Assembly (NCBI RefSeq): GCF_013170805.1
Contig: NZ_CP051293.1
Location: 6,950,001 to 7,014,000, forward strand
DNA length: 64,000 nt
DNA from: Mesorhizobium sp. NZP2077
GTDB taxonomy: Bacteria; Pseudomonadota; Alphaproteobacteria; Rhizobiales; Rhizobiaceae
Direction: 5' to 3'
Of this stretch, positions 1-64,000 are shown in pieces. The notes under the pieces were generated by a model. The model saw only the letters and a list, made by a program, of their open reading frames with translations, had not been told where the DNA came from and ran no database searches. Numbering within the stretch: position 1 is the stretch's first letter; every line of letters starts with the position of its first letter. The position numbers and the translations under genes were made by a program.

Positions 1-144
1 ATGGATGCGAAGCGCGGCCTCGGCGCGCTTTCTTCGCAGCTGCTCATCCCGTTCGGCGATGGTGGTGTCACGGGCGGAAACGGCCGCTTTCAGAAAGGCG
101 ATCCGGGCGAAGAAATCAGCGATTGAGGGAGCTTGTTCCGACAC
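1..144 (-). pseudogene. tnpC: IS66 TnpC N-terminus, cut by the window edge
   Basis: Read on the minus strand this encodes the coiled-coil start of an IS66 TnpC transposase (…IADFFARIAFLKAA… followed by an Arg/Glu-rich helix), beginning at a GTG near 144 and running off the window at base 1. It lies directly after TnpB and TnpA remnants in the normal IS66 order tnpA-tnpB-tnpC. The part inside the window is open, but the element upstream is frameshifted, so it is probably inactive. IS66 assignment rests on gene order and sequence character. Confidence 0.6.
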
Positions 145-560
145 CCAAATTACCGCCAGTCGATCCCCTCCAGAAGCAGCGAAAGATCCGCCTTGGTCAG
201 CGACACGGCGGCCTGATCCTTGGTGGTTGGCCAGGCAAAACAACCCTCGGAAAGCCGTTTTGTAAAAAGGTAGAACCCTTGGTCGTCATGCGCCAGAATC
301 TTGATGATATGACCCTTGAGGTCCCCGGAAGCAGAAGATTGCGCCGGTGTGCGGGTCGAGCGCGAGCACCTGCTGCACCATCCGCGCCAGGCTGTTGATC
401 CCGCGACGCCGGCCGAACAAGATTTATCGACCGCGTCTGGCCGGCTAAATTCGGTTTGATTTGTGTCGATTTTGCTTCCGTAGACGAAGTCTTTCGGGTA
501 TGCGCATGTCTGTCGCGCCGCAGCAAAGGTAAATCCGGTCGGTCGGCACCACCGTGATCA
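145..560 (-). pseudogene. tnpB: IS66 TnpB (Orf2), frameshifted
   Basis: TnpB is the small accessory protein of IS66 elements. Its landmarks appear in different frames: the start region (VVPTDRIYLCCGATDMR), then the FCFRG-type core and the Lys-rich stretch that normally reads LFTKRL, then the terminal GIDWR-like motif near 150-170. At least two frame changes separate these, so no full-length protein can be made. It sits between TnpA (upstream) and TnpC (downstream). Confidence 0.6.
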
Positions 561-991
561 CCTCAACTCCGACAGGACGATACGCAGCGCCGTCGGGTCG
601 ACGGTCCCGTCGATTCGCAATCGCGCGCCGTTCGGAAAGGCCACGACGATCCTGCCGGCCGGGTCCGGGCAATCGGCGACGGGACGCTCGACCTCGGGCA
701 GATCGTTCACTTCGATCCGCGCGAAAGTTGCCATCGCCTGATCGGCATCCAGCTCGCCGCTGCCCATCTGCTTGCGCCAGGCATAGAGCTGGGATGGGCT
801 ACGCCGAACGCTTCCGCGACCTCGGTCACCGACGACCCCGCCGCGCTCGCCAGGTCGACCAACGCGCGCTTCTCGGTGCAACTCCATAGCCTCCGTTGCC
901 GCGAGCGCCTGGGCACCGTTGCACGATCTTCGGCCGGTGCGATGCCGCTTAACTCGGCGACCATATCACCCCTTGCATGTTCCAATGTCAT
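558..991 (-). pseudogene. tnpA: IS66 TnpA (Orf1), frameshifted
   Basis: The protein resembles the short helix-turn-helix TnpA of IS66 elements: an N-terminal HTH (…VTEVAEAFGVAHPS…), the SQLYAWRKQM segment, and a C-terminal RIDGTVDPTALRIVLSELR stretch typical of the family. The N-terminal and C-terminal parts are in different frames, joined near 800, so the gene is broken. The minus-strand order TnpA-TnpB-TnpC continues to the window start. Confidence 0.65.
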
Positions 992-1040
992 GGCCCGAAA
1001 ACTCCATGTTCATCGGCCTAATGCAAGGTGCCTTGGCGCA

Positions 1041-1277
1041 CCGCTTACGCTGTTGCAGGCCAAGCTGCTCGACGTCGAGCTCAGCATACGGAATTCACGT
1101 GGTTACGGGCTCAAGGTTGGCGAGGTGAGCCGGAGATGCCGAAAGCGGTTCGGGGCGCGCATTCGCGATCTCATCGAGGGCCATGACATGCTTGCGACGG
1201 CTTCCGCAAATCATGCTGGCATGATGTGGCAGTCTTTGGTGCTGAGCACGGACAGCAGCATGATCCCTGCCGCGTGA
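1041..1277 (+). pseudogene. IS110/IS1111-family transposase fragment
   Basis: About 75 residues match the middle of IS110-family transposases: LLDVELSIRNSRGYGLKVGE corresponds to the usual helix before the Arg/Phe-rich 'FGARIRDLI' stretch. Neither the N-terminal acidic catalytic domain nor the C-terminal serine domain is present, so this is an internal relic. A relation to the two other IS110-type sequences in the window (39.7 and 51.9 kb) cannot be judged from so short a piece. Confidence 0.5.
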
Positions 1278-1475
1278 TGATCACTCGAAGGGACTTGACG
1301 AGTAAGGGCCTATTACAAAAGCTCTGTTGCACCGCTCAGGACCGTAGCACCAGCTCCCTTCCTCGTGCGTATTCAGACGAACAGGCTGGCATGTGACCCT
1401 GATCGTCGCGTTTCGCCAACCGGCCGAGCCTTGGGCGAGACGTCATCGCATTAAGGTTGATCAGGACGAGACGAC

Positions 1476-2043
1476 TTGGCGGCAGGTAAAGTTTACCGCT
1501 CCCAATACTTGCCGCCCGTGGGCAAGCAGAACCGCTACAGTCCGTCGGTTCTGACTTACATCCAACCGCTGAAAGGGGACCTGCCGCTCGGACCTGATCG
1601 ACTAGAAGCTAGTAGCCAACTTGCGATCGACGGTCTTTCCGGGGCGGTCCAGAAGCTCGGCTGGTACGCCCGGCGGTGGACCGGACCTCTTCCACAAGGT
1701 CAGTAAGTCCTGCCTGCCCTGCCGAGGAGGCGAGGCTCGAGACCACACACAGGCTCACGAAGGGCATTGTCCTCAGCTCGGCAATCATCTGGCGTATATT
1801 CTTCGTCAATATGTCGGCGAGCCTCGCCAAGCCAGACGCCGCGCCCGACAGGGTTTTCACCTTCGCCGAGATCACGGCGCTCGACCAGATTGACCCGTCC
1901 CGAACGCGACCGCGTCTCCAGCGGCGCACGTTCACCGCTTATATGTCGCGGATCGTCATGTTCGACAGCTATCTCTCCCGCAAACACCGGCATAATCCGC
2001 TTGCGCGACATCCCCTTAGGCATCTCTATTGGATCCAGCGATG
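1476..2043 (+). pseudogene. IS4-family transposase C-terminal remnant
   Basis: Two reading frames together give the C-terminal half of an IS4 (Tn5-like) DDE transposase. The first carries LAIDGLSGAVQKLGWYARRW, where family members continue with the catalytic-Glu helix (KIEVFHK-type). After a frameshift near 1680 the second carries EEARLETTHRLTKGIVLSSA, a following Trp-Arg-Ile helix and a terminal segment ending YMSRIVMFDSYLSRKH. The N-terminal half is not recognisable. Inactive relic. Confidence 0.6.
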
Positions 2044-2297
2044 ATGTGTCGGACTCACCGGACTAAGGTCGAACACGCTTACATCGGCAATTCTCGCTGC
2101 TGGCCCGCCGTGTCCCTAGTTCCGCTAAAGGATAGGATTTTGCCACCCTATTCAGGGCGCTTATATAGTTATTCAGGGTTTAGTTAAGCTGACGTCCCGA
2201 CAAGCGTGGGCGGGAGACACCAGCCATACTTGCATAGGGCTACAAATCCCCATTGCGCTTTATCGAGCCGGCCAAAAGGTCAAAGATGACCTCACCA

Positions 2298-3410
2298 TCA
2301 ATCCCTACCGCCATACACAGCTATTGGATCGCCGAGGCTACCCGGTAAGGGTTGTTGACCGAGTCCGGGCCGATCCGAGGCTTCCACCACTCCTACGCCA
2401 CCCTGAATCAAGATGGGTGCATCCGTAAATCCGTCGGAGAGGCTACGTGATAACGGGTCGTAAACAGAGTGGCGGAGCTCCTTCGGGACGGACTGAGCCA
2501 AACCGAAAATCGCTCCTTGTACTATCCCGCTCCCCCCCACATCTTGAATGGTCATCGGAATCCCTGCCGTCACACACATATCGCGCGCGCGGCGGGCCTT
2601 TGTCAGACCACCCACTCTTGAGATTTTGATATTGATTAAGTCTGCGGCATTATCGGCGATAATCCGCATCACCATCTCAGGCGAGTCAACGATTTCGTCG
2701 AGGATCATTGGATGATCCGTCCGACATCTCACCGCGAGGCAGTCCTCGTATGAATAACAAGGCTGCTCTATATAGACGTCAAGATCGCGAATTTGTCGCA
2801 TTACTCGTAGGGCTTGATCCCGTGTCCACCCGCGGTTGCAGTCGGCGTAGTATTCCTCACCCGGTTGGGCTTGTTCAAAGATTGCCCGCATTTTTGACAC
2901 ATCGTGCGCGACATCTCCGCCCAATTTCAATGACATACGCCGGTATCCCTTCTCACGGAAGGCCGCGGTCTCTGCCAACAACTCTTCAACTGACCCCTGG
3001 GGGTCGCACATAAGATCTAATCCCCCTTCGAACCTTCCGCCGAGAAGATCGCACAGCGGCATTCCCGTTGCTTTGCCGAGAATATCCCAACAAGCCATGT
3101 CGATTGGCGATTTACCGTATGGATGGCCGTACAAGAAATGGTCCATCAAATAGTTGATTCGATCGGTCTGGAGCGGATTTTCTCCAATGAGGTGCGGAGC
3201 TAATTCGGCAATGGCCGCTATGGCGCCCTTTGCGAACGCCGGCAGATAATTCCCTCCCATCGTTTCGACTTCGCCCCATCCGACGATCGCCGCGTCAGTC
3301 TCGATTGCTACAATGGTGCTTTCGATAGATGTCCATGTCCGACCACGCGATAGGCTGTATGGTGGACAAGGCCTCACAATTTGAAAAACTGATATGCGAG
3401 TTATTTTCAT
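2298..3410 (-). CDS. Mandelate racemase/muconate lactonizing enzyme family protein
   Basis: A 370-residue enolase-superfamily enzyme, a normal length for the family. The N-terminal capping domain (1-125) is followed by the TIM barrel. Barrel residues visible: Lys in MSLKLGG (second-strand base), Asp in YADCNRGW, Glu in VYIEQP and Glu in ILDEIVD (three metal ligands), and Lys in INIKISRVGG (opposite-face base). A Lys/Lys pair is typical of racemases/epimerases and of hydroxyproline-type dehydratases such as cis-3-hydroxy-L-proline dehydratase or hydroxyproline betaine epimerase; which one is inference. It is the last gene of an operon with an ABC importer, so its substrate is probably what the importer brings in. 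Start ATG at 3410 has GAGGTAA upstream. A near-identical copy lies at 17376-18491; this copy has a shorter N-terminal segment (RPCPPYS against TPFPHGYS). Confidence 0.85.
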   Translation of the reverse strand: MKITRISVFQIVRPCPPYSLSRGRTWTSIESTIVAIETDAAIVGWGEVETMGGNYLPAFAKGAIAAIAELAPHLIGENPLQTDRINYLMDHFLYGHPYGKSPIDMACWDILGKATGMPLCDLLGGRFEGGLDLMCDPQGSVEELLAETAAFREKGYRRMSLKLGGDVAHDVSKMRAIFEQAQPGEEYYADCNRGWTRDQALRVMRQIRDLDVYIEQPCYSYEDCLAVRCRTDHPMILDEIVDSPEMVMRIIADNAADLINIKISRVGGLTKARRARDMCVTAGIPMTIQDVGGSGIVQGAIFGLAQSVPKELRHSVYDPLSRSLSDGFTDAPILIQGGVGVVEASDRPGLGQQPLPGSLGDPIAVYGGRD

Positions 3411-3558
3411 TGGAAGTTACCTCATTGTTTGCTCGCCTGGATGCGCTAAGTTGCGAGACATGATCCGTTGGTAGCGCAAGCCACGTGCCAGAGCAGGTGC
3501 CGGCGAGGCGACAGAACTTGATTGCCCCAAAGCTCAGTTGCTATGACATTCCTCCACC

Positions 3559-4662
3559 TCACATATGCCCTTCAGCCTGAAACACGAGGACATCCGACGC
3601 TGAAAAATGGGCGTGCACTGGCTGTCCCGCCACAAATCCCGGAGTTCTCCCGACATTCTTGCGGACTGCCAGTAATCTGCCCCTTCCTGCAAGCTCGACG
3701 ACCACATGCATGTCGGCGCCCAGCGGTGCCACGTCGAGTACGACACCCACTAGGACATTGCATTCTGCGTCTTGAGCTACTTCACTCGCTGCCCCGCCCG
3801 TGAGCGTTATGTTTTCCGGCCTGACGCATAGATCAGCATGGTCATGTTGATTGGATGGCGGTGTTCTCGCGTGGATCTCAACTCCTTCGCTCGTGACATA
3901 GATGCTGACGCCCTCACTCGATCTGCCGCGCCTTGATCCATGAAACCAGTTGGACCTCCCGACGAACTCGGCGACGAATTTGTCGGCGGGCGCCGCATAT
4001 ATCTGCGTCGGCGATCCACGCTGAACGATTTTCCCACCCCGCATAACGACAACTTCGTCGCCTAAGCTGAGAGCTTCTTCCTGATCGTGGGTCACAACGA
4101 TGGTCGTCGCGCCGACCGATCGGAGAATCTCCTTCAACTCAATGCGCAATTCTAGACGAAGCTTCGCATCAAGTGCTGACAAAGGTTCGTCTAGAAGAAC
4201 AATCTGGGGATCAGTTGCAAGCGCTCGCGCAAGCGCGACACGCTGCTGTTGTCCGCCGCTTAGCTGGCTCGGATACCTGGCCTCCATGCCGGCCAGCTGA
4301 ACCAGTAACATCATCTGCTTGACACGAGAGGGTATCTCCGCTTTCGGCGTTCCGCGGTACCGCATTCCGTAAGCGACATTTTGAGCTACGGTCATATGAG
4401 GGAACAGCGCGTAATCTTGGAATAGCAGTCCGACGTTGCGTTCATAGGGCTTCAAGTGCCCAACATTCTCGCCGGAGATTTCCACGGTCCCGCTGTCAGG
4501 CGACGTGAAACCTGCAATGATGCGAAGCGTGGTCGTCTTGCCGCAACCGCTCGGCCCCAAAAGAGAAAGCACCTTTCCTTTCTCGATTTTCAGAGATACG
4601 GCATCGACTGCAGTGAATTCTCCGTACCTTTTGGTGACGTCTTTCAGTTCCAAAACATTCAT
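3559..4662 (-). CDS. ABC transporter ATP-binding protein, PotA-like
   Basis: ATPase subunit of a polyamine/iron-type importer. Visible: Walker A (LGPSGCGKTT), Q-loop (LLFQDYALFP), signature LSGGQQQRVALARAL, Walker B (IVLLDEPLSALD) and the switch His (VVTHDQEEAL), followed by a C-terminal TOBE-like domain containing VRPENITL. The ATG at 4662 lies 4 nt after the upstream permease stop and starts the NVLELKDVTKRYG core; a TTG start further upstream (4704) would overlap the permease. The C-terminal part survives as a fragment in the inverted copy (about 17170-17350). It presumably powers the two permeases encoded just upstream. Confidence 0.9.
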   Translation of the reverse strand: MNVLELKDVTKRYGEFTAVDAVSLKIEKGKVLSLLGPSGCGKTTTLRIIAGFTSPDSGTVEISGENVGHLKPYERNVGLLFQDYALFPHMTVAQNVAYGMRYRGTPKAEIPSRVKQMMLLVQLAGMEARYPSQLSGGQQQRVALARALATDPQIVLLDEPLSALDAKLRLELRIELKEILRSVGATTIVVTHDQEEALSLGDEVVVMRGGKIVQRGSPTQIYAAPADKFVAEFVGRSNWFHGSRRGRSSEGVSIYVTSEGVEIHARTPPSNQHDHADLCVRPENITLTGGAASEVAQDAECNVLVGVVLDVAPLGADMHVVVELAGRGRLLAVRKNVGRTPGFVAGQPVHAHFSASDVLVFQAEGHM

Positions 4663-4666
4663 TCGA

Positions 4667-5494
4667 TCAAGCCCTATAAATGCCCCGACCGATTGCTCGC
4701 TCAAGGCCGATTACACGGTCAAGCACGACCAGTAAAGCGAAGGTCAGGCCCATTAGGGCCACTGCTGCCGCAGCGATTGTGAGATCTAAATGCGACCTCA
4801 TTAAACTAACTAACGCAATGGGTAGCGTGTAAGTATTGAAGTCGCACAAAAATATACTGATCGCGACATCGTCCATAGAGAACGCAAACGCAAAAATCGC
4901 GCCAGCGGAAATGCCGCTCTTGGCGAGAGGCAAGGTGATCGTGAAGAATGTTTGTCGCGCGTTAGCGCCGAGGCTCAACGCGGCCTCGCCCAGCGTTTCG
5001 CTAATGCCAGTAAGCCCGATCAATGTCATCCTTATAGTATAAGGCAATGCGATGATTAAATGTCCGGCAAGCAGCCTGGCAAAAGGCGGAAGGAGGTCAA
5101 ATAGAGAGAAGAACATAAGTAACGCGAACCCGATGATCACGCCGGGTATTACGAGAGGTGATAAAAACATGGTGGTGATTACGTCACGCCATCGCGGAGA
5201 CATTCGGCTGATCGCCACCGCCGCTGATGTACCGATCACTGTCGCTAGGACCGTCGTAGCAATTGCCAGCAGCAAGCTGGTCTGGAACCCGGACCACAAG
5301 TAAGCATTGTCAAAAAGCCGGTCGAACCATTTCATCGACAGGCTCGGCGGAGGGAATGGGCCGATGAACTCGCGCCCGTCGAATGCCATGGACACGGTAA
5401 CGATCACCGGGAATAGGAGGAATGTTGCGGTTCCCGCGATAACCGCCTTTACGCACAAAACGAGCAGGGCATCTGCATTTCTATTGCTGAGCAT
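4667..5494 (-). CDS. ABC transporter permease, PotC-like
   Basis: An inner-membrane permease of about 275 residues with six predicted hydrophobic segments and the EAA loop EAALSLGANARQTFFTITLP in its second half. It resembles PotC/spermidine-type permeases (MalG-like half of the pair). The ATG at 5494 is 4 nt after the upstream permease stop; the only earlier start is a TTG at 5512. Partner of the PotB-like permease upstream and the ATPase downstream. Confidence 0.87.
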   Translation of the reverse strand: MLSNRNADALLVLCVKAVIAGTATFLLFPVIVTVSMAFDGREFIGPFPPPSLSMKWFDRLFDNAYLWSGFQTSLLLAIATTVLATVIGTSAAVAISRMSPRWRDVITTMFLSPLVIPGVIIGFALLMFFSLFDLLPPFARLLAGHLIIALPYTIRMTLIGLTGISETLGEAALSLGANARQTFFTITLPLAKSGISAGAIFAFAFSMDDVAISIFLCDFNTYTLPIALVSLMRSHLDLTIAAAAVALMGLTFALLVVLDRVIGLERAIGRGIYRA

Positions 5495-5498
5495 TCTT

Positions 5499-6347
5499 TC
5501 ACTGCCAGTCAAATGATGTGGCGATTCTGGACATGACGAAAATCAGAAGCAAAGAAAGAACCAACATAGTGACCGAGATTGCCGCTCCACTGGGGTAATT
5601 GGCAACTTCGCCGAAGCGGCTGTAGATAAGATTTGATACAAATAGCACGCGCCCTCGGCCCAAGATCAACGGGATAACGAAGGCGCTCACGCCCATCGTC
5701 ATCGATACCAGAAACGCAGAGACAAGTCCGCGGATGCACAATGGCAACGTTATCGTGATATGAGTCTTAACTGCCGATGCGCCAAGGGACTGGGCCGCCT
5801 CTGCGAGGTGCGGATTGTAATTTTGAATGGCCCCGATCAAAACCAGGATTGACGTCGGTATTGCGTAGTGGAGCAACCCCGCGATGACCACGAAATAGAT
5901 GTACAGATAGCTATTAGTATTTATCCCAGCAGCGGACATGATCCACGTGAATATCCCGACTGACCCGAAGGTCAAATCAATTGAATAGACACGAACCAGG
6001 GAGCTCAGGAACATGAGGCCGATAAGGGTTGAAATCGCTGCCTTTCTGACTAGCAGCGATGCACGCCTGGCAATGCAATATGCAATCGGAAAGGCAATGA
6101 GAATGGCAATGGCTGCCGCGCAGAAGGCCAAGAGATAAGTCTGAATAAAGTATCGGGCATAGACCGGGAGAATGATCTCTGTATAGTTTTCGGTCGTAAA
6201 CGGAGCTCCCTCCTTCGAGCCAATCCGACCTGGCTCGAAGATACGAAAGCTCTGATCAAACACCGCCAACATCGGCAGCGCAAGGAATAGGACCATTGAT
6301 GCCACTGCGGGGAATAGCAGTAGCACTTGGGCTCTCGTACTTCTCAT
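5499..6347 (-). CDS. ABC transporter permease, PotB-like
   Basis: A permease of 282 residues starting at ATG 6347, which has GGAGA just upstream; the longer open frame to 6437 begins with GTG inside the preceding gene and is unlikely. Hydrophobic segments begin at VLLLFPAVASMVLFLALP, and the EAA loop reads EAAQSLGASAVKTHITITLP. It pairs with the PotC-like permease. In the inverted copy only about the first 60-70 codons of this gene remain, with frame disruptions. Confidence 0.88.
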   Translation of the reverse strand: MRSTRAQVLLLFPAVASMVLFLALPMLAVFDQSFRIFEPGRIGSKEGAPFTTENYTEIILPVYARYFIQTYLLAFCAAAIAILIAFPIAYCIARRASLLVRKAAISTLIGLMFLSSLVRVYSIDLTFGSVGIFTWIMSAAGINTNSYLYIYFVVIAGLLHYAIPTSILVLIGAIQNYNPHLAEAAQSLGASAVKTHITITLPLCIRGLVSAFLVSMTMGVSAFVIPLILGRGRVLFVSNLIYSRFGEVANYPSGAAISVTMLVLSLLLIFVMSRIATSFDWQ

Positions 6348-6394
6348 CCACTGTCTCCGGCTTTTGGTGTCATTTCGGGCAGCGCATTTTTCTT

Positions 6395-7480
6395 CTAAAG
6401 AAGTGGCATGACCTCCTGCTCCCATCGCTTCATCCACGCATTGGCCTGCTCGGAAACATAAGTCCAGTCTGGAATATAGATATACCGGTCCATCTCCTCG
6501 CTGTTGAAAACGAAGGGCCTCACTTCGTCCGACGTTGTCGCCTTTATATTGACGGGGATGCCCGAAATTTTGCGGTTGAACTCCTCGTTGTTTCCCGCAT
6601 TGATCGCAAAGTTTGCGAATTTGAACGCCGCGTCAGCATGTTCTCCTTTGAGTACGCACCATCCCTCTTGGTAGAGGAACGTCCGGAATCCTGACTCCGG
6701 ATCCATTTTGTTTAGGTTTTTGAGCTTGAAGGCGCGCCCCATCTCAATCGCGCCGGTGCTATTAGTCAAGCTTATGCAAGTTTCGCCGGAGCTGATGGAA
6801 TTCGAAAGATCAGACCCGTCCGTAGCCACGCGGCCGATATTTCCGCTGCGTGCCAACTCTTTCACGAAGTCCCAGGCCGGCTCCATGTTCCGCTCGTCAC
6901 CACCTCTGTGAAGCGCGAGCCCAATCATCTGTATATTAGAGTTGATGCTGGGCGCCGGAAAACAAATTTTTCCCGCCAGCCGAGGGTCCAAGAGGTCATC
7001 AATCTTGGTAATCTCAAACGGAGCCTTATCTGCCCGATAGAACCAGAAGATCGACGATATAGTACGGGGTATGTTTATGACATTCCCCGCGCCATCCTTG
7101 ATCAGCAGCTTTTTCGGGATATCTGCCAAATTTGGTACCTTCTCCACCGTGACCGGCTCCGCCCAGCCTTCCCGGGCGATTGCTTGCATCGAAAGATCCC
7201 ACCCCGCCACAAGGTCTATGCCAGGGTTCGGCCATGTAGCCTTGATCTTGGGCAGAATAAGTGCGGCCCCGCCGGAATACAGTTGCCAGTTAATCTTGAC
7301 ATCCGACTGTTTGGCCGCGATTTTCTGGACCTCGTCGATGTAACTTCCGCCCCATTCAGTGGCCGTGATTGCGTCGGCGGCATACGCCCTGTCTACCACC
7401 AACGAGCCGAGAGTGCCTATCGCCGCAACCGATACTGCATCTTTCAGGAATTTGCGTCGTGACACCGGATGCTTAAGCAT
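6395..7480 (-). CDS. ABC transporter substrate-binding protein (Tat-exported)
   Basis: A periplasmic solute-binding protein of 361 residues, PotD/spermidine-putrescine family (extracellular solute-binding family 1 type). The N-terminus has a twin-arginine signal (VSRRKFLKDA), a hydrophobic core and an AYA-AD cleavage site near residue 35. ATG at 7480 is preceded by AAAGGGGAACA. First gene of the importer operon, about 50 nt downstream of a nod-box-like element. The second copy (15853-16935) is closely similar but differs in a central segment around the SSGETCISLT / SSGETCISFE region, where several residues in a row change, which could alter ligand choice. Confidence 0.88.
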   Translation of the reverse strand: MLKHPVSRRKFLKDAVSVAAIGTLGSLVVDRAYAADAITATEWGGSYIDEVQKIAAKQSDVKINWQLYSGGAALILPKIKATWPNPGIDLVAGWDLSMQAIAREGWAEPVTVEKVPNLADIPKKLLIKDGAGNVINIPRTISSIFWFYRADKAPFEITKIDDLLDPRLAGKICFPAPSINSNIQMIGLALHRGGDERNMEPAWDFVKELARSGNIGRVATDGSDLSNSISSGETCISLTNSTGAIEMGRAFKLKNLNKMDPESGFRTFLYQEGWCVLKGEHADAAFKFANFAINAGNNEEFNRKISGIPVNIKATTSDEVRPFVFNSEEMDRYIYIPDWTYVSEQANAWMKRWEQEVMPLL

Positions 7481-7530
7481 GTCATTGTTCCCCTTTCATT
7501 TTGTTGTGGTGGGAATTAAAGCGCCATCAC

Positions 7531-7581
7531 AATCGGCCACAAGCATTATTTCGATATTGCGGCCATCTGGAATTCAGATAG
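7531..7581 (-). promoter_or_regulatory. Nod-box-like element F
   Basis: Read toward the binding-protein gene: TATCTGAATTCCAGATG (ATC-N9-GAT dyad), then a spacer, then ATATCGAAATAATGCTTGTG. It is the closest relative of element E (15750) and aligns without gaps to the five others in the window. The layout is that of LysR/NodD-type boxes. Its 3' edge is about 50 nt from the start codon at 7480. Confidence 0.65.
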
Positions 7582-7619
7582 TCGAGCCGACGCGAACAAG
7601 GGACTCGCCGCCGGTGCGG

Positions 7620-8231
7620 ATTCGGACGATTTATTGGACGGCGTTGGCTGATCGCATCGCAGTCGCGGCAGGTGAATTTCTCCTGCACCGTCTCGGTCAC
7701 TTTGAACCGACGTGGGATCTCTTCCAGCGTCTCGGTGACGTCTTGCCCCAGTCTCGATAAACGCACCCGCCGCAACAGGTCGGCGGATCGATGACCAGGC
7801 GCTCGCGCTCGATATCCTCCACCCAGGGCTATCGGACCGGCCGTTTGCGCGTGAACGGACGCACACTCGAGGCCTTGCGGCAGCCGCCTGCACCGCACCT
7901 CATCCTCCGTCGCCGCCATCACCAGCTCTTCGAGCTGCAATTCCATCTGGTCGATCAGGCGTGCCGTGCGCTCTGAACGCCGGCCGCGCAGTTCGCGCTA
8001 CAGCTTCTCGATCGCGAGTTCCAGGTGTGCAATCAGGACCTCACTGTCAGACAGCATGGCCCGCGCACAGGCGGTTTGCGCCACCGCAATGTCCCGTTCG
8101 GCGACGATGGTATCGCGCTCGGCGACAACGACATCGCGTTCAGCCCGTAACATCTCACGCTCGCAAAGGAATGCCAGGGCGCTCGCAAGGTCCGCCGGAA
8201 GATCGGAAGGCTTCGAAAGACATGAAGCCAT
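7620..8231 (-). pseudogene. tnpC: IS66 TnpC N-terminal remnant
   Basis: The N-terminal coiled coil begins at ATG 8231 and contains RAERDVVVAERDTIVAERD repeats, then stops at 7998. The following TnpC stretch (MELQLEELVMAATEDE…, the SRLGQDVTETLEEIP segment and a Cys-x2-Cys metal site FTCRDC) continues in another frame to about 7630, where homology ends abruptly next to nod-box-like element F. The catalytic domain is missing. Confidence 0.7.
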
Positions 8232-8269
8232 TCAACCATATTTTCCCCGGATTTCCAATGCGATACATC

Positions 8270-8622
8270 CGACCCGTGTCGGACGCCAGGTTTCTTGCGG
8301 ATTGCGCCAGTCCATCCCGGACAATAAATAAGACAGTTGCGCCGGTGAGATCTCAACAGCACCGCCCTCCACGTTCGGCCAGATGAACCGGCCCGTCTCC
8401 AGCCGACGGCTGAAAAGGCACGCGCCCAGGCCATCATGCCCCAGATGATCTTCAAAATATTCGATCTGCGGCCCCTGAAGACGAAGAGATGCCCTTACAA
8501 CGGATCGTGCTTGAAAACCTCCTGCACCCGAAGCGCCAGAGAGGGAAAGCCACAGCGCATGTCCGTATACCGCGTCGAAAGCCATACCTTGCCTCCGATC
8601 CCTATCGGAAACGGAACCACCA
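8270..8622 (-). pseudogene. tnpB: IS66 TnpB, single frameshift
   Basis: The start region (VWLSTRYTDMRCGFPSLAL and HLFVFRGRR) and the C-terminal half (DGLGACLFSRRLETGRF, then LSGMDWR) are both well preserved but in two frames that meet near 8455. Apart from that break it is a standard TnpB. It overlaps the 3' end of tnpA slightly, as usual in IS66. Confidence 0.75.
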
Positions 8623-8988
8623 CAACGTCTCCAGTCCGCGCATGATCCGAACCAGCGCCTCAACGTCGACATTGCGGTCCACGAGCACACAACGACCATT
8701 TGCGCTGACAACCTCAATCCGGCTAGCCTGCGGCAATGACCCTGCTGCCGGCTCTATCTCTGGAACAAGCAGTGCAGGGATAAAGCCGCCAGCAGGCGAC
8801 GCAACATCCAGTTGCCACGCTCGTGCCAGCCGTCGCCATTCATAGAGCTGCGAACGAGAAATCCCATGTCGCCGCGCCGTCGTCGCGCACAAGCCAGGTT
8901 CCGAATTAATCTCAGCGACAATCTGGAGCCTCTTCTCTCTGCTGAAGCGTCGCCGCCGGCCGCTATCGATAATCTCAAGCCGTTCCAT
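8602..8988 (-). CDS. tnpA: IS66 TnpA
   Basis: An open 128-residue TnpA: HTH segment (RRFSREKRLQIVAEI), SQLYEWRRLARAW, and a C-terminal segment VDRNVDVEALVRIMRGLETL. The gene itself looks intact, but the accompanying tnpB is frameshifted and tnpC is truncated, so the element cannot transpose alone. It is a different IS66 lineage from those at 1-991 and 25.5-28.3 kb. Confidence 0.8.
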   Translation of the reverse strand: MERLEIIDSGRRRRFSREKRLQIVAEINSEPGLCATTARRHGISRSQLYEWRRLARAWQLDVASPAGGFIPALLVPEIEPAAGSLPQASRIEVVSANGRCVLVDRNVDVEALVRIMRGLETLWWFRFR

Positions 8989-9387
8989 TCCGCACTGTCC
9001 TCATTGGCGTCAACAAGGACAGTCAGTGCCAAACCCCACGAGGCCTACAAGACGGCCTTGTTCGGATGCGCACGTTCCTCATCAAGACACGACGAGCGAG
9101 GCGGCGCGTCGTGAATGGCCGGCTTCGACATAGCCACAACGCATTCACGCAGATCTATCGAATAGGGGCTTGGGGATCGCAAATCAGTTCCTACCGGGAA
9201 TGAATCACAAACGCTGCCTTACCGACCTCCCTCTTGATTCCAATTTGAACGTCCGCCGCTGTAGATCGCCTCGAGTGACATCCCCACTGCCAGCGCCGAA
9301 TTTGAGGCCTTAGATCCTTGTCGTGATGCATGGATCAAGAGCGCTTCATACTACGGTCTACCCACCTCTGACACTGAAGGCGCTATC
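8989..9387. other. Spacer between IS66 remnant and permease gene
   Basis: Holds the outer edge of the IS66 remnant and the region downstream of the minus-strand permease gene. I see no gene, no convincing hairpin terminator and no repeat here. Confidence 0.5.
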
Positions 9388-11166
9388 TCAAGCCGCAGCT
9401 GCTGGACCCGCGCGCTGAAGGCCAGGCGCCGATCGCCACCCCGCGACGTAGAGGAGGATTAGACAGAGTACCGGGATGAGGATCAGTAGCGATGACACAG
9501 CGGCAATTGTAGGATCGATCTGGTTGCGAATATTCTCCCACATCTTCAATGGCAGCGTGCGGATCGAGAACCCAGCTACCAGGGATGTGACGACGACCTC
9601 GTCGAAGGAGGCGAGGAACGCGAACACGGCGCCACCAATAATACCAGGCCTGATCAAAGGCAACGTTACCCTAATGAAAGTCCGCAAAGGATTCGCCCGC
9701 ATGCTCATGGCCGCCCGTTCCAGCGCGGGATCGAAATTTGCCAGCGTGGCGGACACGATCACGACGACATAGCCGACAGCGCCAATGGTATGCGCGAGGA
9801 CAATGCCGGTCATCGAGCCGAGCAGCCCGAGTTTGAGCAGCCCGAGATAGGTCGCTATTGCCACGACGATAACCGGAAAAGTGATCGGCGTCAGGATCAC
9901 CATCGTCAAGGTACTGCGCAACTGCGGAACACTACGATTGAGGCCGTAAGCCGCCAGCGTGCCTAGGATGGTGGATAGGATAGTAGTTACAATGCCGATC
10001 TGGATGCTGGTCCAGGCGGCACCATACCAAGACGGATCGCTGAAGAAAGCGCGATACCACTGCAGCGAAAGGCCTGGGGGCGGAAATTGCAAAAACTGTC
10101 CCGCGCTAAACGACATGACGACGACGAGCAATTCCGGAACCAGCAAGTAGAAAATGACTAACACGAGGAATATAATGCCGACCATCTTCGACCAATCGCT
10201 TTTACCGGCAGCTTGGTAGAGGTGCATCGTCCAACGTTTCGCACGACGGAGAGTAAAAATTTCGTCCAGATGGCGTTTAAACCCTCCGAAAACCGGCAGT
10301 CGATTGGCCCAAGACTTCCGCGCAGGTTGCACCGCTCGTCCCTGTGTACCAGAAAGATCAAGCCCGAACGTGGAGAGCACGACGATGGCGACCGCCAGGA
10401 GGATAAAGGCCGATGCAGCCACACGCCCCATGTCAAAGAAAGTATGGACCTGCGACGCGATGAAGGTGGAAAGCATGGCGTCCCCCAACCCGCCAAGGGC
10501 TGCGGGCGTGATGTAGAAGCCGAGGCAGATCACAAAGACCAACAGACAGCCGCTGCGCACGCCCGGCATGCTGAGCGGGAAGAATACTCGCCAGAAGGCG
10601 GTGAACGGCCGCGCCCCCATGCTACGGGCGGCCGCCATGAGAGACTTATCGATACCCATCATGACGCTAACCAGCGCCAGGATCATCATCGGCAGCATGA
10701 TGTGTACCATTCCGATATACAAGGCTAAGCGGTTATAGATGAGTTGGAGAGGACTGGAGATAAGTCCAAGTTCGAGCAGCAGATTGTTGATCAAGCCATT
10801 GTCGCCGAGGATCACGATCCACGCATAGGTGCGCGCTAGCAGACTGGTCAGGTAGGGGATGACGACGACCAGGATGAGAGCCATGCCCAGCCTCTTCGAT
10901 GCCGCCACGATCAGATAGGCCGTAGGGTAGCCGACGAGGAGGCAGATTGCCGTGGCTACCCCGCTGATCTCGAGGGTCTGGTAGAGCACACGGACATTCG
11001 CCGGCTGGCTGAAAAACGACCGGTAGTTGGTAAGCGAGAAGGCGGGCGCTTTGAGGCTGGTCAGAAAGAGCAGGATGATCGGAATGGCGAATACGACGAG
11101 CAGCACGGCGAGGGCGGGGCCAATGAGCACGATGGGCATTCGGCCCAGTTTCCGAAACGTCTTCAT
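9388..11166 (-). CDS. Fused double ABC permease (PotB-PotC in one chain)
   Basis: A 592-residue protein with two complete binding-protein-dependent permease domains. The first (about 1-280) has the EAA loop AARSMGARPFTAFWRVFFPL; a hydrophilic linker (about 280-335, rich in Arg/Lys) follows; the second (about 340-580) has AAMSMRANPLRTFIRVTLPL. Polyamine-type importers normally encode these as two genes, as in the neighbouring operon, so this is a natural fusion. It is the last gene of the operon M20 hydrolase, binding protein, ATPase, permease. ATG at 11166; the ATPase stop is 21 nt upstream. Confidence 0.9.
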   Translation of the reverse strand: MKTFRKLGRMPIVLIGPALAVLLVVFAIPIILLFLTSLKAPAFSLTNYRSFFSQPANVRVLYQTLEISGVATAICLLVGYPTAYLIVAASKRLGMALILVVVIPYLTSLLARTYAWIVILGDNGLINNLLLELGLISSPLQLIYNRLALYIGMVHIMLPMMILALVSVMMGIDKSLMAAARSMGARPFTAFWRVFFPLSMPGVRSGCLLVFVICLGFYITPAALGGLGDAMLSTFIASQVHTFFDMGRVAASAFILLAVAIVVLSTFGLDLSGTQGRAVQPARKSWANRLPVFGGFKRHLDEIFTLRRAKRWTMHLYQAAGKSDWSKMVGIIFLVLVIFYLLVPELLVVVMSFSAGQFLQFPPPGLSLQWYRAFFSDPSWYGAAWTSIQIGIVTTILSTILGTLAAYGLNRSVPQLRSTLTMVILTPITFPVIVVAIATYLGLLKLGLLGSMTGIVLAHTIGAVGYVVVIVSATLANFDPALERAAMSMRANPLRTFIRVTLPLIRPGIIGGAVFAFLASFDEVVVTSLVAGFSIRTLPLKMWENIRNQIDPTIAAVSSLLILIPVLCLILLYVAGWRSAPGLQRAGPAAAA

Positions 11167-11187
11167 CCCAATTCCCCTTTCGGCGCC

Positions 11188-12288
11188 TCACGCACTGACA
11201 AAGCGAACGTCTGAGCGCAACCAGTCGAGGCGTACCTCATCGTCAGCTCGAAAGATCTGTTGGCCGGCGCCAACGTGCTCGCGCACAATCAGCACACTGT
11301 TCCCGGCGCGCACATAGTATTTCCGCAACGGGCCGGCATAAATCATGTCTGCGACAGTGCCGGCGATAGACTGTCTTTGGTCAGCGTCGGCTCGCATTGG
11401 AGCCGCACGAGCGGCGACGCAGATGCGTTCTGGCCGAAGCATCGCAACGGCGCCCGAGAGCGGCACGGTATCGGATTCAACTTTGAATCCGCAATTTTCG
11501 AGGATGTTGGCCTCGCCCAGAAAATTCGCCACGAACTGCGTCGCAGGCCGGTCATAGAGAGCCTCTGGTGTATCGGTTTGCTCGATTCGGCCGTCGCGCA
11601 TAACGACGATGCGGTCCGACAGCGTGAGCGCTTCCTCCTGGTCGTGCGTGACGCATACAGTGGTTTTGGCAAACTCTCGGTGCAGGCTCTTGATCTCGCC
11701 CTGCATCTGCTCGCGAAGATTGCGGTCAAGGGCGCCCAATGGCTCGTCGAGCAGGAGGATCGGCGGATCGGCTATCAGCGCTCGCGCAAGCGCTACGCGC
11801 TGCTGCTGGCCCCCGCTTAGTTGCGATGGCATCCGGCCGCCATAATCCTTAAGATGGACGCGCTCAAGCATTCGATCGACATGCGTTGCCCTCTCGGCGG
11901 CCCTGACGCCGCGCATTTCGAGTGGGAATTCCAGATTCCGGCGCACTGTGAGGTGCGGAAACAGTGCATAGCTCTGAAAGACGATGCCCTGGTCGCGCCG
12001 GTAGGACGGCACCGAGGCGACCGACTTCCCACCGATCAGGATGTCTCCTTCAGTAGGCTCTACGAACCCGGCGAGCAGCATCAACGCTGTGGTCTTGCCC
12101 GAACCGCTTGGCCCTAGAATAGTCAAAAACTCGCCGCAACGAACCTCAAGTGACAAATTCTTGACCGCAGCGACCGCGCCATACATCTTGGTCACGTTGC
12201 AGAACTCAATCTGCGCCGAAGCCGAACTCATTATCAATGCTTCATCCTTGGCCATTGGCAGGGTGGTGCTTTTGAGATGCAAGGTCAT
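11188..12288 (-). CDS. ABC transporter ATP-binding protein, PotA-like
   Basis: Walker A LGPSGSGKTTA, Q-loop IVFQSYALFP, signature LSGGQQQRVALARAL, Walker B ILLLDEPLGALD, switch CVTHDQEEAL, and a C-terminal TOBE-like region with MLRPERICVA. ATG 12288 is chosen because GGAGG lies 6 nt upstream; a longer frame to 12333 lacks that support. Length 366 residues is normal. It couples to the fused permease downstream. Confidence 0.9.
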   Translation of the reverse strand: MTLHLKSTTLPMAKDEALIMSSASAQIEFCNVTKMYGAVAAVKNLSLEVRCGEFLTILGPSGSGKTTALMLLAGFVEPTEGDILIGGKSVASVPSYRRDQGIVFQSYALFPHLTVRRNLEFPLEMRGVRAAERATHVDRMLERVHLKDYGGRMPSQLSGGQQQRVALARALIADPPILLLDEPLGALDRNLREQMQGEIKSLHREFAKTTVCVTHDQEEALTLSDRIVVMRDGRIEQTDTPEALYDRPATQFVANFLGEANILENCGFKVESDTVPLSGAVAMLRPERICVAARAAPMRADADQRQSIAGTVADMIYAGPLRKYYVRAGNSVLIVREHVGAGQQIFRADDEVRLDWLRSDVRFVSA

Positions 12289-12389
12289 GATTGATCCTCC
12301 AACCCGCGACACGAAAACGGCTGCTTGGCACATTGCTTCGAGGTAGCCGGGTGCCGGCCGAGGGGCTCAATCCATTTCTCAGTCAGGCA

Positions 12390-12415
12390 GGAAGGCGACC
12401 GTTTGGCCGCCTTCC
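12390..12415 (-). terminator. Intergenic hairpin between binding protein and ATPase
   Basis: A perfect 8-bp stem, GGAAGGCG and CGCCTTCC, with a 10-nt loop lies in the gap between the binding-protein stop and the ATPase start. No T-run follows on the minus strand, so it is more likely an mRNA-stabilising or attenuating hairpin than a full terminator. Such structures commonly give more binding protein than membrane components. Confidence 0.5.
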
Positions 12416-12437
12416 CCAAACACTCATTGATCGGCGA

Positions 12438-13538
12438 TCACTGAAGAATCCACTCGTTCCAACGCTGGATAAGCCGTTCGACGTTTGTCACGCCGTCTGA
12501 TCCTGCCGTAGCGTACCACTTGGAGTCCACCACTATGCTAGACTTCAGGTAATCAGGGTGGCTGGCGAATTTTCGTCCGACATCGTCTGGCAGCAGTTTA
12601 TACGCATTTCGGTTCGCGGGGCCATAAGGAATGAGCTTTGCAAATGCGGCCTGTGTGTTGGCGCGGGTGATGAATTCAATGAATTTCTGTGCGTTCTGCA
12701 GATTTTTGGTGCCCTTTGGGATACCCCAGCTTTCCCAAGTCACTTTTTGTTGGTTTCGATTGGCCTCAATCGGCGCGCCTTGGTCCATCAATGCAATCGC
12801 TCGGCCGTCGTAGGATTGCGCAAGGTCGACAACCTTGTCGTGCAGCAATTGCTGGTTCTCGGACCCGGTAACAAACCATTTGCGGATATGCGGCTTGATC
12901 TTGTCCAAGCTCGCGAAAACTCGGTCGATATCCAAGGGATAGAGGGCATCAGCAGGAACACCATCCGCCAGCAGAGCTTCCTCCCATGGGCCGCCTCCGT
13001 CCACGCCCGAGGACATCGCACGAACCCCGGGATACTCGCTGACATCCCAAAATTCTGCCCAAGTGGCTGGCCGCGGTTTGCCAGCTGGGAACTTCTCAGT
13101 ATTGTAAACCATACACAGCGCGTAGACGATCGACCCAACACTATACGGAGTCCGGGTGAAGTCTACAATCGCATCCAACTCATCCTTCTTGTAGATTGAG
13201 TAATCGATCTTCTCCAGGAGGCCCTTCTCAGGAGCTTTGAAAGTTGTGGCCGCGTCCACGGGGATCACATCCACCGAAACGCTATTGGTCGACACCATTA
13301 GCTCAAGCGTGGCTGCGGGGACTTCTTCAGCGACCGGGGTCACTTTAATTCCCGTCTCGGCTTCGAAAGGCTTTACATAGGCTTCGATACAGGCCTTTGC
13401 GTAATCGCCACCATTGAGAGCGACGCTCAGTTCGCCCGGGGACTGAGCAGCAGCGCGGCGGGACTGGTAAGACATCGCACCTACCGCGATAGCGGATGCT
13501 CCATGCATGAAACGTCTGCGGTTTATTGACAGGCTCAT
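12438..13538 (-). CDS. ABC transporter substrate-binding protein, PotD-like
   Basis: 366 residues with a twin-arginine-type signal (INRRRFMHGASA, cleavage after AAAQ near 33). The mature part has the family 1 solute-binding pattern: GIKVTP early, YNTEKFP and PATWAEFWD in the middle, and ANRNAYKLLP near the end. It is only distantly similar to the binding proteins at 6395 and 15853, so a different ligand is expected. A broken relative of this gene lies at about 28565-28720. ATG at 13538 with GAGGAAC upstream. Confidence 0.88.
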   Translation of the reverse strand: MSLSINRRRFMHGASAIAVGAMSYQSRRAAAQSPGELSVALNGGDYAKACIEAYVKPFEAETGIKVTPVAEEVPAATLELMVSTNSVSVDVIPVDAATTFKAPEKGLLEKIDYSIYKKDELDAIVDFTRTPYSVGSIVYALCMVYNTEKFPAGKPRPATWAEFWDVSEYPGVRAMSSGVDGGGPWEEALLADGVPADALYPLDIDRVFASLDKIKPHIRKWFVTGSENQQLLHDKVVDLAQSYDGRAIALMDQGAPIEANRNQQKVTWESWGIPKGTKNLQNAQKFIEFITRANTQAAFAKLIPYGPANRNAYKLLPDDVGRKFASHPDYLKSSIVVDSKWYATAGSDGVTNVERLIQRWNEWILQ

Positions 13539-13613
13539 TGTTTGTTCCTCCTCAAAATGTCGTCGCTGGACGGAATACCTTTTTTGTTTCGCAATTCAGT
13601 CGTACGGCCTTAG

Positions 13614-14777
13614 TCAGGCCGCCAGCGTCGTATCGACCAGGTTCACCCAATAGCCGATGCCATAGGGTAGGGCTTCGTCATTGAAGTCATACGTCGGGTT
13701 GTGCAATGCAGCGGTCTGGCCATTGCCGAGCTCAATGTAAGATCCGGGCCTCGCCTCAAGCATGTAAGCGAAATCCTCACCTCCCATGCTGGGTCGCAGC
13801 CTATCGTTAACGGACTCAGATCCGACGAGACCGCATGCCGCCTTTATCGCCACATTAGTCGCTTCCGTGTGGTTTACCATGCAGGGTTCGAGCCGCCGAT
13901 GCTTAAACTCGATTTCCGCGCCGTATCCTTGCGCTATGCCTTCGGCGCATTTCCTGATCTGTCGTTCAGCATATTCCCTGAGCTCAGATGCGAGGGACCT
14001 CACGGTCCCGGATATATTAACATATTCTGGTATAATGTTGTACGCCGTGCCGGCTTCTAGCTTGGTGACAGAAATAACGAGGGACTCGAGCGGGTCCGTG
14101 CCCCGCGAGATCAAAGTCTGGAGGCCTAGGACGATTTGTGCGGCTATAACGATTGGATCGATGGTCTGGTGCGGACTGGCTGCATGCCCCCCCCTGCCCT
14201 TCACGACTATGTCGAACTCATCAAGAGCGGCAGCGGTAGGGCCATCGCAAATCGCGAACTTGCCAACGTCTAGGCCCGGCGAGTTGTGCATCCCGAAAAC
14301 CTGGGAAATCTCGAACCGCTCCATGATGCCTTCCTGGACCATCCTTTGGCCGCCCAGTCCATCTTCTTCCGCCGGCTGAAAGATCAGGGCCACGGAGCCC
14401 TTGAAGTTCCGCGTCTTTGCCAGGTATTTTGCCGCCCCCAGCAACATGGCCGTGTGACCGTCATGGCCGCACGCGTGCATCTTGCCCGGTATTTGAGAAG
14501 ACCAGGGTTTGCTCGAGGCTTCTCGAATCGGCAGGGCGTCCATGTCGGCTCTCAGCCCGATCGTCGGCCCGTCTCCGCCTTCGCCCTGAATGATTGCGAC
14601 AATACCGGTTTCTGCGATTCCCGTTTCGATATGATTGATGCCGAATGAAGCTAGTTTCTCGGCCACGAAGCTAGCTGTGTTGTGTACTCCATAACCGAGC
14701 TCGGGATTCTGGTGGAGGTAGCGGCGCCACTCGGTTGCCTCGCCCTGCAAATCTCGGAAAGTCTCAACGCTGTGCAT
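13614..14777 (-). CDS. M20 family metallo-amidohydrolase (hippurate/N-acyl amino acid hydrolase type)
   Basis: A cytoplasmic two-zinc hydrolase of about 387 residues. Metal-site motifs: MHACGHDGHTAML (His and bridging Asp), QPAEEDGLGG (Glu-Glu), FGMHNSPG (His) and MGGEDFAYM. It is expected to split an amide to a carboxylate and an amine, as hippurate hydrolase and IAA-amino acid hydrolases do. It is the first gene after nod-box-like element A and is followed by a dedicated importer, so the imported compound is probably its N-acyl substrate (inference). The internal ATG at 14777 (AGGAG upstream) is preferred to 14792, which has a weak ribosome site. Confidence 0.88.
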   Translation of the reverse strand: MHSVETFRDLQGEATEWRRYLHQNPELGYGVHNTASFVAEKLASFGINHIETGIAETGIVAIIQGEGGDGPTIGLRADMDALPIREASSKPWSSQIPGKMHACGHDGHTAMLLGAAKYLAKTRNFKGSVALIFQPAEEDGLGGQRMVQEGIMERFEISQVFGMHNSPGLDVGKFAICDGPTAAALDEFDIVVKGRGGHAASPHQTIDPIVIAAQIVLGLQTLISRGTDPLESLVISVTKLEAGTAYNIIPEYVNISGTVRSLASELREYAERQIRKCAEGIAQGYGAEIEFKHRRLEPCMVNHTEATNVAIKAACGLVGSESVNDRLRPSMGGEDFAYMLEARPGSYIELGNGQTAALHNPTYDFNDEALPYGIGYWVNLVDTTLAA

Positions 14778-14845
14778 CCGTTGCTCCTGCATATTTCCCG
14801 GCCGATTGGCATTTGACTTTCACTTGAACATCGGTCGCCCGGTGG

Positions 14846-14894
14846 TTGTCGTCAAATGCAGTTTGTATATCATCCTCATCTAGAAGTGAGATGG
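14846..14894 (-). promoter_or_regulatory. Nod-box-like element A
   Basis: Toward the M20 gene: CATCTCACTTCTAGATG (ATC-N9-GAT) followed by ATATACAAACTGCATTTGAC. It aligns without gaps to elements B to F. Its 3' edge lies about 70 nt before the start at 14777, a spacing compatible with promoter control. Confidence 0.65.
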
Positions 14895-15749
14895 ACGCTA
14901 CTGCCTGCAAATTGTCCGATGTGGTTGACGATCCGCTTCCGGTATGCGGTGTGCCAAGTGTGGCTGGCTTAAGTCTCACGAGGGAAATTCGTGTGGTGCT
15001 AAGACGGATCGCCGACGTTACCAATGGTAACGCCGTGTATTCGAATTGGAGCGTCGGATGCGTGCAGCGGGGTCGGGCGTCAATATCGGCAACGTCCTCG
15101 CGTGGATTGGCGAACGCATCAATTCGTTTAGCAGCTTTCTGCCTTCGATGACGCCGAAACTATCCTCGCCCGATTGGCCGGATCAGGGATCCAGAGCAGA
15201 TCTTCGCCGCAATGACTCAAGTCGGCGATCACCATGGCAGGCTTGGCGGATGCGCGGGAGCTCATGGTCGATCGGCCTCAGTCGTCCTTGTAACTCAGCA
15301 CGGTCGAAGAAGTGGGGTTGCGGAGCTTGGCGGTCCGTCGGAAGGCGGCGCAGGCCTTGGCCCCCTTACGCCACCTCCTCGCCCGCGCCGCCCTAGACTA
15401 AGACATCCACGCAACTCTCTCGGTGGCTAACGTCAAGCCGCAAGCCAATGAGTGGTGGGACATCGCTTACGATAAGGCTGCGGTAGTACGCGATTGGCTG
15501 CTACCGCAGAAACGCTGCACATAACGGATAGGCAAGGAATCTCCCAGACTCTCCGTCCGGCAGCGCGAATGGAAGGCCGCGTGCCCACGCTGGCGACGGT
15601 CGCCAAATCGTTGACGCTCGCCTCTGCCTTCGCAATGCACGGGGCAGGACGGCCTGTTGGCAGGATTGAAGACACCCAGGCTCTTCCCCACGTGACAACC
15701 GCTACCCGGCTTGTCGGGTGAACTGCCTGTGTGGGGTGGGCTAACTTGG
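14895..15749. other. Eroded spacer between the two divergent nod-box-like elements
   Basis: No gene is supported. Several open frames exist on both strands, but none shows a recognisable domain or a ribosome site. The stretch separates the leftward M20 operon from the rightward partial duplicate operon and ends at element E. Confidence 0.45.
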
Positions 15750-15799
15750 TTATCTGAATCCCAGATGGCCGCAATATCAAAATTATGCTTGTCAGCCGG
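15750..15799 (+). promoter_or_regulatory. Nod-box-like element E
   Basis: TATCTGAATCCCAGATG followed by ATATCAAAATTATGCTTGTC, directed at the binding-protein gene, which starts 54 nt further on. It was duplicated together with the operon: element F is the same site in copy 1, with a handful of substitutions. Confidence 0.65.
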
Positions 15800-15852
15800 G
15801 CGTGACGGCGCTGTCATTCCAGCACGACAAAATAACAAAGGGGAACAATGAC

Positions 15853-16935
15853 ATGTTTAAGAATCCGGTGTCACGACGCAAATTCCTGAAAGACGCAGCG
15901 ACGGCCACGGCCATAGGCACTCTCGGCTCGTTGGTGGTAGACAGGGCGTACGCCGCCGACACAATTACGGCCACTGAATGGGGCGGAAATTACATCGACG
16001 AGATCCAGAAAATCGCGGCCAAACAGTCGGATGTCAAGATTAACTGGCAACTGTATTCCGGCGGGGCCGCACTTATTCTGCCCAAGATCAAGGCTACATG
16101 GCCGAACCCTGGCATAGACCTTGTGGCGGGGTGGGATCTTTCGATGCAAGCAATCGCCCGGGAAGGCTGGGCGGAGCCGGTCACGGTGGAGAAGGTGCCG
16201 AATTTGGCCGATATCCCGAAAAAGCTGCTGATCAAGGATGGCGCGGGGAATGTCATAAACATACCCCGTACTATATCGTCGATCTCCTGGTTCTATCGGG
16301 AAGATAAGGCTCCGTTTGAGATTAGCAAGATTGATGACCTTTTGGACCCTCGGCTGGCGGGGAAAATTTGTTTTCCGGCGCCCAGCAACAACTCCAATCT
16401 GCAGATGGTTGGGCTCGCGCTTCACAGAGGTGGTGACGAGCGGAACATGGAGCCGGCTTGGGACTTCGTGAAAGAGCTGGCGCGTAGCGGAAATATCGGC
16501 AGGGTGGCTACCGACGATTCTGATATCAACAATTCCATCAGTTCCGGCGAAACTTGCATAAGTTTTGAGGGCGGTGGGGCGCTTCCGGTGCTGCGTGACT
16601 TCAAGATCAAATACCTAACCAAAATGGATCCAGAGTCAGGATTTCGAACGTTCCTTTACCAAGAGGGATGGTGCGTACTAAAAGGAGGGCATGCTGATGC
16701 GGCGTTCAAATTCGCCAACTTTGCGATCAATGCAGGAAACAACGAAGAGTTCAACCGCAACATTTCGGGCATCCCCGTCAATATAAAGGCGAAAAACTCG
16801 GACGAAATGAGGCCCTTCGTTTTCAACAGCGAGGAAATGGACCGGTATATCTATATTCCAGACTGGACTTATGTTTCCGAGCAGGCCAATGCGTGGATGA
16901 AGCGATGGGAGCAGGAGGTCATGCCACTTCTTTAG
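15853..16935 (+). CDS. ABC transporter substrate-binding protein, second copy (orphan)
   Basis: A 360-residue PotD-like protein with the Tat signal VSRRKFLKDAATATA and an AYA-AD cleavage site. It is nearly identical to the product at 6395-7480 except in a central stretch (SSGETCISFEGGGALPVLRD against SSGETCISLTNSTGAIEMGR), where about ten neighbouring residues differ, and in scattered substitutions. It lacks its own permease and ATPase, so it could only work with the membrane complex of copy 1. ATG 15853 has AAAGGGGAACA upstream. Confidence 0.87.
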   Translation: MFKNPVSRRKFLKDAATATAIGTLGSLVVDRAYAADTITATEWGGNYIDEIQKIAAKQSDVKINWQLYSGGAALILPKIKATWPNPGIDLVAGWDLSMQAIAREGWAEPVTVEKVPNLADIPKKLLIKDGAGNVINIPRTISSISWFYREDKAPFEISKIDDLLDPRLAGKICFPAPSNNSNLQMVGLALHRGGDERNMEPAWDFVKELARSGNIGRVATDDSDINNSISSGETCISFEGGGALPVLRDFKIKYLTKMDPESGFRTFLYQEGWCVLKGGHADAAFKFANFAINAGNNEEFNRNISGIPVNIKAKNSDEMRPFVFNSEEMDRYIYIPDWTYVSEQANAWMKRWEQEVMPLL

Positions 16936-16984
16936 GAGAAAAACGCGCTGTCCGAAATAAACCCAAAGCCGGACGAGAGCCCAA

Positions 16985-17350
16985 ATGCTACTGCTATTCC
17001 CCGCAGTGGGATCAATGCTCCTATTCCTTGCGCGGCCGATGTTGGCGGTGTTTGATGAGCTTTCGCATCTTCGAGCCAGGTCGGATTGGCTCGAAGGAGG
17101 GAGCTCCCCCTTACCAACGAAAACTACACCGAGGTCATTCTCCCGGTCTATGCGCGATACTTTATGAGATCCACGCAAGAACTCCGCTATCCAATCAATA
17201 GGACCATGCTGATCTATGCGTCAGGCCGGAAAACATAACGATCACGGCAGCTAGTGAAGTAGCTCAAGACTCAGAATGCAATGTCCTAGTGGGTGTCGTG
17301 CTCGACGTGGGACCGCTGGGCGCCGACATGCATGCGGTCGTCGAGCTAGG
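16985..17350 (+). pseudogene. Remnant of permease joined to ATPase C-terminus
   Basis: The first part corresponds to the start of the PotB-like permease (about the first 60 codons, frame-disrupted: the SFRIFEPGRIGSKEGAP segment is visible). At about 17165 it jumps to the end of the ATPase gene (EIHARTP… and …AECNVLVGVVLDV), then at about 17350 to the ribosome site of the enolase-superfamily gene. Compared with copy 1, a block from inside permease 1 to the ATPase tail has been removed, as well as the ATPase 3' end and intergenic region. Confidence 0.85.
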
Positions 17351-17375
17351 CTCAAAGACAAGGAGGTAACTTCTA

Positions 17376-18491
17376 ATGAAAATAACTCGCATATCAGTTT
17401 TTCAAATTGTGACGCCTTTTCCACATGGCTACAGCCTATCGCGTGGTCGGACATGGACATCTTTCGAAAGCACCATTGTAGCAATCGAGACTGACGCGGC
17501 GATCGTCGGATGGGGCGAAGTCGAAACGATGGGAGGGAATTATCTGCCGGCGTTCGCAAAGGGCGCCATAGCGGCCATTGCCGAATTAGCTCCTCACCTC
17601 ATTGGAGAAAATCCGCTCCAGACCGATCGAATCAACTATTTGATGGACCATTTCTTGTACGGCCATCCATACGGTAAATCGCCAATCGACATGGCTTGTT
17701 GGGATATTCTCGGCAAAGCAACGGGAATGCCGCTGTGCGATCTTCTCGGCGGAAGGTTCGAAGGGGGATTAGATCTTATGTGCGACCCCCAGGGGTCAGT
17801 TGAAGAGTTGTTGGCAGAGACCGCGGCCTTCCGTGAGAAGGGATACCGGCGTATGTCATTGAAATTGGGCGGAGATGTCGCGCACGATGTGTCAAAAATG
17901 CGGGCAATCTTTGAACAAGCCCAACCGGGTGAGGAATACTACGCCGACTGCAACCGCGGGTGGACACGGGATCAAGCCCTACGAGTAATGCGACAAATTC
18001 GCGATCTTGACGTCTATATAGAGCAGCCTTGTTATTCATACGAGGACTGCCTCGCGGTGAGATGTCGGACGGATCATCCAATGATCCTCGACGAAATCGT
18101 TGACTCGCCTGAGATGGTGATGCGGATTATCGCCGATAGTGCCGCAGACTTAATCAATATCAAGATCTCAAGAGTGGGTGGTCTGACAAAGGCCCGCCGC
18201 GCCCGCGATATGTGTGTGACGGCAGGGATTCCGATGACCATTCAAGATGTTGGGGGAACGGGGATAGTTCAGGGTGCGATTTTCGGTTTGGCTCAGTCCG
18301 TCCCGAAGGAGCTCCGCCACTCTGTATACAACCCGCTAGCACGTAGCCTTAACGACGCATTTACGGATGCACCCATCTTGATTCAGGGTGGCGTAGGAGT
18401 GGTGGAAGCCTCGGATCGACCCGGACTCGGTCAACAACCCTTACCGGGTAGCCTCGGCGATCCAATAGCTGTGTATGGCGGCAGGGGATAA
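17376..18491 (+). CDS. Mandelate racemase/muconate lactonizing enzyme family protein, second copy
   Basis: 371 residues, almost identical to 2298-3410, with all barrel residues kept (Lys in MSLKLGG, Asp in YADCNRGW, Glu in VYIEQP and ILDEIVD, Lys in INIKISRVGG). Differences cluster at the N-terminus and in the last third (YNPLARSLNDAFTD against YDPLSRSLSDGFTD). An AAGGAGGTAAC ribosome site lies upstream of the ATG. Because of the upstream deletion it now follows the binding protein by about 440 nt. It is likely still transcribed from element E. Confidence 0.85.
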   Translation: MKITRISVFQIVTPFPHGYSLSRGRTWTSFESTIVAIETDAAIVGWGEVETMGGNYLPAFAKGAIAAIAELAPHLIGENPLQTDRINYLMDHFLYGHPYGKSPIDMACWDILGKATGMPLCDLLGGRFEGGLDLMCDPQGSVEELLAETAAFREKGYRRMSLKLGGDVAHDVSKMRAIFEQAQPGEEYYADCNRGWTRDQALRVMRQIRDLDVYIEQPCYSYEDCLAVRCRTDHPMILDEIVDSPEMVMRIIADSAADLINIKISRVGGLTKARRARDMCVTAGIPMTIQDVGGTGIVQGAIFGLAQSVPKELRHSVYNPLARSLNDAFTDAPILIQGGVGVVEASDRPGLGQQPLPGSLGDPIAVYGGRG

Positions 18492-18770
18492 GACAATTAG
18501 GCTATCTTTTACCTGTCTCGGCTGGCCAATGCAGCCGATCGTGTTTTGGAAGCCTGAACCCACGAATTGCTGCTGCGGATCTCGTCGACGTGCTTCGCTT
18601 TGTGGCGGCGCACGTCGTTTTGGATTTCTTGTAATTTAGTGGATGACGAGAATTCCGCGCAGGCTGAGCCATCCGGGTGCCATATCGGACATCGAGGAAG
18701 AGCAGAAGCGGAAGTCTGAATCGCCCGCGTTGTGGATAAGAAGTGGCCACGAGGCGGCCTGCAGTGGGGC

Positions 18771-19121
18771 ATGATGGACGTGGCGATTCCAACCGAAGCC
18801 GACCTTTCTGTTGCAATCCCTAAGCTCTCGAAAATTGTATATACGTATGGGGGTGAGAGAGGAATTGATGGGCGTCACGCCTTTACTCAGCCGAGCAGGT
18901 TGCCGGCGCATCACCTCTACGTTCGTTCAGCGGCCAATGCAGAACTCGGGCGGCATATAGCTTTTCGCGACTACCTCCGCGCCAATCCCGACGCGGCGAA
19001 AACATATGGGCTTCTCAAGAAGGGCCTTGCCGACAGGTTCGGCGCTGATCGAGAAGGTTACAGCAACGCCAAAACGGCGTTTGTTTGCCGAGCGCTGTCA
19101 AAGCGGTCGCGGAACTCCTGA
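18771..19121 (+). pseudogene. GrpB-family (UPF0157) protein, N-terminally truncated
   Basis: The C-terminal two thirds of a GrpB-like nucleotidyltransferase-fold protein: VAIPTEADLSVAIPKL, LPAHHLYVRS, AFRDYLRANPDAAKTYGLLK and DREGYSNAKTAFV are characteristic. The N-terminal part with the catalytic G-S and metal residues is absent, and the stretch after YTYGG is altered. It is probably a relic trapped next to the duplication boundary at 18491. Confidence 0.65.
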
Positions 19122-19535
19122 CTTTCGGGCCCGGACCAGGGGTGGTGCGCTTCGCCGGCGGCAGATAGCGAATCTCGATGCCGCGCACTTCCATAAATTC
19201 CAGTATGATTGGCTCTACTGCCTCGACAGAGATCCGAAATTGTCGAAACGCGACAGCACGATGAAGGCCTTTCGTTTGGTCTCCCGAAGTGGCCGAGCGC
19301 ATCTCAAGGGGGACCACGTCTGTGATCTAAAAGAGCGATGGTACGGTTCGCGACTTTATGTTGGTGAGTCCTACGCCGAGTGGCGCATACATGACTGGCA
19401 GTGGTTCGAACCGCGTCCGGTTTATTTTGGATCGACGCCGGCACATCGCCGTCGTCTAGCGACATTTGCCAAGATAGGAGAGCTGCTCATGTCCGCATAT
19501 GGGTATGTGCAGCATAGCGTTGTAAGGAGGCTCAA
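19122..19535. other. Unassigned stretch upstream of the PLP decarboxylase
   Basis: A plus-strand frame stays open to 19539 (its end has the composition ERWYGSRLYVGESYAEWRIH), but I recognise no family and see no ribosome site for it. It could be the tail of a lost gene. The last 12 bases hold the strong AAGGAGG site of the next gene. Confidence 0.35.
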
Positions 19536-20792
19536 TTGAAAACCATCCCCGAAAAGGGTGTCGCCAGAGATGTCGTTATGCAGGAGCTCAAGCGAATGAA
19601 ATCGCTTGATTTCGATTGGCGGTCTGGCCGGGTACCATCTTACACCTACTTCCTAGATGACGAGACCTTAGACGTCCAGCGCGAGGCCTATGGCGAGTTT
19701 ATTGCTGAGAATGGCCTGGGAGCAGGGCGGGCGTTCAAGAGCCTGGAGGTGATGACCAACGACATCAAGGCGATGGCAAAGTCACTTTTCAATGCGCCCG
19801 ACGATGCCGGCGTCTCCTTCACCTCTGGCGGCACTGAAAGCGTCTTCATGGCGGTAAAGACGGCCCGGGACCTTGCGCGACACAAACGAGGCGAGCCGCC
19901 TGAACGCTACAACATTGTTGCATGTGTCACCGCTCATCCTTGTCTTAACAAGGCTGGAGAGCTTCTCGGCGTGGATATCATTCGAACCCCGCACACCAAG
20001 GAGTTCAGGGCCGACCCCTCGTTGATGCGCTCCGCCATCAACGACAAGACCATAATGCTGTTTGCATCTGCGCCCAACTATCCCTTCGGCACCTTTGATC
20101 CGATCGCAGAGATCGGCAAGCTGGCACAGCATTCGGGTCTTCGGCTTCACGTTGACGGCTGCTGGGGCGGCTTTCTCTCACCATTTACCGAGCGGCTCGG
20201 CTATCCGGTGCCCCCGTGGGACTTCCGGGTTCTAGGCGTATCCAGTTTGTCGGCCGATATCCACAAGTTCGGGTACGCAGCCAAGGGCGCCAGCCTGGTA
20301 TTGTATCGGTCAGCCGATGACCAGGATCATGAAGCGTTCTCATTCAGCGGGTGGCCTCGGGGAACATACTCCACCCCTACATTCCTCGGGACCCGGGCCG
20401 GCGGCGCAATCGCGTCCGCATGGGCGGTAATGCACTACCTTGGCATGGAGGGCTATCTGCGCGCGGCGAGGCTCACGATGGAGGCCACCACGCGGCTTAT
20501 CGCTGGCCTGAACAGCATTCCCGACATCGAGTGCCTGGCGCCCTACGGCGAGAGTAACCTGATCTCCTTTGTGTCGCTGGACTCCGCGCTTGACATCTAT
20601 GCAGTCGCCGATCGCCTGGAAGAGCGCGGTTGGCTGCGCGGGCGTATGCGCGAGCCCCAGGCGATCCAACAGGGTGTCAACCCAGCTCATCTGGCCACCG
20701 TCGAAGAGTATCTATCGGCGGTGCGGGAAGCTATCGAGTTTGTACGTCGGAACGCTAGCGCGCCGGTCGCTTACGACGAACACAGCTATTAA
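19536..20792 (+). CDS. PLP-dependent group II decarboxylase/lyase family protein
   Basis: 418 residues of the fold shared by sphingosine-1-phosphate lyase, glutamate/tyrosine decarboxylase and diaminobutyrate decarboxylase. Visible: FTSGGTESVFMAVKTAR (cofactor phosphate loop), HVDGCWGGF (Asp contacting the pyridine nitrogen) and SADIHKFGYAAKGAS (Schiff-base Lys). The short length and the HKFGYAAKG motif favour the S1P-lyase-like branch. The start is TTG, supported by AAGGAGG 5 nt upstream; the first in-frame ATG lies some 14 codons in and lacks such a site. It stands alone on the plus strand, so the substrate is unknown. Confidence 0.82.
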   Translation: MKTIPEKGVARDVVMQELKRMKSLDFDWRSGRVPSYTYFLDDETLDVQREAYGEFIAENGLGAGRAFKSLEVMTNDIKAMAKSLFNAPDDAGVSFTSGGTESVFMAVKTARDLARHKRGEPPERYNIVACVTAHPCLNKAGELLGVDIIRTPHTKEFRADPSLMRSAINDKTIMLFASAPNYPFGTFDPIAEIGKLAQHSGLRLHVDGCWGGFLSPFTERLGYPVPPWDFRVLGVSSLSADIHKFGYAAKGASLVLYRSADDQDHEAFSFSGWPRGTYSTPTFLGTRAGGAIASAWAVMHYLGMEGYLRAARLTMEATTRLIAGLNSIPDIECLAPYGESNLISFVSLDSALDIYAVADRLEERGWLRGRMREPQAIQQGVNPAHLATVEEYLSAVREAIEFVRRNASAPVAYDEHSY

Positions 20793-21435
20793 AGGCCATC
20801 CATTGGCCATGGTCGTCGCCTGTCGCGGATGATCTCCGGCTCGCGGGCCCCCAGCTGGCACTGTCGGATCATTGGCCCTCGCCGCCATTCCAAGGCAGCA
20901 TCTGCGACCCGCTTGTCGCAGCAAGCCCCGGCGCATTTCGCCTGAGGGAGGATTTTCCATCGTGGCAGACCAGAGCTTGATCGATGATTGCGGGCTGGTC
21001 GGGGAAGCCGCGGTCAAATCCCGTGCCCAAGAATACTGGCGCCCTATGTTGGCGACTGCCTCGAGCGATATCGGGGAAGGGCAGCGTGCGTCCTCGAGCC
21101 CGCCGTGGCAAATGCAGAACGCGTGATCGCACCACCCTAGGGCGGCAGGATCGTACCTCAAGCCGGCAACACCGGAATTGGGGGCGTACCCGGTTCCGCC
21201 TGCAGTCGCGGAGGTTGTACTGTTGCTACGGCGAATGAACCGCATCCGACCGGGCGACTTCTTCCAATCAGTCTTGCGGCTGAGGCAGCGCCCAGATTGG
21301 CGGAGCGGTGTCAACCAACACTGGGCATTACTCCAATTGTAGAAAGACACCTTTTCAGAGGGTTGCGATGTTCCAGGGCCGTCAGTTCGACCAATCAGTC
21401 GGCACTTCCTAAGACGTGTCGACCCTCAGTTGACA
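20793..21435. other. Spacer without a recognisable gene
   Basis: Frames are open on both strands because of GC bias, but none has a domain I recognise or a good ribosome site. No hairpin terminator was found after the decarboxylase. Confidence 0.4.
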
Positions 21436-21896
21436 ATCGTCACTTCCGTCGCGCTGTGGAGCTCGCCGTTGGTGTCGCCGTCAGCAAGCTCCACTGCCTT
21501 CAGTCCGCCCCTCGACAACATCGAGCACAGCAAGATTGACAATGATCCGATCGACAGCGCGCTGGCCGCTCAGCGGCTGTGTGCTGGCCTTCAGCACCTT
21601 GGATGCCCGACCTTGTTGGTGTGGTCCATGACCATGTCCACTTCCTTATCCGGGCCGCCGGGCGGCGGCACCGCAGAGAGGGCCGGGACCACTTCCGCGC
21701 CAGCTTCCTCCAGGGCTCGAACGCCGCCGCCCAGGGCCGCGCGCGAAATGCTTGCCTTGTCCAGCAGCGCGTGCCCGCGGGTCACCACAAATTCGAAGTT
21801 CCGTTCGCAGCGGGCTGACGCAGTGCGCTTCATGAAACCACGCTGGCAACCAGAATCCGGGGCTGTACTGTGCATGGTCAGATAGTGCCGCGGCAT
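21436..21896 (-). pseudogene. CoA-transferase beta-subunit relic, possibly joined to another fragment
   Basis: On the minus strand MVMDHTNKVG followed, after a frame change near 21590, by TQPLSGQRAVDRIIVNLAV resembles the end of 3-oxoacid CoA-transferase subunit B (usual pattern VMEHT…K…, LPLTG…VDRIITDLAVFDV). The part before it (ALLDKASISRAALGGGVRAL) does not belong to that family and may come from an M81/MlrC-like peptidase; that is a weak guess. Broken and inactive. Confidence 0.4.
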
Positions 21897-21968
21897 GAAC
21901 GGCTCCTTTATGAATTCAGGGCAACGGTTCGGCGTTGACGCGGGTGAGTGTGGAACACGATCGCCGCA

Positions 21969-23381
21969 TCAGGCGGCCTTGGCCACGCCGAAGTGCGGAC
22001 GCCGCAGATAAAGATTGGTCGCAGCCTCGTAGGCCGCGCCGATGCCAAGCACCGTCGGCTCATCGAACGCACGGCCGACGATCTGCATCGAGAGCGGCAG
22101 GCCGCTCTTCGAGAATCCTGTCGGGATCGACATCGCAGGATTGCCGGTCACGTTGAACGGCATGGCCTGCACCGGGAAAGTCGGCGGGTTGTTCGGATTG
22201 ACATCCGAAAACGGCGTTGCGGGTGCGAGCGTCGAGGCGGTGATCAGTGCATCGCAGCTTTTCAGCTGGGCGTTGACCGCGAGCGCCAATTCCCGGCGCA
22301 GGCGCATCGCCTGCGTGAGATCCACGGCCGTGACGAACGCGCCCATGCTCATACGCAGATACGTGAACAAGCCATAGTCGAGCGGCCGAGTCTGAAGGTC
22401 CTTCTCGTGGATCGCGAACGCTTCCGAGAACATGATCACGCGTCCGCACGCGATGAACAGCTCGTAGTCCGGCAATTCGATCTCCTCAATGGTTGCACCA
22501 AGCCTGGCGAGCGTCTGAGCGGCGTCGTCAATCGCGGCGATCGTCTCCGCCGACACGCCGTCGGCCTTGACAAACCAGCGGCGGGGCAGACCGAGCCGCA
22601 AACCGTGCACGCCGGCGCCGAGCTTGCAGTGAAAGTCGGGAACGGGCACGTCGGCGCTGCCGGGATCTTGCGGATCGAAACCCGCGATCACCTCCATGGC
22701 GATAGCGCTGTCCTCGACGGTCCACGACAGCGGGCCGCAGTGATCGAGCGTATAAGAAAGCGGAAACACGCCCCGACGCGAAACGAGGCCGTAGGTCGGC
22801 TTCAATCCGATCGTTCCGCAGTACCCGGCAGGCCCACGGATCGACCCTCCCGTGTCCGAACCCATCGCCATGCGCACCAAGCCTGCGGCGACCGCAGCGC
22901 CTGATCCTGACGAGGAGCCGCTCGGAATATGATCCGGATTCCAAGGATTGCGCGCCGGCGGAAACGGCAAATCGAACGACGGCCCACCGAGCGCGAACTC
23001 GTGCGTTGCAAGCTTGCCGAGCAGCACCGCGCCCTGTGCCTTGAATTTCGCCGCGACGACCGAATCCTCCGCCGGCACGTTGTCGACGAGCAGCTTCGAG
23101 TGGCAGGTTGTGCGAACGCCCGCGGTTGCATAGATATCCTTGAGTGCGTGGGGAATGCCCTGCATGGGACCTTTGTCGATGCCCTTGGCAAAGTCCGCGT
23201 CGGCGGTCGCCGCATCTGCCAACGCGCGCTCGCGCGTCAGGGTGATGAAGCTGGAGATCAGCGGATCGATCATCTTGATGCGATCGAGCGCATGTTCGGT
23301 CAGCGCCGTCGAGGTGATCGTGCCCTTGCGGAGAAGCGCGCCGGCCTCGGCAATCGAGTAGTCGTGCAGGGGTTTGGCCAT
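21969..23381 (-). CDS. Amidase signature family enzyme (AtzE/GatA-like)
   Basis: A 470-residue amidase. The catalytic Ser-cisSer-Lys triad is visible: Lys in GIPHALKDIYATAG, Ser in SGSSSGSGAAVAAG and nucleophile Ser in SDTGGSIRGPAGYCG. It forms a pair with a 71-residue protein encoded immediately upstream (one base between its stop and this ATG). That arrangement is known for GatC-GatA and for AtzG-AtzE, where AtzE is 1-carboxybiuret hydrolase and the small subunit is needed for assembly. Here the substrate is unassigned; biuret/urea-type amides are the first candidates. No other atz genes are in the window. Confidence 0.85.
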   Translation of the reverse strand: MAKPLHDYSIAEAGALLRKGTITSTALTEHALDRIKMIDPLISSFITLTRERALADAATADADFAKGIDKGPMQGIPHALKDIYATAGVRTTCHSKLLVDNVPAEDSVVAAKFKAQGAVLLGKLATHEFALGGPSFDLPFPPARNPWNPDHIPSGSSSGSGAAVAAGLVRMAMGSDTGGSIRGPAGYCGTIGLKPTYGLVSRRGVFPLSYTLDHCGPLSWTVEDSAIAMEVIAGFDPQDPGSADVPVPDFHCKLGAGVHGLRLGLPRRWFVKADGVSAETIAAIDDAAQTLARLGATIEEIELPDYELFIACGRVIMFSEAFAIHEKDLQTRPLDYGLFTYLRMSMGAFVTAVDLTQAMRLRRELALAVNAQLKSCDALITASTLAPATPFSDVNPNNPPTFPVQAMPFNVTGNPAMSIPTGFSKSGLPLSMQIVGRAFDEPTVLGIGAAYEAATNLYLRRPHFGVAKAA

Positions 23382-23382
23382 G

Positions 23383-23598
23383 TCAGACGCTCCTGGTGAC
23401 GCTGAGAATTGAGTAGGTGGCTGCGGGCTCGTTTGCCTCCGTGCGTGGCTGGCGCATCAGTTCTGTCATGCGCTTCAGGTCTTGGAAGCCCTGTAACAGC
23501 GCCGGCCTTCGACTTTCCGAAATTTTGAGACCGGCCCGTTTGGCCAACACATCGAACTCGGTGTTAAGGGCTTGCTCGTCGGTTGCGTCGTCCGGCAT
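23383..23598 (-). CDS. Small AtzG/GatC-like subunit (DUF4089 type)
   Basis: A 71-residue acidic/helical protein whose stop lies one base before the amidase start, so translation is probably coupled. Size, position and the helical composition (EFDVLAKRAGLKISESRRPA, then a helix with FQDLKRMTELM) fit AtzG-like partners of amidase-family enzymes. The partner role is inferred from the coupling and from the known AtzEG complex. Confidence 0.65.
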   Translation of the reverse strand: MPDDATDEQALNTEFDVLAKRAGLKISESRRPALLQGFQDLKRMTELMRQPRTEANEPAATYSILSVTRSV

Positions 23599-23779
23599 CG
23601 ATCAAGTCGCTCCATTATTTGAGGTCACAAATCCAGACGTTATGAATTTAATCATGTCCAACGACGCTGAAGCCCGTCGCAATTAAATCCTCGGGCCAAT
23701 GAATTTTTCGCTGCCGTAAGCTGGCGCTGCGGGAATTGGGGTTGACCGTTTTTGGCGCCTGCGCTGGTTAGATCACAGC

Positions 23780-24020
23780 GTGGCACGTTTGTGCGAGTTG
23801 ACGGAAGCGTATCCTGCTTTTGTGGTTCCTGCATGCGGCGACCTCGGTCTTTCGACGAGGTTGCCGATTTTGCGCCAAGTGTCTTCGACGGTGCGTTTCT
23901 GAGCTTGGCACATCCAGTGTTTGATCTTGGCGAGGGCCCGGTCGATCGGATTGAGGTTAGAAGGGTAGGGCGGCAGGTACCAAAGCCTGGCGCCGGCAGC
24001 CTTAATCGTCTGCCCAATGA
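23780..24020 (-). pseudogene. IS630-family transposase C-terminal fragment
   Basis: A minus-strand frame reads ARLWYLPPYPSNLNPIDRAL, then AKIKHWM and RTVEDTWRKIGNLVE, the classical C-terminal DDE signature of IS630/Tc1-like transposases (normally LPPYSPDLNPIE); here the catalytic Glu/Asp position is changed to Asp in NPID. The N-terminal two thirds are missing. Confidence 0.7.
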
Positions 24021-24219
24021 CGGGAGTAACTTGAGGTCACAAAATTGCGGCCGCACCCCCCTCTGGGCTTGCTCATCTCCTCGCCAGGCGCGTCCGCTTG
24101 ACACCTTCGACTCTCCGCTGTGCTAGATAGAAACGTTGACGGCGGAGGCATATGAGTACTGCCCGGCATGTCATCGTTTTTCCTCTTGATCTCCCGGGCG
24201 GTCGACGAACATCCGATCC

Positions 24220-25215
24220 TCAGATCGCTAAGGGTCGCGCGAGAGACGCCACTTCTTCGTTGCCTTGGACGTACACTCCTGAGAGAATGCCGCAGACGAT
24301 GGACGTAGTTGGCGCGCGAATATCGATGGAATCAGCGGACAGCGATCCCATCGGATGCAGGATGCCTATGAGATCTCCCTCCTTCACTTCATCCAACACC
24401 GAGCAGCGCGGTTCGAAGATGCCCGGTGCAGGAGATTTCAACTGGTCGGAGGGATTCGTTTCGAGTGTTTGGCCGGACTTTTGCTGACGGAACATTGGAT
24501 ACTCGGCTTTGCCCTCGATCAGCCCTAGCGCAATGAGGCCATTGCGCACCCCAGCGTCGTAGATCGTGAGAGCTTCGGCGCTGATTGTGCCGCCGCCAAA
24601 TTCAGCGCAAATGAATATCTTGCCTTGGCTATGTGCCCAAGTATCGAACATTCCAGCCGTGTCGTCGTGCTCCCAGAGCAACGTCACCGGTAATTTGAAT
24701 GCCTCTGAAATGCGGAGCGTCTTCGTCAGCAGATCGACATCAGCAATAGGATGCGTGATGACCGCCGGGGGATAATTCCATGTCGGTCCGAAACTGTGCA
24801 GATCAAATATGGTGTCCACCATAGGCAACAATACACGCGAAATCGCATCTGCGATTCGTTCGCTTACCGAGCCATCCGACCGGCCCGGAAACACCCGGTT
24901 GAGATTCTTTCCATCAATTGGTGTGTTGCGGGTCCAAGCTTGCACGGCAAGTGGATTGATCTCAGGTACGATGATAATCCTTCCGCACTTCTGCGCTTCG
25001 GGAAGCCATTCAACAAGCCGCCGAGCAACAATCGGCCCCTCCAGTTCGTTGCCATGGTTTCCGCCAGTGATAAGTAGGCTCGGCCCCTCCCCTCTATTGC
25101 AGCTGAAGACTGGGAGCGAAAGAGCTTCGCAGTCCGCGCCTTTGGGGACAACAAGATGCCCCGTGCTAACGCCAGTCTTGTCGAGATCGAACGTAAGATG
25201 TGGTGCTTCGCTCAT
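24220..25215 (-). CDS. Succinylglutamate desuccinylase/aspartoacylase family protein, DoeB-like
   Basis: A 331-residue zinc deacylase. Metal motif GGNHGNELEGP (His, Glu), the loop IDGKNLNRVFPGRSDG, FDLHSFG (third zinc ligand His) and CAEFGGG (catalytic Glu region) match the N-acetyl-diaminobutyrate deacetylase DoeB branch of the AstE/AspA family. In ectoine breakdown DoeB removes acetate from N-alpha-acetyl-2,4-diaminobutyrate produced by DoeA; a DoeA-like gene lies at 28993-30168, separated by the IS66 insertion. Whether both act on ectoine here is inference. ATG at 25215. Confidence 0.8.
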   Translation of the reverse strand: MSEAPHLTFDLDKTGVSTGHLVVPKGADCEALSLPVFSCNRGEGPSLLITGGNHGNELEGPIVARRLVEWLPEAQKCGRIIIVPEINPLAVQAWTRNTPIDGKNLNRVFPGRSDGSVSERIADAISRVLLPMVDTIFDLHSFGPTWNYPPAVITHPIADVDLLTKTLRISEAFKLPVTLLWEHDDTAGMFDTWAHSQGKIFICAEFGGGTISAEALTIYDAGVRNGLIALGLIEGKAEYPMFRQQKSGQTLETNPSDQLKSPAPGIFEPRCSVLDEVKEGDLIGILHPMGSLSADSIDIRAPTTSIVCGILSGVYVQGNEEVASLARPLAI

Positions 25216-25541
25216 CGTTCATCCTATTGCGAGTATCGGGCGACCAGGCGCCGGCTTTGCGTACTCCGTTCTACGAGTATGTACCGAGCTGTCTTCAATT
25301 CGCCAATATAATGTTCCGAGCGGTGCCATCGCGCTCTTAGATGGCCGCCGCCTGGCTTGCTGGGACTACCGCTGCTCGATGTTCACAAAGGCGCTGCGAC
25401 AGGCACGTCACGCCTGGCGATGTATTGCTGCGCCTTTCGATACCGCTCCTTCGGAACGGCCGGGCAGATCTCAGGCGGCGCCGGATCCCCCGGCTACCGC
25501 GCAAAAAGATATGCGCGAGACGATCAAGCTGGGCAGGCTGA

Positions 25542-25549
25542 TCCGGAAG
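25542..25549. repeat. 8-bp target-site duplication, left
   Basis: TCCGGAAG immediately outside the left inverted repeat of the IS66 element; the same eight bases follow the right end at 28305. Eight bases is the usual IS66 duplication. Confidence 0.92.
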
Positions 25550-25564
25550 GTAACCGCCCGGTTG

Positions 25565-25861
25565 TTACCGTGGAGATTTGGCCTTGATGCGAGCAATGGT
25601 GTGCGGTTCTGAGACGAAGGCTTCGAGGAAGTCATTCCATTCGTCAGCGGTGCGGCGCGCATGGGCAAGCATTTGCTCCAGCTCTTCCATTCCGTCGCGG
25701 GTAAGCGAAGTTATTGCCTCGTCCGGCCCGGTGTAGACGCTGATGATGCTGCCGTAGCTCAGGTTGTCATCGTTGCTGACGATCGCCTGAAGGAGTTCGG
25801 CATCTTCATCGAGCAATTTGGCGACGTAGTCGATGCTGAACACATAGGTTACCGTTGCCAT
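25565..25861 (-). CDS. IS66-associated small protein of unknown function
   Basis: 98 residues, acidic, beginning MATVTYVFSIDYVAKLLDED. Its ATG overlaps the tnpC stop (TGATG), and its stop lies inside the left inverted repeat, so it belongs to the element. Accessory genes downstream of tnpC are known in some IS66 elements; the function is not established. Confidence 0.7.
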   Translation of the reverse strand: MATVTYVFSIDYVAKLLDEDAELLQAIVSNDDNLSYGSIISVYTGPDEAITSLTRDGMEELEQMLAHARRTADEWNDFLEAFVSEPHTIARIKAKSPR

Positions 25862-27438
25862 CAGGCAGCCTCGGCGGAGATGGTGGTGACAGGTGACCAA
25901 TTCCAGGGAAGCAGATCGTCGAGGCGATTGATCTTGTGATCGTGGATGCGGTCGAGCACGTCTGCGAGATATGCCTGCGGATCGATGCCGTTCATCTTGG
26001 CCGTCTCGATGATTGTCATGGCGCGAGCCAAAGTCTCGGCGCCGGTGTCGGCGCCAGCAAATAGCCAGTTCTTTCAGCAGGGCTCGCTCGGCGGCATTGT
26101 TGTCCATGGCGACGCGGCCATCCTCGAGGAACAGGCAGAATGAAGGCCAGCGGCTCAGACCATAACGGAAGGCTTTTGCCAAATCGCTCTTGCCCGGAAT
26201 GCGGGTCAGTTGCGTTTCGACCCAGACACGGAATGCCCCGATCTATGGTTTGCTATGCTTCTGACGTGCGGCAAGGCGGGCATCGGCAGGCTGACCCGCA
26301 ATGTCGCGCTCGATGTCATAAAGCGCACCGATACGGCCGAGAGCCTTGCGTGCGATCTCGGATTTGTTCGAGGTCAAGATATCATGGAAGTCGCGTCGCC
26401 AATGCGCCCAGCATGCCGCCTCTCGGAAGCGGGATGTTCCATCGGCTCCAGGCTCATAAAGCTTGCCGTAGCCTTTGTAGCCGTCAGCTTGAAGGATGCC
26501 GCTTGTCTGCCTGAGGTGGCGGTGGACGTGGTCTTCCTTCCAGTTCGGAGCAAAGTAGTAGACCGCGCCAGGCGGAGCGCCGCCCGCCCATGGACGTTGA
26601 TCGCGGACATACGTCCAGATCCGGCCTTTCTTTACGCCTTTCCCAACCCTTTGTCCTGCATGGAGCGATCCAGCACCCGGATCGGGGTATCGTCGGCATG
26701 GAGAAGGTCGCTGGCCATGATCACGGTTCCGATCCGCTCGATCAGGGGCTGAAGCACCTTGTCGGCACCCATGCGGGCGAAGATTTCGTGCAGGCGATAC
26801 AGTGGCAGGTGATCGTCGAACTTAGAGACCAGGATGTAAGCCAGAAGGCCGGCGCCCGCCATGCTGCCTGGTATCGGACGGCTGGGCGCAGGCAACTGCA
26901 CCATCTTTTCGCAGCAGCGGCACGATTTCTTCAACCGGGCGACCTCGATGACCTTCATCTGCGCGGCGATCATGTCGAGGATTTCGCTTACGTCTTCGCC
27001 CACAAGACGTAGTTCGCCGCCACAGGCGGGGCAGCAGGCGCCGGGATCGAGCTGCCTGCGCTCGCGAACTGCCTTGTGCGATACGCGCGGACGACGGCGC
27101 CTGATCCTTTCGGGTGCGTTCGTCATAGGCGCGACAGGCGCTGCCTCGTCGGCCTCATTGATTGGCCCGGCATTGCTCTCCGCCGCGGCGATCAAAAGAT
27201 CCTCCAGCGCCAGTTCCAGCTGCTGGATTTCTCGCTCGATCTTTTCTGAAGACTTGCCGAAGACCTGTTTCTTCAGCCGGGCAATGCGTAGCCGAAAGGC
27301 CTGGATCAACTGGTCATGCGCCTGCAACGTCGCCGACATCTTCGCATTTTCCGCCTGCAAGGCGGCGATCATCGCCTTCAGAAAGGCGGGATCGTCTGGA
27401 AGATTTTCGGCGACATTCGACATGCGCCTGACTACCAT
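25862..27438 (-). pseudogene. tnpC: IS66 TnpC transposase, frameshifted
   Basis: The N-terminal 268 residues are open: coiled coil, the FGKSSEKIE motif, a Cys-x2-Cys zinc site (GACCPACGGEL), the CRCCEK segment and the first catalytic Asp region (LLHADDTPIRVL). Near 26635 the frame changes; the middle (ADGYKGYGKLYEPG, ACWAHWRRDFHD) and the DNNAAERAL motif with the catalytic Glu lie in other frames, and a further shift occurs after NNAAERALL. The last segment (LDDLLPWNW) is normal. At least two frameshifts, so no functional transposase. Confidence 0.85.
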
Positions 27439-27485
27439 AAGTCAGGGCGAGTAGCCATAAAAACCATTAGATTCAGAGAGATAAA

Positions 27486-27833
27486 TCACCCGACACGCGC
27501 AGGCGGCGCACCCCAATCGGGACGCCGCCAATCAATTCCTTCCCACAACATCGCCATTTGCGCTGACGTCAGCCGGGCCGTCCCGTCGGCCGCCGACGGC
27601 CACGGAAAGCGACCCTGCTGCAAGACCTTGTAATAAAGACAGAACCCCCGGCCATCAAAATAAAGAAGCTTCAAACGGTCGCCATGCCTTCCCCGAAACG
27701 CGAAGACCGCGCCTCCCGTCGGCTTCTGGCGCAACACATCTTGCGTCAGTGCAGCCAAGCCCTCGATCCCTTTGCGCATATTCGTGAACCCGCAGGCAAG
27801 GTACACCCGAACGCCAGTTCCCGGTCCGATCAT
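27486..27833 (-). CDS. tnpB: IS66 TnpB
   Basis: An intact 115-residue TnpB: VYLACGFTNMRKGIEGLAAL, GGAVFAFRGRHGDRLKLLYF, CLYYKVLQQGRFPWP and the terminal GIDWRRP. Its ATG overlaps the tnpA stop by 4 nt, the usual coupling in IS66. Confidence 0.92.
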   Translation of the reverse strand: MIGPGTGVRVYLACGFTNMRKGIEGLAALTQDVLRQKPTGGAVFAFRGRHGDRLKLLYFDGRGFCLYYKVLQQGRFPWPSAADGTARLTSAQMAMLWEGIDWRRPDWGAPPARVG

Positions 27834-28204
27834 GCTGCCTCAACCGCCTTGATAAGCCGAGTCAGAGTGGCGGTATCGATCTCTCTGTCAAAGCGCAGGT
27901 TCCGCCCGCAGCACAGTTGCAATTCGACCAGGGCTGACAATCTGTCGGTGCCTTTGCCCATACGGGGTGCGCTCTGCGCCACGGGCATGTCCACGGGAAG
28001 GAACATAGGACCCGCCGACGGCAACAAGAGCCCCTTCCTCCTCAGCTCTCGCCGCGAGGTATAAATCTGCTGCCGCGTCACATCATGCCGCTCGGCAACC
28101 TCAGTCACAGTCGCCCCGGCAATTCCAACCGACATGACGATGTCGAGCTTCTTCTCATCACCCCAGCGACGACGCCGTTCCGCACCAAGAATCTCGACAC
28201 GCAT
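27830..28204 (-). CDS. tnpA: IS66 TnpA
   Basis: About 124 residues from ATG 28204 (MRVEILGAERRRRW), with the HTH region ATVTEVAERHDVTRQQIYTSR and a C-terminal FDREIDTATLTRLIKAVEAA typical of the family. A longer frame to 28267 has no ribosome site. Looks intact. Confidence 0.88.
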   Translation of the reverse strand: MRVEILGAERRRRWGDEKKLDIVMSVGIAGATVTEVAERHDVTRQQIYTSRRELRRKGLLLPSAGPMFLPVDMPVAQSAPRMGKGTDRLSALVELQLCCGRNLRFDREIDTATLTRLIKAVEAA

Positions 28205-28304
28205 CCCAAAACCTCGCCCAAGACACGTCGCAAACGACGTCGTTAAACACGTGTCATAGGCCATCACGACGATGTCAGGCAGGCGGTAACAATCGGGTGG
28301 TTAC

Positions 28305-28312
28305 TCCGGAAG
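28305..28312. repeat. 8-bp target-site duplication, right
   Basis: TCCGGAAG, identical to 25542-25549, immediately outside the right inverted repeat of the IS66 element. Confidence 0.92.
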
Positions 28313-28564
28313 GCGCACCGCGCCACGAGAAGCGCGCGCTGAAGCTCGGCCTGATGATTTCGACGGGCATCGACGCATAGTCGATGACCAACCGAGCGGT
28401 CGAGTCTCATGGCGATCGGCGAGGAAGCGCTCGGGCGTACTGCTCGTGATTGCGCCGGCGGCGCTGATACTGGCGGTATGCGTCGGCATGAGCGGCATCG
28501 CGCCCCTTCCCCTAATCGATCTGCTAGAGGACGCCTCTTCCAGCGGCGATAAGGGCACCACCTT

Positions 28565-28720
28565 GATCTAGATAGCCAACGTCAAGCGTAACGTTGCTCG
28601 ATTCTACCATCAACTCAATCTGCCCATGTTTGCATCGTCGGTGATAGGCGTCACCTTGATACCTTCTCAGTTTCGAATGGTTTGACGTAGGACATAGGCC
28701 TCGATGATGGCTTTACTCAC
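28565..28720 (-). pseudogene. Relic of a solute-binding protein gene
   Basis: Minus-strand translation gives AIIEAYV…GIKVTPITDDA with stops and frame changes, matching residues 50-90 of the binding protein at 12438-13538 (ACIEAYV…GIKVTPVAEE). It is a degenerate piece of a paralogue, not of an active gene. The rest of 28313-28990 shows no recognisable gene. Confidence 0.5.
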
Positions 28721-28992
28721 CTAAGCAAGTCGAATCAGGGCGAAGAATGGATTGAAGGATCTTGTACAACCGCAGCTCACGTTTTCTTGGAACCTGAGCC
28801 TTCTGGGCTCAGGCCTGAGGCTATTTCGCCAACGCCGGAGCCCCGGATCAGGGCTCATTCCGGCGACCTGAGTTTTGGATAAATCGCAGACGTTTCATGC
28901 AAGCGACCTCGTCGGCTATCGCAGTCGGCGCACTGTCTTCCGCGTTCGCGCAATCATCGGGTCAGTTAAGGGTGTCGGGGGGCGGCGAGGCA

Positions 28993-30168
28993 TCATGCGC
29001 GATAGAGCGTGGGTGGTGTTTGGCTCAGCAGTTCCGCACCACGCTCCGTCACTAGGACGTGAGCGCCAGGCCCGAATAAGTAGCCGTTTTCGCTGCACAA
29101 TATATTCGGCATGTGCAAGGTCATGCCGGACTTCAGGATATCCTCCGCGCCCGGCTCCAAACTTAGGTCCCCGCGTTCAGTCCAATTAATGCCGGTCTGG
29201 TATCCCGTTCGTTGGCGAAAGACACCCTTTCTTCCAGATCGCCTCAGCACCTCACGGCCGGCAGCGTCGACTACCGCCGCGGAGGTGCCCGGCTTAACAG
29301 CGGCAACGAGGGCGTCAATGACCTCCTCGGCCAAGGTGTGTAGAGACTCAGCTTCAGGATGTCGGCCAAGCACAGCGCACCGGACCATCCCTACGGTGTA
29401 TCCGTGTTTCGATGCGCCGACTTCCAGAAAAGCCGGCTCGTTATTACTAATTGGATGCCGAGATGGGGGGCCATGCGGCAATTTCGTCCGTTCCCCGAAC
29501 AGAATGGTGGGGGGAGACATCCCAATTTCACCGCCCACATTGCTGGCTTCTGCCTCGATCGCCGCCGTCATGGCCCCCGCCATTTCCAGTTCGGTGACGC
29601 CTTCCCGGAGCGAGTTCTGGAAGGTTCGTACTGCTAGGTCCGTCATGCGCATCGCGTCGCGCATGCAATCCAGTTCTAGCTCGCCTTTCACCGCTGCTAC
29701 CGAAGACACTAGCCGAGTCGCATCAGCGAACTTTATGTTCGGAAGCTGCGCCTGGAGCGCATTGAAATCTGCTAGCGCGAGGTTCCAGCACCCAAGTTCA
29801 AAGCCGATCCTCTTGCTTTGCAAACCATAGCGACGAAGGACGTCGGCACAAACTTTACCAAAATCTTGCTGATGGGTATAAGTAACGATCTCGTCAATGC
29901 AACTATAAGCACGAACCGCTTGCTCGTCATACTGTCGTACCACGTATATTGGCGCCCGACCGGGCACCATGATCAAAGGGAACGGTGCGAAGTACCCACC
30001 ACTGCCGTCATATCCGCTGAGATACCGAAGATGGCCATGGGCAGTCACTACAAGTGCGTCTAGCCCCGCGCTCGCCACTGCCTCGAGCACGTTGAGCTGC
30101 CTGCGCTCGTACTCGGATCTCGGGAACGGGACACCCGTCAGAGGAATAGCTGAGGACATCGCCGCCAT
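28993..30168 (-). CDS. M24 family C-N hydrolase, DoeA (ectoine hydrolase)/creatinase-like
   Basis: 391 residues with the two-domain creatinase/prolidase layout: an N-terminal domain (1-155, YLSGYDGSGGYFAPFP) and a C-terminal pita-bread domain. Positions that bind metal in aminopeptidases are not conserved: the usual D-x-G-A…D reads EVGASKHGYTVGMVR. This agrees with metal-free creatinase and with the ectoine hydrolase DoeA branch, where the corresponding segment is also altered. LPHGPPS and IGINWTERG-like motifs follow the DoeA pattern. It is likely to open a ring or split an amidine/amide C-N bond. Nod-box-like element B lies 120 nt upstream; GAGGTGAG precedes the ATG. A DoeB-like gene lies at 24220. 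Confidence 0.8.
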   Translation of the reverse strand: MAAMSSAIPLTGVPFPRSEYERRQLNVLEAVASAGLDALVVTAHGHLRYLSGYDGSGGYFAPFPLIMVPGRAPIYVVRQYDEQAVRAYSCIDEIVTYTHQQDFGKVCADVLRRYGLQSKRIGFELGCWNLALADFNALQAQLPNIKFADATRLVSSVAAVKGELELDCMRDAMRMTDLAVRTFQNSLREGVTELEMAGAMTAAIEAEASNVGGEIGMSPPTILFGERTKLPHGPPSRHPISNNEPAFLEVGASKHGYTVGMVRCAVLGRHPEAESLHTLAEEVIDALVAAVKPGTSAAVVDAAGREVLRRSGRKGVFRQRTGYQTGINWTERGDLSLEPGAEDILKSGMTLHMPNILCSENGYLFGPGAHVLVTERGAELLSQTPPTLYRA

Positions 30169-30289
30169 ATCTCACCTCAATGTTTGCCATGTTCGTGGTT
30201 CGGTTACGCAACAATACGCATCGGACCGATGTTTGAAGCTGTACTTAATGTTCCATGCTTTGCTTCAAGCAAACATTCAACCGTCCCAG

Positions 30290-30341
30290 CGGCTTGCGTC
30301 AAATGCAGTTTTTATATCGTCGTCATCTGGCGACGAGATGC
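30290..30341 (-). promoter_or_regulatory. Nod-box-like element B
   Basis: Toward the M24 gene: CATCTCGTCGCCAGATG then ATATAAAAACTGCATTTGAC. Its right half is the closest in the set to the family consensus, shared almost base for base with A. Distance to the start codon is about 125 nt. Confidence 0.65.
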
Positions 30342-31674
30342 ACCTAAGGCACAGCGATCGATGAGGATAATTCCTACTCCGCCACACATTCCGTTCGCGG
30401 GTGAAGTGCTTGCTAACTACGACTCCAAGAATCGTAAAGAGAGTGAAAGTTGAAATCGAACAAGGCATCCCGCGGCGCAGCGGTTGCGATAGAAACCGTC
30501 GGCAGTTTATGCAGGAGAAAGCGATGGATCATGCGGGTCGAGCCTCACGTTCTTCGGCTTTGCCGCGACTGGCGATTGTCTGGCAGCGGAACGCGCCCCG
30601 ATCGTTCTGATCCTCGACTGGCAACAGCCGGTGGTGGCGAAATCTGTCGGGATCATTTCTTCCAAACCTTTGCGTTGCAATCATGCCCGGCCCCCGGTGC
30701 GCCGTGGCTCGCCGTCGCGCTGCCAACCAAACTTCGGCGGGGCGGGGGTGACAGCGCTGGTGCTTGGCGGGCAACTCATGACTGAGTTCGTATTAGAGGT
30801 TGACATCAAACCATTCTTTTTGATTTCGGCGCTAAGAGCGGCGGAATGTCGCGTTTTCTGCATGCAAGTTGACGTTAGCTAAAATTAGCCGAGAGACTCC
30901 CACCGGGGGCAATGGGGAGGCTCGCCGGCGATCTTGTTGACCAGCGCCTCGGGGGTGGCGCACAGTTTGCCATGCACTCGTCGCGCCGGGTGCGCAACGT
31001 CGCCCAGACTTCCGCATGATCCCGTCGCGATGCCGAACACGGCTTCGCCCATCTCGACGTGGGTGAAGGTCACCATGCTGAAGTCGTCGTCGGCGAAGGT
31101 TCCGTTGCCCAAGCGCAAGGAGTGCCTGCATCAGCTGCTGATTGCCATCATGGGCGAGGTGCGGGACTCGGGCATGGATGAACGCGCAGTCTTCCCGTCC
31201 AACACGATGTGCATGCCCCGCCTGTCTTGAAGCCGCACCTCGCCGAATAGCACGCCGGGCAGATTGTGCAATGAAAGAGCGAAATCCGGCGCGATCTCGA
31301 CCGTGGATCATGCGATTTCCGATCGCACCTTCGCCCGGGGCGATCGGAAGGACGACGTAGCGTCTGGTACCTTGTTTGAAATTTGTTCGGATGAAATGTC
31401 CCCTTTTAGGCAGGCTCGTACTCTGATCTCGGGAATCGCGCAGGCGGGCCTCTCGGTTGTCGTGCGGCGCTGCACTGAGTTGATCCCTCAACACGCGGCG
31501 GATCGGAAGTCATAGTTATGAACATATGCGCAAGCCTCTGCGTCATCGTCTACGCTGCTTGTCCGGTCAACACGGTGCGTTCCAGCAGTTTTTGAAGTTC
31601 ACCCCTTAGCATCACGCGATACCCCTTGAAGATTGCGTATCGCGTCACTGTTGTGGTCAATTGTTCGCCCAGGA
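30342..31674. other. Eroded coding region, no assignable gene
   Basis: Codon structure suggests former genes on both strands: for example a minus-strand segment at 30885-31118 (FTHVEMGEAVFGIATGSCG) and a plus-strand frame near 30540-30690 (FFGFAATGDCLAAERAPIVL). None has an intact start, a full domain or a family I recognise. Nothing else is supported. Confidence 0.4.
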
Positions 31675-31725
31675 CCATCTCGCTGCTAGATGACCATAAT
31701 ACAAAGACTGCATTTGACGCATCCG
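31675..31725 (+). promoter_or_regulatory. Nod-box-like element C
   Basis: CATCTCGCTGCTAGATG then ATACAAAGACTGCATTTGAC, on the plus strand, ending about 65 nt before the MFS gene. It aligns without gaps to A and B. Confidence 0.65.
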
Positions 31726-31788
31726 ACCGGTAATTGGATCGTGTCGCGCCAAGTGGTCTAGCTCGGCGAAACAGAATCGGTCGGAGCA

Positions 31789-33441
31789 ATGAGCAGAGCG
31801 GCGGGCGCAGATGCGGATGTAGTTTGGCCGGCGACGTTTGCGCCGCTCAGGAATCCGACCTTTCGTTCGATCTGGCTCGCCACCCAGGTCTCTTCTCTCG
31901 GCTGGTTGATGCAGACTGTTGCCATCAGCTGGCTGATGGCGACGATCTCGACTTCCGATCTGATGGTTGCGCTGGTGCAGGCTTCATCGAATCTGCCCGC
32001 ATTCGTTTTATCTGTCTTCGCCGGGGTGCTCGCCGACAATTTCAGCCGTCGCAGGGTCATGTTCGCCGGCCGCTGCCTTATGGTGATAGCCTCTGCGATG
32101 CTGACCGCTGTTGTGGCGCTGGGCTTTGTCAGTCCGTGGATGATCCTTGGCTTCAGCTTCTTGATCGCAAGCGGCGGTGCTCTCAACGATCCCGCATGGC
32201 AAGCGTCCGTCGGCGATATCGTGGATCGACGCGACGTTCCCGCTGCCGTTACCCTGCTCTCCGTCGGCTTCAACACTGTTCGGACCGTGGGCCCGGCCCT
32301 CGGCGGTATCGTCGTTGCCTCGTTCGGGCTTATGGCGGCCTTCTGTGTGACCACACTCGCCTATTTGGTGCCCCTGGGCACCATATGGCGCTGCAAGTGG
32401 AAGGTTCGCTCGTCACCTCTTCCACGTGAATCGATGAAGACGGCGATTTATGATGGGCTGCGCTTCACAGCGATGTCATCGGAAATCAAGGCGGCGATCG
32501 CGCGCGGAACCCTCTTTGGTCTGGCGAGCATCGCCATACTCGCGCTGCTGCCGCTGGTTGTCCGCGATCATTTGGGGGGAGGACCGCTCGCATATGGCAC
32601 GCTCATGGCCGGCTTCGGCACAGGCGCCGTCTTCGCCGGCCTCTCCAACAGCACATTCAGACGGAGCTTGTCGCAGGAACGGTTGATGAGGCTCGCGTGC
32701 GTCGCCTGCGCGGCATGCTCCCTTTCCCTTGCACTGACCTCTTCGATTGCGGTGGCGGCGATCGCGCTCGCCTTGGGCGGCGCGGGCTGGGTCACCGCCT
32801 GGTCCGGGGTTGGCGTCAGCGTACAGCTGGCGAGCCCGCGCTGGGTCGTGGGGCGTACGATCTCAATCTACTATGCATTGATAGACGGCGGCATCGCGGC
32901 CGGCAGCTGGGTGTGGGGCACCGTTTCCCAAAACCATTCCCTGACCTGGGCACTGGAGGGCTCCGCTGGTGCCCTATTGCTCGTCGCTGCAGCCGGCGTG
33001 CTGTTTCCCCTTCGCGAGCGCCGCGAGGCCGAGCCCGACCCTTTGGAGGAATTCGACGCCCCGGCAGTCGAACTCCACCTGAAGCCGAGAAGCGGTCCGA
33101 TCGTGGTAAGGGTCGAATATCTGATCCATGAAGAGAACATCGAGGCTTTCCTGGAAGTTATGCGCGAGCGCCGGCATGTACAGAGCCGCGTCGGTGCTCG
33201 GCACTGGACTCTCCAGCGCAACCTGCGGGAGCCCATAGAGTGGACGGAGACATTCCGCACGCCGACCTGGACCGACTACCTTCGCCTGAATCATCGTCTT
33301 ACAGAGGCAGACAAGGAACTGGACGAGAAAATCCTCCTTCTGCACCAAGGAAAGCATGCACCGCAATTAACGTTGTCAATTGAGCGGTCGACAAGTGCCC
33401 CGCGCAAGCCCGAGCCATCGACTTTTTTCCCTCGCCATTGA
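31789..33441 (+). CDS. MFS transporter of the EntS/MFS_3 type with C-terminal extension
   Basis: 550 residues. Residues 1-405 form a 12-helix major facilitator core (opening NPTFRSIWLATQVSSLGWLM; DNFSRRRVMFAGR is the loop 2-3 motif; DRRDVPAAVTLLSVGFNTVR is typical of EntS-like exporters). Residues 410-550 are a soluble cytoplasmic domain (VRVEYLIHEENIEAFLEVMR, WTETFRTPTWTDYLRLNHRL), which occurs in a subset of MFS_3 proteins. Export of a small molecule, perhaps a siderophore or signal, is the family expectation. It stands alone behind nod-box-like element C, with CGGAG upstream of the ATG. Confidence 0.82.
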   Translation: MSRAAGADADVVWPATFAPLRNPTFRSIWLATQVSSLGWLMQTVAISWLMATISTSDLMVALVQASSNLPAFVLSVFAGVLADNFSRRRVMFAGRCLMVIASAMLTAVVALGFVSPWMILGFSFLIASGGALNDPAWQASVGDIVDRRDVPAAVTLLSVGFNTVRTVGPALGGIVVASFGLMAAFCVTTLAYLVPLGTIWRCKWKVRSSPLPRESMKTAIYDGLRFTAMSSEIKAAIARGTLFGLASIAILALLPLVVRDHLGGGPLAYGTLMAGFGTGAVFAGLSNSTFRRSLSQERLMRLACVACAACSLSLALTSSIAVAAIALALGGAGWVTAWSGVGVSVQLASPRWVVGRTISIYYALIDGGIAAGSWVWGTVSQNHSLTWALEGSAGALLLVAAAGVLFPLRERREAEPDPLEEFDAPAVELHLKPRSGPIVVRVEYLIHEENIEAFLEVMRERRHVQSRVGARHWTLQRNLREPIEWTETFRTPTWTDYLRLNHRLTEADKELDEKILLLHQGKHAPQLTLSIERSTSAPRKPEPSTFFPRH

Positions 33442-33659
33442 ATCCAAAGGAACAAGCGTCTCTTTGGAGCGCACTGCAGGCTGAATAAAGATACATAAGG
33501 TGGTACCTTAATGCAGCATACCAATATCGAGAAGGCCAAAGGCAATGGCTGCCGTCGTGTAACCGCAACCGCTTGGTCTCCAGCAGGGTCTTCTGCGTCG
33601 TGGCCCACACTCAGACCGCGACGAGATCCCCGCCTCCGACATCTTTCAGGACCAGCCTC

Positions 33660-34380
33660 GTCGGGGTGTCACCGATCTTTCGCGTCGCGCTGGCGATGTC
33701 CTGATCGCGAGCGCGCAAAACGCGTCCGGCGTCGGGCTGGATCGGGCACCGGCACAGATTCGATCAGACGTTTCGTGTAGGGGTGGCGCGGGTTCGAAAA
33801 AACCTGATCGAGCGTGCCCATTTCGACGATCTGGCCGAGATACATGACGCGACATGGTCGGCAATATTCTCTGCCACCGCCATGTCGTGCGAGATGAACA
33901 GATAGGCGACGCCGAACTCGCGCTGCAGTTCCTTCAACAAATCCAGCACGCGTGCCTGCCCACACGTCGAGGGCCGAAACACTCTCTTCGGCGATGTTTG
34001 GCCGCCGGAGGATTCATGCGGGTAACCGCCATCTGGTCGGCCGACAGGCCGACGCGCTCGAACAATGCCGCGATACGCTCTGTGCGCTCTTCGACGCGAT
34101 GCCATTGATCAGCAGCGGCTCGGCGACGATATAACCGACACGCATTCGCGGATCGAGCGCGGCATAAGGATCCTGGAAAATCATCTGCACGTCGCGGCGC
34201 ACCGCCTTTTGCGCGTCGCGGCCTAGGCCGGACCGAATGCGCCCGCCGATGGCGATATCTCCCTGGTAGAGGACAAGCCCGGCCAGCGGCTTGGCGGTGT
34301 CGACTTGCCGCAACCGTTTTCTCCGACCAGCGCCAGCGTCTCGTTGGGCGCAGTGGAGAAGCTAATGCCTTCGACGGCGT
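33660..34380 (-). pseudogene. Oligopeptide-type ABC ATPase (OppF/DppF-like), multiply frameshifted
   Basis: Pieces in at least three frames spell an OppF-like ATPase: Walker A (ALVGENGCGKST), the Q-loop segment (QMIFQDPYAALDPRMRVG), part of the signature region, the Walker B/His segment ([20 protein letters not shown]) and the C-terminal [26 protein letters not shown] motif. At its 5' end it is joined to IS3 orfB sequence near 34380. No cognate permeases are nearby. Confidence 0.75.
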
Positions 34381-34885
34381 GAACACGGCGTTATCCGTAG
34401 CGGACTTGTCTGGGGCAGATGTCCTTGATCCGAGCTTCGATACCGGCCTGATCTCGGCGGCTGGACTTGTAGTGATAGGTCGACGTGTCGAACTCCAGAA
34501 GCCGGCAATCCCGGATCGACACGTTCCACTCATCACACGTCTCGGCCACCAGCTCGCGTTTGCGACCAGAGCTTTCGGCGAATGTCGTCTTGTAGCATCT
34601 CCCCGTCCAAGGAGAGATCGGCCATCAGCTTCCTGAGCTTGCCGTTCTCGTCCTTAAGGGCTTCAGCCGCTTCATTGGTCGGCAGCAGTCCGTCGCCTTT
34701 CTTCTTCCAGTTGAAGTACGTCGCCTGGCTGATCCCGCCCGTCCACAAATCTCCGTGACGGGGATACCATCCGATCCCTGCTTCAGAATGAACGCCTTCT
34801 GCACGTCCGAAAACTTCGATGCTACATCGTCTTCCGCTCCTCCCAGCCAAGGGATGTTACCGCGGAAAACTGCACTTTGGAACAT
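34381..34885 (-). pseudogene. IS3-family orfA and start of orfB, broken
   Basis: OrfA-like segments (KFSDVQKAFILKQGSDGIPV, ISQATYFNWKKKGDGLLP, ALKDENGKLRKLMADLSLD) in two frames represent an IS407-group OrfA. Downstream the beginning of OrfB (VSIRDCRLLEFDTSTYHYKS) stops after VRYGYRRVH and is fused to the ABC ATPase relic. Inactive. Confidence 0.7.
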
Positions 34886-34909
34886 TCCAGATTTCCGGGA
34901 TCAGAGCTT

Positions 34910-35460
34910 ATGTGTAGCGAGAGCTGAGCGTTTTGAGCGGGGCGGACGAAGAGACTGCGCAGGGTCGAGAAGATCGAAATGAGCCATTGCGGTGATCGTG
35001 GTGATCGGAAGCCTTGCATCATCCGCTCCCTTTTCGCAGCGGCACATGTGCATTCTCTGCCCGTTGTTCAATCCCTTATGCGACCAATGCTCGACCCCCC
35101 CGGCATCAACCTATCGCCTGGCTGCTCCATAGGAGCGCAACTTGTCGGTGATCATGCGCTTTGGCGCGATGCCTTGCTTCTTCAGCAGCCGCGTCAGCTG
35201 AGCCGCTTTGGTGTTGAGCGGTTCTGGACGACTTCGTCAGCACATCGCCATCCTGTTCGACGGCGCGCCACAACCAGTGTTTCCTGCCGGCGATGGTGAT
35301 GACGATCTCGTCGTTTCGGCTGTGCTGCTTGCGACGCAAGCGGCAAGCGTAGCGCGGACCGCACTTGATGCCCCACCGGCGGATTGTCTCATACGAAACC
35401 ACGATCCCGCGCTCCAGCAGCATTTCCTCTACCAGACGCAGGCTCAAGGCTAACCTGTAT
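34910..35460 (-). mobile_element. IS6-family element remnant (larger copy)
   Basis: The transposase start (MSLRLVEEMLLERGIVVSYE, TIRRWGIKCGP) and IAGRKHWLWRAVEQDG, with the first DDE region, are recognisable. After frame changes the C-terminal part, RRERMMQGFRSPG-like, follows toward 34980. The sequence at 34910-35050 recurs at 53763-53905. The transposase is broken. Confidence 0.65.
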
Positions 35461-35467
35461 TAAGTGT

Positions 35468-36130
35468 TCAAGACAATTCGTTAGAGAGCTCCGGCTTTCC
35501 GTAAGCATCGATATAGCTGCCCTCGCGGATGCTCCGAAGGATATGTTCCTCCTTCTTCTCCTGCGCGTGCACAGCTTTGAGAAGATCGGCAGCAATAGCC
35601 TGCGGGAACGCGACCACCCCGTCCTCGTCGCCCACGACGATATCTCCAGGCCCGATAACGAGCCCTCCGATCGACACATTCACGTTGATATCACCGGGGC
35701 CGTTCTTATACGGACCGCGGTGGATGGCTGCGCATGCGAAGCAGGGAAATTCCGATTTGGCGAGCGCACCTGCATCGCGAACTGCGCCGTTGATCACGAA
35801 GCCGGCCGCTCCTCGCGTTTCAGCGATTGTGGTCATAATTTCGCCGACCAGGGCACGGTTGATCTGCCCGTCTCCATCGACAACAACCACGTCACCGGGA
35901 CGGACGAGCTCAAGAGCCTTGTGGATCATGAGGTTGTCGCCAGCGGCCACACGAACGGTCAGCGCCGTCCCCGCCATCGCACCATTCACCTTGTGAAAGG
36001 GCCGAAGACCGATCGCTCCGGGCAGGCGGTGCAGATTGTCACTGATGATAGCGGTCGAGCTTTTGCGGAAAGCGCTGACGACCGCCTCGTCTGCCTGCTG
36101 CGCACTTGGAATTACTCTATTCCCGATCAT
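35468..36130 (-). CDS. RraA-family protein (HMG/oxaloacetate-type aldolase fold)
   Basis: A 220-residue RraA/dimethylmenaquinone methyltransferase-like protein. The active-site signature GFVINGAVRDAGAL (Arg, Asp) and the GDNLMIHKALELVRPGDVVVVDG loop are present, as in 4-hydroxy-4-methyl-2-oxoglutarate/oxaloacetate aldolases; a true RNase E regulator is less likely outside gammaproteobacteria. Its start overlaps the end of the upstream aminotransferase gene by 14 nt, so the two are one operon. Combination with an aminotransferase suggests handling of a 2-oxo-dicarboxylate (inference). Confidence 0.82.
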   Translation of the reverse strand: MIGNRVIPSAQQADEAVVSAFRKSSTAIISDNLHRLPGAIGLRPFHKVNGAMAGTALTVRVAAGDNLMIHKALELVRPGDVVVVDGDGQINRALVGEIMTTIAETRGAAGFVINGAVRDAGALAKSEFPCFACAAIHRGPYKNGPGDINVNVSIGGLVIGPGDIVVGDEDGVVAFPQAIAADLLKAVHAQEKKEEHILRSIREGSYIDAYGKPELSNELS

Positions 36131-37376
36131 TCACGGCACCTCGCGCTTTGACGGCTTTGGGCATGTCGGCTTCAAAAAGAGCTCTACATGCGTCAACAAT
36201 GGCTTCGCCACCTTCTTCCACCGCCTCCATCGAAGCGGCAAAAGAAACACGCAGATATGGAGACAGACCGTAGGCGGAGCCGTCGAGGACCGCGACCTTC
36301 GCCCATTCCAGGAAGTACAGGGAGACATCTAGATCCGTCGTGATCTCCTTGCCTCCCGGCGTTCGCCGGCCGATCAACTCGGCGACGGAGATGTATAGAT
36401 AGAAGGCGCCAGCGGGAGGCAGCGTTTTAAGTCCGGGAGCGTCGGAGAGGATTTCGACCATCCGATCGCGGCGAGCGCAATACATGTCCGCAGCAGCCGC
36501 AACGCACGACTGATCGCCCGTTAGGGCAGCGACTGCCGCAGCTTGGCTGATAGAGCTTGCGCAAGTGGTGCTCTGGCCGATCAATTTGACAATGACATCG
36601 ATCAGCTCTTTCGGCCCGGCGGCATAGCCAACGCGCCAACCGGTCATGGCATAAGCTTTTGACATGCCGTTGATGATCAGGGCACGTTGGAAAAGGAACG
36701 GCGCGACCTCGATCAGGCTTGGCGCACGAGAGCCTTCGTAGCACAAGTACTCATAGATCTCGTCCGTCATGACCCAGACATGGGGATTGCGACGCAGCAC
36801 CTCGCCGAGCTCGGAAAGCTCTTGCGCGGAATAGACCGCTCCCGTCGGGTTGTTCGGCGAATTTAGGACAAACCACCGAGTCTTCGGCGTAACCGCCGCC
36901 TCTAGAGCTGCCGCCGTTAGCTTGAAATCGACATCCTCACCACAGGTCACGATTACCGGGCGGCCCCCATGAAGACTGGCGATATCCGGATAGGACACCC
37001 AGTAGGGCGCAGGTATGATGACCTCATCGCCAGCGTTCAACGTCGAGGCAAAAGCTTCGAAGATGAGCTGCTTGGCGCCACAGCCAACCGCTACATTCTC
37101 GGCTCTACAAGGGATCCTTTTTCCCCGCACTAGGCTATCGGCGATGGCTGCGCGGAGTGTATAGGTACCGGCCGAGGCAGTATAATGCGTGTCGCCCCCG
37201 CGCATTGCTCGCAGTGCACCGTCAATAATGTAAGAAGGGGTGGCTATATCAGGTTCGCCAATAGTGAAGTCTATGATCCTGTGACCCGCGGCCTGAAGCT
37301 CGGAAACCATCTTTTTTGCCGCGATACTCGCGGAAGGTTTTAGAGCAGCTGCTCGGTCCGAAATTTGAATGGACAT
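36117..37376 (-). CDS. Class I/II aminotransferase, aspartate aminotransferase-like
   Basis: 419 residues, PLP fold type I. Motifs: FTIGEPDIATP near the N-terminus, NSPNNPTGAVYS, WVMTDEIYEYL, INGMSKAYAMTGWRVGYAAG (Schiff-base Lys in SKAYAMTGWR) and LRVSFAAS near the end. The family transfers amino groups between aspartate/aromatic amino acids and 2-oxoglutarate; the exact donor cannot be read from sequence. First gene of a two-gene operon with the RraA-like protein. ATG at 37376. Confidence 0.87.
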   Translation of the reverse strand: MSIQISDRAAALKPSASIAAKKMVSELQAAGHRIIDFTIGEPDIATPSYIIDGALRAMRGGDTHYTASAGTYTLRAAIADSLVRGKRIPCRAENVAVGCGAKQLIFEAFASTLNAGDEVIIPAPYWVSYPDIASLHGGRPVIVTCGEDVDFKLTAAALEAAVTPKTRWFVLNSPNNPTGAVYSAQELSELGEVLRRNPHVWVMTDEIYEYLCYEGSRAPSLIEVAPFLFQRALIINGMSKAYAMTGWRVGYAAGPKELIDVIVKLIGQSTTCASSISQAAAVAALTGDQSCVAAAADMYCARRDRMVEILSDAPGLKTLPPAGAFYLYISVAELIGRRTPGGKEITTDLDVSLYFLEWAKVAVLDGSAYGLSPYLRVSFAASMEAVEEGGEAIVDACRALFEADMPKAVKARGAVNDRE

Positions 37377-38052
37377 TTATCCTCATATCCTCACTACGGA
37401 TGGCTTTGGCCGCACAAGGAGTCTAATAGGTGCTTGTATTTGAAAAAAACGATTAATTGTTATCCAATGGCATCTACTTTTGGAATGCAAGGCGAACCTG
37501 AGTGGGGCTGCGCTGTAGCCGTCTCAGGCTCCGTGCGCAGCCAGAGGGGACGCATGCCATTCCCGCGACTTTTTTAGGTGCCAATCTTCGAGCACGTGCC
37601 TGGCCGCTGCAGCAAAGGGGCGGAGAGCGGTGACAGCGTACCGGCGCGAAGGAGTCTTTTCGCATCTTTTCCAAGCTGGCTTCATAAGGCGATGCCTTGG
37701 CCTCGTCTATCGATCGATCACATCCGAGTTTGTTTGTACTGTTGTTCATTGTGAGGACGCCTTGCGCGTATTCATCATCGGAATAGCTAACGAGTTTGCG
37801 CGCCGGGCCGCACATCGGTCTATGCAAATGCGGCAAGCGAGCAGCATCAAATAGTCAGCCGAATATTCGAATAAGCGATCAAAACCCAGTATTTTTTATC
37901 GCTTTTCGCGGTGTCCCGTCCCGCCTAACATGACCGGCGCGAAAATGCTGGATGTACGGCACGTCCCTCGCGGCGAGCTAACTTATACGAGCACAGTAGC
38001 AGTCGCCCGCTTAGGTTTTCCGACGCGCAATACAAGGAACAAAGGAGGAATA
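37377..38052. other. Intergenic region between divergent aminotransferase and serine hydrolase
   Basis: No gene is supported. It contains a long-range dyad GGCTGCGC … GCGCAGCC (37506-37542, 21-nt loop) and a short palindrome CGAATATTCG near 37860. Promoters for both flanking genes must lie here, but I cannot place them. The longer frame of the hydrolase that starts at 37930 lacks a ribosome site. Confidence 0.45.
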
Positions 38053-39267
38053 ATGAATATGAGATCTACGGCCGCGCCCGAGGAAACCGAAACTCTGCCG
38101 CCGGGTGGCGCGGCGTATTTGACGTGGTCGCCGGAACAGATGGCCATTGGCTTCCGCTCACTGGAGAAGATCAATCCAGTCCATGTTGTGCGTCACGGCA
38201 CGCATGTCCGTCTTTTGCCTAAGGCCGACCAGCAAATCTCGCCAAGCTGGAATTGGAAAGGCCAGGAGATGACCGTGGATCGATATATGGACACGTACAG
38301 GAGCTCGGGCAGTATTGTTCTCAAAGATGGTAAGGTAGTCTTGGAGCGCTATGGGCTCGGTCGCACGGAAAAAGATGCCTGGCTCCTAACGTCCGCGACG
38401 AAATGCTATACAGCGACTCTTGTCGGTGCCGCGATCAAAGATGGCTACATCAAAAGCGTCGATGCGCTCGTTACTGACTACATTCCCGCGCTCAAAGGCA
38501 GCGCCTACGATAACGTGACGATCCGCCACCTGTTGACATTTACGTCGGGCGTCAGGTGGATCGAAGACGTCGAGGGAGATTACACCCATCCGGATGCCAA
38601 CTTTTTGTCCTATTGGGCACCAGTGCTCGACACTGATGTGGATTGCATCGTCTCTTACATGCGCCGTCTGCCTCGAGCCAATCCGCCGGGCACTATGTAC
38701 AACTACACCGATGGCGACGCCCACTTGGCCGGGATTGTTATCTCGAGCGCAGTCGGAAAGCCGCTATCGGAGTACCTCTCCGAAAAAATCTGGCAACCTT
38801 ATGGGATGGAAGCGGACGCATACTGGCAGTTGGATGCGAGCGGCAACGAGCAAGCAGGAGGGTTTCTCTCGGTAACCCTGCGCGACCAAGTACGCTTCGG
38901 CCAGTTCATCCTAGAGGGCGGCAAAGCCGGCGCCGTCCAGGTCGTGCCGCCAGACTTCCTGGCCGCAGCAACGAGCGTCCAAGTCAATTTCGTCCCCGGT
39001 GCAAGTTCGGACGGTCCGCTGGGCAAGGGTTTTATTAACTGGAGTATCTACAAGGACTATTATGTAGGTTCAGGCGGTGCTGGGCAGAGGATCTTCGTCT
39101 ATCCGAAGGACAAGGTGGTGATCGCCATCAACTCCGCATGGCCTTATGTCAACCGCTTTGCGGCAGCGCCTGACCAAAAAACTGCAGTACTTCCTGTTTC
39201 CGATCATGAGCCGGCTTTGAATGCCTTTGCCGAAGCCCTGCGCGCTGCGGCAGTGTCGCAGCGCTGA
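38053..39267 (+). CDS. Beta-lactamase-fold serine hydrolase (6-aminohexanoate-dimer hydrolase/NylB-like)
   Basis: About 404 residues. The serine-lysine motif SATK (LLTSATKCYTATLVGAAIKD) gives the nucleophile; HLLTFTSGVRW and the tyrosine motif MYNYTDGDAHLAG follow, with the third element near GSGGAGQRIFVYPKD. This pattern is that of NylB-type amidases and related esterases rather than true beta-lactamases. No signal peptide, so probably cytoplasmic. ATG 38053 is chosen because AAAGGAGGAATA lies directly before it. Confidence 0.83.
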   Translation: MNMRSTAAPEETETLPPGGAAYLTWSPEQMAIGFRSLEKINPVHVVRHGTHVRLLPKADQQISPSWNWKGQEMTVDRYMDTYRSSGSIVLKDGKVVLERYGLGRTEKDAWLLTSATKCYTATLVGAAIKDGYIKSVDALVTDYIPALKGSAYDNVTIRHLLTFTSGVRWIEDVEGDYTHPDANFLSYWAPVLDTDVDCIVSYMRRLPRANPPGTMYNYTDGDAHLAGIVISSAVGKPLSEYLSEKIWQPYGMEADAYWQLDASGNEQAGGFLSVTLRDQVRFGQFILEGGKAGAVQVVPPDFLAAATSVQVNFVPGASSDGPLGKGFINWSIYKDYYVGSGGAGQRIFVYPKDKVVIAINSAWPYVNRFAAAPDQKTAVLPVSDHEPALNAFAEALRAAAVSQR

Positions 39268-39307
39268 GCAAGATGAGCTGATCGTTCGAGATCGTATGTG
39301 AGGCCAA

Positions 39308-39342
39308 AGCCACGACGACCGGGTTGACCGATCGCCGTGGCT
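39308..39342 (+). terminator. Possible terminator hairpin after the serine hydrolase
   Basis: Stem AGCCACG / CGTGGCT with a 21-nt interior that can pair further, 40 nt after the hydrolase stop. No T-run follows, so the call is weak. Confidence 0.35.
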
Positions 39343-39745
39343 GACGAACGGGGCAAGTCGCTCCTTCCGAGAGGCGCAGTATCAGTCGGTTCTTGACTGA
39401 TGGCTTTGGCACATGCACGCTCGCGTCCTCGCTAATATTGCATATTATTACAGTGACCCTGAGAGTCCTCTCTGATTGGGGTCGTTGAGGTCAAGCTCCT
39501 CCTGATATTTTTCCGGACCATGTCGCCCCGCGGGTCACTCGCTTCTCTTCGCGGTCGACGTTAGGCCGCCGCACGATGGGGTCAGTAGAGCGAGACGTCT
39601 CAATCTGTTGAACGACCTTGGGAGAGTTCGCCCAGGATCGTGCCTGCTAACGAGATCACCTTGCCCGTCGTCCCCACGGGAACGATCCGGATCACGCCCT
39701 TTCGGGCGGAATCAATTCCTCCTTCGTTGGTCCGTTATCTCCATT
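39343..39745. other. Spacer before IS110 element
   Basis: No gene recognised. It should contain one end of the IS110 element, but IS110 elements often lack inverted repeats and I could not fix the boundary. Confidence 0.4.
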
Positions 39746-40783
39746 TCATGCCGATACGCGGCCGGGTTCCTTGCCGAAGCGGAATTCTGTTGCATCACTC
39801 CACATGCGATGCAGAATGACAGCGAGCTTGCGGGCAACAGCAACTCGGGCTCGAGCCATACCGCGCCGTTTGGCGACGTTCATGCCCCACGCTCTGAGGC
39901 TCGACCATTTCTTGCTCAGCACGAGCAGCGAATGAGCCGCCTCATAGAGGGCCGTGCGGGCGAGTTCGTCACCGCATCGGCTCACCTTGCCCTGAATGTC
40001 CGTTTCGCCAGATTGGTAACGTGCCGGGGTCAGACCCAGATGCGCGCCGACATCCCTCGAGCGACGAAAGCGGTCCGGCTGATCGATCGTGGCACGAAAG
40101 GCGAGCGCGGTGATGGGTCCGACACCTGGAACGCTCATGAGTCGCCGGCAGACTTGCTCCTGGCGGGCGATAATGAGGACCTGCTTTGTCAGTCGCCCGA
40201 ACTCGCGCAGCATGGTGGCCAGGATCATCAGCAGTGGCTCGACTAGTGGCATGACAACCAGATCTGTGTCGGCCAACTCGCGCACACGACTGGCGAAGGC
40301 GGTTCGCGACGGCGTGCCCAGCTTGATGCCAGCCTCCCGCAGGATCGCCCTGACCCCGTTCTCGATGGTGCGCATTTCGTTCAGCACCGTGCGGCGGGCG
40401 ACGAGGAGGGATCGCCAGAGACGGCACTGCCGGCTCTTGACATGCACCTGTCGATACCAGCCGGTGCGCATGATCTGCGCCAGCGCGCGGGCATCATTCC
40501 GATCCGTCTTGTTTGGCATCGTCTTCATCGCCGCATTGGCCTGCCGGGTCTCAATGCAGATGGCCGGCAGGCCATCGGCGCACATCCCGTCGTGAAGCCA
40601 GGCCGTCAGCGAACACGCTTCGAGCCCGATGCGCTCCAGCGGCAGATCGACTTTCTGCAACGCTTCGATCAACGCCTGCGGCTCGCTCGCCGCACGCGCC
40701 TCCTTCACGATCCGCCCGGCCTCGTCGACCACGCAAATCGCGGTCTCTTCCAAAGACACGTCAAGTCCGGCAAAATACTTCAT
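39746..40783 (-). CDS. IS110-family transposase (intact)
   Basis: 345 residues, full length. The N-terminal DEDD domain begins MKYFAGLDVSLEETAICVVD and continues with the NKTDRNDARALAQIMRTGWY signature; the C-terminal transposase-20 domain has SVPGVGPITALAF, DVGAHLGLTPARYQSG and GDELARTALYEAAH with the serine-region motif. No frameshift is seen, so this is the best candidate for an active IS in the window. Confidence 0.92.
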   Translation of the reverse strand: MKYFAGLDVSLEETAICVVDEAGRIVKEARAASEPQALIEALQKVDLPLERIGLEACSLTAWLHDGMCADGLPAICIETRQANAAMKTMPNKTDRNDARALAQIMRTGWYRQVHVKSRQCRLWRSLLVARRTVLNEMRTIENGVRAILREAGIKLGTPSRTAFASRVRELADTDLVVMPLVEPLLMILATMLREFGRLTKQVLIIARQEQVCRRLMSVPGVGPITALAFRATIDQPDRFRRSRDVGAHLGLTPARYQSGETDIQGKVSRCGDELARTALYEAAHSLLVLSKKWSSLRAWGMNVAKRRGMARARVAVARKLAVILHRMWSDATEFRFGKEPGRVSA

Positions 40784-40914
40784 GGCTGCTCCTCCTGATG
40801 TTTGTGGCGATCTACATCGACCACGTTCTCACATCTCGACAGGAGCAGCCGCCCTCAATCTGGCTCGGGCGAGACCCCAATCACCCCATCTGTTTTGAAA
40901 ATCAGGGATGCGGA

Positions 40915-41235
40915 TAAAATTGCCGCCCATAGCGACGAGGATCATGGAGTGAGAGGCGTCGATGCGTTTCTCCTAGTCGCGCACGAGCCTCCGCGACCGC
41001 GTCATCCAGCTGAAGGTTCGCTCGGCGACCCAGCGGCGGGCAAGACTTCGAAGCCTTTCTGGTCGTCGGATGGTAGATGATCTCGACCACAATATCGAGG
41101 TAGGCGGCCTTGCCTAACCCCCAGCACTGTCGGAGATGCCGGCGGGGGTGAGCCATCACGGTGGCTTATACAACTCCCCGGAATCACGGGCGCTTCAGCC
41201 GCACTACCCTTTCGGGATGGGGTCTGAGGGGACAA
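40915..41235 (-). pseudogene. IS5-family transposase C-terminal remnant
   Basis: Across two frames the minus strand spells the IS5 end: VVEIIYHP-type segment, then KGFEVLP and RRWVAERTF-like residues, then RRLVRDYEKRIDASHS-like sequence and MGGNFIR-like end (GRQFYPHP). Each piece is altered, and the N-terminal two thirds are missing. Confidence 0.55.
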
Positions 41236-41247
41236 TTATGATGCTGA

Positions 41248-41970
41248 TCAGGTAAGCATGAAAACCGGTTTTCCCTTGCCCTCTATGAAGGCTCCGATGC
41301 GCCGCCTGAACAGTTCGGCATGGTTCGTGATCGTGGCCAGGAGCCGATCTCGGTCCTTGTTGCGGATCGCCTCGATGATCGCCCTGTGTTCGTCGACGAT
41401 GATGCGCTGCCTATTCTGAAAGGCCTGCTGTTCGCCGGATTCTCGCAAGTACACGTAGTAGGCTAGGCGTCGCGCCATGTTGTGCAGACGGCTCGCAAAC
41501 CCGATGAGGTATTCATTTTCGGTCGCCTCGGCGATCCGTATATGAAAGGCCGCGTTGTAACGGGAGATTTCGAGGAACATCTGATTGCTGACCGCCCGGT
41601 GGTGATTGTCCTGTATTGACTCCAAATCCTTGACCAGATGCGGCTGGGCGAGGCGGCAGTAATATGCCGAGCTTCGCTCGCTGACGAGATAGGCTTCGAA
41701 GAACTGGGTCAGGTCGCTGAGATCGAGCGGTCGAACGAAGAAGCCGCGATTGCGGTGCATCTCGATCAGACCTTCCGTCGTCAGGCGATTGAGTGCCTCA
41801 CGGGCCGGTGTGCGACTGATACCAAGTTCGTTGCGAAGCATGGTCTCGTCAAGCTGAGCTCCCGGCTGAAGGCTCAGATCCAGAATTCGGTCGCGAATCG
41901 TGTTCGTCGCGGCGACAGCGAGCGAAAGCTCAACTGGTCCTTCATTCTTCTCTTTCTGTCGTGTTGGCAT
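41248..41970 (-). CDS. GntR-family transcriptional regulator (FadR/FCD subfamily)
   Basis: 240 residues: N-terminal winged helix (AATNTIRDRILDLSLQPGAQ, ELGISRTPAREALNRLTTEG, IEMHRNRGFFVRPL) and an all-helical FCD ligand domain with metal-binding His residues (FHIRIAEATEN, DEHRAIIEAI, ITNHAELFRRRI). It is divergent from hyuA-hyuB, separated by about 210 nt containing two dyads, one of them a perfect 15-bp palindrome; this arrangement argues that it controls the hydantoinase operon and itself. Confidence 0.9.
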   Translation of the reverse strand: MPTRQKEKNEGPVELSLAVAATNTIRDRILDLSLQPGAQLDETMLRNELGISRTPAREALNRLTTEGLIEMHRNRGFFVRPLDLSDLTQFFEAYLVSERSSAYYCRLAQPHLVKDLESIQDNHHRAVSNQMFLEISRYNAAFHIRIAEATENEYLIGFASRLHNMARRLAYYVYLRESGEQQAFQNRQRIIVDEHRAIIEAIRNKDRDRLLATITNHAELFRRRIGAFIEGKGKPVFMLT

Positions 41971-42019
41971 GTGCTCCAGTACCCGCTTGGCGGCCAGCAG
42001 GGATCATATCTACGGCTTG

Positions 42020-42038
42020 TGTTGTCATATCCACAACA
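42020..42038. promoter_or_regulatory. Dyad in the gntR-hyuA intergenic region
   Basis: TGTTGT-N7-ACAACA, a perfect 6-bp inverted repeat. Position between divergent regulator and target fits an operator or promoter element; which protein binds it is not shown. Confidence 0.4.
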
Positions 42039-42145
42039 TTCCTTCTTCTGGGCCCATAGGGGTTGCCTCTGCCAAGCCCTTCAAGGTCCTCCAAGCACAC
42101 AGGTGCTTCCGCAGATTGCTTGTTGACGCCGCTCAAGCAAGATAA

Positions 42146-42160
42146 TATATGCCGCATATA
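42146..42160. promoter_or_regulatory. Probable GntR operator
   Basis: TATATGC-C-GCATATA is a perfect 15-bp palindrome, of the size and odd-centre symmetry typical of FCD-type GntR operators. It covers the first possible ATG of hyuA (42149), which supports the downstream start at 42185 and makes this a good repressor site. Confidence 0.55.
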
Positions 42161-42184
42161 CGAAATGGAAAGGGCGACCAGCAA

Positions 42185-44239
42185 ATGCCTCTCAAGGTCG
42201 GGGTCGATGTCGGAGGAACGTTCACCGACTTCTTTGTCATTGACGAAGAAGCGGGGCGCACGATCCGCTACAAGCGACCGTCAACGCCTGCGCAGCCGCA
42301 GGAAGCGATTCTCAATGGTCTTAAGGAGCTCCTGGCCCTACACGACTTGCCGTTCTCGGCTGTCGAGTCGCTTTTCCATGGAACGACGGTAGGAACAAAC
42401 GCGCTGATCCAACGCCGCATCGGTAAAGTTGCGCTGGTCACGAGCGAGGGATTTCGCGATCTTATCGAGATCGGCCGGCAGACGCGGCCAAAGGTCTATG
42501 ATATCCACCAGGACTTCCCCGCGCCGCTCGTTCCGCGCGATTGCCGCTTCGAAGTGCCCGCGCGCGTCCGGGCCAACGGCACCGTCGTCACACCGCTCGA
42601 TGAGGATCGTCTTCTTGAGCTGGTTCCGGTCCTCATCGACAGGAAGGTCGACTGCGTCGTCGTCGCTTTTCTCCACTCTTTTGCCTATCCCGAACACGAG
42701 CGCCGTGCCGTCGATGTGCTGCGTGCGGCGCTGCCCGCTGGCGTTCATGTTATCGCGTCGGCGTCGGTCTACCCAGAGTTCCGCGAGTATGAACGCTTCA
42801 ATACCGCGGTGCTGAACGGTGCGCTTCTCACGGTGATGGATCGCTACATTGGCGAACTCATCTCCGGGGTGAAGGCGCTCGGAACAGTGGCGCGACCGCT
42901 GATCTCGCAGAGCAGCGGTGGGCTAATGTCGGCACATATGGCGAAGGAACTTCCTATCCGTGCATCGCTGTCCGGTCCAGCGGCAGGCGTGTCGGCAGTC
43001 GTCCATTGGGCGCGCGAAATGGGTTATCGGGACGTGATCACGCTCGACATTGGCGGCACGAGTTCGGATGTCGCGATGATCCGCGAATATGAGGCTACAG
43101 AAGTCTCATTGCAGGATGTGGGTGGCTTCCCAGTGCGCATGCCGGCGGTGGATGTGACGGCGGTCGGTGCTGGTGGCGGTACGATTGCATGGATCGACAA
43201 AGACGGCCTTCTGAAGGTGGGTCCGCACAGTGCCGGTGCGTATCCGGGGCCTGCCTGCTACGATCTTGGCGGTGTCGCCGCCACGACTACGGATGCGAAC
43301 GTGCTTCTGGGGCGCCTCAGCAACGAGGCTCTTCTTGGCGGGCGCATGCCCATCAAGCCGGAAATGGCACGCCAGGCGGTCGCTCGGCTTGCCCAAGAGC
43401 TTGGACTAGAGACCATGGATACCGCGTTGGGCATTCTGAAGCTGGCCGGTGGCACCATGGTCAAGGCGTTGCGCAAGGTGTCGATTGAGCGTGGCCACGA
43501 CCCTTCGGGGTTCGCTCTGTTTGCCTTTGGCGGGGCAGGGCCATTGTTCGCGACCGATGTTGCCAGGGAAATCGGCATATCGACTGTTGTGGTACCCCTC
43601 AATCCGGGTCTGATGTGCGCCGAGGGACTACACTATTGTGCCCTTACAAATGATTTCGTCGGCACCTATCTGGGCGAGCTCGCCGAGTCTGCCGGACAGG
43701 CGATCGCAGGCCTGCGCGACGCGCTGGCAACCGAGGCTGCCGCGTGGTTCTCCAGCGAAGGGGTTCCGGCAGACCAGTGGAGCTATGATTGGCGCGTTGA
43801 ACTGCGTTACCGCGGCCAAAATTTCGAGCTTTCGTTGCCGCTTTCCGAGGACAAGCTCGCGAGCAACGCGATTAATGAACTGCGCCAAGGCTTCCACGTC
43901 GCGCACGAACGTTCCTATGGATTCTCGATGCCAGGCGAAGTGGTCGAGTTGGTCAGCGTAAAGCTGAAGGCACGGCAGAAGATTGAAACCGCGCGCCCGA
44001 CCGATTTGCCGGAGAGGCAGTTCGGCCGGCCGATTGGCGTCCGCAAAGTCGTCTTTGATCAGATTGAACCTGTCGATGCAGCGATTTACGAGCGGGCTGA
44101 CCTTGCGAAGGGGCAGCGCATTCCTGGGCCGGCGATCATCGATCAGCAGGATGCAACCACCCTCATCTACCCCGGCGACGAGGCGTTCGTCGACCGGTGG
44201 GGCAACATTATCATCAAACTTCGTCGCGAGGTCGCCTGA
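42185..44239 (+). CDS. hyuA: Hydantoinase/5-oxoprolinase subunit A (HyuA-like)
   Basis: About 684 residues. The N-terminal ATP-binding motif VGVDVGGTFTDFFV, the middle phosphate loop DIGGTSSDVAMI, GPACYDLGG and the FAFGGAGPLFA segment match the A subunit of ATP-dependent hydantoinases (including N-methylhydantoin amidohydrolase) and acetophenone-carboxylase relatives. ATG 42185 has AAAGGG upstream and begins the conserved domain; the ATG at 42149 lies inside a palindromic operator. The stop overlaps the hyuB start (TGATG). Substrate assignment to hydantoins is family-level. Confidence 0.88.
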   Translation: MPLKVGVDVGGTFTDFFVIDEEAGRTIRYKRPSTPAQPQEAILNGLKELLALHDLPFSAVESLFHGTTVGTNALIQRRIGKVALVTSEGFRDLIEIGRQTRPKVYDIHQDFPAPLVPRDCRFEVPARVRANGTVVTPLDEDRLLELVPVLIDRKVDCVVVAFLHSFAYPEHERRAVDVLRAALPAGVHVIASASVYPEFREYERFNTAVLNGALLTVMDRYIGELISGVKALGTVARPLISQSSGGLMSAHMAKELPIRASLSGPAAGVSAVVHWAREMGYRDVITLDIGGTSSDVAMIREYEATEVSLQDVGGFPVRMPAVDVTAVGAGGGTIAWIDKDGLLKVGPHSAGAYPGPACYDLGGVAATTTDANVLLGRLSNEALLGGRMPIKPEMARQAVARLAQELGLETMDTALGILKLAGGTMVKALRKVSIERGHDPSGFALFAFGGAGPLFATDVAREIGISTVVVPLNPGLMCAEGLHYCALTNDFVGTYLGELAESAGQAIAGLRDALATEAAAWFSSEGVPADQWSYDWRVELRYRGQNFELSLPLSEDKLASNAINELRQGFHVAHERSYGFSMPGEVVELVSVKLKARQKIETARPTDLPERQFGRPIGVRKVVFDQIEPVDAAIYERADLAKGQRIPGPAIIDQQDATTLIYPGDEAFVDRWGNIIIKLRREVA

Positions 44240-45894
44240 TGTCCCTCAACCCAATCGAAATTGAGATGATGCGCAATGCTTTAACCAGCATTTGCGACGA
44301 GATGTATGTCGCGATCATGCGGAGCGCCTATTCCACCAACATCAAGGAGCGGCGGGACCATAGTACAGCGATTTTCGACTTGAAAGGGCGTACCATCGTG
44401 CAGGGGGAGAGCCTACCCCTGCTGCTCGCCTCGATGCTGGGTCTCGTCGAGGTCGTCCTCGAAAAATATGGCGCCGACGCGATCCAGCCTGGCGACATGT
44501 TCTTGTCAAACGATCCCTATGTAGGACGCGGGTCGCATCTCCCCGACGTTGCCGCAGTCATGCCCATATTCACCAACGGACGACTTGTCGCTTTCGTCGC
44601 TGACATCGCCCATCACGCCGATATCGGCGGGATGGTTCCCGGTAGTATGGCCGGAGGGATGACCGAGATCTATCAGGAAGGATTACGCATTCCACCGCTG
44701 CGCGTGATGCGGGACTTCAAGATAGACAACAACGTGATGGACCTTGTGCTGCTGAACGTGCGGGTCCCACATGAGCGGCGCGGCGATTACAATGCCCAGT
44801 TCGCGGCGAACCTGCTCGCGGCACGTCGGATGGAAGAATTTTTCCGCCGCTGGACGGTCGACCAATTCAACGAAGGGGCTGAAGCGATCCTGAGCGCGGT
44901 CGCGCGGCGGATCCGTTCCGGCATTAGCGAACTGCCTGACGGGAAATACGCCTTCGAGGATCACCTCGACGACGATGGAGTGGACACCAACCACATCCCA
45001 ATCCGAGTCGAGATCGAAATCAAAGGCGATGAGATTTCCTTGGATTTTGGAGGGTCATCGCCGCAGGTAACGGGTAACATCAACGTTACGATGAGCGGTC
45101 TCCAGGCGAGCGTGCTTTATGCTCTGAAGGTTCTCGTCGACCACGACGGCCCGACTAATAGTGGCATGATGAACCCTGTGGCGATCATAGCGCCCGAGGG
45201 CTCAATCGTGAACGCCAGGTTTCCCGCTGCGACAGCGGCGCGTGCCCAAACTTGTCAGCGTATCATTGACGTGGTTCTTGGTGCGCTTGCTCAGGCTGCG
45301 CCGCACGCGGTTATCGCAGCGTCTAATGGAAGCAACATGAGTTGCTCGTTCTCTGGAAGGGCGGTCGACGGCACTGACTACGTCTACATGGAGACAATCG
45401 GTGGCGGTGCCGGTGGGCGTTCCTACAAGGACGGTACGGACGGGGTACAGGTGCACGTTACCAATACCTCTAATCTTCCGATCGAGGCCCTCGAGCGCGA
45501 GTATCCCCTTCTCATCGAGCGATACGAATTCATCGAAAACTCTGGCGGTACCGGCAAGTGGCGCGGCGGACTCGGCCTGCGGCGGGTCTATCGTCCGATC
45601 GATCATACCTGCCGCTTCAGTGGGCAGGGCGAGCGCTTCATCTACCAGCCTTGGGGGCTGTTCGGCGGCACGCCCGGTCGAGCGGGACGGCTCAGCCTCG
45701 TACACGATGATGGGCAAATCACATCGGTGCGCGGGAAGATTACCAGTCTACGGATACCCGAAACTGCGCGCCTGGAGGTGGAGACGCCCGGGGCGGGTGG
45801 TTACGGCAACCCTTCTCAACGAGATCCGGCACTCAAGGAAGAGGACATCAGATTCGGCAAGGTAAGGGCCGAGGCCGCCGTGGATGTCGCATAG
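44239..45894 (+). CDS. hyuB: Hydantoinase/5-oxoprolinase subunit B (HyuB-like)
   Basis: 551 residues starting at the ATG overlapping the hyuA stop. It has the HyuB pattern: RSAYSTNIKERRDHSTAIFD, PGDMFLSNDPYVGRGSHLPD, DIAHHADIGGMVPGSMAGG, YKDGTDGVQVHVTNTSNLPI and GKWRGGLGLRRVY. It forms the catalytic heteromer with HyuA for ATP-driven ring opening or related carboxylation. The following amine-oxidase genes are frameshifted while this pair is intact. Confidence 0.9.
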   Translation: MSLNPIEIEMMRNALTSICDEMYVAIMRSAYSTNIKERRDHSTAIFDLKGRTIVQGESLPLLLASMLGLVEVVLEKYGADAIQPGDMFLSNDPYVGRGSHLPDVAAVMPIFTNGRLVAFVADIAHHADIGGMVPGSMAGGMTEIYQEGLRIPPLRVMRDFKIDNNVMDLVLLNVRVPHERRGDYNAQFAANLLAARRMEEFFRRWTVDQFNEGAEAILSAVARRIRSGISELPDGKYAFEDHLDDDGVDTNHIPIRVEIEIKGDEISLDFGGSSPQVTGNINVTMSGLQASVLYALKVLVDHDGPTNSGMMNPVAIIAPEGSIVNARFPAATAARAQTCQRIIDVVLGALAQAAPHAVIAASNGSNMSCSFSGRAVDGTDYVYMETIGGGAGGRSYKDGTDGVQVHVTNTSNLPIEALEREYPLLIERYEFIENSGGTGKWRGGLGLRRVYRPIDHTCRFSGQGERFIYQPWGLFGGTPGRAGRLSLVHDDGQITSVRGKITSLRIPETARLEVETPGAGGYGNPSQRDPALKEEDIRFGKVRAEAAVDVA

Positions 45895-45935
45895 CGAAAG
45901 CCCCACCTCCAACGTCTCTCTCTAAGGATACGAAG

Positions 45936-47091
45936 ATGAAATTCGACGTCATTGTGGTCGGCGCGGGCATAACCGGTCGCGACAGCCTATTTCCTCAAGA
46001 AGCGCGGAGTCGCAAATGTATTGCTGCTCGACCGCGAAGAGGCGGCCGCAGGCGGCACCGGAAAGTGTGCGGCGATTATCCGTCAGCATTACTCCAACCA
46101 GCTTGCAGCCAATCTCACACGCGAATCCATTGGTATCCTATCAGCTCTTTTCGACGCGGGCTTCCAGACGGGTTTTGCCCGCACAGGCTATCACATGCTG
46201 GTACCTGAAGCGATGCTGGAAGGCGCGCGTGCCAACATCGCTATGCTCACCGGCATGGCATAACGACCGCCTTGCAAGACCTCGCATCGACAAGGATCGC
46301 CGATTTGGTCGACCCGGAAGATGTCGCCGCGGTCGTTCACGAGCCCGATGGCGGATATGCCGATCCCGTCCATGCGACCGAAGCCTTCGTCGCGGCGTTT
46401 AAGGAACTAGGCGGCGAATTCCGCAGCAAGACTCCTGTGGAGGCGCTCACCGGCGACAGCAAGCGCGTCACCGGCCTGAAGGTTCGCGGTGAAACCATCG
46501 AGGCCGACCTGGTGGTCAGTGCAAGCGGGCCGTGGGCGGGCCGGCTCGGCGAGAGCGTCGGCATTGGCATGGCACTCCGGATTGTTCGTGAACAGGATAC
46601 GGTCTGGGAAGCACGGCCTGGCCGCCCTGTTCCCGAAGGCCCCATCTCCAGCGCCGTCGATGCGATCTATCTGAGGCCCCTCGGCAATCGTCGTTTCGTC
46701 GTTGGCCGAGGTTTCCCGAAAAGAATACTATGACGTGGATCCGTACGACTACAATGCAAACGCCGACGAGGAGTTTGTCAGCGATGTCCTGGAGCGCTTG
46801 GAAAGGCGGCTCCCCGTGTTCCGAGGCGCTCTGCGGATAGACTCCTATTCATCCCTCCATGACGTGACCCCGGACCGGTATCCATTCGCAGGCCCGCAGA
46901 CTGGCATAGAAGGTTATGCAGATGCTTGGGGAGGCAGCGGCCACGGGTTCAAACTGGCACCTGCGATTGGCAGGCGCCTCGCTGACTGGATCATTGACGG
47001 CAAGATTGACGACGAGTCCAGGCAGCTATCTCATGACCGGATCGATGAAGGCCGCTTGTTTGTCCAAAAGTTTGGTGGCAATCGCGGCTAG
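45936..47091 (+). pseudogene. FAD-dependent amine oxidoreductase (DadA/sarcosine oxidase-like), frameshifted
   Basis: Starts MKFDVIVVGAGITG (dinucleotide-binding motif), then changes frame about every 250-450 nt. The pieces LLDREEAAAGGTGKCAAIIR, FVAAFKELGGEFRSKTPV, VVSASGPWAGRLGESV and YADAWGGSGHGFKLAPAIG cover a whole glycine-oxidase/sarcosine-oxidase-type protein in order. At least three frameshifts. It follows hyuB by about 40 nt and once belonged to the same operon. Confidence 0.8.
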
Positions 47092-47098
47092 CATTCGC

Positions 47099-47127
47099 AA
47101 GGGTGGCTCCCTTGTCGGGCCACCCTT
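47099..47127 (+). terminator. Strong hairpin after the FAD oxidoreductase relic
   Basis: A perfect 9-bp stem AAGGGTGGC / GCCACCCTT with an 11-nt loop, 8 nt after the reading frame ends. There is no long T-run, but position and stem strength make a terminator likely. Confidence 0.6.
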
Positions 47128-47265
47128 AGCCTTCGATCGAGGCAACTGAACGCACCCTAAGCAGTTACGGCCAAAATTGGCAAGAATTTGTGCGTGCCAA
47201 TCAGTCTTGGTCCCAGATCCGAACTAAAGATCGAGTCCAACTTGTCGCATTTAGGATGAACGGAC

Positions 47266-48370
47266 TTGCGCTATTCGGGTTTTCGCATTCTGAAAGAAAC
47301 CCTCACGGGGCATCGGGGCTGGCGTCCCCTGTGGCGCGAACCCGAGGCCCAGCGAGCTTATGATTACGTGATAGTCGGAGGCGGCGGGCACGGGTTGGCC
47401 ACCGCCTGCTATCTCGCCAAGGCCTTCGAGAAGGCGCGCATCGCCGTGCTCGAGAAGGGATGGCTAGCTGCTCGGGCAATATCGGGCGCAACACTACCAT
47501 CATCCGCTCGAACTACTTGCTGCCCGGCAACGAGCCCTTCTACGAGTTTTCAATGAGGCTCTGGGAAGAGATCGAGCAGGAATTCAACTTCAATGCCATG
47601 GTCAGCCAGCGCGGCAATCGTGAACTTGTTTCATACCGATGCGCAGCGTGATGCCTACCGACGGCGCGGTAACGCGATGCTGCTGGCCGGTGCGGACGCC
47701 GAATTGCTCGAGCTCGACCAACTCCGCAGAATGATTCCCTTCCTCAACTTCGACAATGCGCGGTTCCCCGTCAAAGGGGGGCTGCTGCAGCGTCGCGCCG
47801 GCACCGCACGTCATGACGGCGTTGCCTGGGGCTATGCCGCGGCGCTGATCGGGCCGGAGTCGACCTGATCCAGAACTGCGAGGTTACAAGGTTCCGCATC
47901 GAGAAAGGCCGCATCAAGGGCGTCGAGACGTCACGCGGCTATATTGGCGCGGGCCAGGTGAGCGTTGCCGTCGCTGGGGTCCACCAGCCGGGTCATGGCG
48001 ACGGCTGGCATGCGGCTGCCGATTGAAAGTCATGTGCTGCAAGCATTCGTTTCCGAGGGACTCAAGCCGACCATTCCAGGCGTGATCACATTCGGCGCGG
48101 GGCACTTTTACGTCAGTCAGTCCGACAAAGGCGGTCTCGTCTTCGGTGGCAACATTGACGGCTATAACTCGTACGCGCAGCACGGAGGGCGGCATGGCGC
48201 TGATGCCGATGATCGGCCGGGCGCGGTTGCTGCGTGTGTGGGGCGGCATCATGACATGTCGACGGACGGCTCGCCAATCATCGATTGCACGCCGATCCAG
48301 GGACTCTACCTGAATACGGGATGGTGCTACGGCGGGTTCAAGGCCACCGTATGGCCCGTCGCCACTTCGA
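47266..48370 (+). pseudogene. Sarcosine oxidase beta subunit (SoxB), frameshifted and truncated
   Basis: Fragments in several frames follow the SoxB order: [18 protein letters not shown] at the start, [19 protein letters not shown] (FAD site), [19 protein letters not shown] (covalent-flavin region), FYVSQSDKGGLVFGGNIDGY, and DGSPIIDCTPIQGLYLNTGWCYGGFKA near the end. It ends at about 48370, where soxA-type sequence in the opposite orientation begins. Confidence 0.85.
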
Positions 48371-48610
48371 CGGATCTCAATCCCAGGCGGCCTTTGCTGC
48401 CGCTGACCACGGCCCCGGTCATCAGGCGGTATTCCCGTTGCGGTCTGGCCTTAGTCCGCACATCGACCACTGCGGCGATCTCGACGCCGCGCGCCAATAG
48501 ATCCAGCGCAGTGCGGTGCCTATCGTCATCGTTGGTGAAGATCGCGACCTGTCGGGCGGGGCTGACGGCCCACCGATTGGCATAGGCGCGGATCGCTCCG
48601 GCAGCATGAC
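48340..48610 (-). pseudogene. Sarcosine oxidase alpha subunit (SoxA) fragment, inverted
   Basis: The minus-strand stretch IRAYANRWAVSPARQVAIFT, NDDDRHRTALDLLARGVEIA, AVVDVRTKARPQ and SGSKGRLGLRSVEVA matches the internal NAD-binding domain of SoxA (usual pattern VFTNNDDAYRTALDL…GVEVAAVVD). It lies opposite to soxB, so an inversion took place. Only about 90 residues of an approximately 1000-residue protein remain. Confidence 0.7.
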
Positions 48611-49350
48611 ATGGCGCGATCACTGCCGCGCAGCCAAGAAGCGGGCTCGCAAAATCCAGTTCACGCGCGGTCGACCCAACCGGGTCCAACTCTACCGCGA
48701 GCTGATCGCAATCACCCGTGCGACCTTGGCCTATCTGGAGCAGGCGAGCGAGCCTTTGGCCGTGGCGAGCATACCGTTTGGCCGGCGAGCCGGTGCCCGC
48801 CGGCGAGAAGTTGGTCAGCCTGTTCGAAGAGCATGCCGATATCATCGTCAAAGGCAGCCGCGATACCGAATACGGCCACAAGCTCACCCTCAACACCGGC
48901 AGGCGCGGAATGATCCTCGATCTGATGATCGAAGCAGGCAACCCAGCCGACAGCGACCGCTTGCTGCCGATGCTTTTGCGCCACATCGCCCCCTATGGTC
49001 CGGCACCACGGCAAGCGGCGGCCGATGGCGGCTTCGCCACGCGCAACAACCTGGCCACAGCCAAGGCGTGGGGCGTTTGCGACATGGCCTTCCACAAGAA
49101 AGCTGGCCTGAGGATCGAGGACATGGTCAGAAGCAAGTGGGTCTATCGCAAGCTGCGCAACTTCCGCGCCGGCATCGAGGCCGGCATTTCATGCCTCAAG
49201 CGTGCTTACGGTTTGGCGCGTTGCACTTGGCGGCCTCGATCACTTCAAGACCTACGTCCGCTCCTCGGTCGTGGCCTACAACCTCGTCATCCTCACGCGC
49301 CTCAAGCCGACCAGAACTGCCCCCGGGATCGCAGGTTGCCCCGCGCTGAC
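48607..49350 (+). pseudogene. ISNCY/IS1182-type DDE transposase, frameshifted C-terminal part
   Basis: After a first frame (RKIQFTRGRPNRVQLYRELI, ATLAYLEQASEPL) the second frame gives VSLFEEHADIIVKGSRDTEY, GHKLTLNTGRRGMILDLMIE, APRQAAADGGFATRNNL (second catalytic Asp region), VRSKWVYRKLRNFRAGIEAG and ISCLKRAYGLARCTW (Glu region). The end, from about 49215, is in a third frame. The N-terminal part is missing. Confidence 0.7.
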
Positions 49351-49494
49351 CGATGCCGGCCGCCACCGCACACGCCGGTGACACTATTTTGGCGACAAAC
49401 AACACTCTTCGACCCGTCCGCGCCCGTCAAGGCACCTTCAATCGCGCGCAACCCATTGTAAAGGCACTGAAATACGCACGTTTATGGACGGAAA

Positions 49495-50040
49495 CTAGCC
49501 TAGCGTCGAGTGCCTTCGCCGAGGGTTATAGAAGCGCTCGATGTAATCGAACACATCCGCCCTGGCGTTATCTCTCGTCCTGTAGACCTTGCGGGCTGTC
49601 CGCTCGGTCTTGAGCGACGAGAAGAAGCTCTCCATCGCAGCGTTGTCCCAGACGTTGCCCGACCGGCTCATTGAGCAGGTGATGCCGTGATCGGCCATCA
49701 GGCGCTGGAATTGCTCGCTCGTATATTGGGCGGATTCAAGCGGTCGTCGCAACACCTGAACGAAGGAGGTTGCGGCCTTTTTTAGGATGTCGCGCTCCGC
49801 CTTTAGCTTCGCGACCTCCTTGCGCAGCCGGTCAATCTCCAACTCCTCGGGCTCCATCTGTCCGTGGCCGGGAAAGGCATGCTGCGGATCGGCCGATAGA
49901 TCGCGCACCCATTTGCGCATCACGTTCTCGTGGAGATCGAGATCGCGGGCCGCCTGCGCCACCGCAACGCCCCGATCCTTCACCAGCCTCACTGCCTCAA
50001 GCTTGAACTCGCGGCTGAACTTCCTTCTCTGCATTTCCAC
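49495..50040 (-). pseudogene. IS3-family OrfA fused to OrfB C-terminus by internal deletion
   Basis: Residues 1-95 are a normal IS3 OrfA (QRRKFSREFKLEAVRLVKDR, HENVMRKWVRDL, leucine zipper RLRKEVAKLKAERDILKKA). After about residue 100 it jumps into the last third of OrfB (SAQYTSEQFQRLMADHGITC, SGNVWDNAAMESFFSSLKTE with the catalytic Glu, YIERFYNPRRRHSTLG). The junction carries GCGACGACCGCTTGAATCCG, which recurs in the same position of another IS3 remnant at 60596. The frame is open, but most of the catalytic core is gone. Confidence 0.8.
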
Positions 50041-50051
50041 TCTCCGGTCCC

Positions 50052-50519
50052 TTAAACACCCTTATCTCGGTGTCCACGAAAACCGGCAGCAGGCCAGATG
50101 GAGCCGTCTGTGTTGGGCTCGTCAATAAGTCGTAGCAGCCTGGCCTCTTCGACATCGCTGGGCAGCAGGAACTGTTGAGACTTGAACCCAACAGCTGCGC
50201 TTGTCTGGCTTTCCTCTTCACATAAACCGAGCTGGCCGGGTCCTCGCCGACTAACACGACAGGCCAAGACTGAAGTGGCATTACATTCGGTTTGAACCAA
50301 GGCCACATCGCGCGCGACGCGAGTGCGCAGGGCTTCGGCAATCACCTTCCCATTAATCTGGATAGCATTCATGATTAGATCCGGGAACTCCGTCGAGTAG
50401 TTGTGAAGAACTGTCTGCCATTCCAGTTGTGCGCTGGCACTCATTTTCTCGGGCTGGACATATGTGCAAAGCAATTGCCGCCATGGCGATTGGCCGTCGC
50501 CAAGCCAAAATCTTGACAC
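50052..50519 (-). CDS. Hypothetical protein, weakly phasin-like
   Basis: A 155-residue frame with helical character (LEWQTVLHNYSTEFPDLIMN, then GKVIAEALRTRVARDVALVQ) that faintly recalls phasin-family granule proteins. The C-terminal third runs into the IS3 end and is probably not original. No clear ribosome site. It may be a truncated gene. Confidence 0.35.
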   Translation of the reverse strand: MSRFWLGDGQSPWRQLLCTYVQPEKMSASAQLEWQTVLHNYSTEFPDLIMNAIQINGKVIAEALRTRVARDVALVQTECNATSVLACRVSRRGPGQLGLCEEESQTSAAVGFKSQQFLLPSDVEEARLLRLIDEPNTDGSIWPAAGFRGHRDKGV

Positions 50520-50709
50520 CGTCAGCTTGGCAATGCGTCCAACCAGCTTTTGACATTCGTCGACTCCTGAGAGGTTCGGACGGCGCTATAACTTGATCGT
50601 CATTCAAGAAACCGATAGAAACTCATCCTAATGCATCCCTTTTATGAATGTGGCTGACGCCTGCTCGAACAACGCTCGCGCCACCCTTATCGCAAGGCAA
50701 AGCCCGCAG

Positions 50710-51675
50710 ATGGTGACGCTGAAGCAACTTGAAACCCTGCACTGGATCGCGCAGCTTGGTACGTTCGAGCGGGCGGCGGCCAAACTCAATACGACGCAAT
50801 CAGCGATCTCCAAACGAATCGTGGAGCTTGAGGCGTCAACACGTCTGGCTCTCTTCGATCGCAGTCAGCGCGGGGCCCGTCTGACCGAACAGGGGGAACA
50901 GCTTCTCTCTTTAGGCCGGGATATGCTCTACATGCAGCAGCAGATCCTGGAACTAAAGGACGCCGAACAACCACCGTCCAGACATCTTCGCTTAGGCGTT
51001 ACGGAAATGTGTGCGCTCTCGTGGCTTCCGAGATTGGTTTCGGCAATCCAAGACGAATATCCAACAGTCAGCCTCGAGCCGGAAGTTGATATGAGCCGCA
51101 ATCTCTATGATCGGCTGCTTGAGGACACCATCGATATCATCGTCATACCCGAAGCATTTTCTGACCCCGAGATTACATCAGTCCGAATCGCCGAAGTGTC
51201 CAACGTCTGGACCGCCCGTCCGGGAATGATCAAAACCCGCCGCGCACTCGATTTCGGAAAACTTGCAGAATATACTATATTGGCTCAAGGGAGCCGGTCT
51301 GGGTCGAGCCTGCTAATCAACAAGTGGTTGAGAGCGAACGGGATTGCGTTCCAACGCACGATCTCGTGTGACAGTTTGACGGCTGTTATAGGGTTGGTGA
51401 CTGCGGGCATTGGAGTAAGCTACCTGCCGCAACAGTGCTTCCATCCCCTTGTCAATGAGAACAAGCTCGCGATCGTCCCCGTCAAACCTACTTTGCCACC
51501 GATACCATATGCGGCCATGTACAGAAATGATCGGCCCTCAGTGTTTACTACAGCGATCGCAGATCTTGCGGGGAGGGTCTGCGACTTCTCGTTCCAAGGA
51601 CGGGATAACCAAACTGAGGAATCCAGAAAGTTCGAGGTTGCGCGCAAGGCATCGATGCCGCGAGAAAACGAATGA
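50710..51675 (+). CDS. LysR-family transcriptional regulator
   Basis: About 321 residues. N-terminal HTH: MVTLKQLETLHWIAQLGTFE, AAAKLNTTQSAISKRIVELE; then an effector domain of two lobes (RLGVTEMCALSWLPRLVSAI; FQRTISCDSLTAVIGLVTAG; GIGVSYLPQQCF). An earlier ATG at 50644 adds 22 residues; 50710 matches the usual LysR start. It is not a NodD by its N-terminus. It is nevertheless the only LysR protein in a window with six LysR-type boxes, so it is a candidate for binding them. Neighbours are IS debris, so no target is evident beside it. Confidence 0.88.
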   Translation: MVTLKQLETLHWIAQLGTFERAAAKLNTTQSAISKRIVELEASTRLALFDRSQRGARLTEQGEQLLSLGRDMLYMQQQILELKDAEQPPSRHLRLGVTEMCALSWLPRLVSAIQDEYPTVSLEPEVDMSRNLYDRLLEDTIDIIVIPEAFSDPEITSVRIAEVSNVWTARPGMIKTRRALDFGKLAEYTILAQGSRSGSSLLINKWLRANGIAFQRTISCDSLTAVIGLVTAGIGVSYLPQQCFHPLVNENKLAIVPVKPTLPPIPYAAMYRNDRPSVFTTAIADLAGRVCDFSFQGRDNQTEESRKFEVARKASMPRENE

Positions 51676-51924
51676 TTTTCCTCTCCTTAATGGCTTTTAC
51701 TGCGAGCTTCATCCCTATCAAAGCTATCCATACCGCCTGATCCACTTTTCGGATCGATGCTCAAGCCCGCAGCGCGCCCTGCGGACCGTTGAAGCGGCAG
51801 TTCCAGAGCGCCAATGCTCCCGTTCCCTCTTGCCTTGGTTGTCGGTGCTCGATGTCGTTCGTCGCGCAGGCGTATTCGAAGGCATGGCCCAGAAGGGTTC
51901 GCCGTTTGCGATGGCTTCCTTGAT

Positions 51925-52532
51925 CAATGGCACGGCCGAACCGCCGGCGCCGGGCGGCGCGCTCATCGATCGGACTGCCGCTGCCGCTCGATGCCCCTGC
52001 CATTCGCATGTTCCGGATGGTCATTGACGAGGCACGCGGCCTGATCCGGCAACGCAATGAGATCGAAGCGCAGGCCGATGAGCTGTTGCGGCACAGCCAG
52101 GATTATCAGCTCCTACGCCAGATCCCCGGCATCGGGCCGATCAATGCGCTGACGATCATTGCCGAAGCCGGCGATCTTCGCCGTTTCGGTCATCATCGCC
52201 AGTTTCTAAAGTTCTGCGGGCTGAACCTCTCGACACAGCAGTCAGGCCAATATCGGGGCCAGACCCGCCTTTCCAAATTCGGCAATGCTCGGCTGCGCCG
52301 CACCCTGTGGATCGCCGGACAAGTCGCCATCCGCCAGCGGGAGAATGGCTTCCGTCATAAGTTCGAACGCTACATTGCTAGGGATCGCGACAATCCCGAT
52401 CTACGCCGCAAGGCAATGACCGCTATTACCGCCAAGATGGCGCGCGTCGTGCACGCTGTCGTCAAAGGTGGTTCCGACTACCGGCCCTTCGTTGAAGGGC
52501 GGGTGCCAGGTGGAAGAACCTCTGTCAGCTAG
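51925..52532 (+). pseudogene. IS110-family transposase C-terminal half
   Basis: The open frame carries RQIPGIGPINALTIIAEAGD, FCGLNLSTQQSGQYRGQTRL and GNARLRRTLWIAGQVAIRQR, the transposase-20 domain with its serine region. The N-terminal DEDD domain is absent; the first 35 codons are unrelated. It belongs to the IS1111-like branch rather than to the intact element at 39.7 kb. Confidence 0.75.
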
Positions 52533-52739
52533 GGCCGTGAGGGCATCGCTTCGATGACCCTGTAGATAATGTTCGGGTCTTCCGCCTGGATCAGAAGCTC
52601 GTGTTGAGGACGGTGAGGGCCGCCTCCGTGCGTACCCTTTGTTTGCTATGGACGAGACCTTTTCCCTTGCCGGTGGAAGCCGCCTGTTTCGACGACTTGA
52701 CCAACGTCACGCAGCGAGAGCATGCTGGCGGATAGAGAG

Positions 52740-53291
52740 ACCTTGACTGCAGGCTCCATTTCGTTCCGCGCTTAGGACGTTGTCGGTGAGGACGGTGTGC
52801 TTCTTGTAGGGAACGGCCGCGATCAGGCGCAGCAGGAAGTCTCTCGATATGGCGGTGGTGGCCTTCTCATGCAGTTCGACTCACCTCCGGCGAAGTCGAT
52901 GTGGAAGTAGCCGATCGGATAGCTCTTGAACTTCTTCTTCGCCGGCTTGTCGCCTTCTACGTCCGGCAGGCGCTGCAGGCAGCGATGCAGTGACGAGCGC
53001 GTCAGGTGTGGGATCGTCGGTGGTAAGGCATAGAGGCAGTCATCGAGTGGCAACAGAGTGTAGCGCCGGAAGACGACGATGACGGCCTCCTCCTCGGGCA
53101 AGAGCACTGTCGATCTAGGCTCTCTCGGACCGGTCGGCAAATCGGCCACCGAGGTCCTCTGCCGCCATTTGGCGACGGTCTTCTGGTTTCCCATAGCGTT
53201 TGGCGAGGCTCCTCAGGCTTCTCTTGACTATGCTGTATCGCTCAACGGATCGCCTCTGTCGTCGTGGCGCTCCCATGAAGAACCTGGCCCA
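52740..53291 (-). pseudogene. IS481-family transposase, frameshifted
   Basis: From ATG 53291 (MGQVLHGSATTTEAIR) the frame breaks, then continues KTVAKWRQRTSVADLPTGPR, LPLDDCLYALPPTIPHLTRS and KSYPIGYFHIDFA (first catalytic Asp), then after another shift LLRLIAAVPYKKHTVLTDNV (second Asp). The order and motifs are those of IS481; the C-terminal third is missing. Confidence 0.75.
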
Positions 53292-53760
53292 TAGCGCATC
53301 CCTTGATTCGGAGGACAAGGATGCCCATCAACGCCTGGGATCAAACAGTCCGCATCGACGCGCGCGCCGTGGCATCGAAATGGACCTCGATCTCCCCAGG
53401 ATTGGTATTCATAACGACCAAGAAAGGAGAATTCGAACGCCGCAGGTCAGGCTCAACGCCGGCCTGTTCCAGGAATGCCTCGCCCGACACCTTCAACCGC
53501 GCCAGGATATCGGAGACGCCGGCAGCGTCGAAGCGCCGTGTCGAGGTCAGGAAAACCGCTTTCCTCCCGCGAGATATCCGAGATCAACCCGCCGAACGCG
53601 CTCAATCCGGCCATGAAGCGGGACTCATGTAGCGTTTCAACCCCAATATGTCGGCCGGCGATGTCACGTTGTCTACATATACACGCGTTGAGACCTGCGG
53701 CCGCTGATGTCAGCTGACCCAGGCCACGGCTTTCCATTCCGCCATGGCCTGCAGGCAGTG
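53292..53760. other. Unassigned debris between IS481 and IS6 remnants
   Basis: A minus-strand frame (AAGVSDILARLKVSGEAFLE) shows protein-like sequence without a family I recognise. No intact gene, start or terminator is evident. Confidence 0.35.
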
Positions 53761-53762
53761 AA

Positions 53763-54035
53763 TATGTGTAGCGAGAGCGGAGCGTTTTGAGCGGGACGAG
53801 CCGAGAAGATCGAAACGAAGCGTTGCAGTGCTCCTGGTGATCGGAAGCCTTGCATCATCCGCTCCCGTTTTCGCAGCGGCACATGTGCATTCTCCGCCCG
53901 GTTGCGGCGCAAGCAACAAGTGTAGCGCGGACCGAACTTGATGCCCTACCGGCGGATTGTCTCATACGAAACCACGATCCCGCGCTCCAGTAGCATTTCC
54001 TCTACCAGACGCAGGCTCAAGGGAACCTGTAGTAG
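53763..54035 (-). mobile_element. IS6-family element remnant (smaller copy)
   Basis: Bases 53763-53905 match 34910-35050 (including ATGTGTAGCGAGAG and GATCGGAAGCCTTGCATC), and 53905-54035 match 35330-35460, so this is the same IS6 element with its middle deleted. It has the same orientation as the larger copy at 34910. Confidence 0.7.
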
Positions 54036-54179
54036 AGCGAAACCGCATCGGCGATGATCTGCGGCGGGGAACGATGGCGTTGTAGCTGACGGTGTGGTGT
54101 TCTGACATCGATCTATGCCGCAAATCTTTGAACGCGAGTTAAGTTGATAACGCCCTCGTCGGTCGAGGGGGCCCGTCGC

Positions 54180-54472
54180 CGCTCGGCCCGCCGCGGCGTC
54201 CTCGGTCCGAGACGTTCCTGCACAAGCAGCGGCCGCATCCGCCCGTCTTCGCCATGAATGGGCTCGACGGCTATCTGGCGGCGCTCATCATCGGTCCGCG
54301 CTTCATCGACTCGCGCCAATGGATTCCTCTGTTTGCAGGCGAGAAAGCGCTGATGGCGCTCGAAGGCACGACCGAGGCGCTCGCCGTTCAGACGCTCGTT
54401 GCCAACTATAACCGGATATCGATCGGGCTTGTCGAAACGCCGGAACCTGGCGCGCTTTGCGCAACGCAATGA
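54180..54472 (+). pseudogene. UPF0149/YecA-family protein fragment
   Basis: FAMNGLDGYLAALIIGPRFI, SRQWIPLFAGEKAL and TLVANYNRISI resemble the UPF0149 (YgfB/YecA) domain (usual pattern LDGFLTA…P…I.PSEWLP). No start or complete domain; the C-terminal SEC-C zinc site is absent. Probably a relic. Confidence 0.5.
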
Positions 54473-54983
54473 CGATTCCTTCGACCCTTCCACTGGTCGA
54501 CGCCCCGTTCTCCGCGGTCATGCCGCAGCCCGGCGACATCATCGCCCCGATCCGGGCCACAACGGGGTGAACTCCCGTCTCGACGACGCGGGCGTCGCCG
54601 CCGTTGCAAAAAACGGCGTCGCCATCCGCTCGTACTTCATGCCCAAGCGAGTCAAAGCGGCCCGCATCTGAACCCTGCCTCTGTCAAGCAAGGACAGCCA
54701 TGCGGTGCTCGTGACGCTTACGATCAAAATGGCGGCCTTTGAACATGACAAACTCCCGGAAAAAAGAGCAAGCGTCATGCAGCAAATGACCTTTCCGAAA
54801 AGTTTGCAGAACCCGGCTGATTGAGCGCACTCTCAGTTCTGGTAGGTGCGCGCATCTTCTGTGCTGGTTAATGTGCCGCTCGCTCGCAGATCAAACGCAC
54901 TGAAACTGCCCGAGTGCCATTCGGGAATGTGATTTCGTTGATGCGGGCATTGCATTGTGAGGGCTGGTGGAGAGGATCTTGGA
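54473..54983. other. Upstream region of the aldolase-ligase-ACP cluster
   Basis: No gene recognised in 54473-54800. The cluster promoter is expected in 54800-54980; I found no copy of the nod-box-like element here and no clear hairpin. Confidence 0.4.
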
Positions 54984-56060
54984 ATGAGCGAACGTCTGCG
55001 CTTATTGGATACGACGCTTCGGGACGGTAGCTACGTCATCAACTTCCAGTTCACCGCGCGCGATACGGCCCTCGTCGCGGGACAGCTGGAAGCTGCTGGC
55101 TTCGAGCTAATCGAGATCGGGCATGGGATTGGCCTTGGAGCGTCGCAGCGAAATTGCCGCCGTGCTGCGGAAACGGACGAGGCCTATTTGGCCGCCGCCG
55201 CAGACACGTTGAAGCGCGCCATGTGGGGGATGTTCTGCATCCCTGGGGTCGCGACCCTGCAGCAAATCGATATGGCGGCGGATTACGGCATGAAGTTCAT
55301 CCGTGTAGGAACCGACGTCGCCGACGTTCCTGATTCCAAGGAGTTTATCGGGCGGGCGAAGAAACATGGCATGTTCGTCTGCGCCAACTACATGAAATCA
55401 TACGTCGCCGCGCCCGAGGACTTCGCGCGCAATGCGCTGCTATCGAAGCAATATGGTGCAGATGTCGTCTACATCGTAGACTCCGCCGGTGGGATGTTAA
55501 CGCGTGATATGGAAAGCTATTTCCGCGCGGTGCGCGACGTTTGTGACGTTAAGATAGGCTTCCATGGTCACAATAATCTTGGTCTTGGGGTAGCCAACGC
55601 GGTCCGTGCGGCGGAGCTAGGAGCGGCGATCGTCGATACATCGCTGCAAGGCATGGGCCGCAGCGCGGGAAATACGCCCACCGAGTTGTTCATCGCCGTC
55701 ATGGAGCGACTCGGGGTGGCCATGGGCTTCGATCCGTTGCGCGTCATGGACATCGGCGAGAAGTACATCAAGCCGCTCATTCGCCGCGATGGGCTAAACT
55801 CGCTCGATATCGTGGCTGGATATGCACAGTTTCACTCGAGCTATATGGATGTGATCAGGGAGTTTTCGAGCAAGTTCGGAGTCGATCCGCGCAAACTCAT
55901 CATCGCCTTATGCGAAAGAGACAAGGTCAATGCCCCGCGGGCCATGGTCGAAGACTTGGCGCAAGCGCTTAGCGCGGAGCCGGAAGACGCTTTCTCGGCC
56001 AGATTCCTCCTCGACCGATATTACGGGGCCGAACAGAAGCCGGAGCCGACGAGATTCTGA
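54984..56060 (+). CDS. DRE-TIM metallolyase, 4-hydroxy-2-oxovalerate aldolase/HMGL-like
   Basis: About 358 residues. The N-terminal signature LLDTTLRDGSY supplies the Arg-Asp pair, and GFHGHNNLGLGVAN the metal-binding His-x-His. RVGTDVADV and VYIVDSAGGMLTRDM fit the aldolase branch (4-hydroxy-2-oxovalerate aldolase-like) better than isopropylmalate synthases. It makes or splits a C-C bond next to a 2-oxo acid. Start ATG 54984, in preference to the GTG at 54957. Its stop overlaps the start of the AMP ligase (TGATG). Related proteins occur in some surface-polysaccharide loci, where their role is little known. Confidence 0.82.
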   Translation: MSERLRLLDTTLRDGSYVINFQFTARDTALVAGQLEAAGFELIEIGHGIGLGASQRNCRRAAETDEAYLAAAADTLKRAMWGMFCIPGVATLQQIDMAADYGMKFIRVGTDVADVPDSKEFIGRAKKHGMFVCANYMKSYVAAPEDFARNALLSKQYGADVVYIVDSAGGMLTRDMESYFRAVRDVCDVKIGFHGHNNLGLGVANAVRAAELGAAIVDTSLQGMGRSAGNTPTELFIAVMERLGVAMGFDPLRVMDIGEKYIKPLIRRDGLNSLDIVAGYAQFHSSYMDVIREFSSKFGVDPRKLIIALCERDKVNAPRAMVEDLAQALSAEPEDAFSARFLLDRYYGAEQKPEPTRF

Positions 56061-57649
56061 TGCAGACATGGTCCACACGGCTGGCTCGCATTTTCGGCGA
56101 TAACGCCGAACGCGCGTACATGATCGACTCCGCGACCGGCGAGGTGACGACGTATGCAGACCTGGCCCGCCGATCGGCTTCTCTGGTCAAGCAACTCGAG
56201 CGTCACGGGATAAAGCGGGGGGACCGGGTCGGAGTTCTGCTGCCCAACGGTGCGGCTTTCGCCACGGTCTATTTTGCATGTCTTTTTGGTGGCCTGACAG
56301 CAGTTCCGGTAAACAATGCCTTGTCTCACAAAGAACGCGCATTCGTCCTGAAGAATTCTCGTTTGTCGGCACTCCTGACGGGCGGGATGGGCGATGGGAT
56401 TGCTTCTGCGGATACCGATCACTATCAGGAGACTTCACCGTTTCGCCCGCTAATACTGACAATTTGCAGTGACGGCTCGATGGCAGGCCGCTCACTGCAG
56501 GTTGCAAAGCAAGATGAAATGGATCGCTACATGGCCACGATCGACGATGATCGTCTCTGGTCGATTCATTTTACGTCCGGAACGACAGGCCTTCCGAAGG
56601 GCGTGGCCCATCGAGTCGGCGCCTTGCTTGGAAACGCTCACTCGTTCAACAGCACCTTTGGGATCGGCCGCGACAGCCGATTTGTGCATGTTATGCCGAT
56701 GCCTTACATGGCCGGATTTCTGAACACGCTATTGGGCGCATTTACCACAGAAGCATCGATTATTCTTGCGCCGCAGTTTGGGCCCCGAAGCGCGCTGCGC
56801 TTCTGGGAATCGGTAAAGGCGTATGGTGGAGATACAATCTGGATGTCGCCGACGATGCTTGCCGCATTAACGCGGATAGATCGTGGTGAAGTTGGGATCG
56901 AGCTCTGTCGCTCGAAGGCGATTCGGATCTTTAGTGCGACGGCGCCATTGTCCACCAAGGTGCGGCGCGAGTTCGAAACCAAATACGGAGTCGAAGTGAC
57001 TGAGAGCTATGGTCTTTCGGAATTGCTGCTGATTGCGGCAAATGCCGGCCCTGCCGGGCGAAAGGACTTGTCAGTGGGGCCTTGCCTGCCGGAAGTCCGC
57101 ATCACTATTCGCAATGGAGCGGGAGCGGAGGTGGCAGCCGGCAGCGATGGCGCCATTTTCGTCCACACCCCGTTCGCGTCCGCCGGCTACATCGATTTCG
57201 ACACGGGTGCCCCCGCGGCGCCGGCAAGATTCTGGTTCGACACCGGAGACGTCGGCCACTTGGACGATGACGGATATCTCTACGTCACGGGGCGCGTAAA
57301 GGATCTGATCATCCGAGGGGGCTTCAATATCAGTCCGCGGCAGATCGAAGAGGTTCTGCTCCAGCACCCAGCCGTCAACGACGCCGCAGTAGTCGGCATT
57401 CCTCACGATTTCTATGGCGAGCAGGTGGTCGCGGCGTTCATACCTAATGTTGGCGTCAAACTAGAGGATGTCCTGGCAAGCTTGCGCGAGCAGTGCCTTT
57501 CGGCTCTGGGGCCTTCGACGGTGCCGGACCGGTTCGTTGCCTTTGATGTGTTTCCGGTGACGAATTTTGGGAAAATTCGGAAGCTGGCGATAAGAGAGGT
57601 GCTCATTGAAAGCGACCAAAGCGGCAGCGTGACGGGGGCTGGCTCGTGA
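56060..57649 (+). CDS. AMP-dependent acyl/aryl-CoA or carrier-protein ligase
   Basis: 529 residues, ANL superfamily. Core motifs in order: IHFTSGTTGLPKGVAHR (phosphate loop), VTESYGLSELLL, YLYVTGRVKDLIIRGGFNIS (hinge with Asp), and near the C-terminus NFGKIRKLAIRE with the adenylation Lys. Complete and apparently active. As the cluster encodes a carrier-protein domain (58189-59124), it may load that carrier rather than CoA (inference). It is translationally coupled on both sides: TGATG with the aldolase and GTGA with the next gene. Confidence 0.87.
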   Translation: MQTWSTRLARIFGDNAERAYMIDSATGEVTTYADLARRSASLVKQLERHGIKRGDRVGVLLPNGAAFATVYFACLFGGLTAVPVNNALSHKERAFVLKNSRLSALLTGGMGDGIASADTDHYQETSPFRPLILTICSDGSMAGRSLQVAKQDEMDRYMATIDDDRLWSIHFTSGTTGLPKGVAHRVGALLGNAHSFNSTFGIGRDSRFVHVMPMPYMAGFLNTLLGAFTTEASIILAPQFGPRSALRFWESVKAYGGDTIWMSPTMLAALTRIDRGEVGIELCRSKAIRIFSATAPLSTKVRREFETKYGVEVTESYGLSELLLIAANAGPAGRKDLSVGPCLPEVRITIRNGAGAEVAAGSDGAIFVHTPFASAGYIDFDTGAPAAPARFWFDTGDVGHLDDDGYLYVTGRVKDLIIRGGFNISPRQIEEVLLQHPAVNDAAVVGIPHDFYGEQVVAAFIPNVGVKLEDVLASLREQCLSALGPSTVPDRFVAFDVFPVTNFGKIRKLAIREVLIESDQSGSVTGAGS

Positions 57650-58180
57650 GCGATCATGTCATTCGCCTGGAACTGCGCGGCTGTGACGTTTGTGCAAGCA
57701 ACGATCTGGCGTCGCTTTCGGCGCAATCAGCTTTCACTCGTACCCATACCGGATCGGTCCAGTTCGACGTGGCGAGCGCGAGTTGCAAGGGTTGTGGCTT
57801 TGTATTTGTCTCTCCTGTTTTCTCCGACGAAGATCTTAATGACTATTATTCCAACTCAAATATTCCCTTCACCGGAGGTGATCGGCGCAAATCTTTCCAC
57901 CCGGTTCCACCTCGGGGTAGCGGCAAAATTCTTCGGCAAATTCCGGGTTCCAGATCATGTTGTCGCCGCTTCCCGCCCGAAAAGGCGGGCGATTTTGGAC
58001 AGCCATCATGGTCTGACGCCAGATGCCGCAAACAGAAGATTGTTTTGGCTGCCGGACCTTTCATTTTCGCGAGAACCCATGCGCGCAATTCTTGTGCAGA
58101 TCGAGCGATGGACGAACATGCATTTTGAGGGAGCGATGCTTACATCGTCGATCCCTTTTATCTCGGTAGTAGCGGGGAGT
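57646..58180 (+). pseudogene. C-methyltransferase-like protein, zinc-binding N-terminus only
   Basis: From GTG 57646, overlapping the ligase stop, the protein begins CDVCASNDLASLSA then CKGCGFVFVSPVFSDEDLND and YYSNSNIPF, the two-knuckle zinc domain that starts many SAM-dependent C-methyltransferases of sugar and polysaccharide clusters. After about 80 residues homology is lost, and none of the three frames continues with a SAM-binding GxGxG motif; the region 57890-58180 looks like foreign or scrambled DNA. The gene is therefore truncated, while its neighbours are intact. Confidence 0.65.
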
Positions 58181-58188
58181 TCAGAAAA

Positions 58189-59124
58189 ATGCGACAGTTT
58201 GTTGATCTTTCATACGTATTGCACGACGGTATGACCACCTATCCCGTGCCCTGGTCGCCGCCGTTTGAGATGACACAGTTGGGTAGGCACGCGATCGAAG
58301 GCCGAGAGTCGCGGAAGATCGTCATCGGAACGCATTGCGGTACGCATGTCGATGCGCCGCGACATTTCATTCCCGGCGGAACGACGATCGATCAGCTGGC
58401 GCTCGAACCATTCGTCGGTCCTGCAACGGTGGTGGATTTTACGGACGCCAAGCCCTTGCAGGAAATAGGTGTTTCTGACTTCGAAAGACGTATCGGCGGC
58501 CGGCACATTGATCGATTGGTCATGAGGTTCGACTGGTCTGATCACTGGGGAACGTTGAAGTTTTATTCGGAGCAGCCCTTCATCTCGGAAGATGCCGCTC
58601 GTTGGCTGGTGAGGCGCAGCGTACGGCTGCTCGGTATGGACACTCCGCAAGCCGATAGCCCGAAGAACGGGCGCGGTTCGGAACGTGACTCTCCTGTGCA
58701 CAAGATTCTTCTCAGGGCGGGCGTGATCAAGCTCGAATACATGACCAACCTGAGGGCGCTGGGAACGGATGAATTCGAACTGATTGCGTTGCCGCTGAAC
58801 ATACGAGAAGGAGACGGTTCGCCCGTCCGCTGCATCGGAATTGTCGAGGACAAAGGTTTAAGTGAGATTGTAATGACGCATGAAGAGCTGGTTCGTGAGT
58901 TTTTTGCGCGGCACGCCAAGTCGCCCCTTCCAACTGGAAAAGACGCGTTGACCGTGCAGTATCTTGATCATGGTTTGATCGATTCCTTCGGCATCGTCAC
59001 GATGATTGCCGATTTTGAAAGTGCACTCGGTGTTACCTTCTCGGCGGAAGATATGCAGTCGTACGAATTCCAGACGATCGGGGGACTCATTGGAATTCTG
59101 GACCGATTAGCCAAGCCTGGCTGA
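58189..59124 (+). CDS. Cyclase-family (KynB-like) hydrolase fused to an acyl carrier protein domain
   Basis: 311 residues with two domains. Residues 1-222 form the metal-dependent cyclase/arylformamidase fold: DLSYVLHDGMTTYP and the full HCGTHVDAPRH signature (residues 49-59, pattern HxGTHxDxPxH). Residues 229-308 form an acyl carrier protein: LVREFFARH, then the phosphopantetheine site DHGLIDSFGIVTMI with Ser266, and FSAEDMQSYEFQTIGGLIGI, closest in style to D-alanyl carrier/DltC-like carriers. Such a fusion suggests that the cyclase/hydrolase acts on a substrate tethered to its own carrier arm. It lies between an AMP ligase and an AAC(3)-type acyltransferase, which could load and unload the carrier. 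The start ATG at 58189 follows GGGGAG. Confidence 0.85.
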   Translation: MRQFVDLSYVLHDGMTTYPVPWSPPFEMTQLGRHAIEGRESRKIVIGTHCGTHVDAPRHFIPGGTTIDQLALEPFVGPATVVDFTDAKPLQEIGVSDFERRIGGRHIDRLVMRFDWSDHWGTLKFYSEQPFISEDAARWLVRRSVRLLGMDTPQADSPKNGRGSERDSPVHKILLRAGVIKLEYMTNLRALGTDEFELIALPLNIREGDGSPVRCIGIVEDKGLSEIVMTHEELVREFFARHAKSPLPTGKDALTVQYLDHGLIDSFGIVTMIADFESALGVTFSAEDMQSYEFQTIGGLIGILDRLAKPG

Positions 59125-59231
59125 TGCGGGTCGTTCCGAAGGAGAGTGTTTTTCTGTTGGAATCCGCCACGGAACAGATCAACCGAAGGCTGCGATGGAC
59201 GTCTTTTCCCGAATTGTGTCGGAGTCAGTAG
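59124..59231 (+). other. Short overlapping ORF between cyclase-ACP and AAC(3) genes
   Basis: An ATG overlapping the cyclase-ACP stop (TGATG) opens 35 codons beginning MRVVPKES. The same opening (TGATG, then a frame starting MLIVPKD) follows the AAC(3) gene at 60058, with GTTCCGAAGGA shared. Both may be starts of a lost gene or a repeated coupling element. No function is assigned. Confidence 0.3.
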
Positions 59232-59233
59232 CG

Positions 59234-60058
59234 ATGATGGATTACCACTACACCCGCGAAGACCTTTTGAAGGCGATCGAAGCGATCGGCATCCGTCCAG
59301 GCGACGTTGTCTCATTGCACGTAAGTCTCGGTCGGCTCGGATTGCCGGAGGCGGTCGAGCGCAACTATCGAGCACTGTCGAACTTCGTGATAGATGCCTT
59401 CCTTGAGGTGCTAGGGACGAACGGAACACTTCTTGTTCCGACCTTCACGGCCTATTCTTTTGAGCTCGGCCAGGTGTATGATGTCGAGTTAACGCCCTCA
59501 GTGACTGGCGAATTCCCGGAGGTGTTCCGAAGCCGGACGAATGCCATACGGTCGCGCGATCCGTTGCTGTCGTGGGCAGCGATAGGACCTAAAGCTCAAG
59601 TCATATTACGAAACATTTCCAATCGGTGCTTCGGCGAGGGCAGTGTTTTTGATAATCTTGTCAAGGCTAATGGGGTGATATGCACATTAGGCCTTGGGAT
59701 GTGGTGGGCCACGTTCTGCCACTATATCGAAAAGATGGCTGACGTGCCGTTTCGCCGTGACAAGCTGTTTCGATGCGCTATTCGCGAACACGGACAGCAG
59801 CGTGAAGAGGAGTGGATATATTTCGCCTTCCCGCGCGTCCCCAATTGCAAACCGAACGGCATGGCGCTGGAGAAGAAGGCGACTGAACGATCTCTTATTC
59901 GGGTTGCTCCGATTGGGCGTGGCGAAATTCACGGCCTCAGCGCGAGGGAATATCTCGCTTTTGGACTGGAGCAACTTCGTGAAAATCCCTGGCTAACCGC
60001 CAATGGCCCCCCTGCCCCGCCGGAGGTCATCTTTAAAAATGAACCGTGGGCGCTGTGA
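59234..60058 (+). CDS. AAC(3)-family N-acyltransferase
   Basis: About 274 residues of the aminoglycoside 3-N-acetyltransferase fold: DVVSLHVSLGRLG, LGTNGTLLVPTFTAYSFE, FPEVFRSRTNAIRSRDPLLS and a C-terminal SAREYLAFGLEQLR. In family members the segment after RS reads xHPxxS; here it is RDPLLS, so that His is missing. Homologues in biosynthetic loci acylate amino sugars or similar amines, so resistance is not implied. The ATG at 59234 has GGAG 9 nt upstream; 59195 is an alternative. It is the last gene of the cluster and a candidate for transferring the carrier-bound acyl group to an amine. Confidence 0.8.
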   Translation: MMDYHYTREDLLKAIEAIGIRPGDVVSLHVSLGRLGLPEAVERNYRALSNFVIDAFLEVLGTNGTLLVPTFTAYSFELGQVYDVELTPSVTGEFPEVFRSRTNAIRSRDPLLSWAAIGPKAQVILRNISNRCFGEGSVFDNLVKANGVICTLGLGMWWATFCHYIEKMADVPFRRDKLFRCAIREHGQQREEEWIYFAFPRVPNCKPNGMALEKKATERSLIRVAPIGRGEIHGLSAREYLAFGLEQLRENPWLTANGPPAPPEVIFKNEPWAL

Positions 60059-60299
60059 TGCTGATTGTTCCGAAGGACGGGCCTGGCGGCGATCGTCGCG
60101 GACTATGCCGTGGAAGGCGGACTCTGTGACGACCTCCAGGGGCGTGACCGGCGTTGCGACCGTCTGATTTTCACGCGACTGGGAAGAAAGTGCGTGTTTC
60201 GGTAATTCCCGGACACCCTTTTCGCTAAATCCCGGACAGTGATGGAGTGCATCCCCAGACTGAGACAAGGAAAATCGCGGACACCTTCCGTGTTACGCT

Positions 60300-60620
60300 T
60301 ATGCGGCCTTGTCCATCTCTCGTCTGCGTGAATGCTTCTGTCGTATTCGTCCGGAGTTAGATAGTCGAGCGCCGAATGCAGCCGTTGCTGGTTGTAGATG
60401 ATATCGATGAAGGCTCCGATCCGTTTGTCGCATCGGCCGCATCCTTATAGGTGAGGCCTTGCACTTCTTCCTGCTTGAGCGTTTCCATGAAGCTTTCCGC
60501 TTTCGCGTTATCGTAAGGATTCTCGACACGGCTCATGCTCGCCTGGATATCGTGACGATGCAGAAGTTCGGAGTAGGCCCCGCAGGCGTATTGGACGGAT
60601 TCAAGCGGTCGTCGCAAAAC
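60300..60620 (-). pseudogene. IS3-family OrfB C-terminal remnant
   Basis: The minus strand reads SVQYACGAYSELLHRHDIQA, SMSRVENPYDNAKAESFMET (catalytic Glu helix) and LKQEEVQGLTYKDAADA, then after a frame change IGAFIDIIYNQQRLHSALDY, the typical OrfB end. It begins at GCGACGACCGCTTGAATCCG, the same joint as in 49495-50040, and a piece of IS30 lies on the other side. Confidence 0.7.
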
Positions 60621-60760
60621 TGATTGTGTTCACTCATGACAGCAACTCGTCAAGCGCCCCAGCTGGCGTTTTCCAACCTAAAGTTTTTCTCGGTCGAGCA
60701 TTGAGGGCCGCGGCCACGGCGGCGATCTCGTCGGCGCTGTGGACGCTCAGGTCGTGAGAT
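60596..60760 (-). pseudogene. IS30-family transposase C-terminal fragment and end
   Basis: Translation of the minus strand gives LSVHSADEIAAVAAALNARP and RKTLGWKTPAGALDELLS followed by a stop, the standard end of IS30 transposases. The bases after the stop lead to GCGACGACCGCTTGAATCCG, which is probably part of the element end. Everything upstream of this C-terminus is missing. Confidence 0.65.
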
Positions 60761-61031
60761 TGTCATGTTGCATTCCCTTTTTTGGTTGGAAGAGAGCTGT
60801 GTCTGACTGCTGGATGAAGCGGCTATCAATTCCGGGTGGTGGATCGATCCTTAGCCGCATGCCGCAACCTTAATTCCGCCCTTTGCGCGGACCGGCGTCA
60901 CACTAGCTTCAATGTCGCTTTTGACCTGACTGTCGATCAACTTGGTACGTTATCTGTGCACCGCGCCCAGGATGATGGACCCGATGGAAGCCTCCTTGCT
61001 TTTTTGGCTGTTAGCCGGCTTAGTTGCCGAA
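60761..61031. other. Spacer downstream of orphan element D
   Basis: No gene is recognisable, although nod-box-like element D points into this stretch from the right. The gene it once served appears to have been lost. Confidence 0.4.
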
Positions 61032-61081
61032 GGGCTGCGTCAAATTCAGTGTGTGTATTGAGGCCATCTGGATTTGAGATA
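61032..61081 (-). promoter_or_regulatory. Nod-box-like element D (orphan)
   Basis: Minus strand: TATCTCAAATCCAGATG then ATACACACACTGAATTTGAC. It matches the other five at most conserved positions, but no gene follows within 250 nt; IS30 and IS3 debris lies downstream. Confidence 0.55.
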
Positions 61082-61154
61082 GACGAAGGATGGCATAAAG
61101 CCCGAACAGGATGCGGGGGCGCTCCGTCAGTATTGCATTCGTTCACGATTTATC

Positions 61155-61440
61155 GGTCGCCAACTGCTGATGACAATCCTGTTCGACAAGTTCGGCATGC
61201 TCCACTCGACGGAGCGCGCGATTCAGGCCGAGAGGATCGAGCTGCCGCTGTCGAGGCTGGCCGATCAGGTCAGCCACGGAACTTCGCGTCATGCCGCTCT
61301 TCCAGCTGATCGAGCGCCATGTGCTCACAGCCGAGCGCCTTAATGGCGACGACACCACCATCCGCATCCTGGCGAAGGGCAAGTTTGCGACTGGGCGCAT
61401 CTGGACTGGTGGTCGCGGTCGGCCGGGTATGCCGGTGGTT
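61155..61440 (+). pseudogene. tnpC: IS66 TnpC internal fragment
   Basis: Two frames together give QLLMTILFDKFGMLHSTERA and then LTAERLNGDDTTIRILAKGK, FATGRIWT, the segment around the first catalytic Asp of TnpC (usual pattern LHADDTPVPVL). Nothing else of an IS66 element is beside it. Confidence 0.6.
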
Positions 61441-61990
61441 TTTCCGATTCGGAGGATTCACTTTGTGCCCTGCCGCCACGTAACCGACCCATGCGCCGCA
61501 CTCTGGAGCGGCGCATCCGCGCCTCAAGCTGAACGCATGGCGGCGCTTACAATTTTCGTGAAGCACCTCACGACCTTAGCCCTTCGGAACATCTGCAAGG
61601 CTGATCTGGATCCAATTAGTGCACCCACAGCCCGGAACACGCAAGTTCAGAAGCTTACCACCACCAATGTAGCTTGACACGCCGTTGCCTAGCGCGGATG
61701 ACGTTGCGGTTCTTTATCTTTGTTGCGCTCGCATGACGATTGCGCATCACAGGGTTTAAATTAAATTAACTTCGCCAATTGCAGCGAGATGCTAGAGTTC
61801 TGACGATGTTGGCCTGCCGACGACGGCCGCGGAGCCGTAGCCTCACAGCCGGAAGCTTTGGTGCGCCAGGGACAACATCCAACGCAAATGGCTACTGAGC
61901 AGAGACTATAGAATGCCCGCGGATGACTGCTGTCTCTGAACTTCGAGGGCTCTCAACCAGAGTGTCCAACCAGCTTTTTTGTTCACCAGG
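61441..61990. other. Upstream region of the luxR-type gene
   Basis: No gene recognised in 61441-61680. The AT-rich stretch around 61755-61790 (GGTTTAAATTAAATTAACTT) is the likely promoter area. I did not find a convincing 18-20 bp lux-box dyad. Confidence 0.4.
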
Positions 61991-62752
61991 ATGAATTTCC
62001 CTGAGGCATCCAGGGAAGCGTTTGCGGTCGAGTTCGCCCGTTTTCTCGACCAGACCGATGGTACCGGAAAACCCGAGCAGTTGTTCAACTTGTTATCTGC
62101 CTTTGCTCTGAATTTTGATTGTCCGTGGGTCGCCTATAGCTCCCTTGCACCAGACCAAAAAGGCTTAAAGCCGGCGCGAGGCGATCCGGCGGTCATGCTG
62201 AACTATCCTGATGAATGGCAGGAGCGCTATTTCGAAATGGGTTATGACAGGATGGACCCCACCATCAAGAGAAGTCGGAGGCGAGCAGAAGCCATTCGGT
62301 GGAGCGAGGTGTACAATGACGAAAGCACGACTGAAGACGAACGGCGCGTTTTCGACGAGGCTGCCAAGTTTGGCTTAAGATCAGGCATTAGCGTCCCGTT
62401 GCACGGCCCCGAAGGCAGCTTTGCGATCATGAACTTTGCTCACCCCTGGGACGGTGAATTCCAAAAGACAACGATCACGTACTTGCAACTTGCGGCGTTA
62501 CATTTCCATCTGAGAGTTGCGGTGTTCGCTAATTCGAGCCACATTGAGGAGAAATCTAACCTTTCTCCAAGAGAAAAAGAGTGCATCCTATGGACGGCGA
62601 GAGGGAAATCCTCGTGGGAGATAGGAAAGATTATAGGGATATCTGTAAATACCGTTAATTTCCATATAAAAAACGTAATGAAAAAAATGGACACTAACAG
62701 CAGAACAACCGCGGCAATAAAAGCTCTAAAGTTACAGATAATCAAATTGTAA
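61991..62752 (+). CDS. LuxR-family quorum-sensing regulator (solo)
   Basis: About 253 residues. The N-terminal autoinducer-binding domain shows the conserved Trp/Tyr/Asp cluster (CPWVAYSS, WQERYFEMGYDRMDPTI, AIRWSEV, GLRSGISVPLHG), and the C-terminal HTH reads LSPREKECILWTARGKSSWE, IGKIIGISVNTVNFHIKNVM. All AHL-receptor landmarks are present, so it probably binds an acyl-homoserine lactone or similar signal. No luxI-type synthase is in the window. The ATG at 61991 is chosen over a TTG four codons upstream; neither has a strong ribosome site. The gene is more AT-rich at its 3' end than its surroundings. Confidence 0.9.
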   Translation: MNFPEASREAFAVEFARFLDQTDGTGKPEQLFNLLSAFALNFDCPWVAYSSLAPDQKGLKPARGDPAVMLNYPDEWQERYFEMGYDRMDPTIKRSRRRAEAIRWSEVYNDESTTEDERRVFDEAAKFGLRSGISVPLHGPEGSFAIMNFAHPWDGEFQKTTITYLQLAALHFHLRVAVFANSSHIEEKSNLSPREKECILWTARGKSSWEIGKIIGISVNTVNFHIKNVMKKMDTNSRTTAAIKALKLQIIKL

Positions 62753-62814
62753 ACTTGACAAGGAAACTGTCACTTGAAGCACTTTGACGCCGAAGTGACA
62801 ATTAGTCTGTTGCA

Positions 62815-63450
62815 TGGCCCGAATAGGTCGCGACGCGCTCGCGCGGCAGGTGCTCGAGAAACGGCTTCCTTGAGGGGCGCTTGCGTTCAAAGGCCCGGAC
62901 GGTCGATGACCGCACAGCCAGATCCGCTGCCAGTTCGTCTTCGCTGGCAGCCTCACGGCGGGCCGCACGCTCGGCGAGGATCATCGCGTGCGCACTGGCA
63001 AGGTCACCGGTCTTCACCGGATGGGTACCCCTCCCCGCCTTCAACCACTTCTGGATGAGGCGGATGATGCGTTTGTCGCCGATCCGATGTTCCAGGAAGC
63101 GGACCAGCCATGTCTGGCTGACAGCCCCAAAGAAGTTTTGGATGTCGGCGTCGATGATCCAGTTCACCTGCCGCTTGTCGATCGCTGTAAACAGCGCATC
63201 CAACGCATCGTGCGGGCCATCATCCTCCGGCTCCTCGAGCTGCAGCTCCATCTGTTCGAGAAGCCGGCTTTCCGCTCCGAGCGGCTGCCATGGATCTCGC
63301 GCTTCAGCTTCTCGATCTCCAGCCTGAGCCGCGCAATCAGCGCATCCGAGTGCGAGTTCACGGCCTGCGCGCGGGCGGCGAGCGCTTGCGCCATTTCGCA
63401 CGGCGTTCTTCGCGCTCAGGCGCAAGGCCGCCCCCGGGGTGGATGGCATG
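62815..63450 (-). pseudogene. IS66 TnpC N-terminus interrupted by group II intron reverse transcriptase sequence
   Basis: Minus strand, in order: TnpC coiled coil (SDALIARLRLEIEKLKREIH, MELQLEEPEDDG), then a group II intron RT segment (ALDALFTAIDKRQVNWIIDA, DIQNFFGAVSQTWLVRFLEH, RIGDKRIIRLIQKWLKAG) at about 63010-63230, then TnpC sequence again (SAHAMILAERAARREAASED, STVRAFERKRPSRKPFLEHL). The RT piece covers the early palm region and lacks the YADD box. The TnpC parts on either side are not in simple order. The element is dead. Confidence 0.75.
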
Positions 63451-64000
63451 ATGTGGCAGGACTACGAGGCAGACCTCGAGCCTCGCTCGTAGATTTGCAC
63501 AAACGAGTTCATCGGGGAGCGTATCGCCTGCAACCGTCGCGCCGGACATATGCATCGACAGTGAGGTGGTGGAAGAGCGCGGTGAACCGATCCTTCTTCC
63601 TCAGCCTTGCGCCGCCACCGGTTGCCCGGCTTTGTTCGTCGGCTTCCCAGCTACTATGCCAGAGTCAGACTTCTCCGTGTCGTGCATCAGCGGCTACGGC
63701 TCCTCGCCTTCCCGCTGCGGACCATGTCCTCCAAAAAGGCCATGGTCGACCCGGAGATCTCCCGGTTCCCGTACAAAGAGCGTCCATGCGGTCTAAAAAA
63801 AGACCGCGCCGGATTGGTGAGGCACTCGCATAGCGCACCTCCCATATTGCCTTCCGCTATGAGGACAGCGTCGGCATCCGAGATAAGATCCCTTTCGCGG
63901 CTCAATGGCTGGCCTGCATGCTCCCCTACCGACGCTTCGCCGACATCCTCGCGGATGCCTGCGCACGGCTCGGGGCCGACGTGGATCGCCACTCCTTCAT
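63451..64000. other. Unassigned right end of the window
   Basis: Open frames exist on both strands, including a plus-strand frame from about 63834 that runs off the end (FAAQWLACMLPYRRFADILA), but I recognise no family and see no start. It may be intron- or IS-derived repeat sequence. Confidence 0.3.

What the first reader, a model, noticed from the sequence alone, without database searches (positions are those of the whole stretch)
54984..60058. Unrecognised five-gene pathway: aldolase, AMP ligase, methyltransferase relic, cyclase-ACP, AAC(3) acyltransferase
The genes are on one strand with stop/start overlaps between the first three, so they form one transcription unit. A DRE-TIM aldolase-like enzyme, an adenylating ligase, a carrier protein fused to a cyclase/hydrolase, and an AAC(3)-type N-acyltransferase make a complete logic: build an acid, activate it, load it on a carrier, modify it and transfer it to an amine. 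The zinc-domain methyltransferase start is of the kind found in sugar/polysaccharide loci, so the acceptor may be an amino sugar in a surface polysaccharide or signal molecule. I do not know a described pathway with this gene set.
Basis: partly seen in the sequence, partly recalled or inferred. Interest (0 to 1): 0.82.

Follow-up and report, generated by a model that had tools for sequence, protein, structure and literature searches.

The report
Partial sugar-acylation operon near nodulation genes
The five genes are a shortened copy, in a nodule bacterium, of a gene set found together in many unrelated microbes, which most likely builds a small acid and attaches it to an amino sugar of the cell surface; no described pathway with this set turned up in the papers searched.

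Summary
In detail: aldolase (A), AMP ligase (B), methyltransferase relic (C), cyclase fused to a carrier protein (D-P) and AAC(3)-type acyltransferase (E) lie on one strand. They are not a local assembly. Of the 80 best D relatives kept from one scan of species genomes, 59 are close; B occurs in 55, P 49, A 41, E 38 of 59, and 29 of 59 carry A, B, D, P and E together, by record titles from proteobacteria to archaea. Of those 29, 25 also have a VOC (glyoxalase-fold) and a DUF4910 gene; 26 of 59 lie beside pseudaminic acid genes. Likely function: make a short hydroxy-acyl group, load it on P, and let E put it on an amino sugar of a surface glycan. All 41 aligned A proteins have a reciprocal His/Tyr exchange at two active-site positions of the aldolase DmpG. 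The window's copy is incomplete: C is broken, VOC and DUF4910 are missing from the operon, and no pseudaminic/sialic acid synthase was found in the genome. It lies between nodC and nifH. A, B, D, P and E keep the checked motifs, so a reduced function is possible. Product, acceptor and activity are untested.

The parts
54984..56060 (+). A: aldolase-like DRE-TIM protein (358 aa) with DmpG-type communication domain; metal-ligand positions kept, His21->Tyr and Tyr291->His relative to DmpG
56060..57649 (+). B: AMP-forming acyl ligase (529 aa), conserved ligase motifs kept
57646..57879 (+). C relic, first part: start of a SAM methyltransferase, 44.6% identical to the full-length one in L024
57917..58129 (+). 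C relic, weak trace of the methyltransferase tail in another frame (core apparently deleted)
   Evidence: 8.3 bits, E 0.1, versus at most 3.3 bits in 200 codon shuffles
58189..58863 (+). D: cyclase/kynurenine-formamidase-like hydrolase domain with HxGTHxDxPxH motif
58864..59124 (+). P: acyl carrier domain fused to D; serine codon 266 of the fused gene (58984-58986) in the DSF motif
59195..60058 (+). E: AAC(3)/FrbF-type N-acyltransferase (287 aa; start may be the ATG at 59237), invariant His and Glu kept

Best explanation
The locus is a partial, probably horizontally acquired copy of a conserved operon (A-B-[C]-VOC-D-P-[M2]-E-DUF4910) that makes a short, probably hydroxylated acyl group and attaches it to an amino sugar of a surface glycan. 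Inferred order: A joins pyruvate to an aldehyde to give a 4-hydroxy-2-oxo acid, using a His/Tyr pair exchanged relative to DmpG; VOC and D rearrange, trim or ring-open it; B adenylates the acid and loads carrier P; E transfers the acyl group to an amine. In genomes with pseudaminic acid genes the amine is most likely on that sugar or a precursor; because a PseH-like acetyltransferase domain is usually present as well, E must use another amine, or one freed first (the peptidase-like DUF4910 protein is a candidate for that). Shown here: gene identity, conserved co-occurrence, residue conservation, linkage to pse genes, loss of parts in the window. Inferred: every chemical step, the product and the acceptor. 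In this strain the pathway cannot run as it does elsewhere; a reduced version may.
For: Co-occurrence: of 59 close loci D 59, B 55, P 49, VOC 42, A 41, DUF4910 40, E 38; 29 have A, B, D, P and E; 0 of the 21 more distant D loci have any other member or a pse gene. Neighbours are PseC, PseG or PseI relatives in 26 of 59 (over the NCBIfam cut-offs in L063). Residues, window included: carrier Ser 51 of 51 aligned, E His and Glu 41 of 41, A metal-ligand positions 41 of 41, A Tyr/His exchange 41 of 41. Closest locus L024 (Methylocystis) has C and M2 methyltransferases, VOC and DUF4910. Purifying selection between window and L024 (A: 5% of second versus 52% of third codon positions differ).
Against: No enzyme was assayed and no glycan structure is tied to the set. 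33 of 59 loci show no pse gene within the fetched stretch, including the two closest (L023, L024), so the acceptor may differ. My first idea that E replaces PseH failed on re-check: a PseH-like domain is fused to PseG in 4 of 4 proteins tested (36-64 bits, cut-off 93.1) and the same part of the PseG profile is matched in 14 of 26 pse loci. A Wzt-like hit (6 of 59) and an aminotransferase (5 of 59) are no commoner than in the 21 controls (3 and 2). The window genome lacks any PseI/NeuB relative and any VOC relative. Profiles were iterated on the same loci, and the split into 59 close and 21 distant loci was made.
Confidence: 0.6

Rival explanations
1. In this strain the locus is an inert leftover: a passenger in the symbiosis region that has lost VOC, DUF4910 and the methyltransferase core (and M2, if its ancestor had it) and does nothing. 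(This is about the local copy and can hold together with the best explanation of the family.)
For: C is broken; VOC, M2 and DUF4910 are not found in the operon and no VOC relative in the genome; no nonulosonate synthase; IS110-type transposase genes in the window; in the genus (146 genomes) a close D is found only in the window's own genome, the next best match being 37% identical.
Against: A, B, D, P and E are open and deviate at 0 of 79, 2 of 44, 3 of 47, 0 of 2 and 1 of 19 conserved columns (ranks 33 of 41, 37 of 56, 20 of 62, 42 of 51 and 13 of 41, 1 = most deviant); E is the least typical. The D-P fusion is shared by 8 other proteins at 75-88% identity among the best 120 listed of 1140, two from named Bradyrhizobium strains, which suggests long-term use of the fused form.
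Confidence: 0.4
2. The fused D-P lineage is a stable, simplified working version (A, B, D-P, E) that makes a simpler acyl group without VOC and the methyltransferases, perhaps for a rhizobial surface polysaccharide or signal.
For: Four of the 29 loci with A, B, D, P and E also lack a detected VOC gene (L034, L050, L053, L055). None of 8 other fused-D proteins shares a contig length with any listed VOC or C relative, against 8 of the 30 nearest unfused ones (Fisher p 0.16). The locus lies between nodC (6.86 Mb) and nifH (7.06 Mb).
Against: The contig-length test is weak, indirect and not significant. I could not read the DNA around any other fused copy: 0 of 265 genomes of a Bradyrhizobium-like genus carry a close D at E<=1e-50, and plasmids and viral contigs gave none.
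Confidence: 0.35
3. A catabolic cluster: the aldolase and cyclase/formamidase degrade an aromatic or cyclic compound, as in meta-cleavage or isatin/tryptophan breakdown.
For: A passes the 4-hydroxy-2-oxovalerate aldolase cut-off by 3 bits, and D's solved relatives include kynurenine formamidases and isatin hydrolases.
Against: A carrier protein and an N-acyltransferase recur beside them (P 49 and E 38 of 59), with pseudaminic and DUF4910 genes; A has exchanged residues at two DmpG active-site positions. I did not search the loci for an acylating aldehyde dehydrogenase.
Confidence: 0.05
4. E is an aminoglycoside resistance gene and the rest is chance neighbourhood.
For: PF02522 match, 118 bits.
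Against: NCBIfam AAC(3) models fall far short of their cut-offs (87 against 270 bits for the best of five); E occurs with A, B, D and P in 29 of 59 loci.
Confidence: 0.02

Closest known systems
DmpG/BphI-type 4-hydroxy-2-oxovalerate aldolase (PDB 1nvm)
   Same: Fold family, communication domain, RD motif and HxH positions; 183 bits to 1nvm.
   Different: DmpG His21 is Tyr and Tyr291 is His in all 41 aligned A proteins (numbering from the alignment); the gene context is biosynthetic, with ligase, carrier and acyltransferase.
Pseudaminic acid pathway (PseB, C, H, G, I, F)
   Same: 26 of 59 loci carry PseC, PseG or PseI relatives beside the module; a PseH-like domain is usually there too, fused to PseG.
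   Different: The A-B-VOC-D-P-E-DUF4910 genes are additional to that pathway. The window's genome has no PseI/NeuB relative.
DUF4910 (CA_C2195) gene neighbourhood of Das et al. 2014, PMC4000134 (outline, passages and section 10 read)
   Same: DUF4910 with glyoxalase, acyl carrier protein, aminosugar N-acetyltransferase and N-acetylneuraminate synthase; proposed modified surface carbohydrate.
   Different: Section 10 and its Table 2 name no aldolase and no cyclase; the Clostridium table lists an ATP-grasp ligase, not an AMP ligase; the acyl-building half of the set is not described there. Its supplementary tables were not read.
Aeromonas polar flagella glycosylation islands, group II (PMC7874193, passages read)
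   Same: pse genes together with an acyl carrier protein, a reductase and an AMP-dependent synthetase.
   Different: The passages name luxC, luxE and a 3-oxoacyl-ACP reductase; the word aldolase does not occur in the main text.
FrbF and AAC(3) N-acetyltransferases (PDB 3sma and others)
   Same: Antibiotic_NAT fold family; invariant His and Glu, whose catalytic role is recalled.
   Different: Below all AAC(3) cut-offs, and accompanied by a carrier protein.
Sinorhizobium K-antigens with N-(3-hydroxybutyryl) pseudaminic acid (PMC9037385 and PMC3788101, passages read)
   Same: Shows that rhizobia put short hydroxy-acyl groups on pseudaminic acid of surface polysaccharides.
   Different: No relative of A (E<=1e-70) or of the Rhizobium altiplani D (E<=1e-30) was found in the plasmid collection; whether the plasmids of those strains are held was not checked.

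Membership tests
4-hydroxy-2-oxovalerate aldolase (DmpG/BphI) | NCBIfam TIGR03217 score at or above 286 bits | tested here: met
   289.3 bits, only just above the cut-off
4-hydroxy-2-oxovalerate aldolase (DmpG/BphI) | Active-site His21 and Tyr291 (DmpG numbering; role of His21 recalled; role of BphI Tyr290, taken as the matching residue, from passages of PMC3962088) | tested here: not met
   Tyr and His respectively in 41 of 41 aligned A proteins
4-hydroxy-2-oxovalerate aldolase (DmpG/BphI) | Linked acylating aldehyde dehydrogenase partner | not tested
   not searched for in the loci
AAC(3) aminoglycoside resistance enzymes | NCBIfam AAC(3) cut-offs | tested here: not met
   87.1 against 270 bits, and lower for four other models
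AAC(3)/FrbF (PF02522) fold family | Pfam score and conserved His and Glu | tested here: met
   117.8 against 25 bits; His and Glu 41 of 41
The conserved module A-B-VOC-D-P-E-DUF4910 | A, B, D, P and E together | tested here: met
   window layout A B C D P E
The conserved module A-B-VOC-D-P-E-DUF4910 | VOC and DUF4910 genes in the operon | tested here: not met
   no match to the L024 VOC or DUF4910 protein in the window and 80 kb on either side (tblastn E<=1e-3); no VOC relative in the genome; the one DUF4910 gene lies at 6.016 Mb in another locus
Pseudaminic acid locus | PseI/NeuB synthase | tested here: not met
   0 matches in the window's genome
Acyl carrier protein | Serine for phosphopantetheine | tested here: met
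   51 of 51 aligned carrier domains, the window's included
Acyl transfer from P to an amino sugar by E | Enzyme activity | not testable with these tools
   needs biochemistry

The most novel reading that the evidence does not exclude
The module is an undescribed, cross-domain route that builds a short hydroxy-acyl group with an aldolase whose His/Tyr active-site pair is exchanged relative to DmpG, and uses an AAC(3)-fold acyltransferase with a carrier protein to put it on pseudaminic acid or related amino sugars; a simplified form with a fused cyclase-carrier protein has been taken into rhizobial symbiosis regions, where it alters a glycan met by the legume.
Probability: 0.2. Interest if true: 0.77.

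Novelty: new variant of a known kind. Interest (0 to 1): 0.55.

Why it matters
If true, a gene set spread over many bacterial phyla and apparently some archaea explains how unusual N-acyl groups reach pseudaminic acid and related sugars of cell surfaces. It gives testable functions to several protein families that are now named after distant relatives (aldolase, arylformamidase, aminoglycoside acetyltransferase, VOC, DUF4910), and it offers an aldolase family with exchanged active-site positions for mechanistic work. The window's copy itself matters less: it shows that pieces of the module occur among rhizobial symbiosis genes.

Tried and rejected
Withdrawn on re-check: that E takes the place of PseH. 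A single-query search had found PseH in 3 of 26 pse loci, but the PseG proteins carry a PseH-like acetyltransferase domain at their end in 4 of 4 tested, and that part of the PseG profile is matched in 14 of 26 pse loci. I lowered two odds for this (best explanation 0.62 to 0.60, novel case 0.22 to 0.20, whose wording changed).

Plasmid collection by DNA with the whole operon: no match. By protein: D gave 273 records, all under 60% identity, the Rhizobium altiplani D none at E<=1e-30, A none at E<=1e-70. Viral contigs: no relative. A nod-box-like pattern gave 2 matches in the window, none near the operon, 1.7 expected. Sigma-70 promoter and terminator scans found fewer sites than the shuffles (2 against 2.6 and 2 against 6.5). 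VOC sequence search of solved structures: nothing meaningful, so a fold was predicted from one VOC protein with 27 aligned (pLDDT 95.9); it matched glyoxalase-fold proteins, human GLOD4 with the highest TM (0.70) of the 50 rows shown; this fixes the fold, not the reaction. Search for other copies of D: order 3 of 397 genomes at E<=1e-50 including the window's (the two others 46-53% identical), family 1 of 394 at E<=1e-45 (its own), a genus of 7-11 Mb genomes that I take for Bradyrhizobium by size only 0 of 265, phylum 4 of 398 at E<=1e-40 including its own. One further genome search only served to find a centre for this. Paper searches: 10 answered and one error; none listed a description of the same set, though most of the listed papers were seen as listing only and most subscription papers are not held. 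I considered the pyroglutamate-like acyl groups of some O-antigens (recalled) as the product and dropped the idea for lack of evidence. That the fused lineage always lacks VOC is not claimed (one search is weak).
Full report
What is in the window. Five features lie on the + strand between 54984 and 60058. A is a DRE-TIM aldolase-like protein, B an AMP-forming ligase, C a relic, D a cyclase-family domain fused to an acyl carrier domain P, and E an Antibiotic_NAT protein. A and B share one base and B and C overlap by four bases; D and E follow after 60 and 70 bases.

Where it lies. The window is G000:C1:6950001-7014000 of a 7.69 Mb genome. A nodC gene over its cut-off lies at 6.861 Mb and nifH at 7.064 Mb, so the window lies between nodulation and nitrogen-fixation genes and the host is presumably a nodulating bacterium. 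Its name was not given; Mesorhizobium is my guess. IS110-type transposase genes, a TraR-like LuxR gene and the end of a group II intron lie in the same window.

Relatives. One scan of a collection of 84,980 species genomes with a D alignment gave 407 relatives, of which the best 80 were kept. In one search the first 59 (L023-L081) looked different from the last 21 (L082-L102), and I split them there after seeing this. With profiles built iteratively on these loci, the 59 contain D 59, B 55, P 49, VOC 42, A 41, DUF4910 40, E 38; 29 of 59 have A, B, D, P and E, and 25 of those 29 also have VOC and DUF4910. None of the 21 distant loci has any other member. Several of the 59 are short contigs, so absences there mean little. 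By record titles the loci come from proteobacteria, Verrucomicrobia, Bacteroidales, a cyanobacterium, Lentisphaerae, Elusimicrobia, Myxococcota and two archaeal bins; many are metagenome bins and single titles may be wrong. The usual order is A-B-VOC-D-P-E-DUF4910. Two small loci from the order search (L103, L104) show B, VOC, D, P and E again.

Neighbours. In 26 of 59 loci there are PseC, PseG or PseI relatives, in 0 of 21 controls; in Vibrio coralliilyticus (L063) these score over the NCBIfam cut-offs. I first read the module's E as a stand-in for PseH, because a single query found PseH in 3 of 26. On re-check this fell: the PseG proteins of L063, L046, L050 and L062 (4 of 4 tested) carry an acetyltransferase domain whose best or second-best NCBIfam match is PseH (36-64 bits, under the cut-off of 93.1), and the same part of the PseG profile is matched in 14 of 26 pse loci. 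So the module adds something to the ordinary pathway rather than replacing its acetyl step. The closest locus, L024 of Methylocystis sp. B8, has an asparagine-synthase-like gene, DUF4910, A, B, C, VOC, D, P, a second methyltransferase M2, E and, further on, a Wzt-type transporter gene. A capsule gene lies beside the L046 copy. Wzt-like hits (6 of 59 against 3 of 21 controls) and a class I/II aminotransferase (5 of 59 against 2 of 21) are not enriched. The case for a surface glycan therefore rests on the pse genes and DUF4910.

Residues. Aligned to DmpG (1nvm), A keeps the positions of Arg17, Asp18 and the HxH metal ligands (roles recalled), but His21 is Tyr and Tyr291 is His (positions counted on the alignment). 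Both exchanges are present in 41 of 41 aligned A proteins, the window's included; one of 42 found was too partial to align. Tyr290 of BphI, which I take as the matching residue, controls stereochemistry (PMC3962088, passages read); the role of His21 as base is recalled. The carrier serine is present in 51 of 51 aligned, the His and Glu of E in 41 of 41, the His, His, Asp and His of the D motif in 83 of 83. The VOC protein is predicted as a glyoxalase-type fold with high confidence.

What the window has lost. C keeps about 80 codons of its start; a weak trace of its tail stands in another frame and scores above 200 codon shuffles (8.3 against at most 3.3 bits), so its core seems to be deleted. 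VOC and DUF4910 of L024 have no match over 224 kb around the operon; M2 has only a 29% match to a distant stretch and the asparagine-synthase-like protein two matches at 25-26% elsewhere. M2 is present in 13 of 59 relatives, so its absence is less telling. The genome has no VOC relative, no PseI/NeuB relative, and its one DUF4910 gene lies at 6.016 Mb beside what by eye are an NDP-sugar epimerase and an RmlC-like gene. A, B, D, P and E deviate at 0 of 79, 2 of 44, 3 of 47, 0 of 2 and 1 of 19 conserved columns; E, at rank 13 of 41, is the least typical. Third codon positions differ from L024 far more than second ones. So the open genes bear the mark of selection, while the pathway as seen elsewhere is incomplete here.

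The fused cyclase-carrier gene occurs in nine of the 120 best proteins listed of 1140: the window's, two from named Bradyrhizobium strains and six from a source marked lgn without names. The other listed relatives have no carrier domain. None of the eight others shares a contig length with a listed VOC or C relative, against 8 of the nearest 30 unfused proteins (p 0.16); this hints at, but does not show, a lineage that works without those genes. Four of the 29 loci with A, B, D, P and E lack a detected VOC gene too.

Mechanism. The most likely reading is: A makes a 4-hydroxy-2-oxo acid, VOC and D convert it, B loads it on P, and E transfers it to an amino group of a sugar; DUF4910, which its describers thought might transacylate or deacylate a sugar amide (PMC4000134, section 10), could free that amine. 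Each chemical step is inferred. Rhizobia are known to carry N-(3-hydroxybutyryl) groups on pseudaminic acid of K-antigens (PMC9037385 and PMC3788101, passages read), so the type of product is plausible for the host group; no plasmid record matched A or the Rhizobium altiplani D at the limits used.

What is known. Das et al. 2014 (PMC4000134) described DUF4910 neighbourhoods with glyoxalase, carrier protein, N-acetyltransferase and sialate synthase and proposed a modified surface carbohydrate; section 10 names neither an aldolase nor a cyclase gene, and its supplements were not read. Aeromonas islands join pse genes with a carrier protein and an AMP synthetase (PMC7874193, passages). No paper with the whole set was listed, in a library that lacks most subscription journals.

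Verdict. A real and widespread gene set with good evidence for co-function and without a description that I could find; the window holds an incomplete copy of it among symbiosis genes. Interest 0.55 for the family-level finding; the local copy alone would rate lower.

Noticed in passing
61979-62752: LuxR-type gene with autoinducer-binding domain, TraR-like (104 bits against a cut-off of 250), close to the operon and the intron end; its partner synthase was not looked for.
   Followed up: no
63794-64000: Group II intron end (Rfam RF02005, 148 bits) running off the window's edge.
   Followed up: no
2298-7480 and 15802-18491: By eye, two look-alike copies in opposite orientation of a substrate-binding protein and of an enzyme beginning MKITRISVFQIV, one pair flanking ABC transporter genes; a duplicated uptake cluster.
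   Followed up: no
42149-45894: Hydantoinase/oxoprolinase A and B pair, with a beta-lactamase-fold protein at 37930-39267 and amidase and M24 peptidase genes further off.
   Followed up: partly
L060:679-2634, L040:6401-8287, L041:6454: A proteins of 628-651 aa carry an extra C-terminal region of about 280 residues; in L060, the only one scanned, it has no Pfam match.
   Followed up: partly
L034:7247-8437 and four other loci: A class I/II aminotransferase inside or beside the module in 5 of 59 loci, but also in 2 of 21 controls. Two of the five (L034, L053) lack a detected VOC gene.
   Followed up: partly
L063:4384-5883 and others: PseG fused to a PseH-like acetyltransferase domain, as reported for Aeromonas caviae in PMC7874193; seen in 4 of 4 proteins tested.
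   Followed up: partly
L023: The record is titled Streptomyces sp. AcH 505, but G+C is 0.61 and A and D are 82-84% identical to the window's; possibly a foreign contig in that assembly.
   Followed up: partly
L113 (G000:C1 6.016 Mb): The genome's only DUF4910 gene lies beside what by eye are an NDP-sugar epimerase and an RmlC-like gene; another sugar locus.
   Followed up: partly
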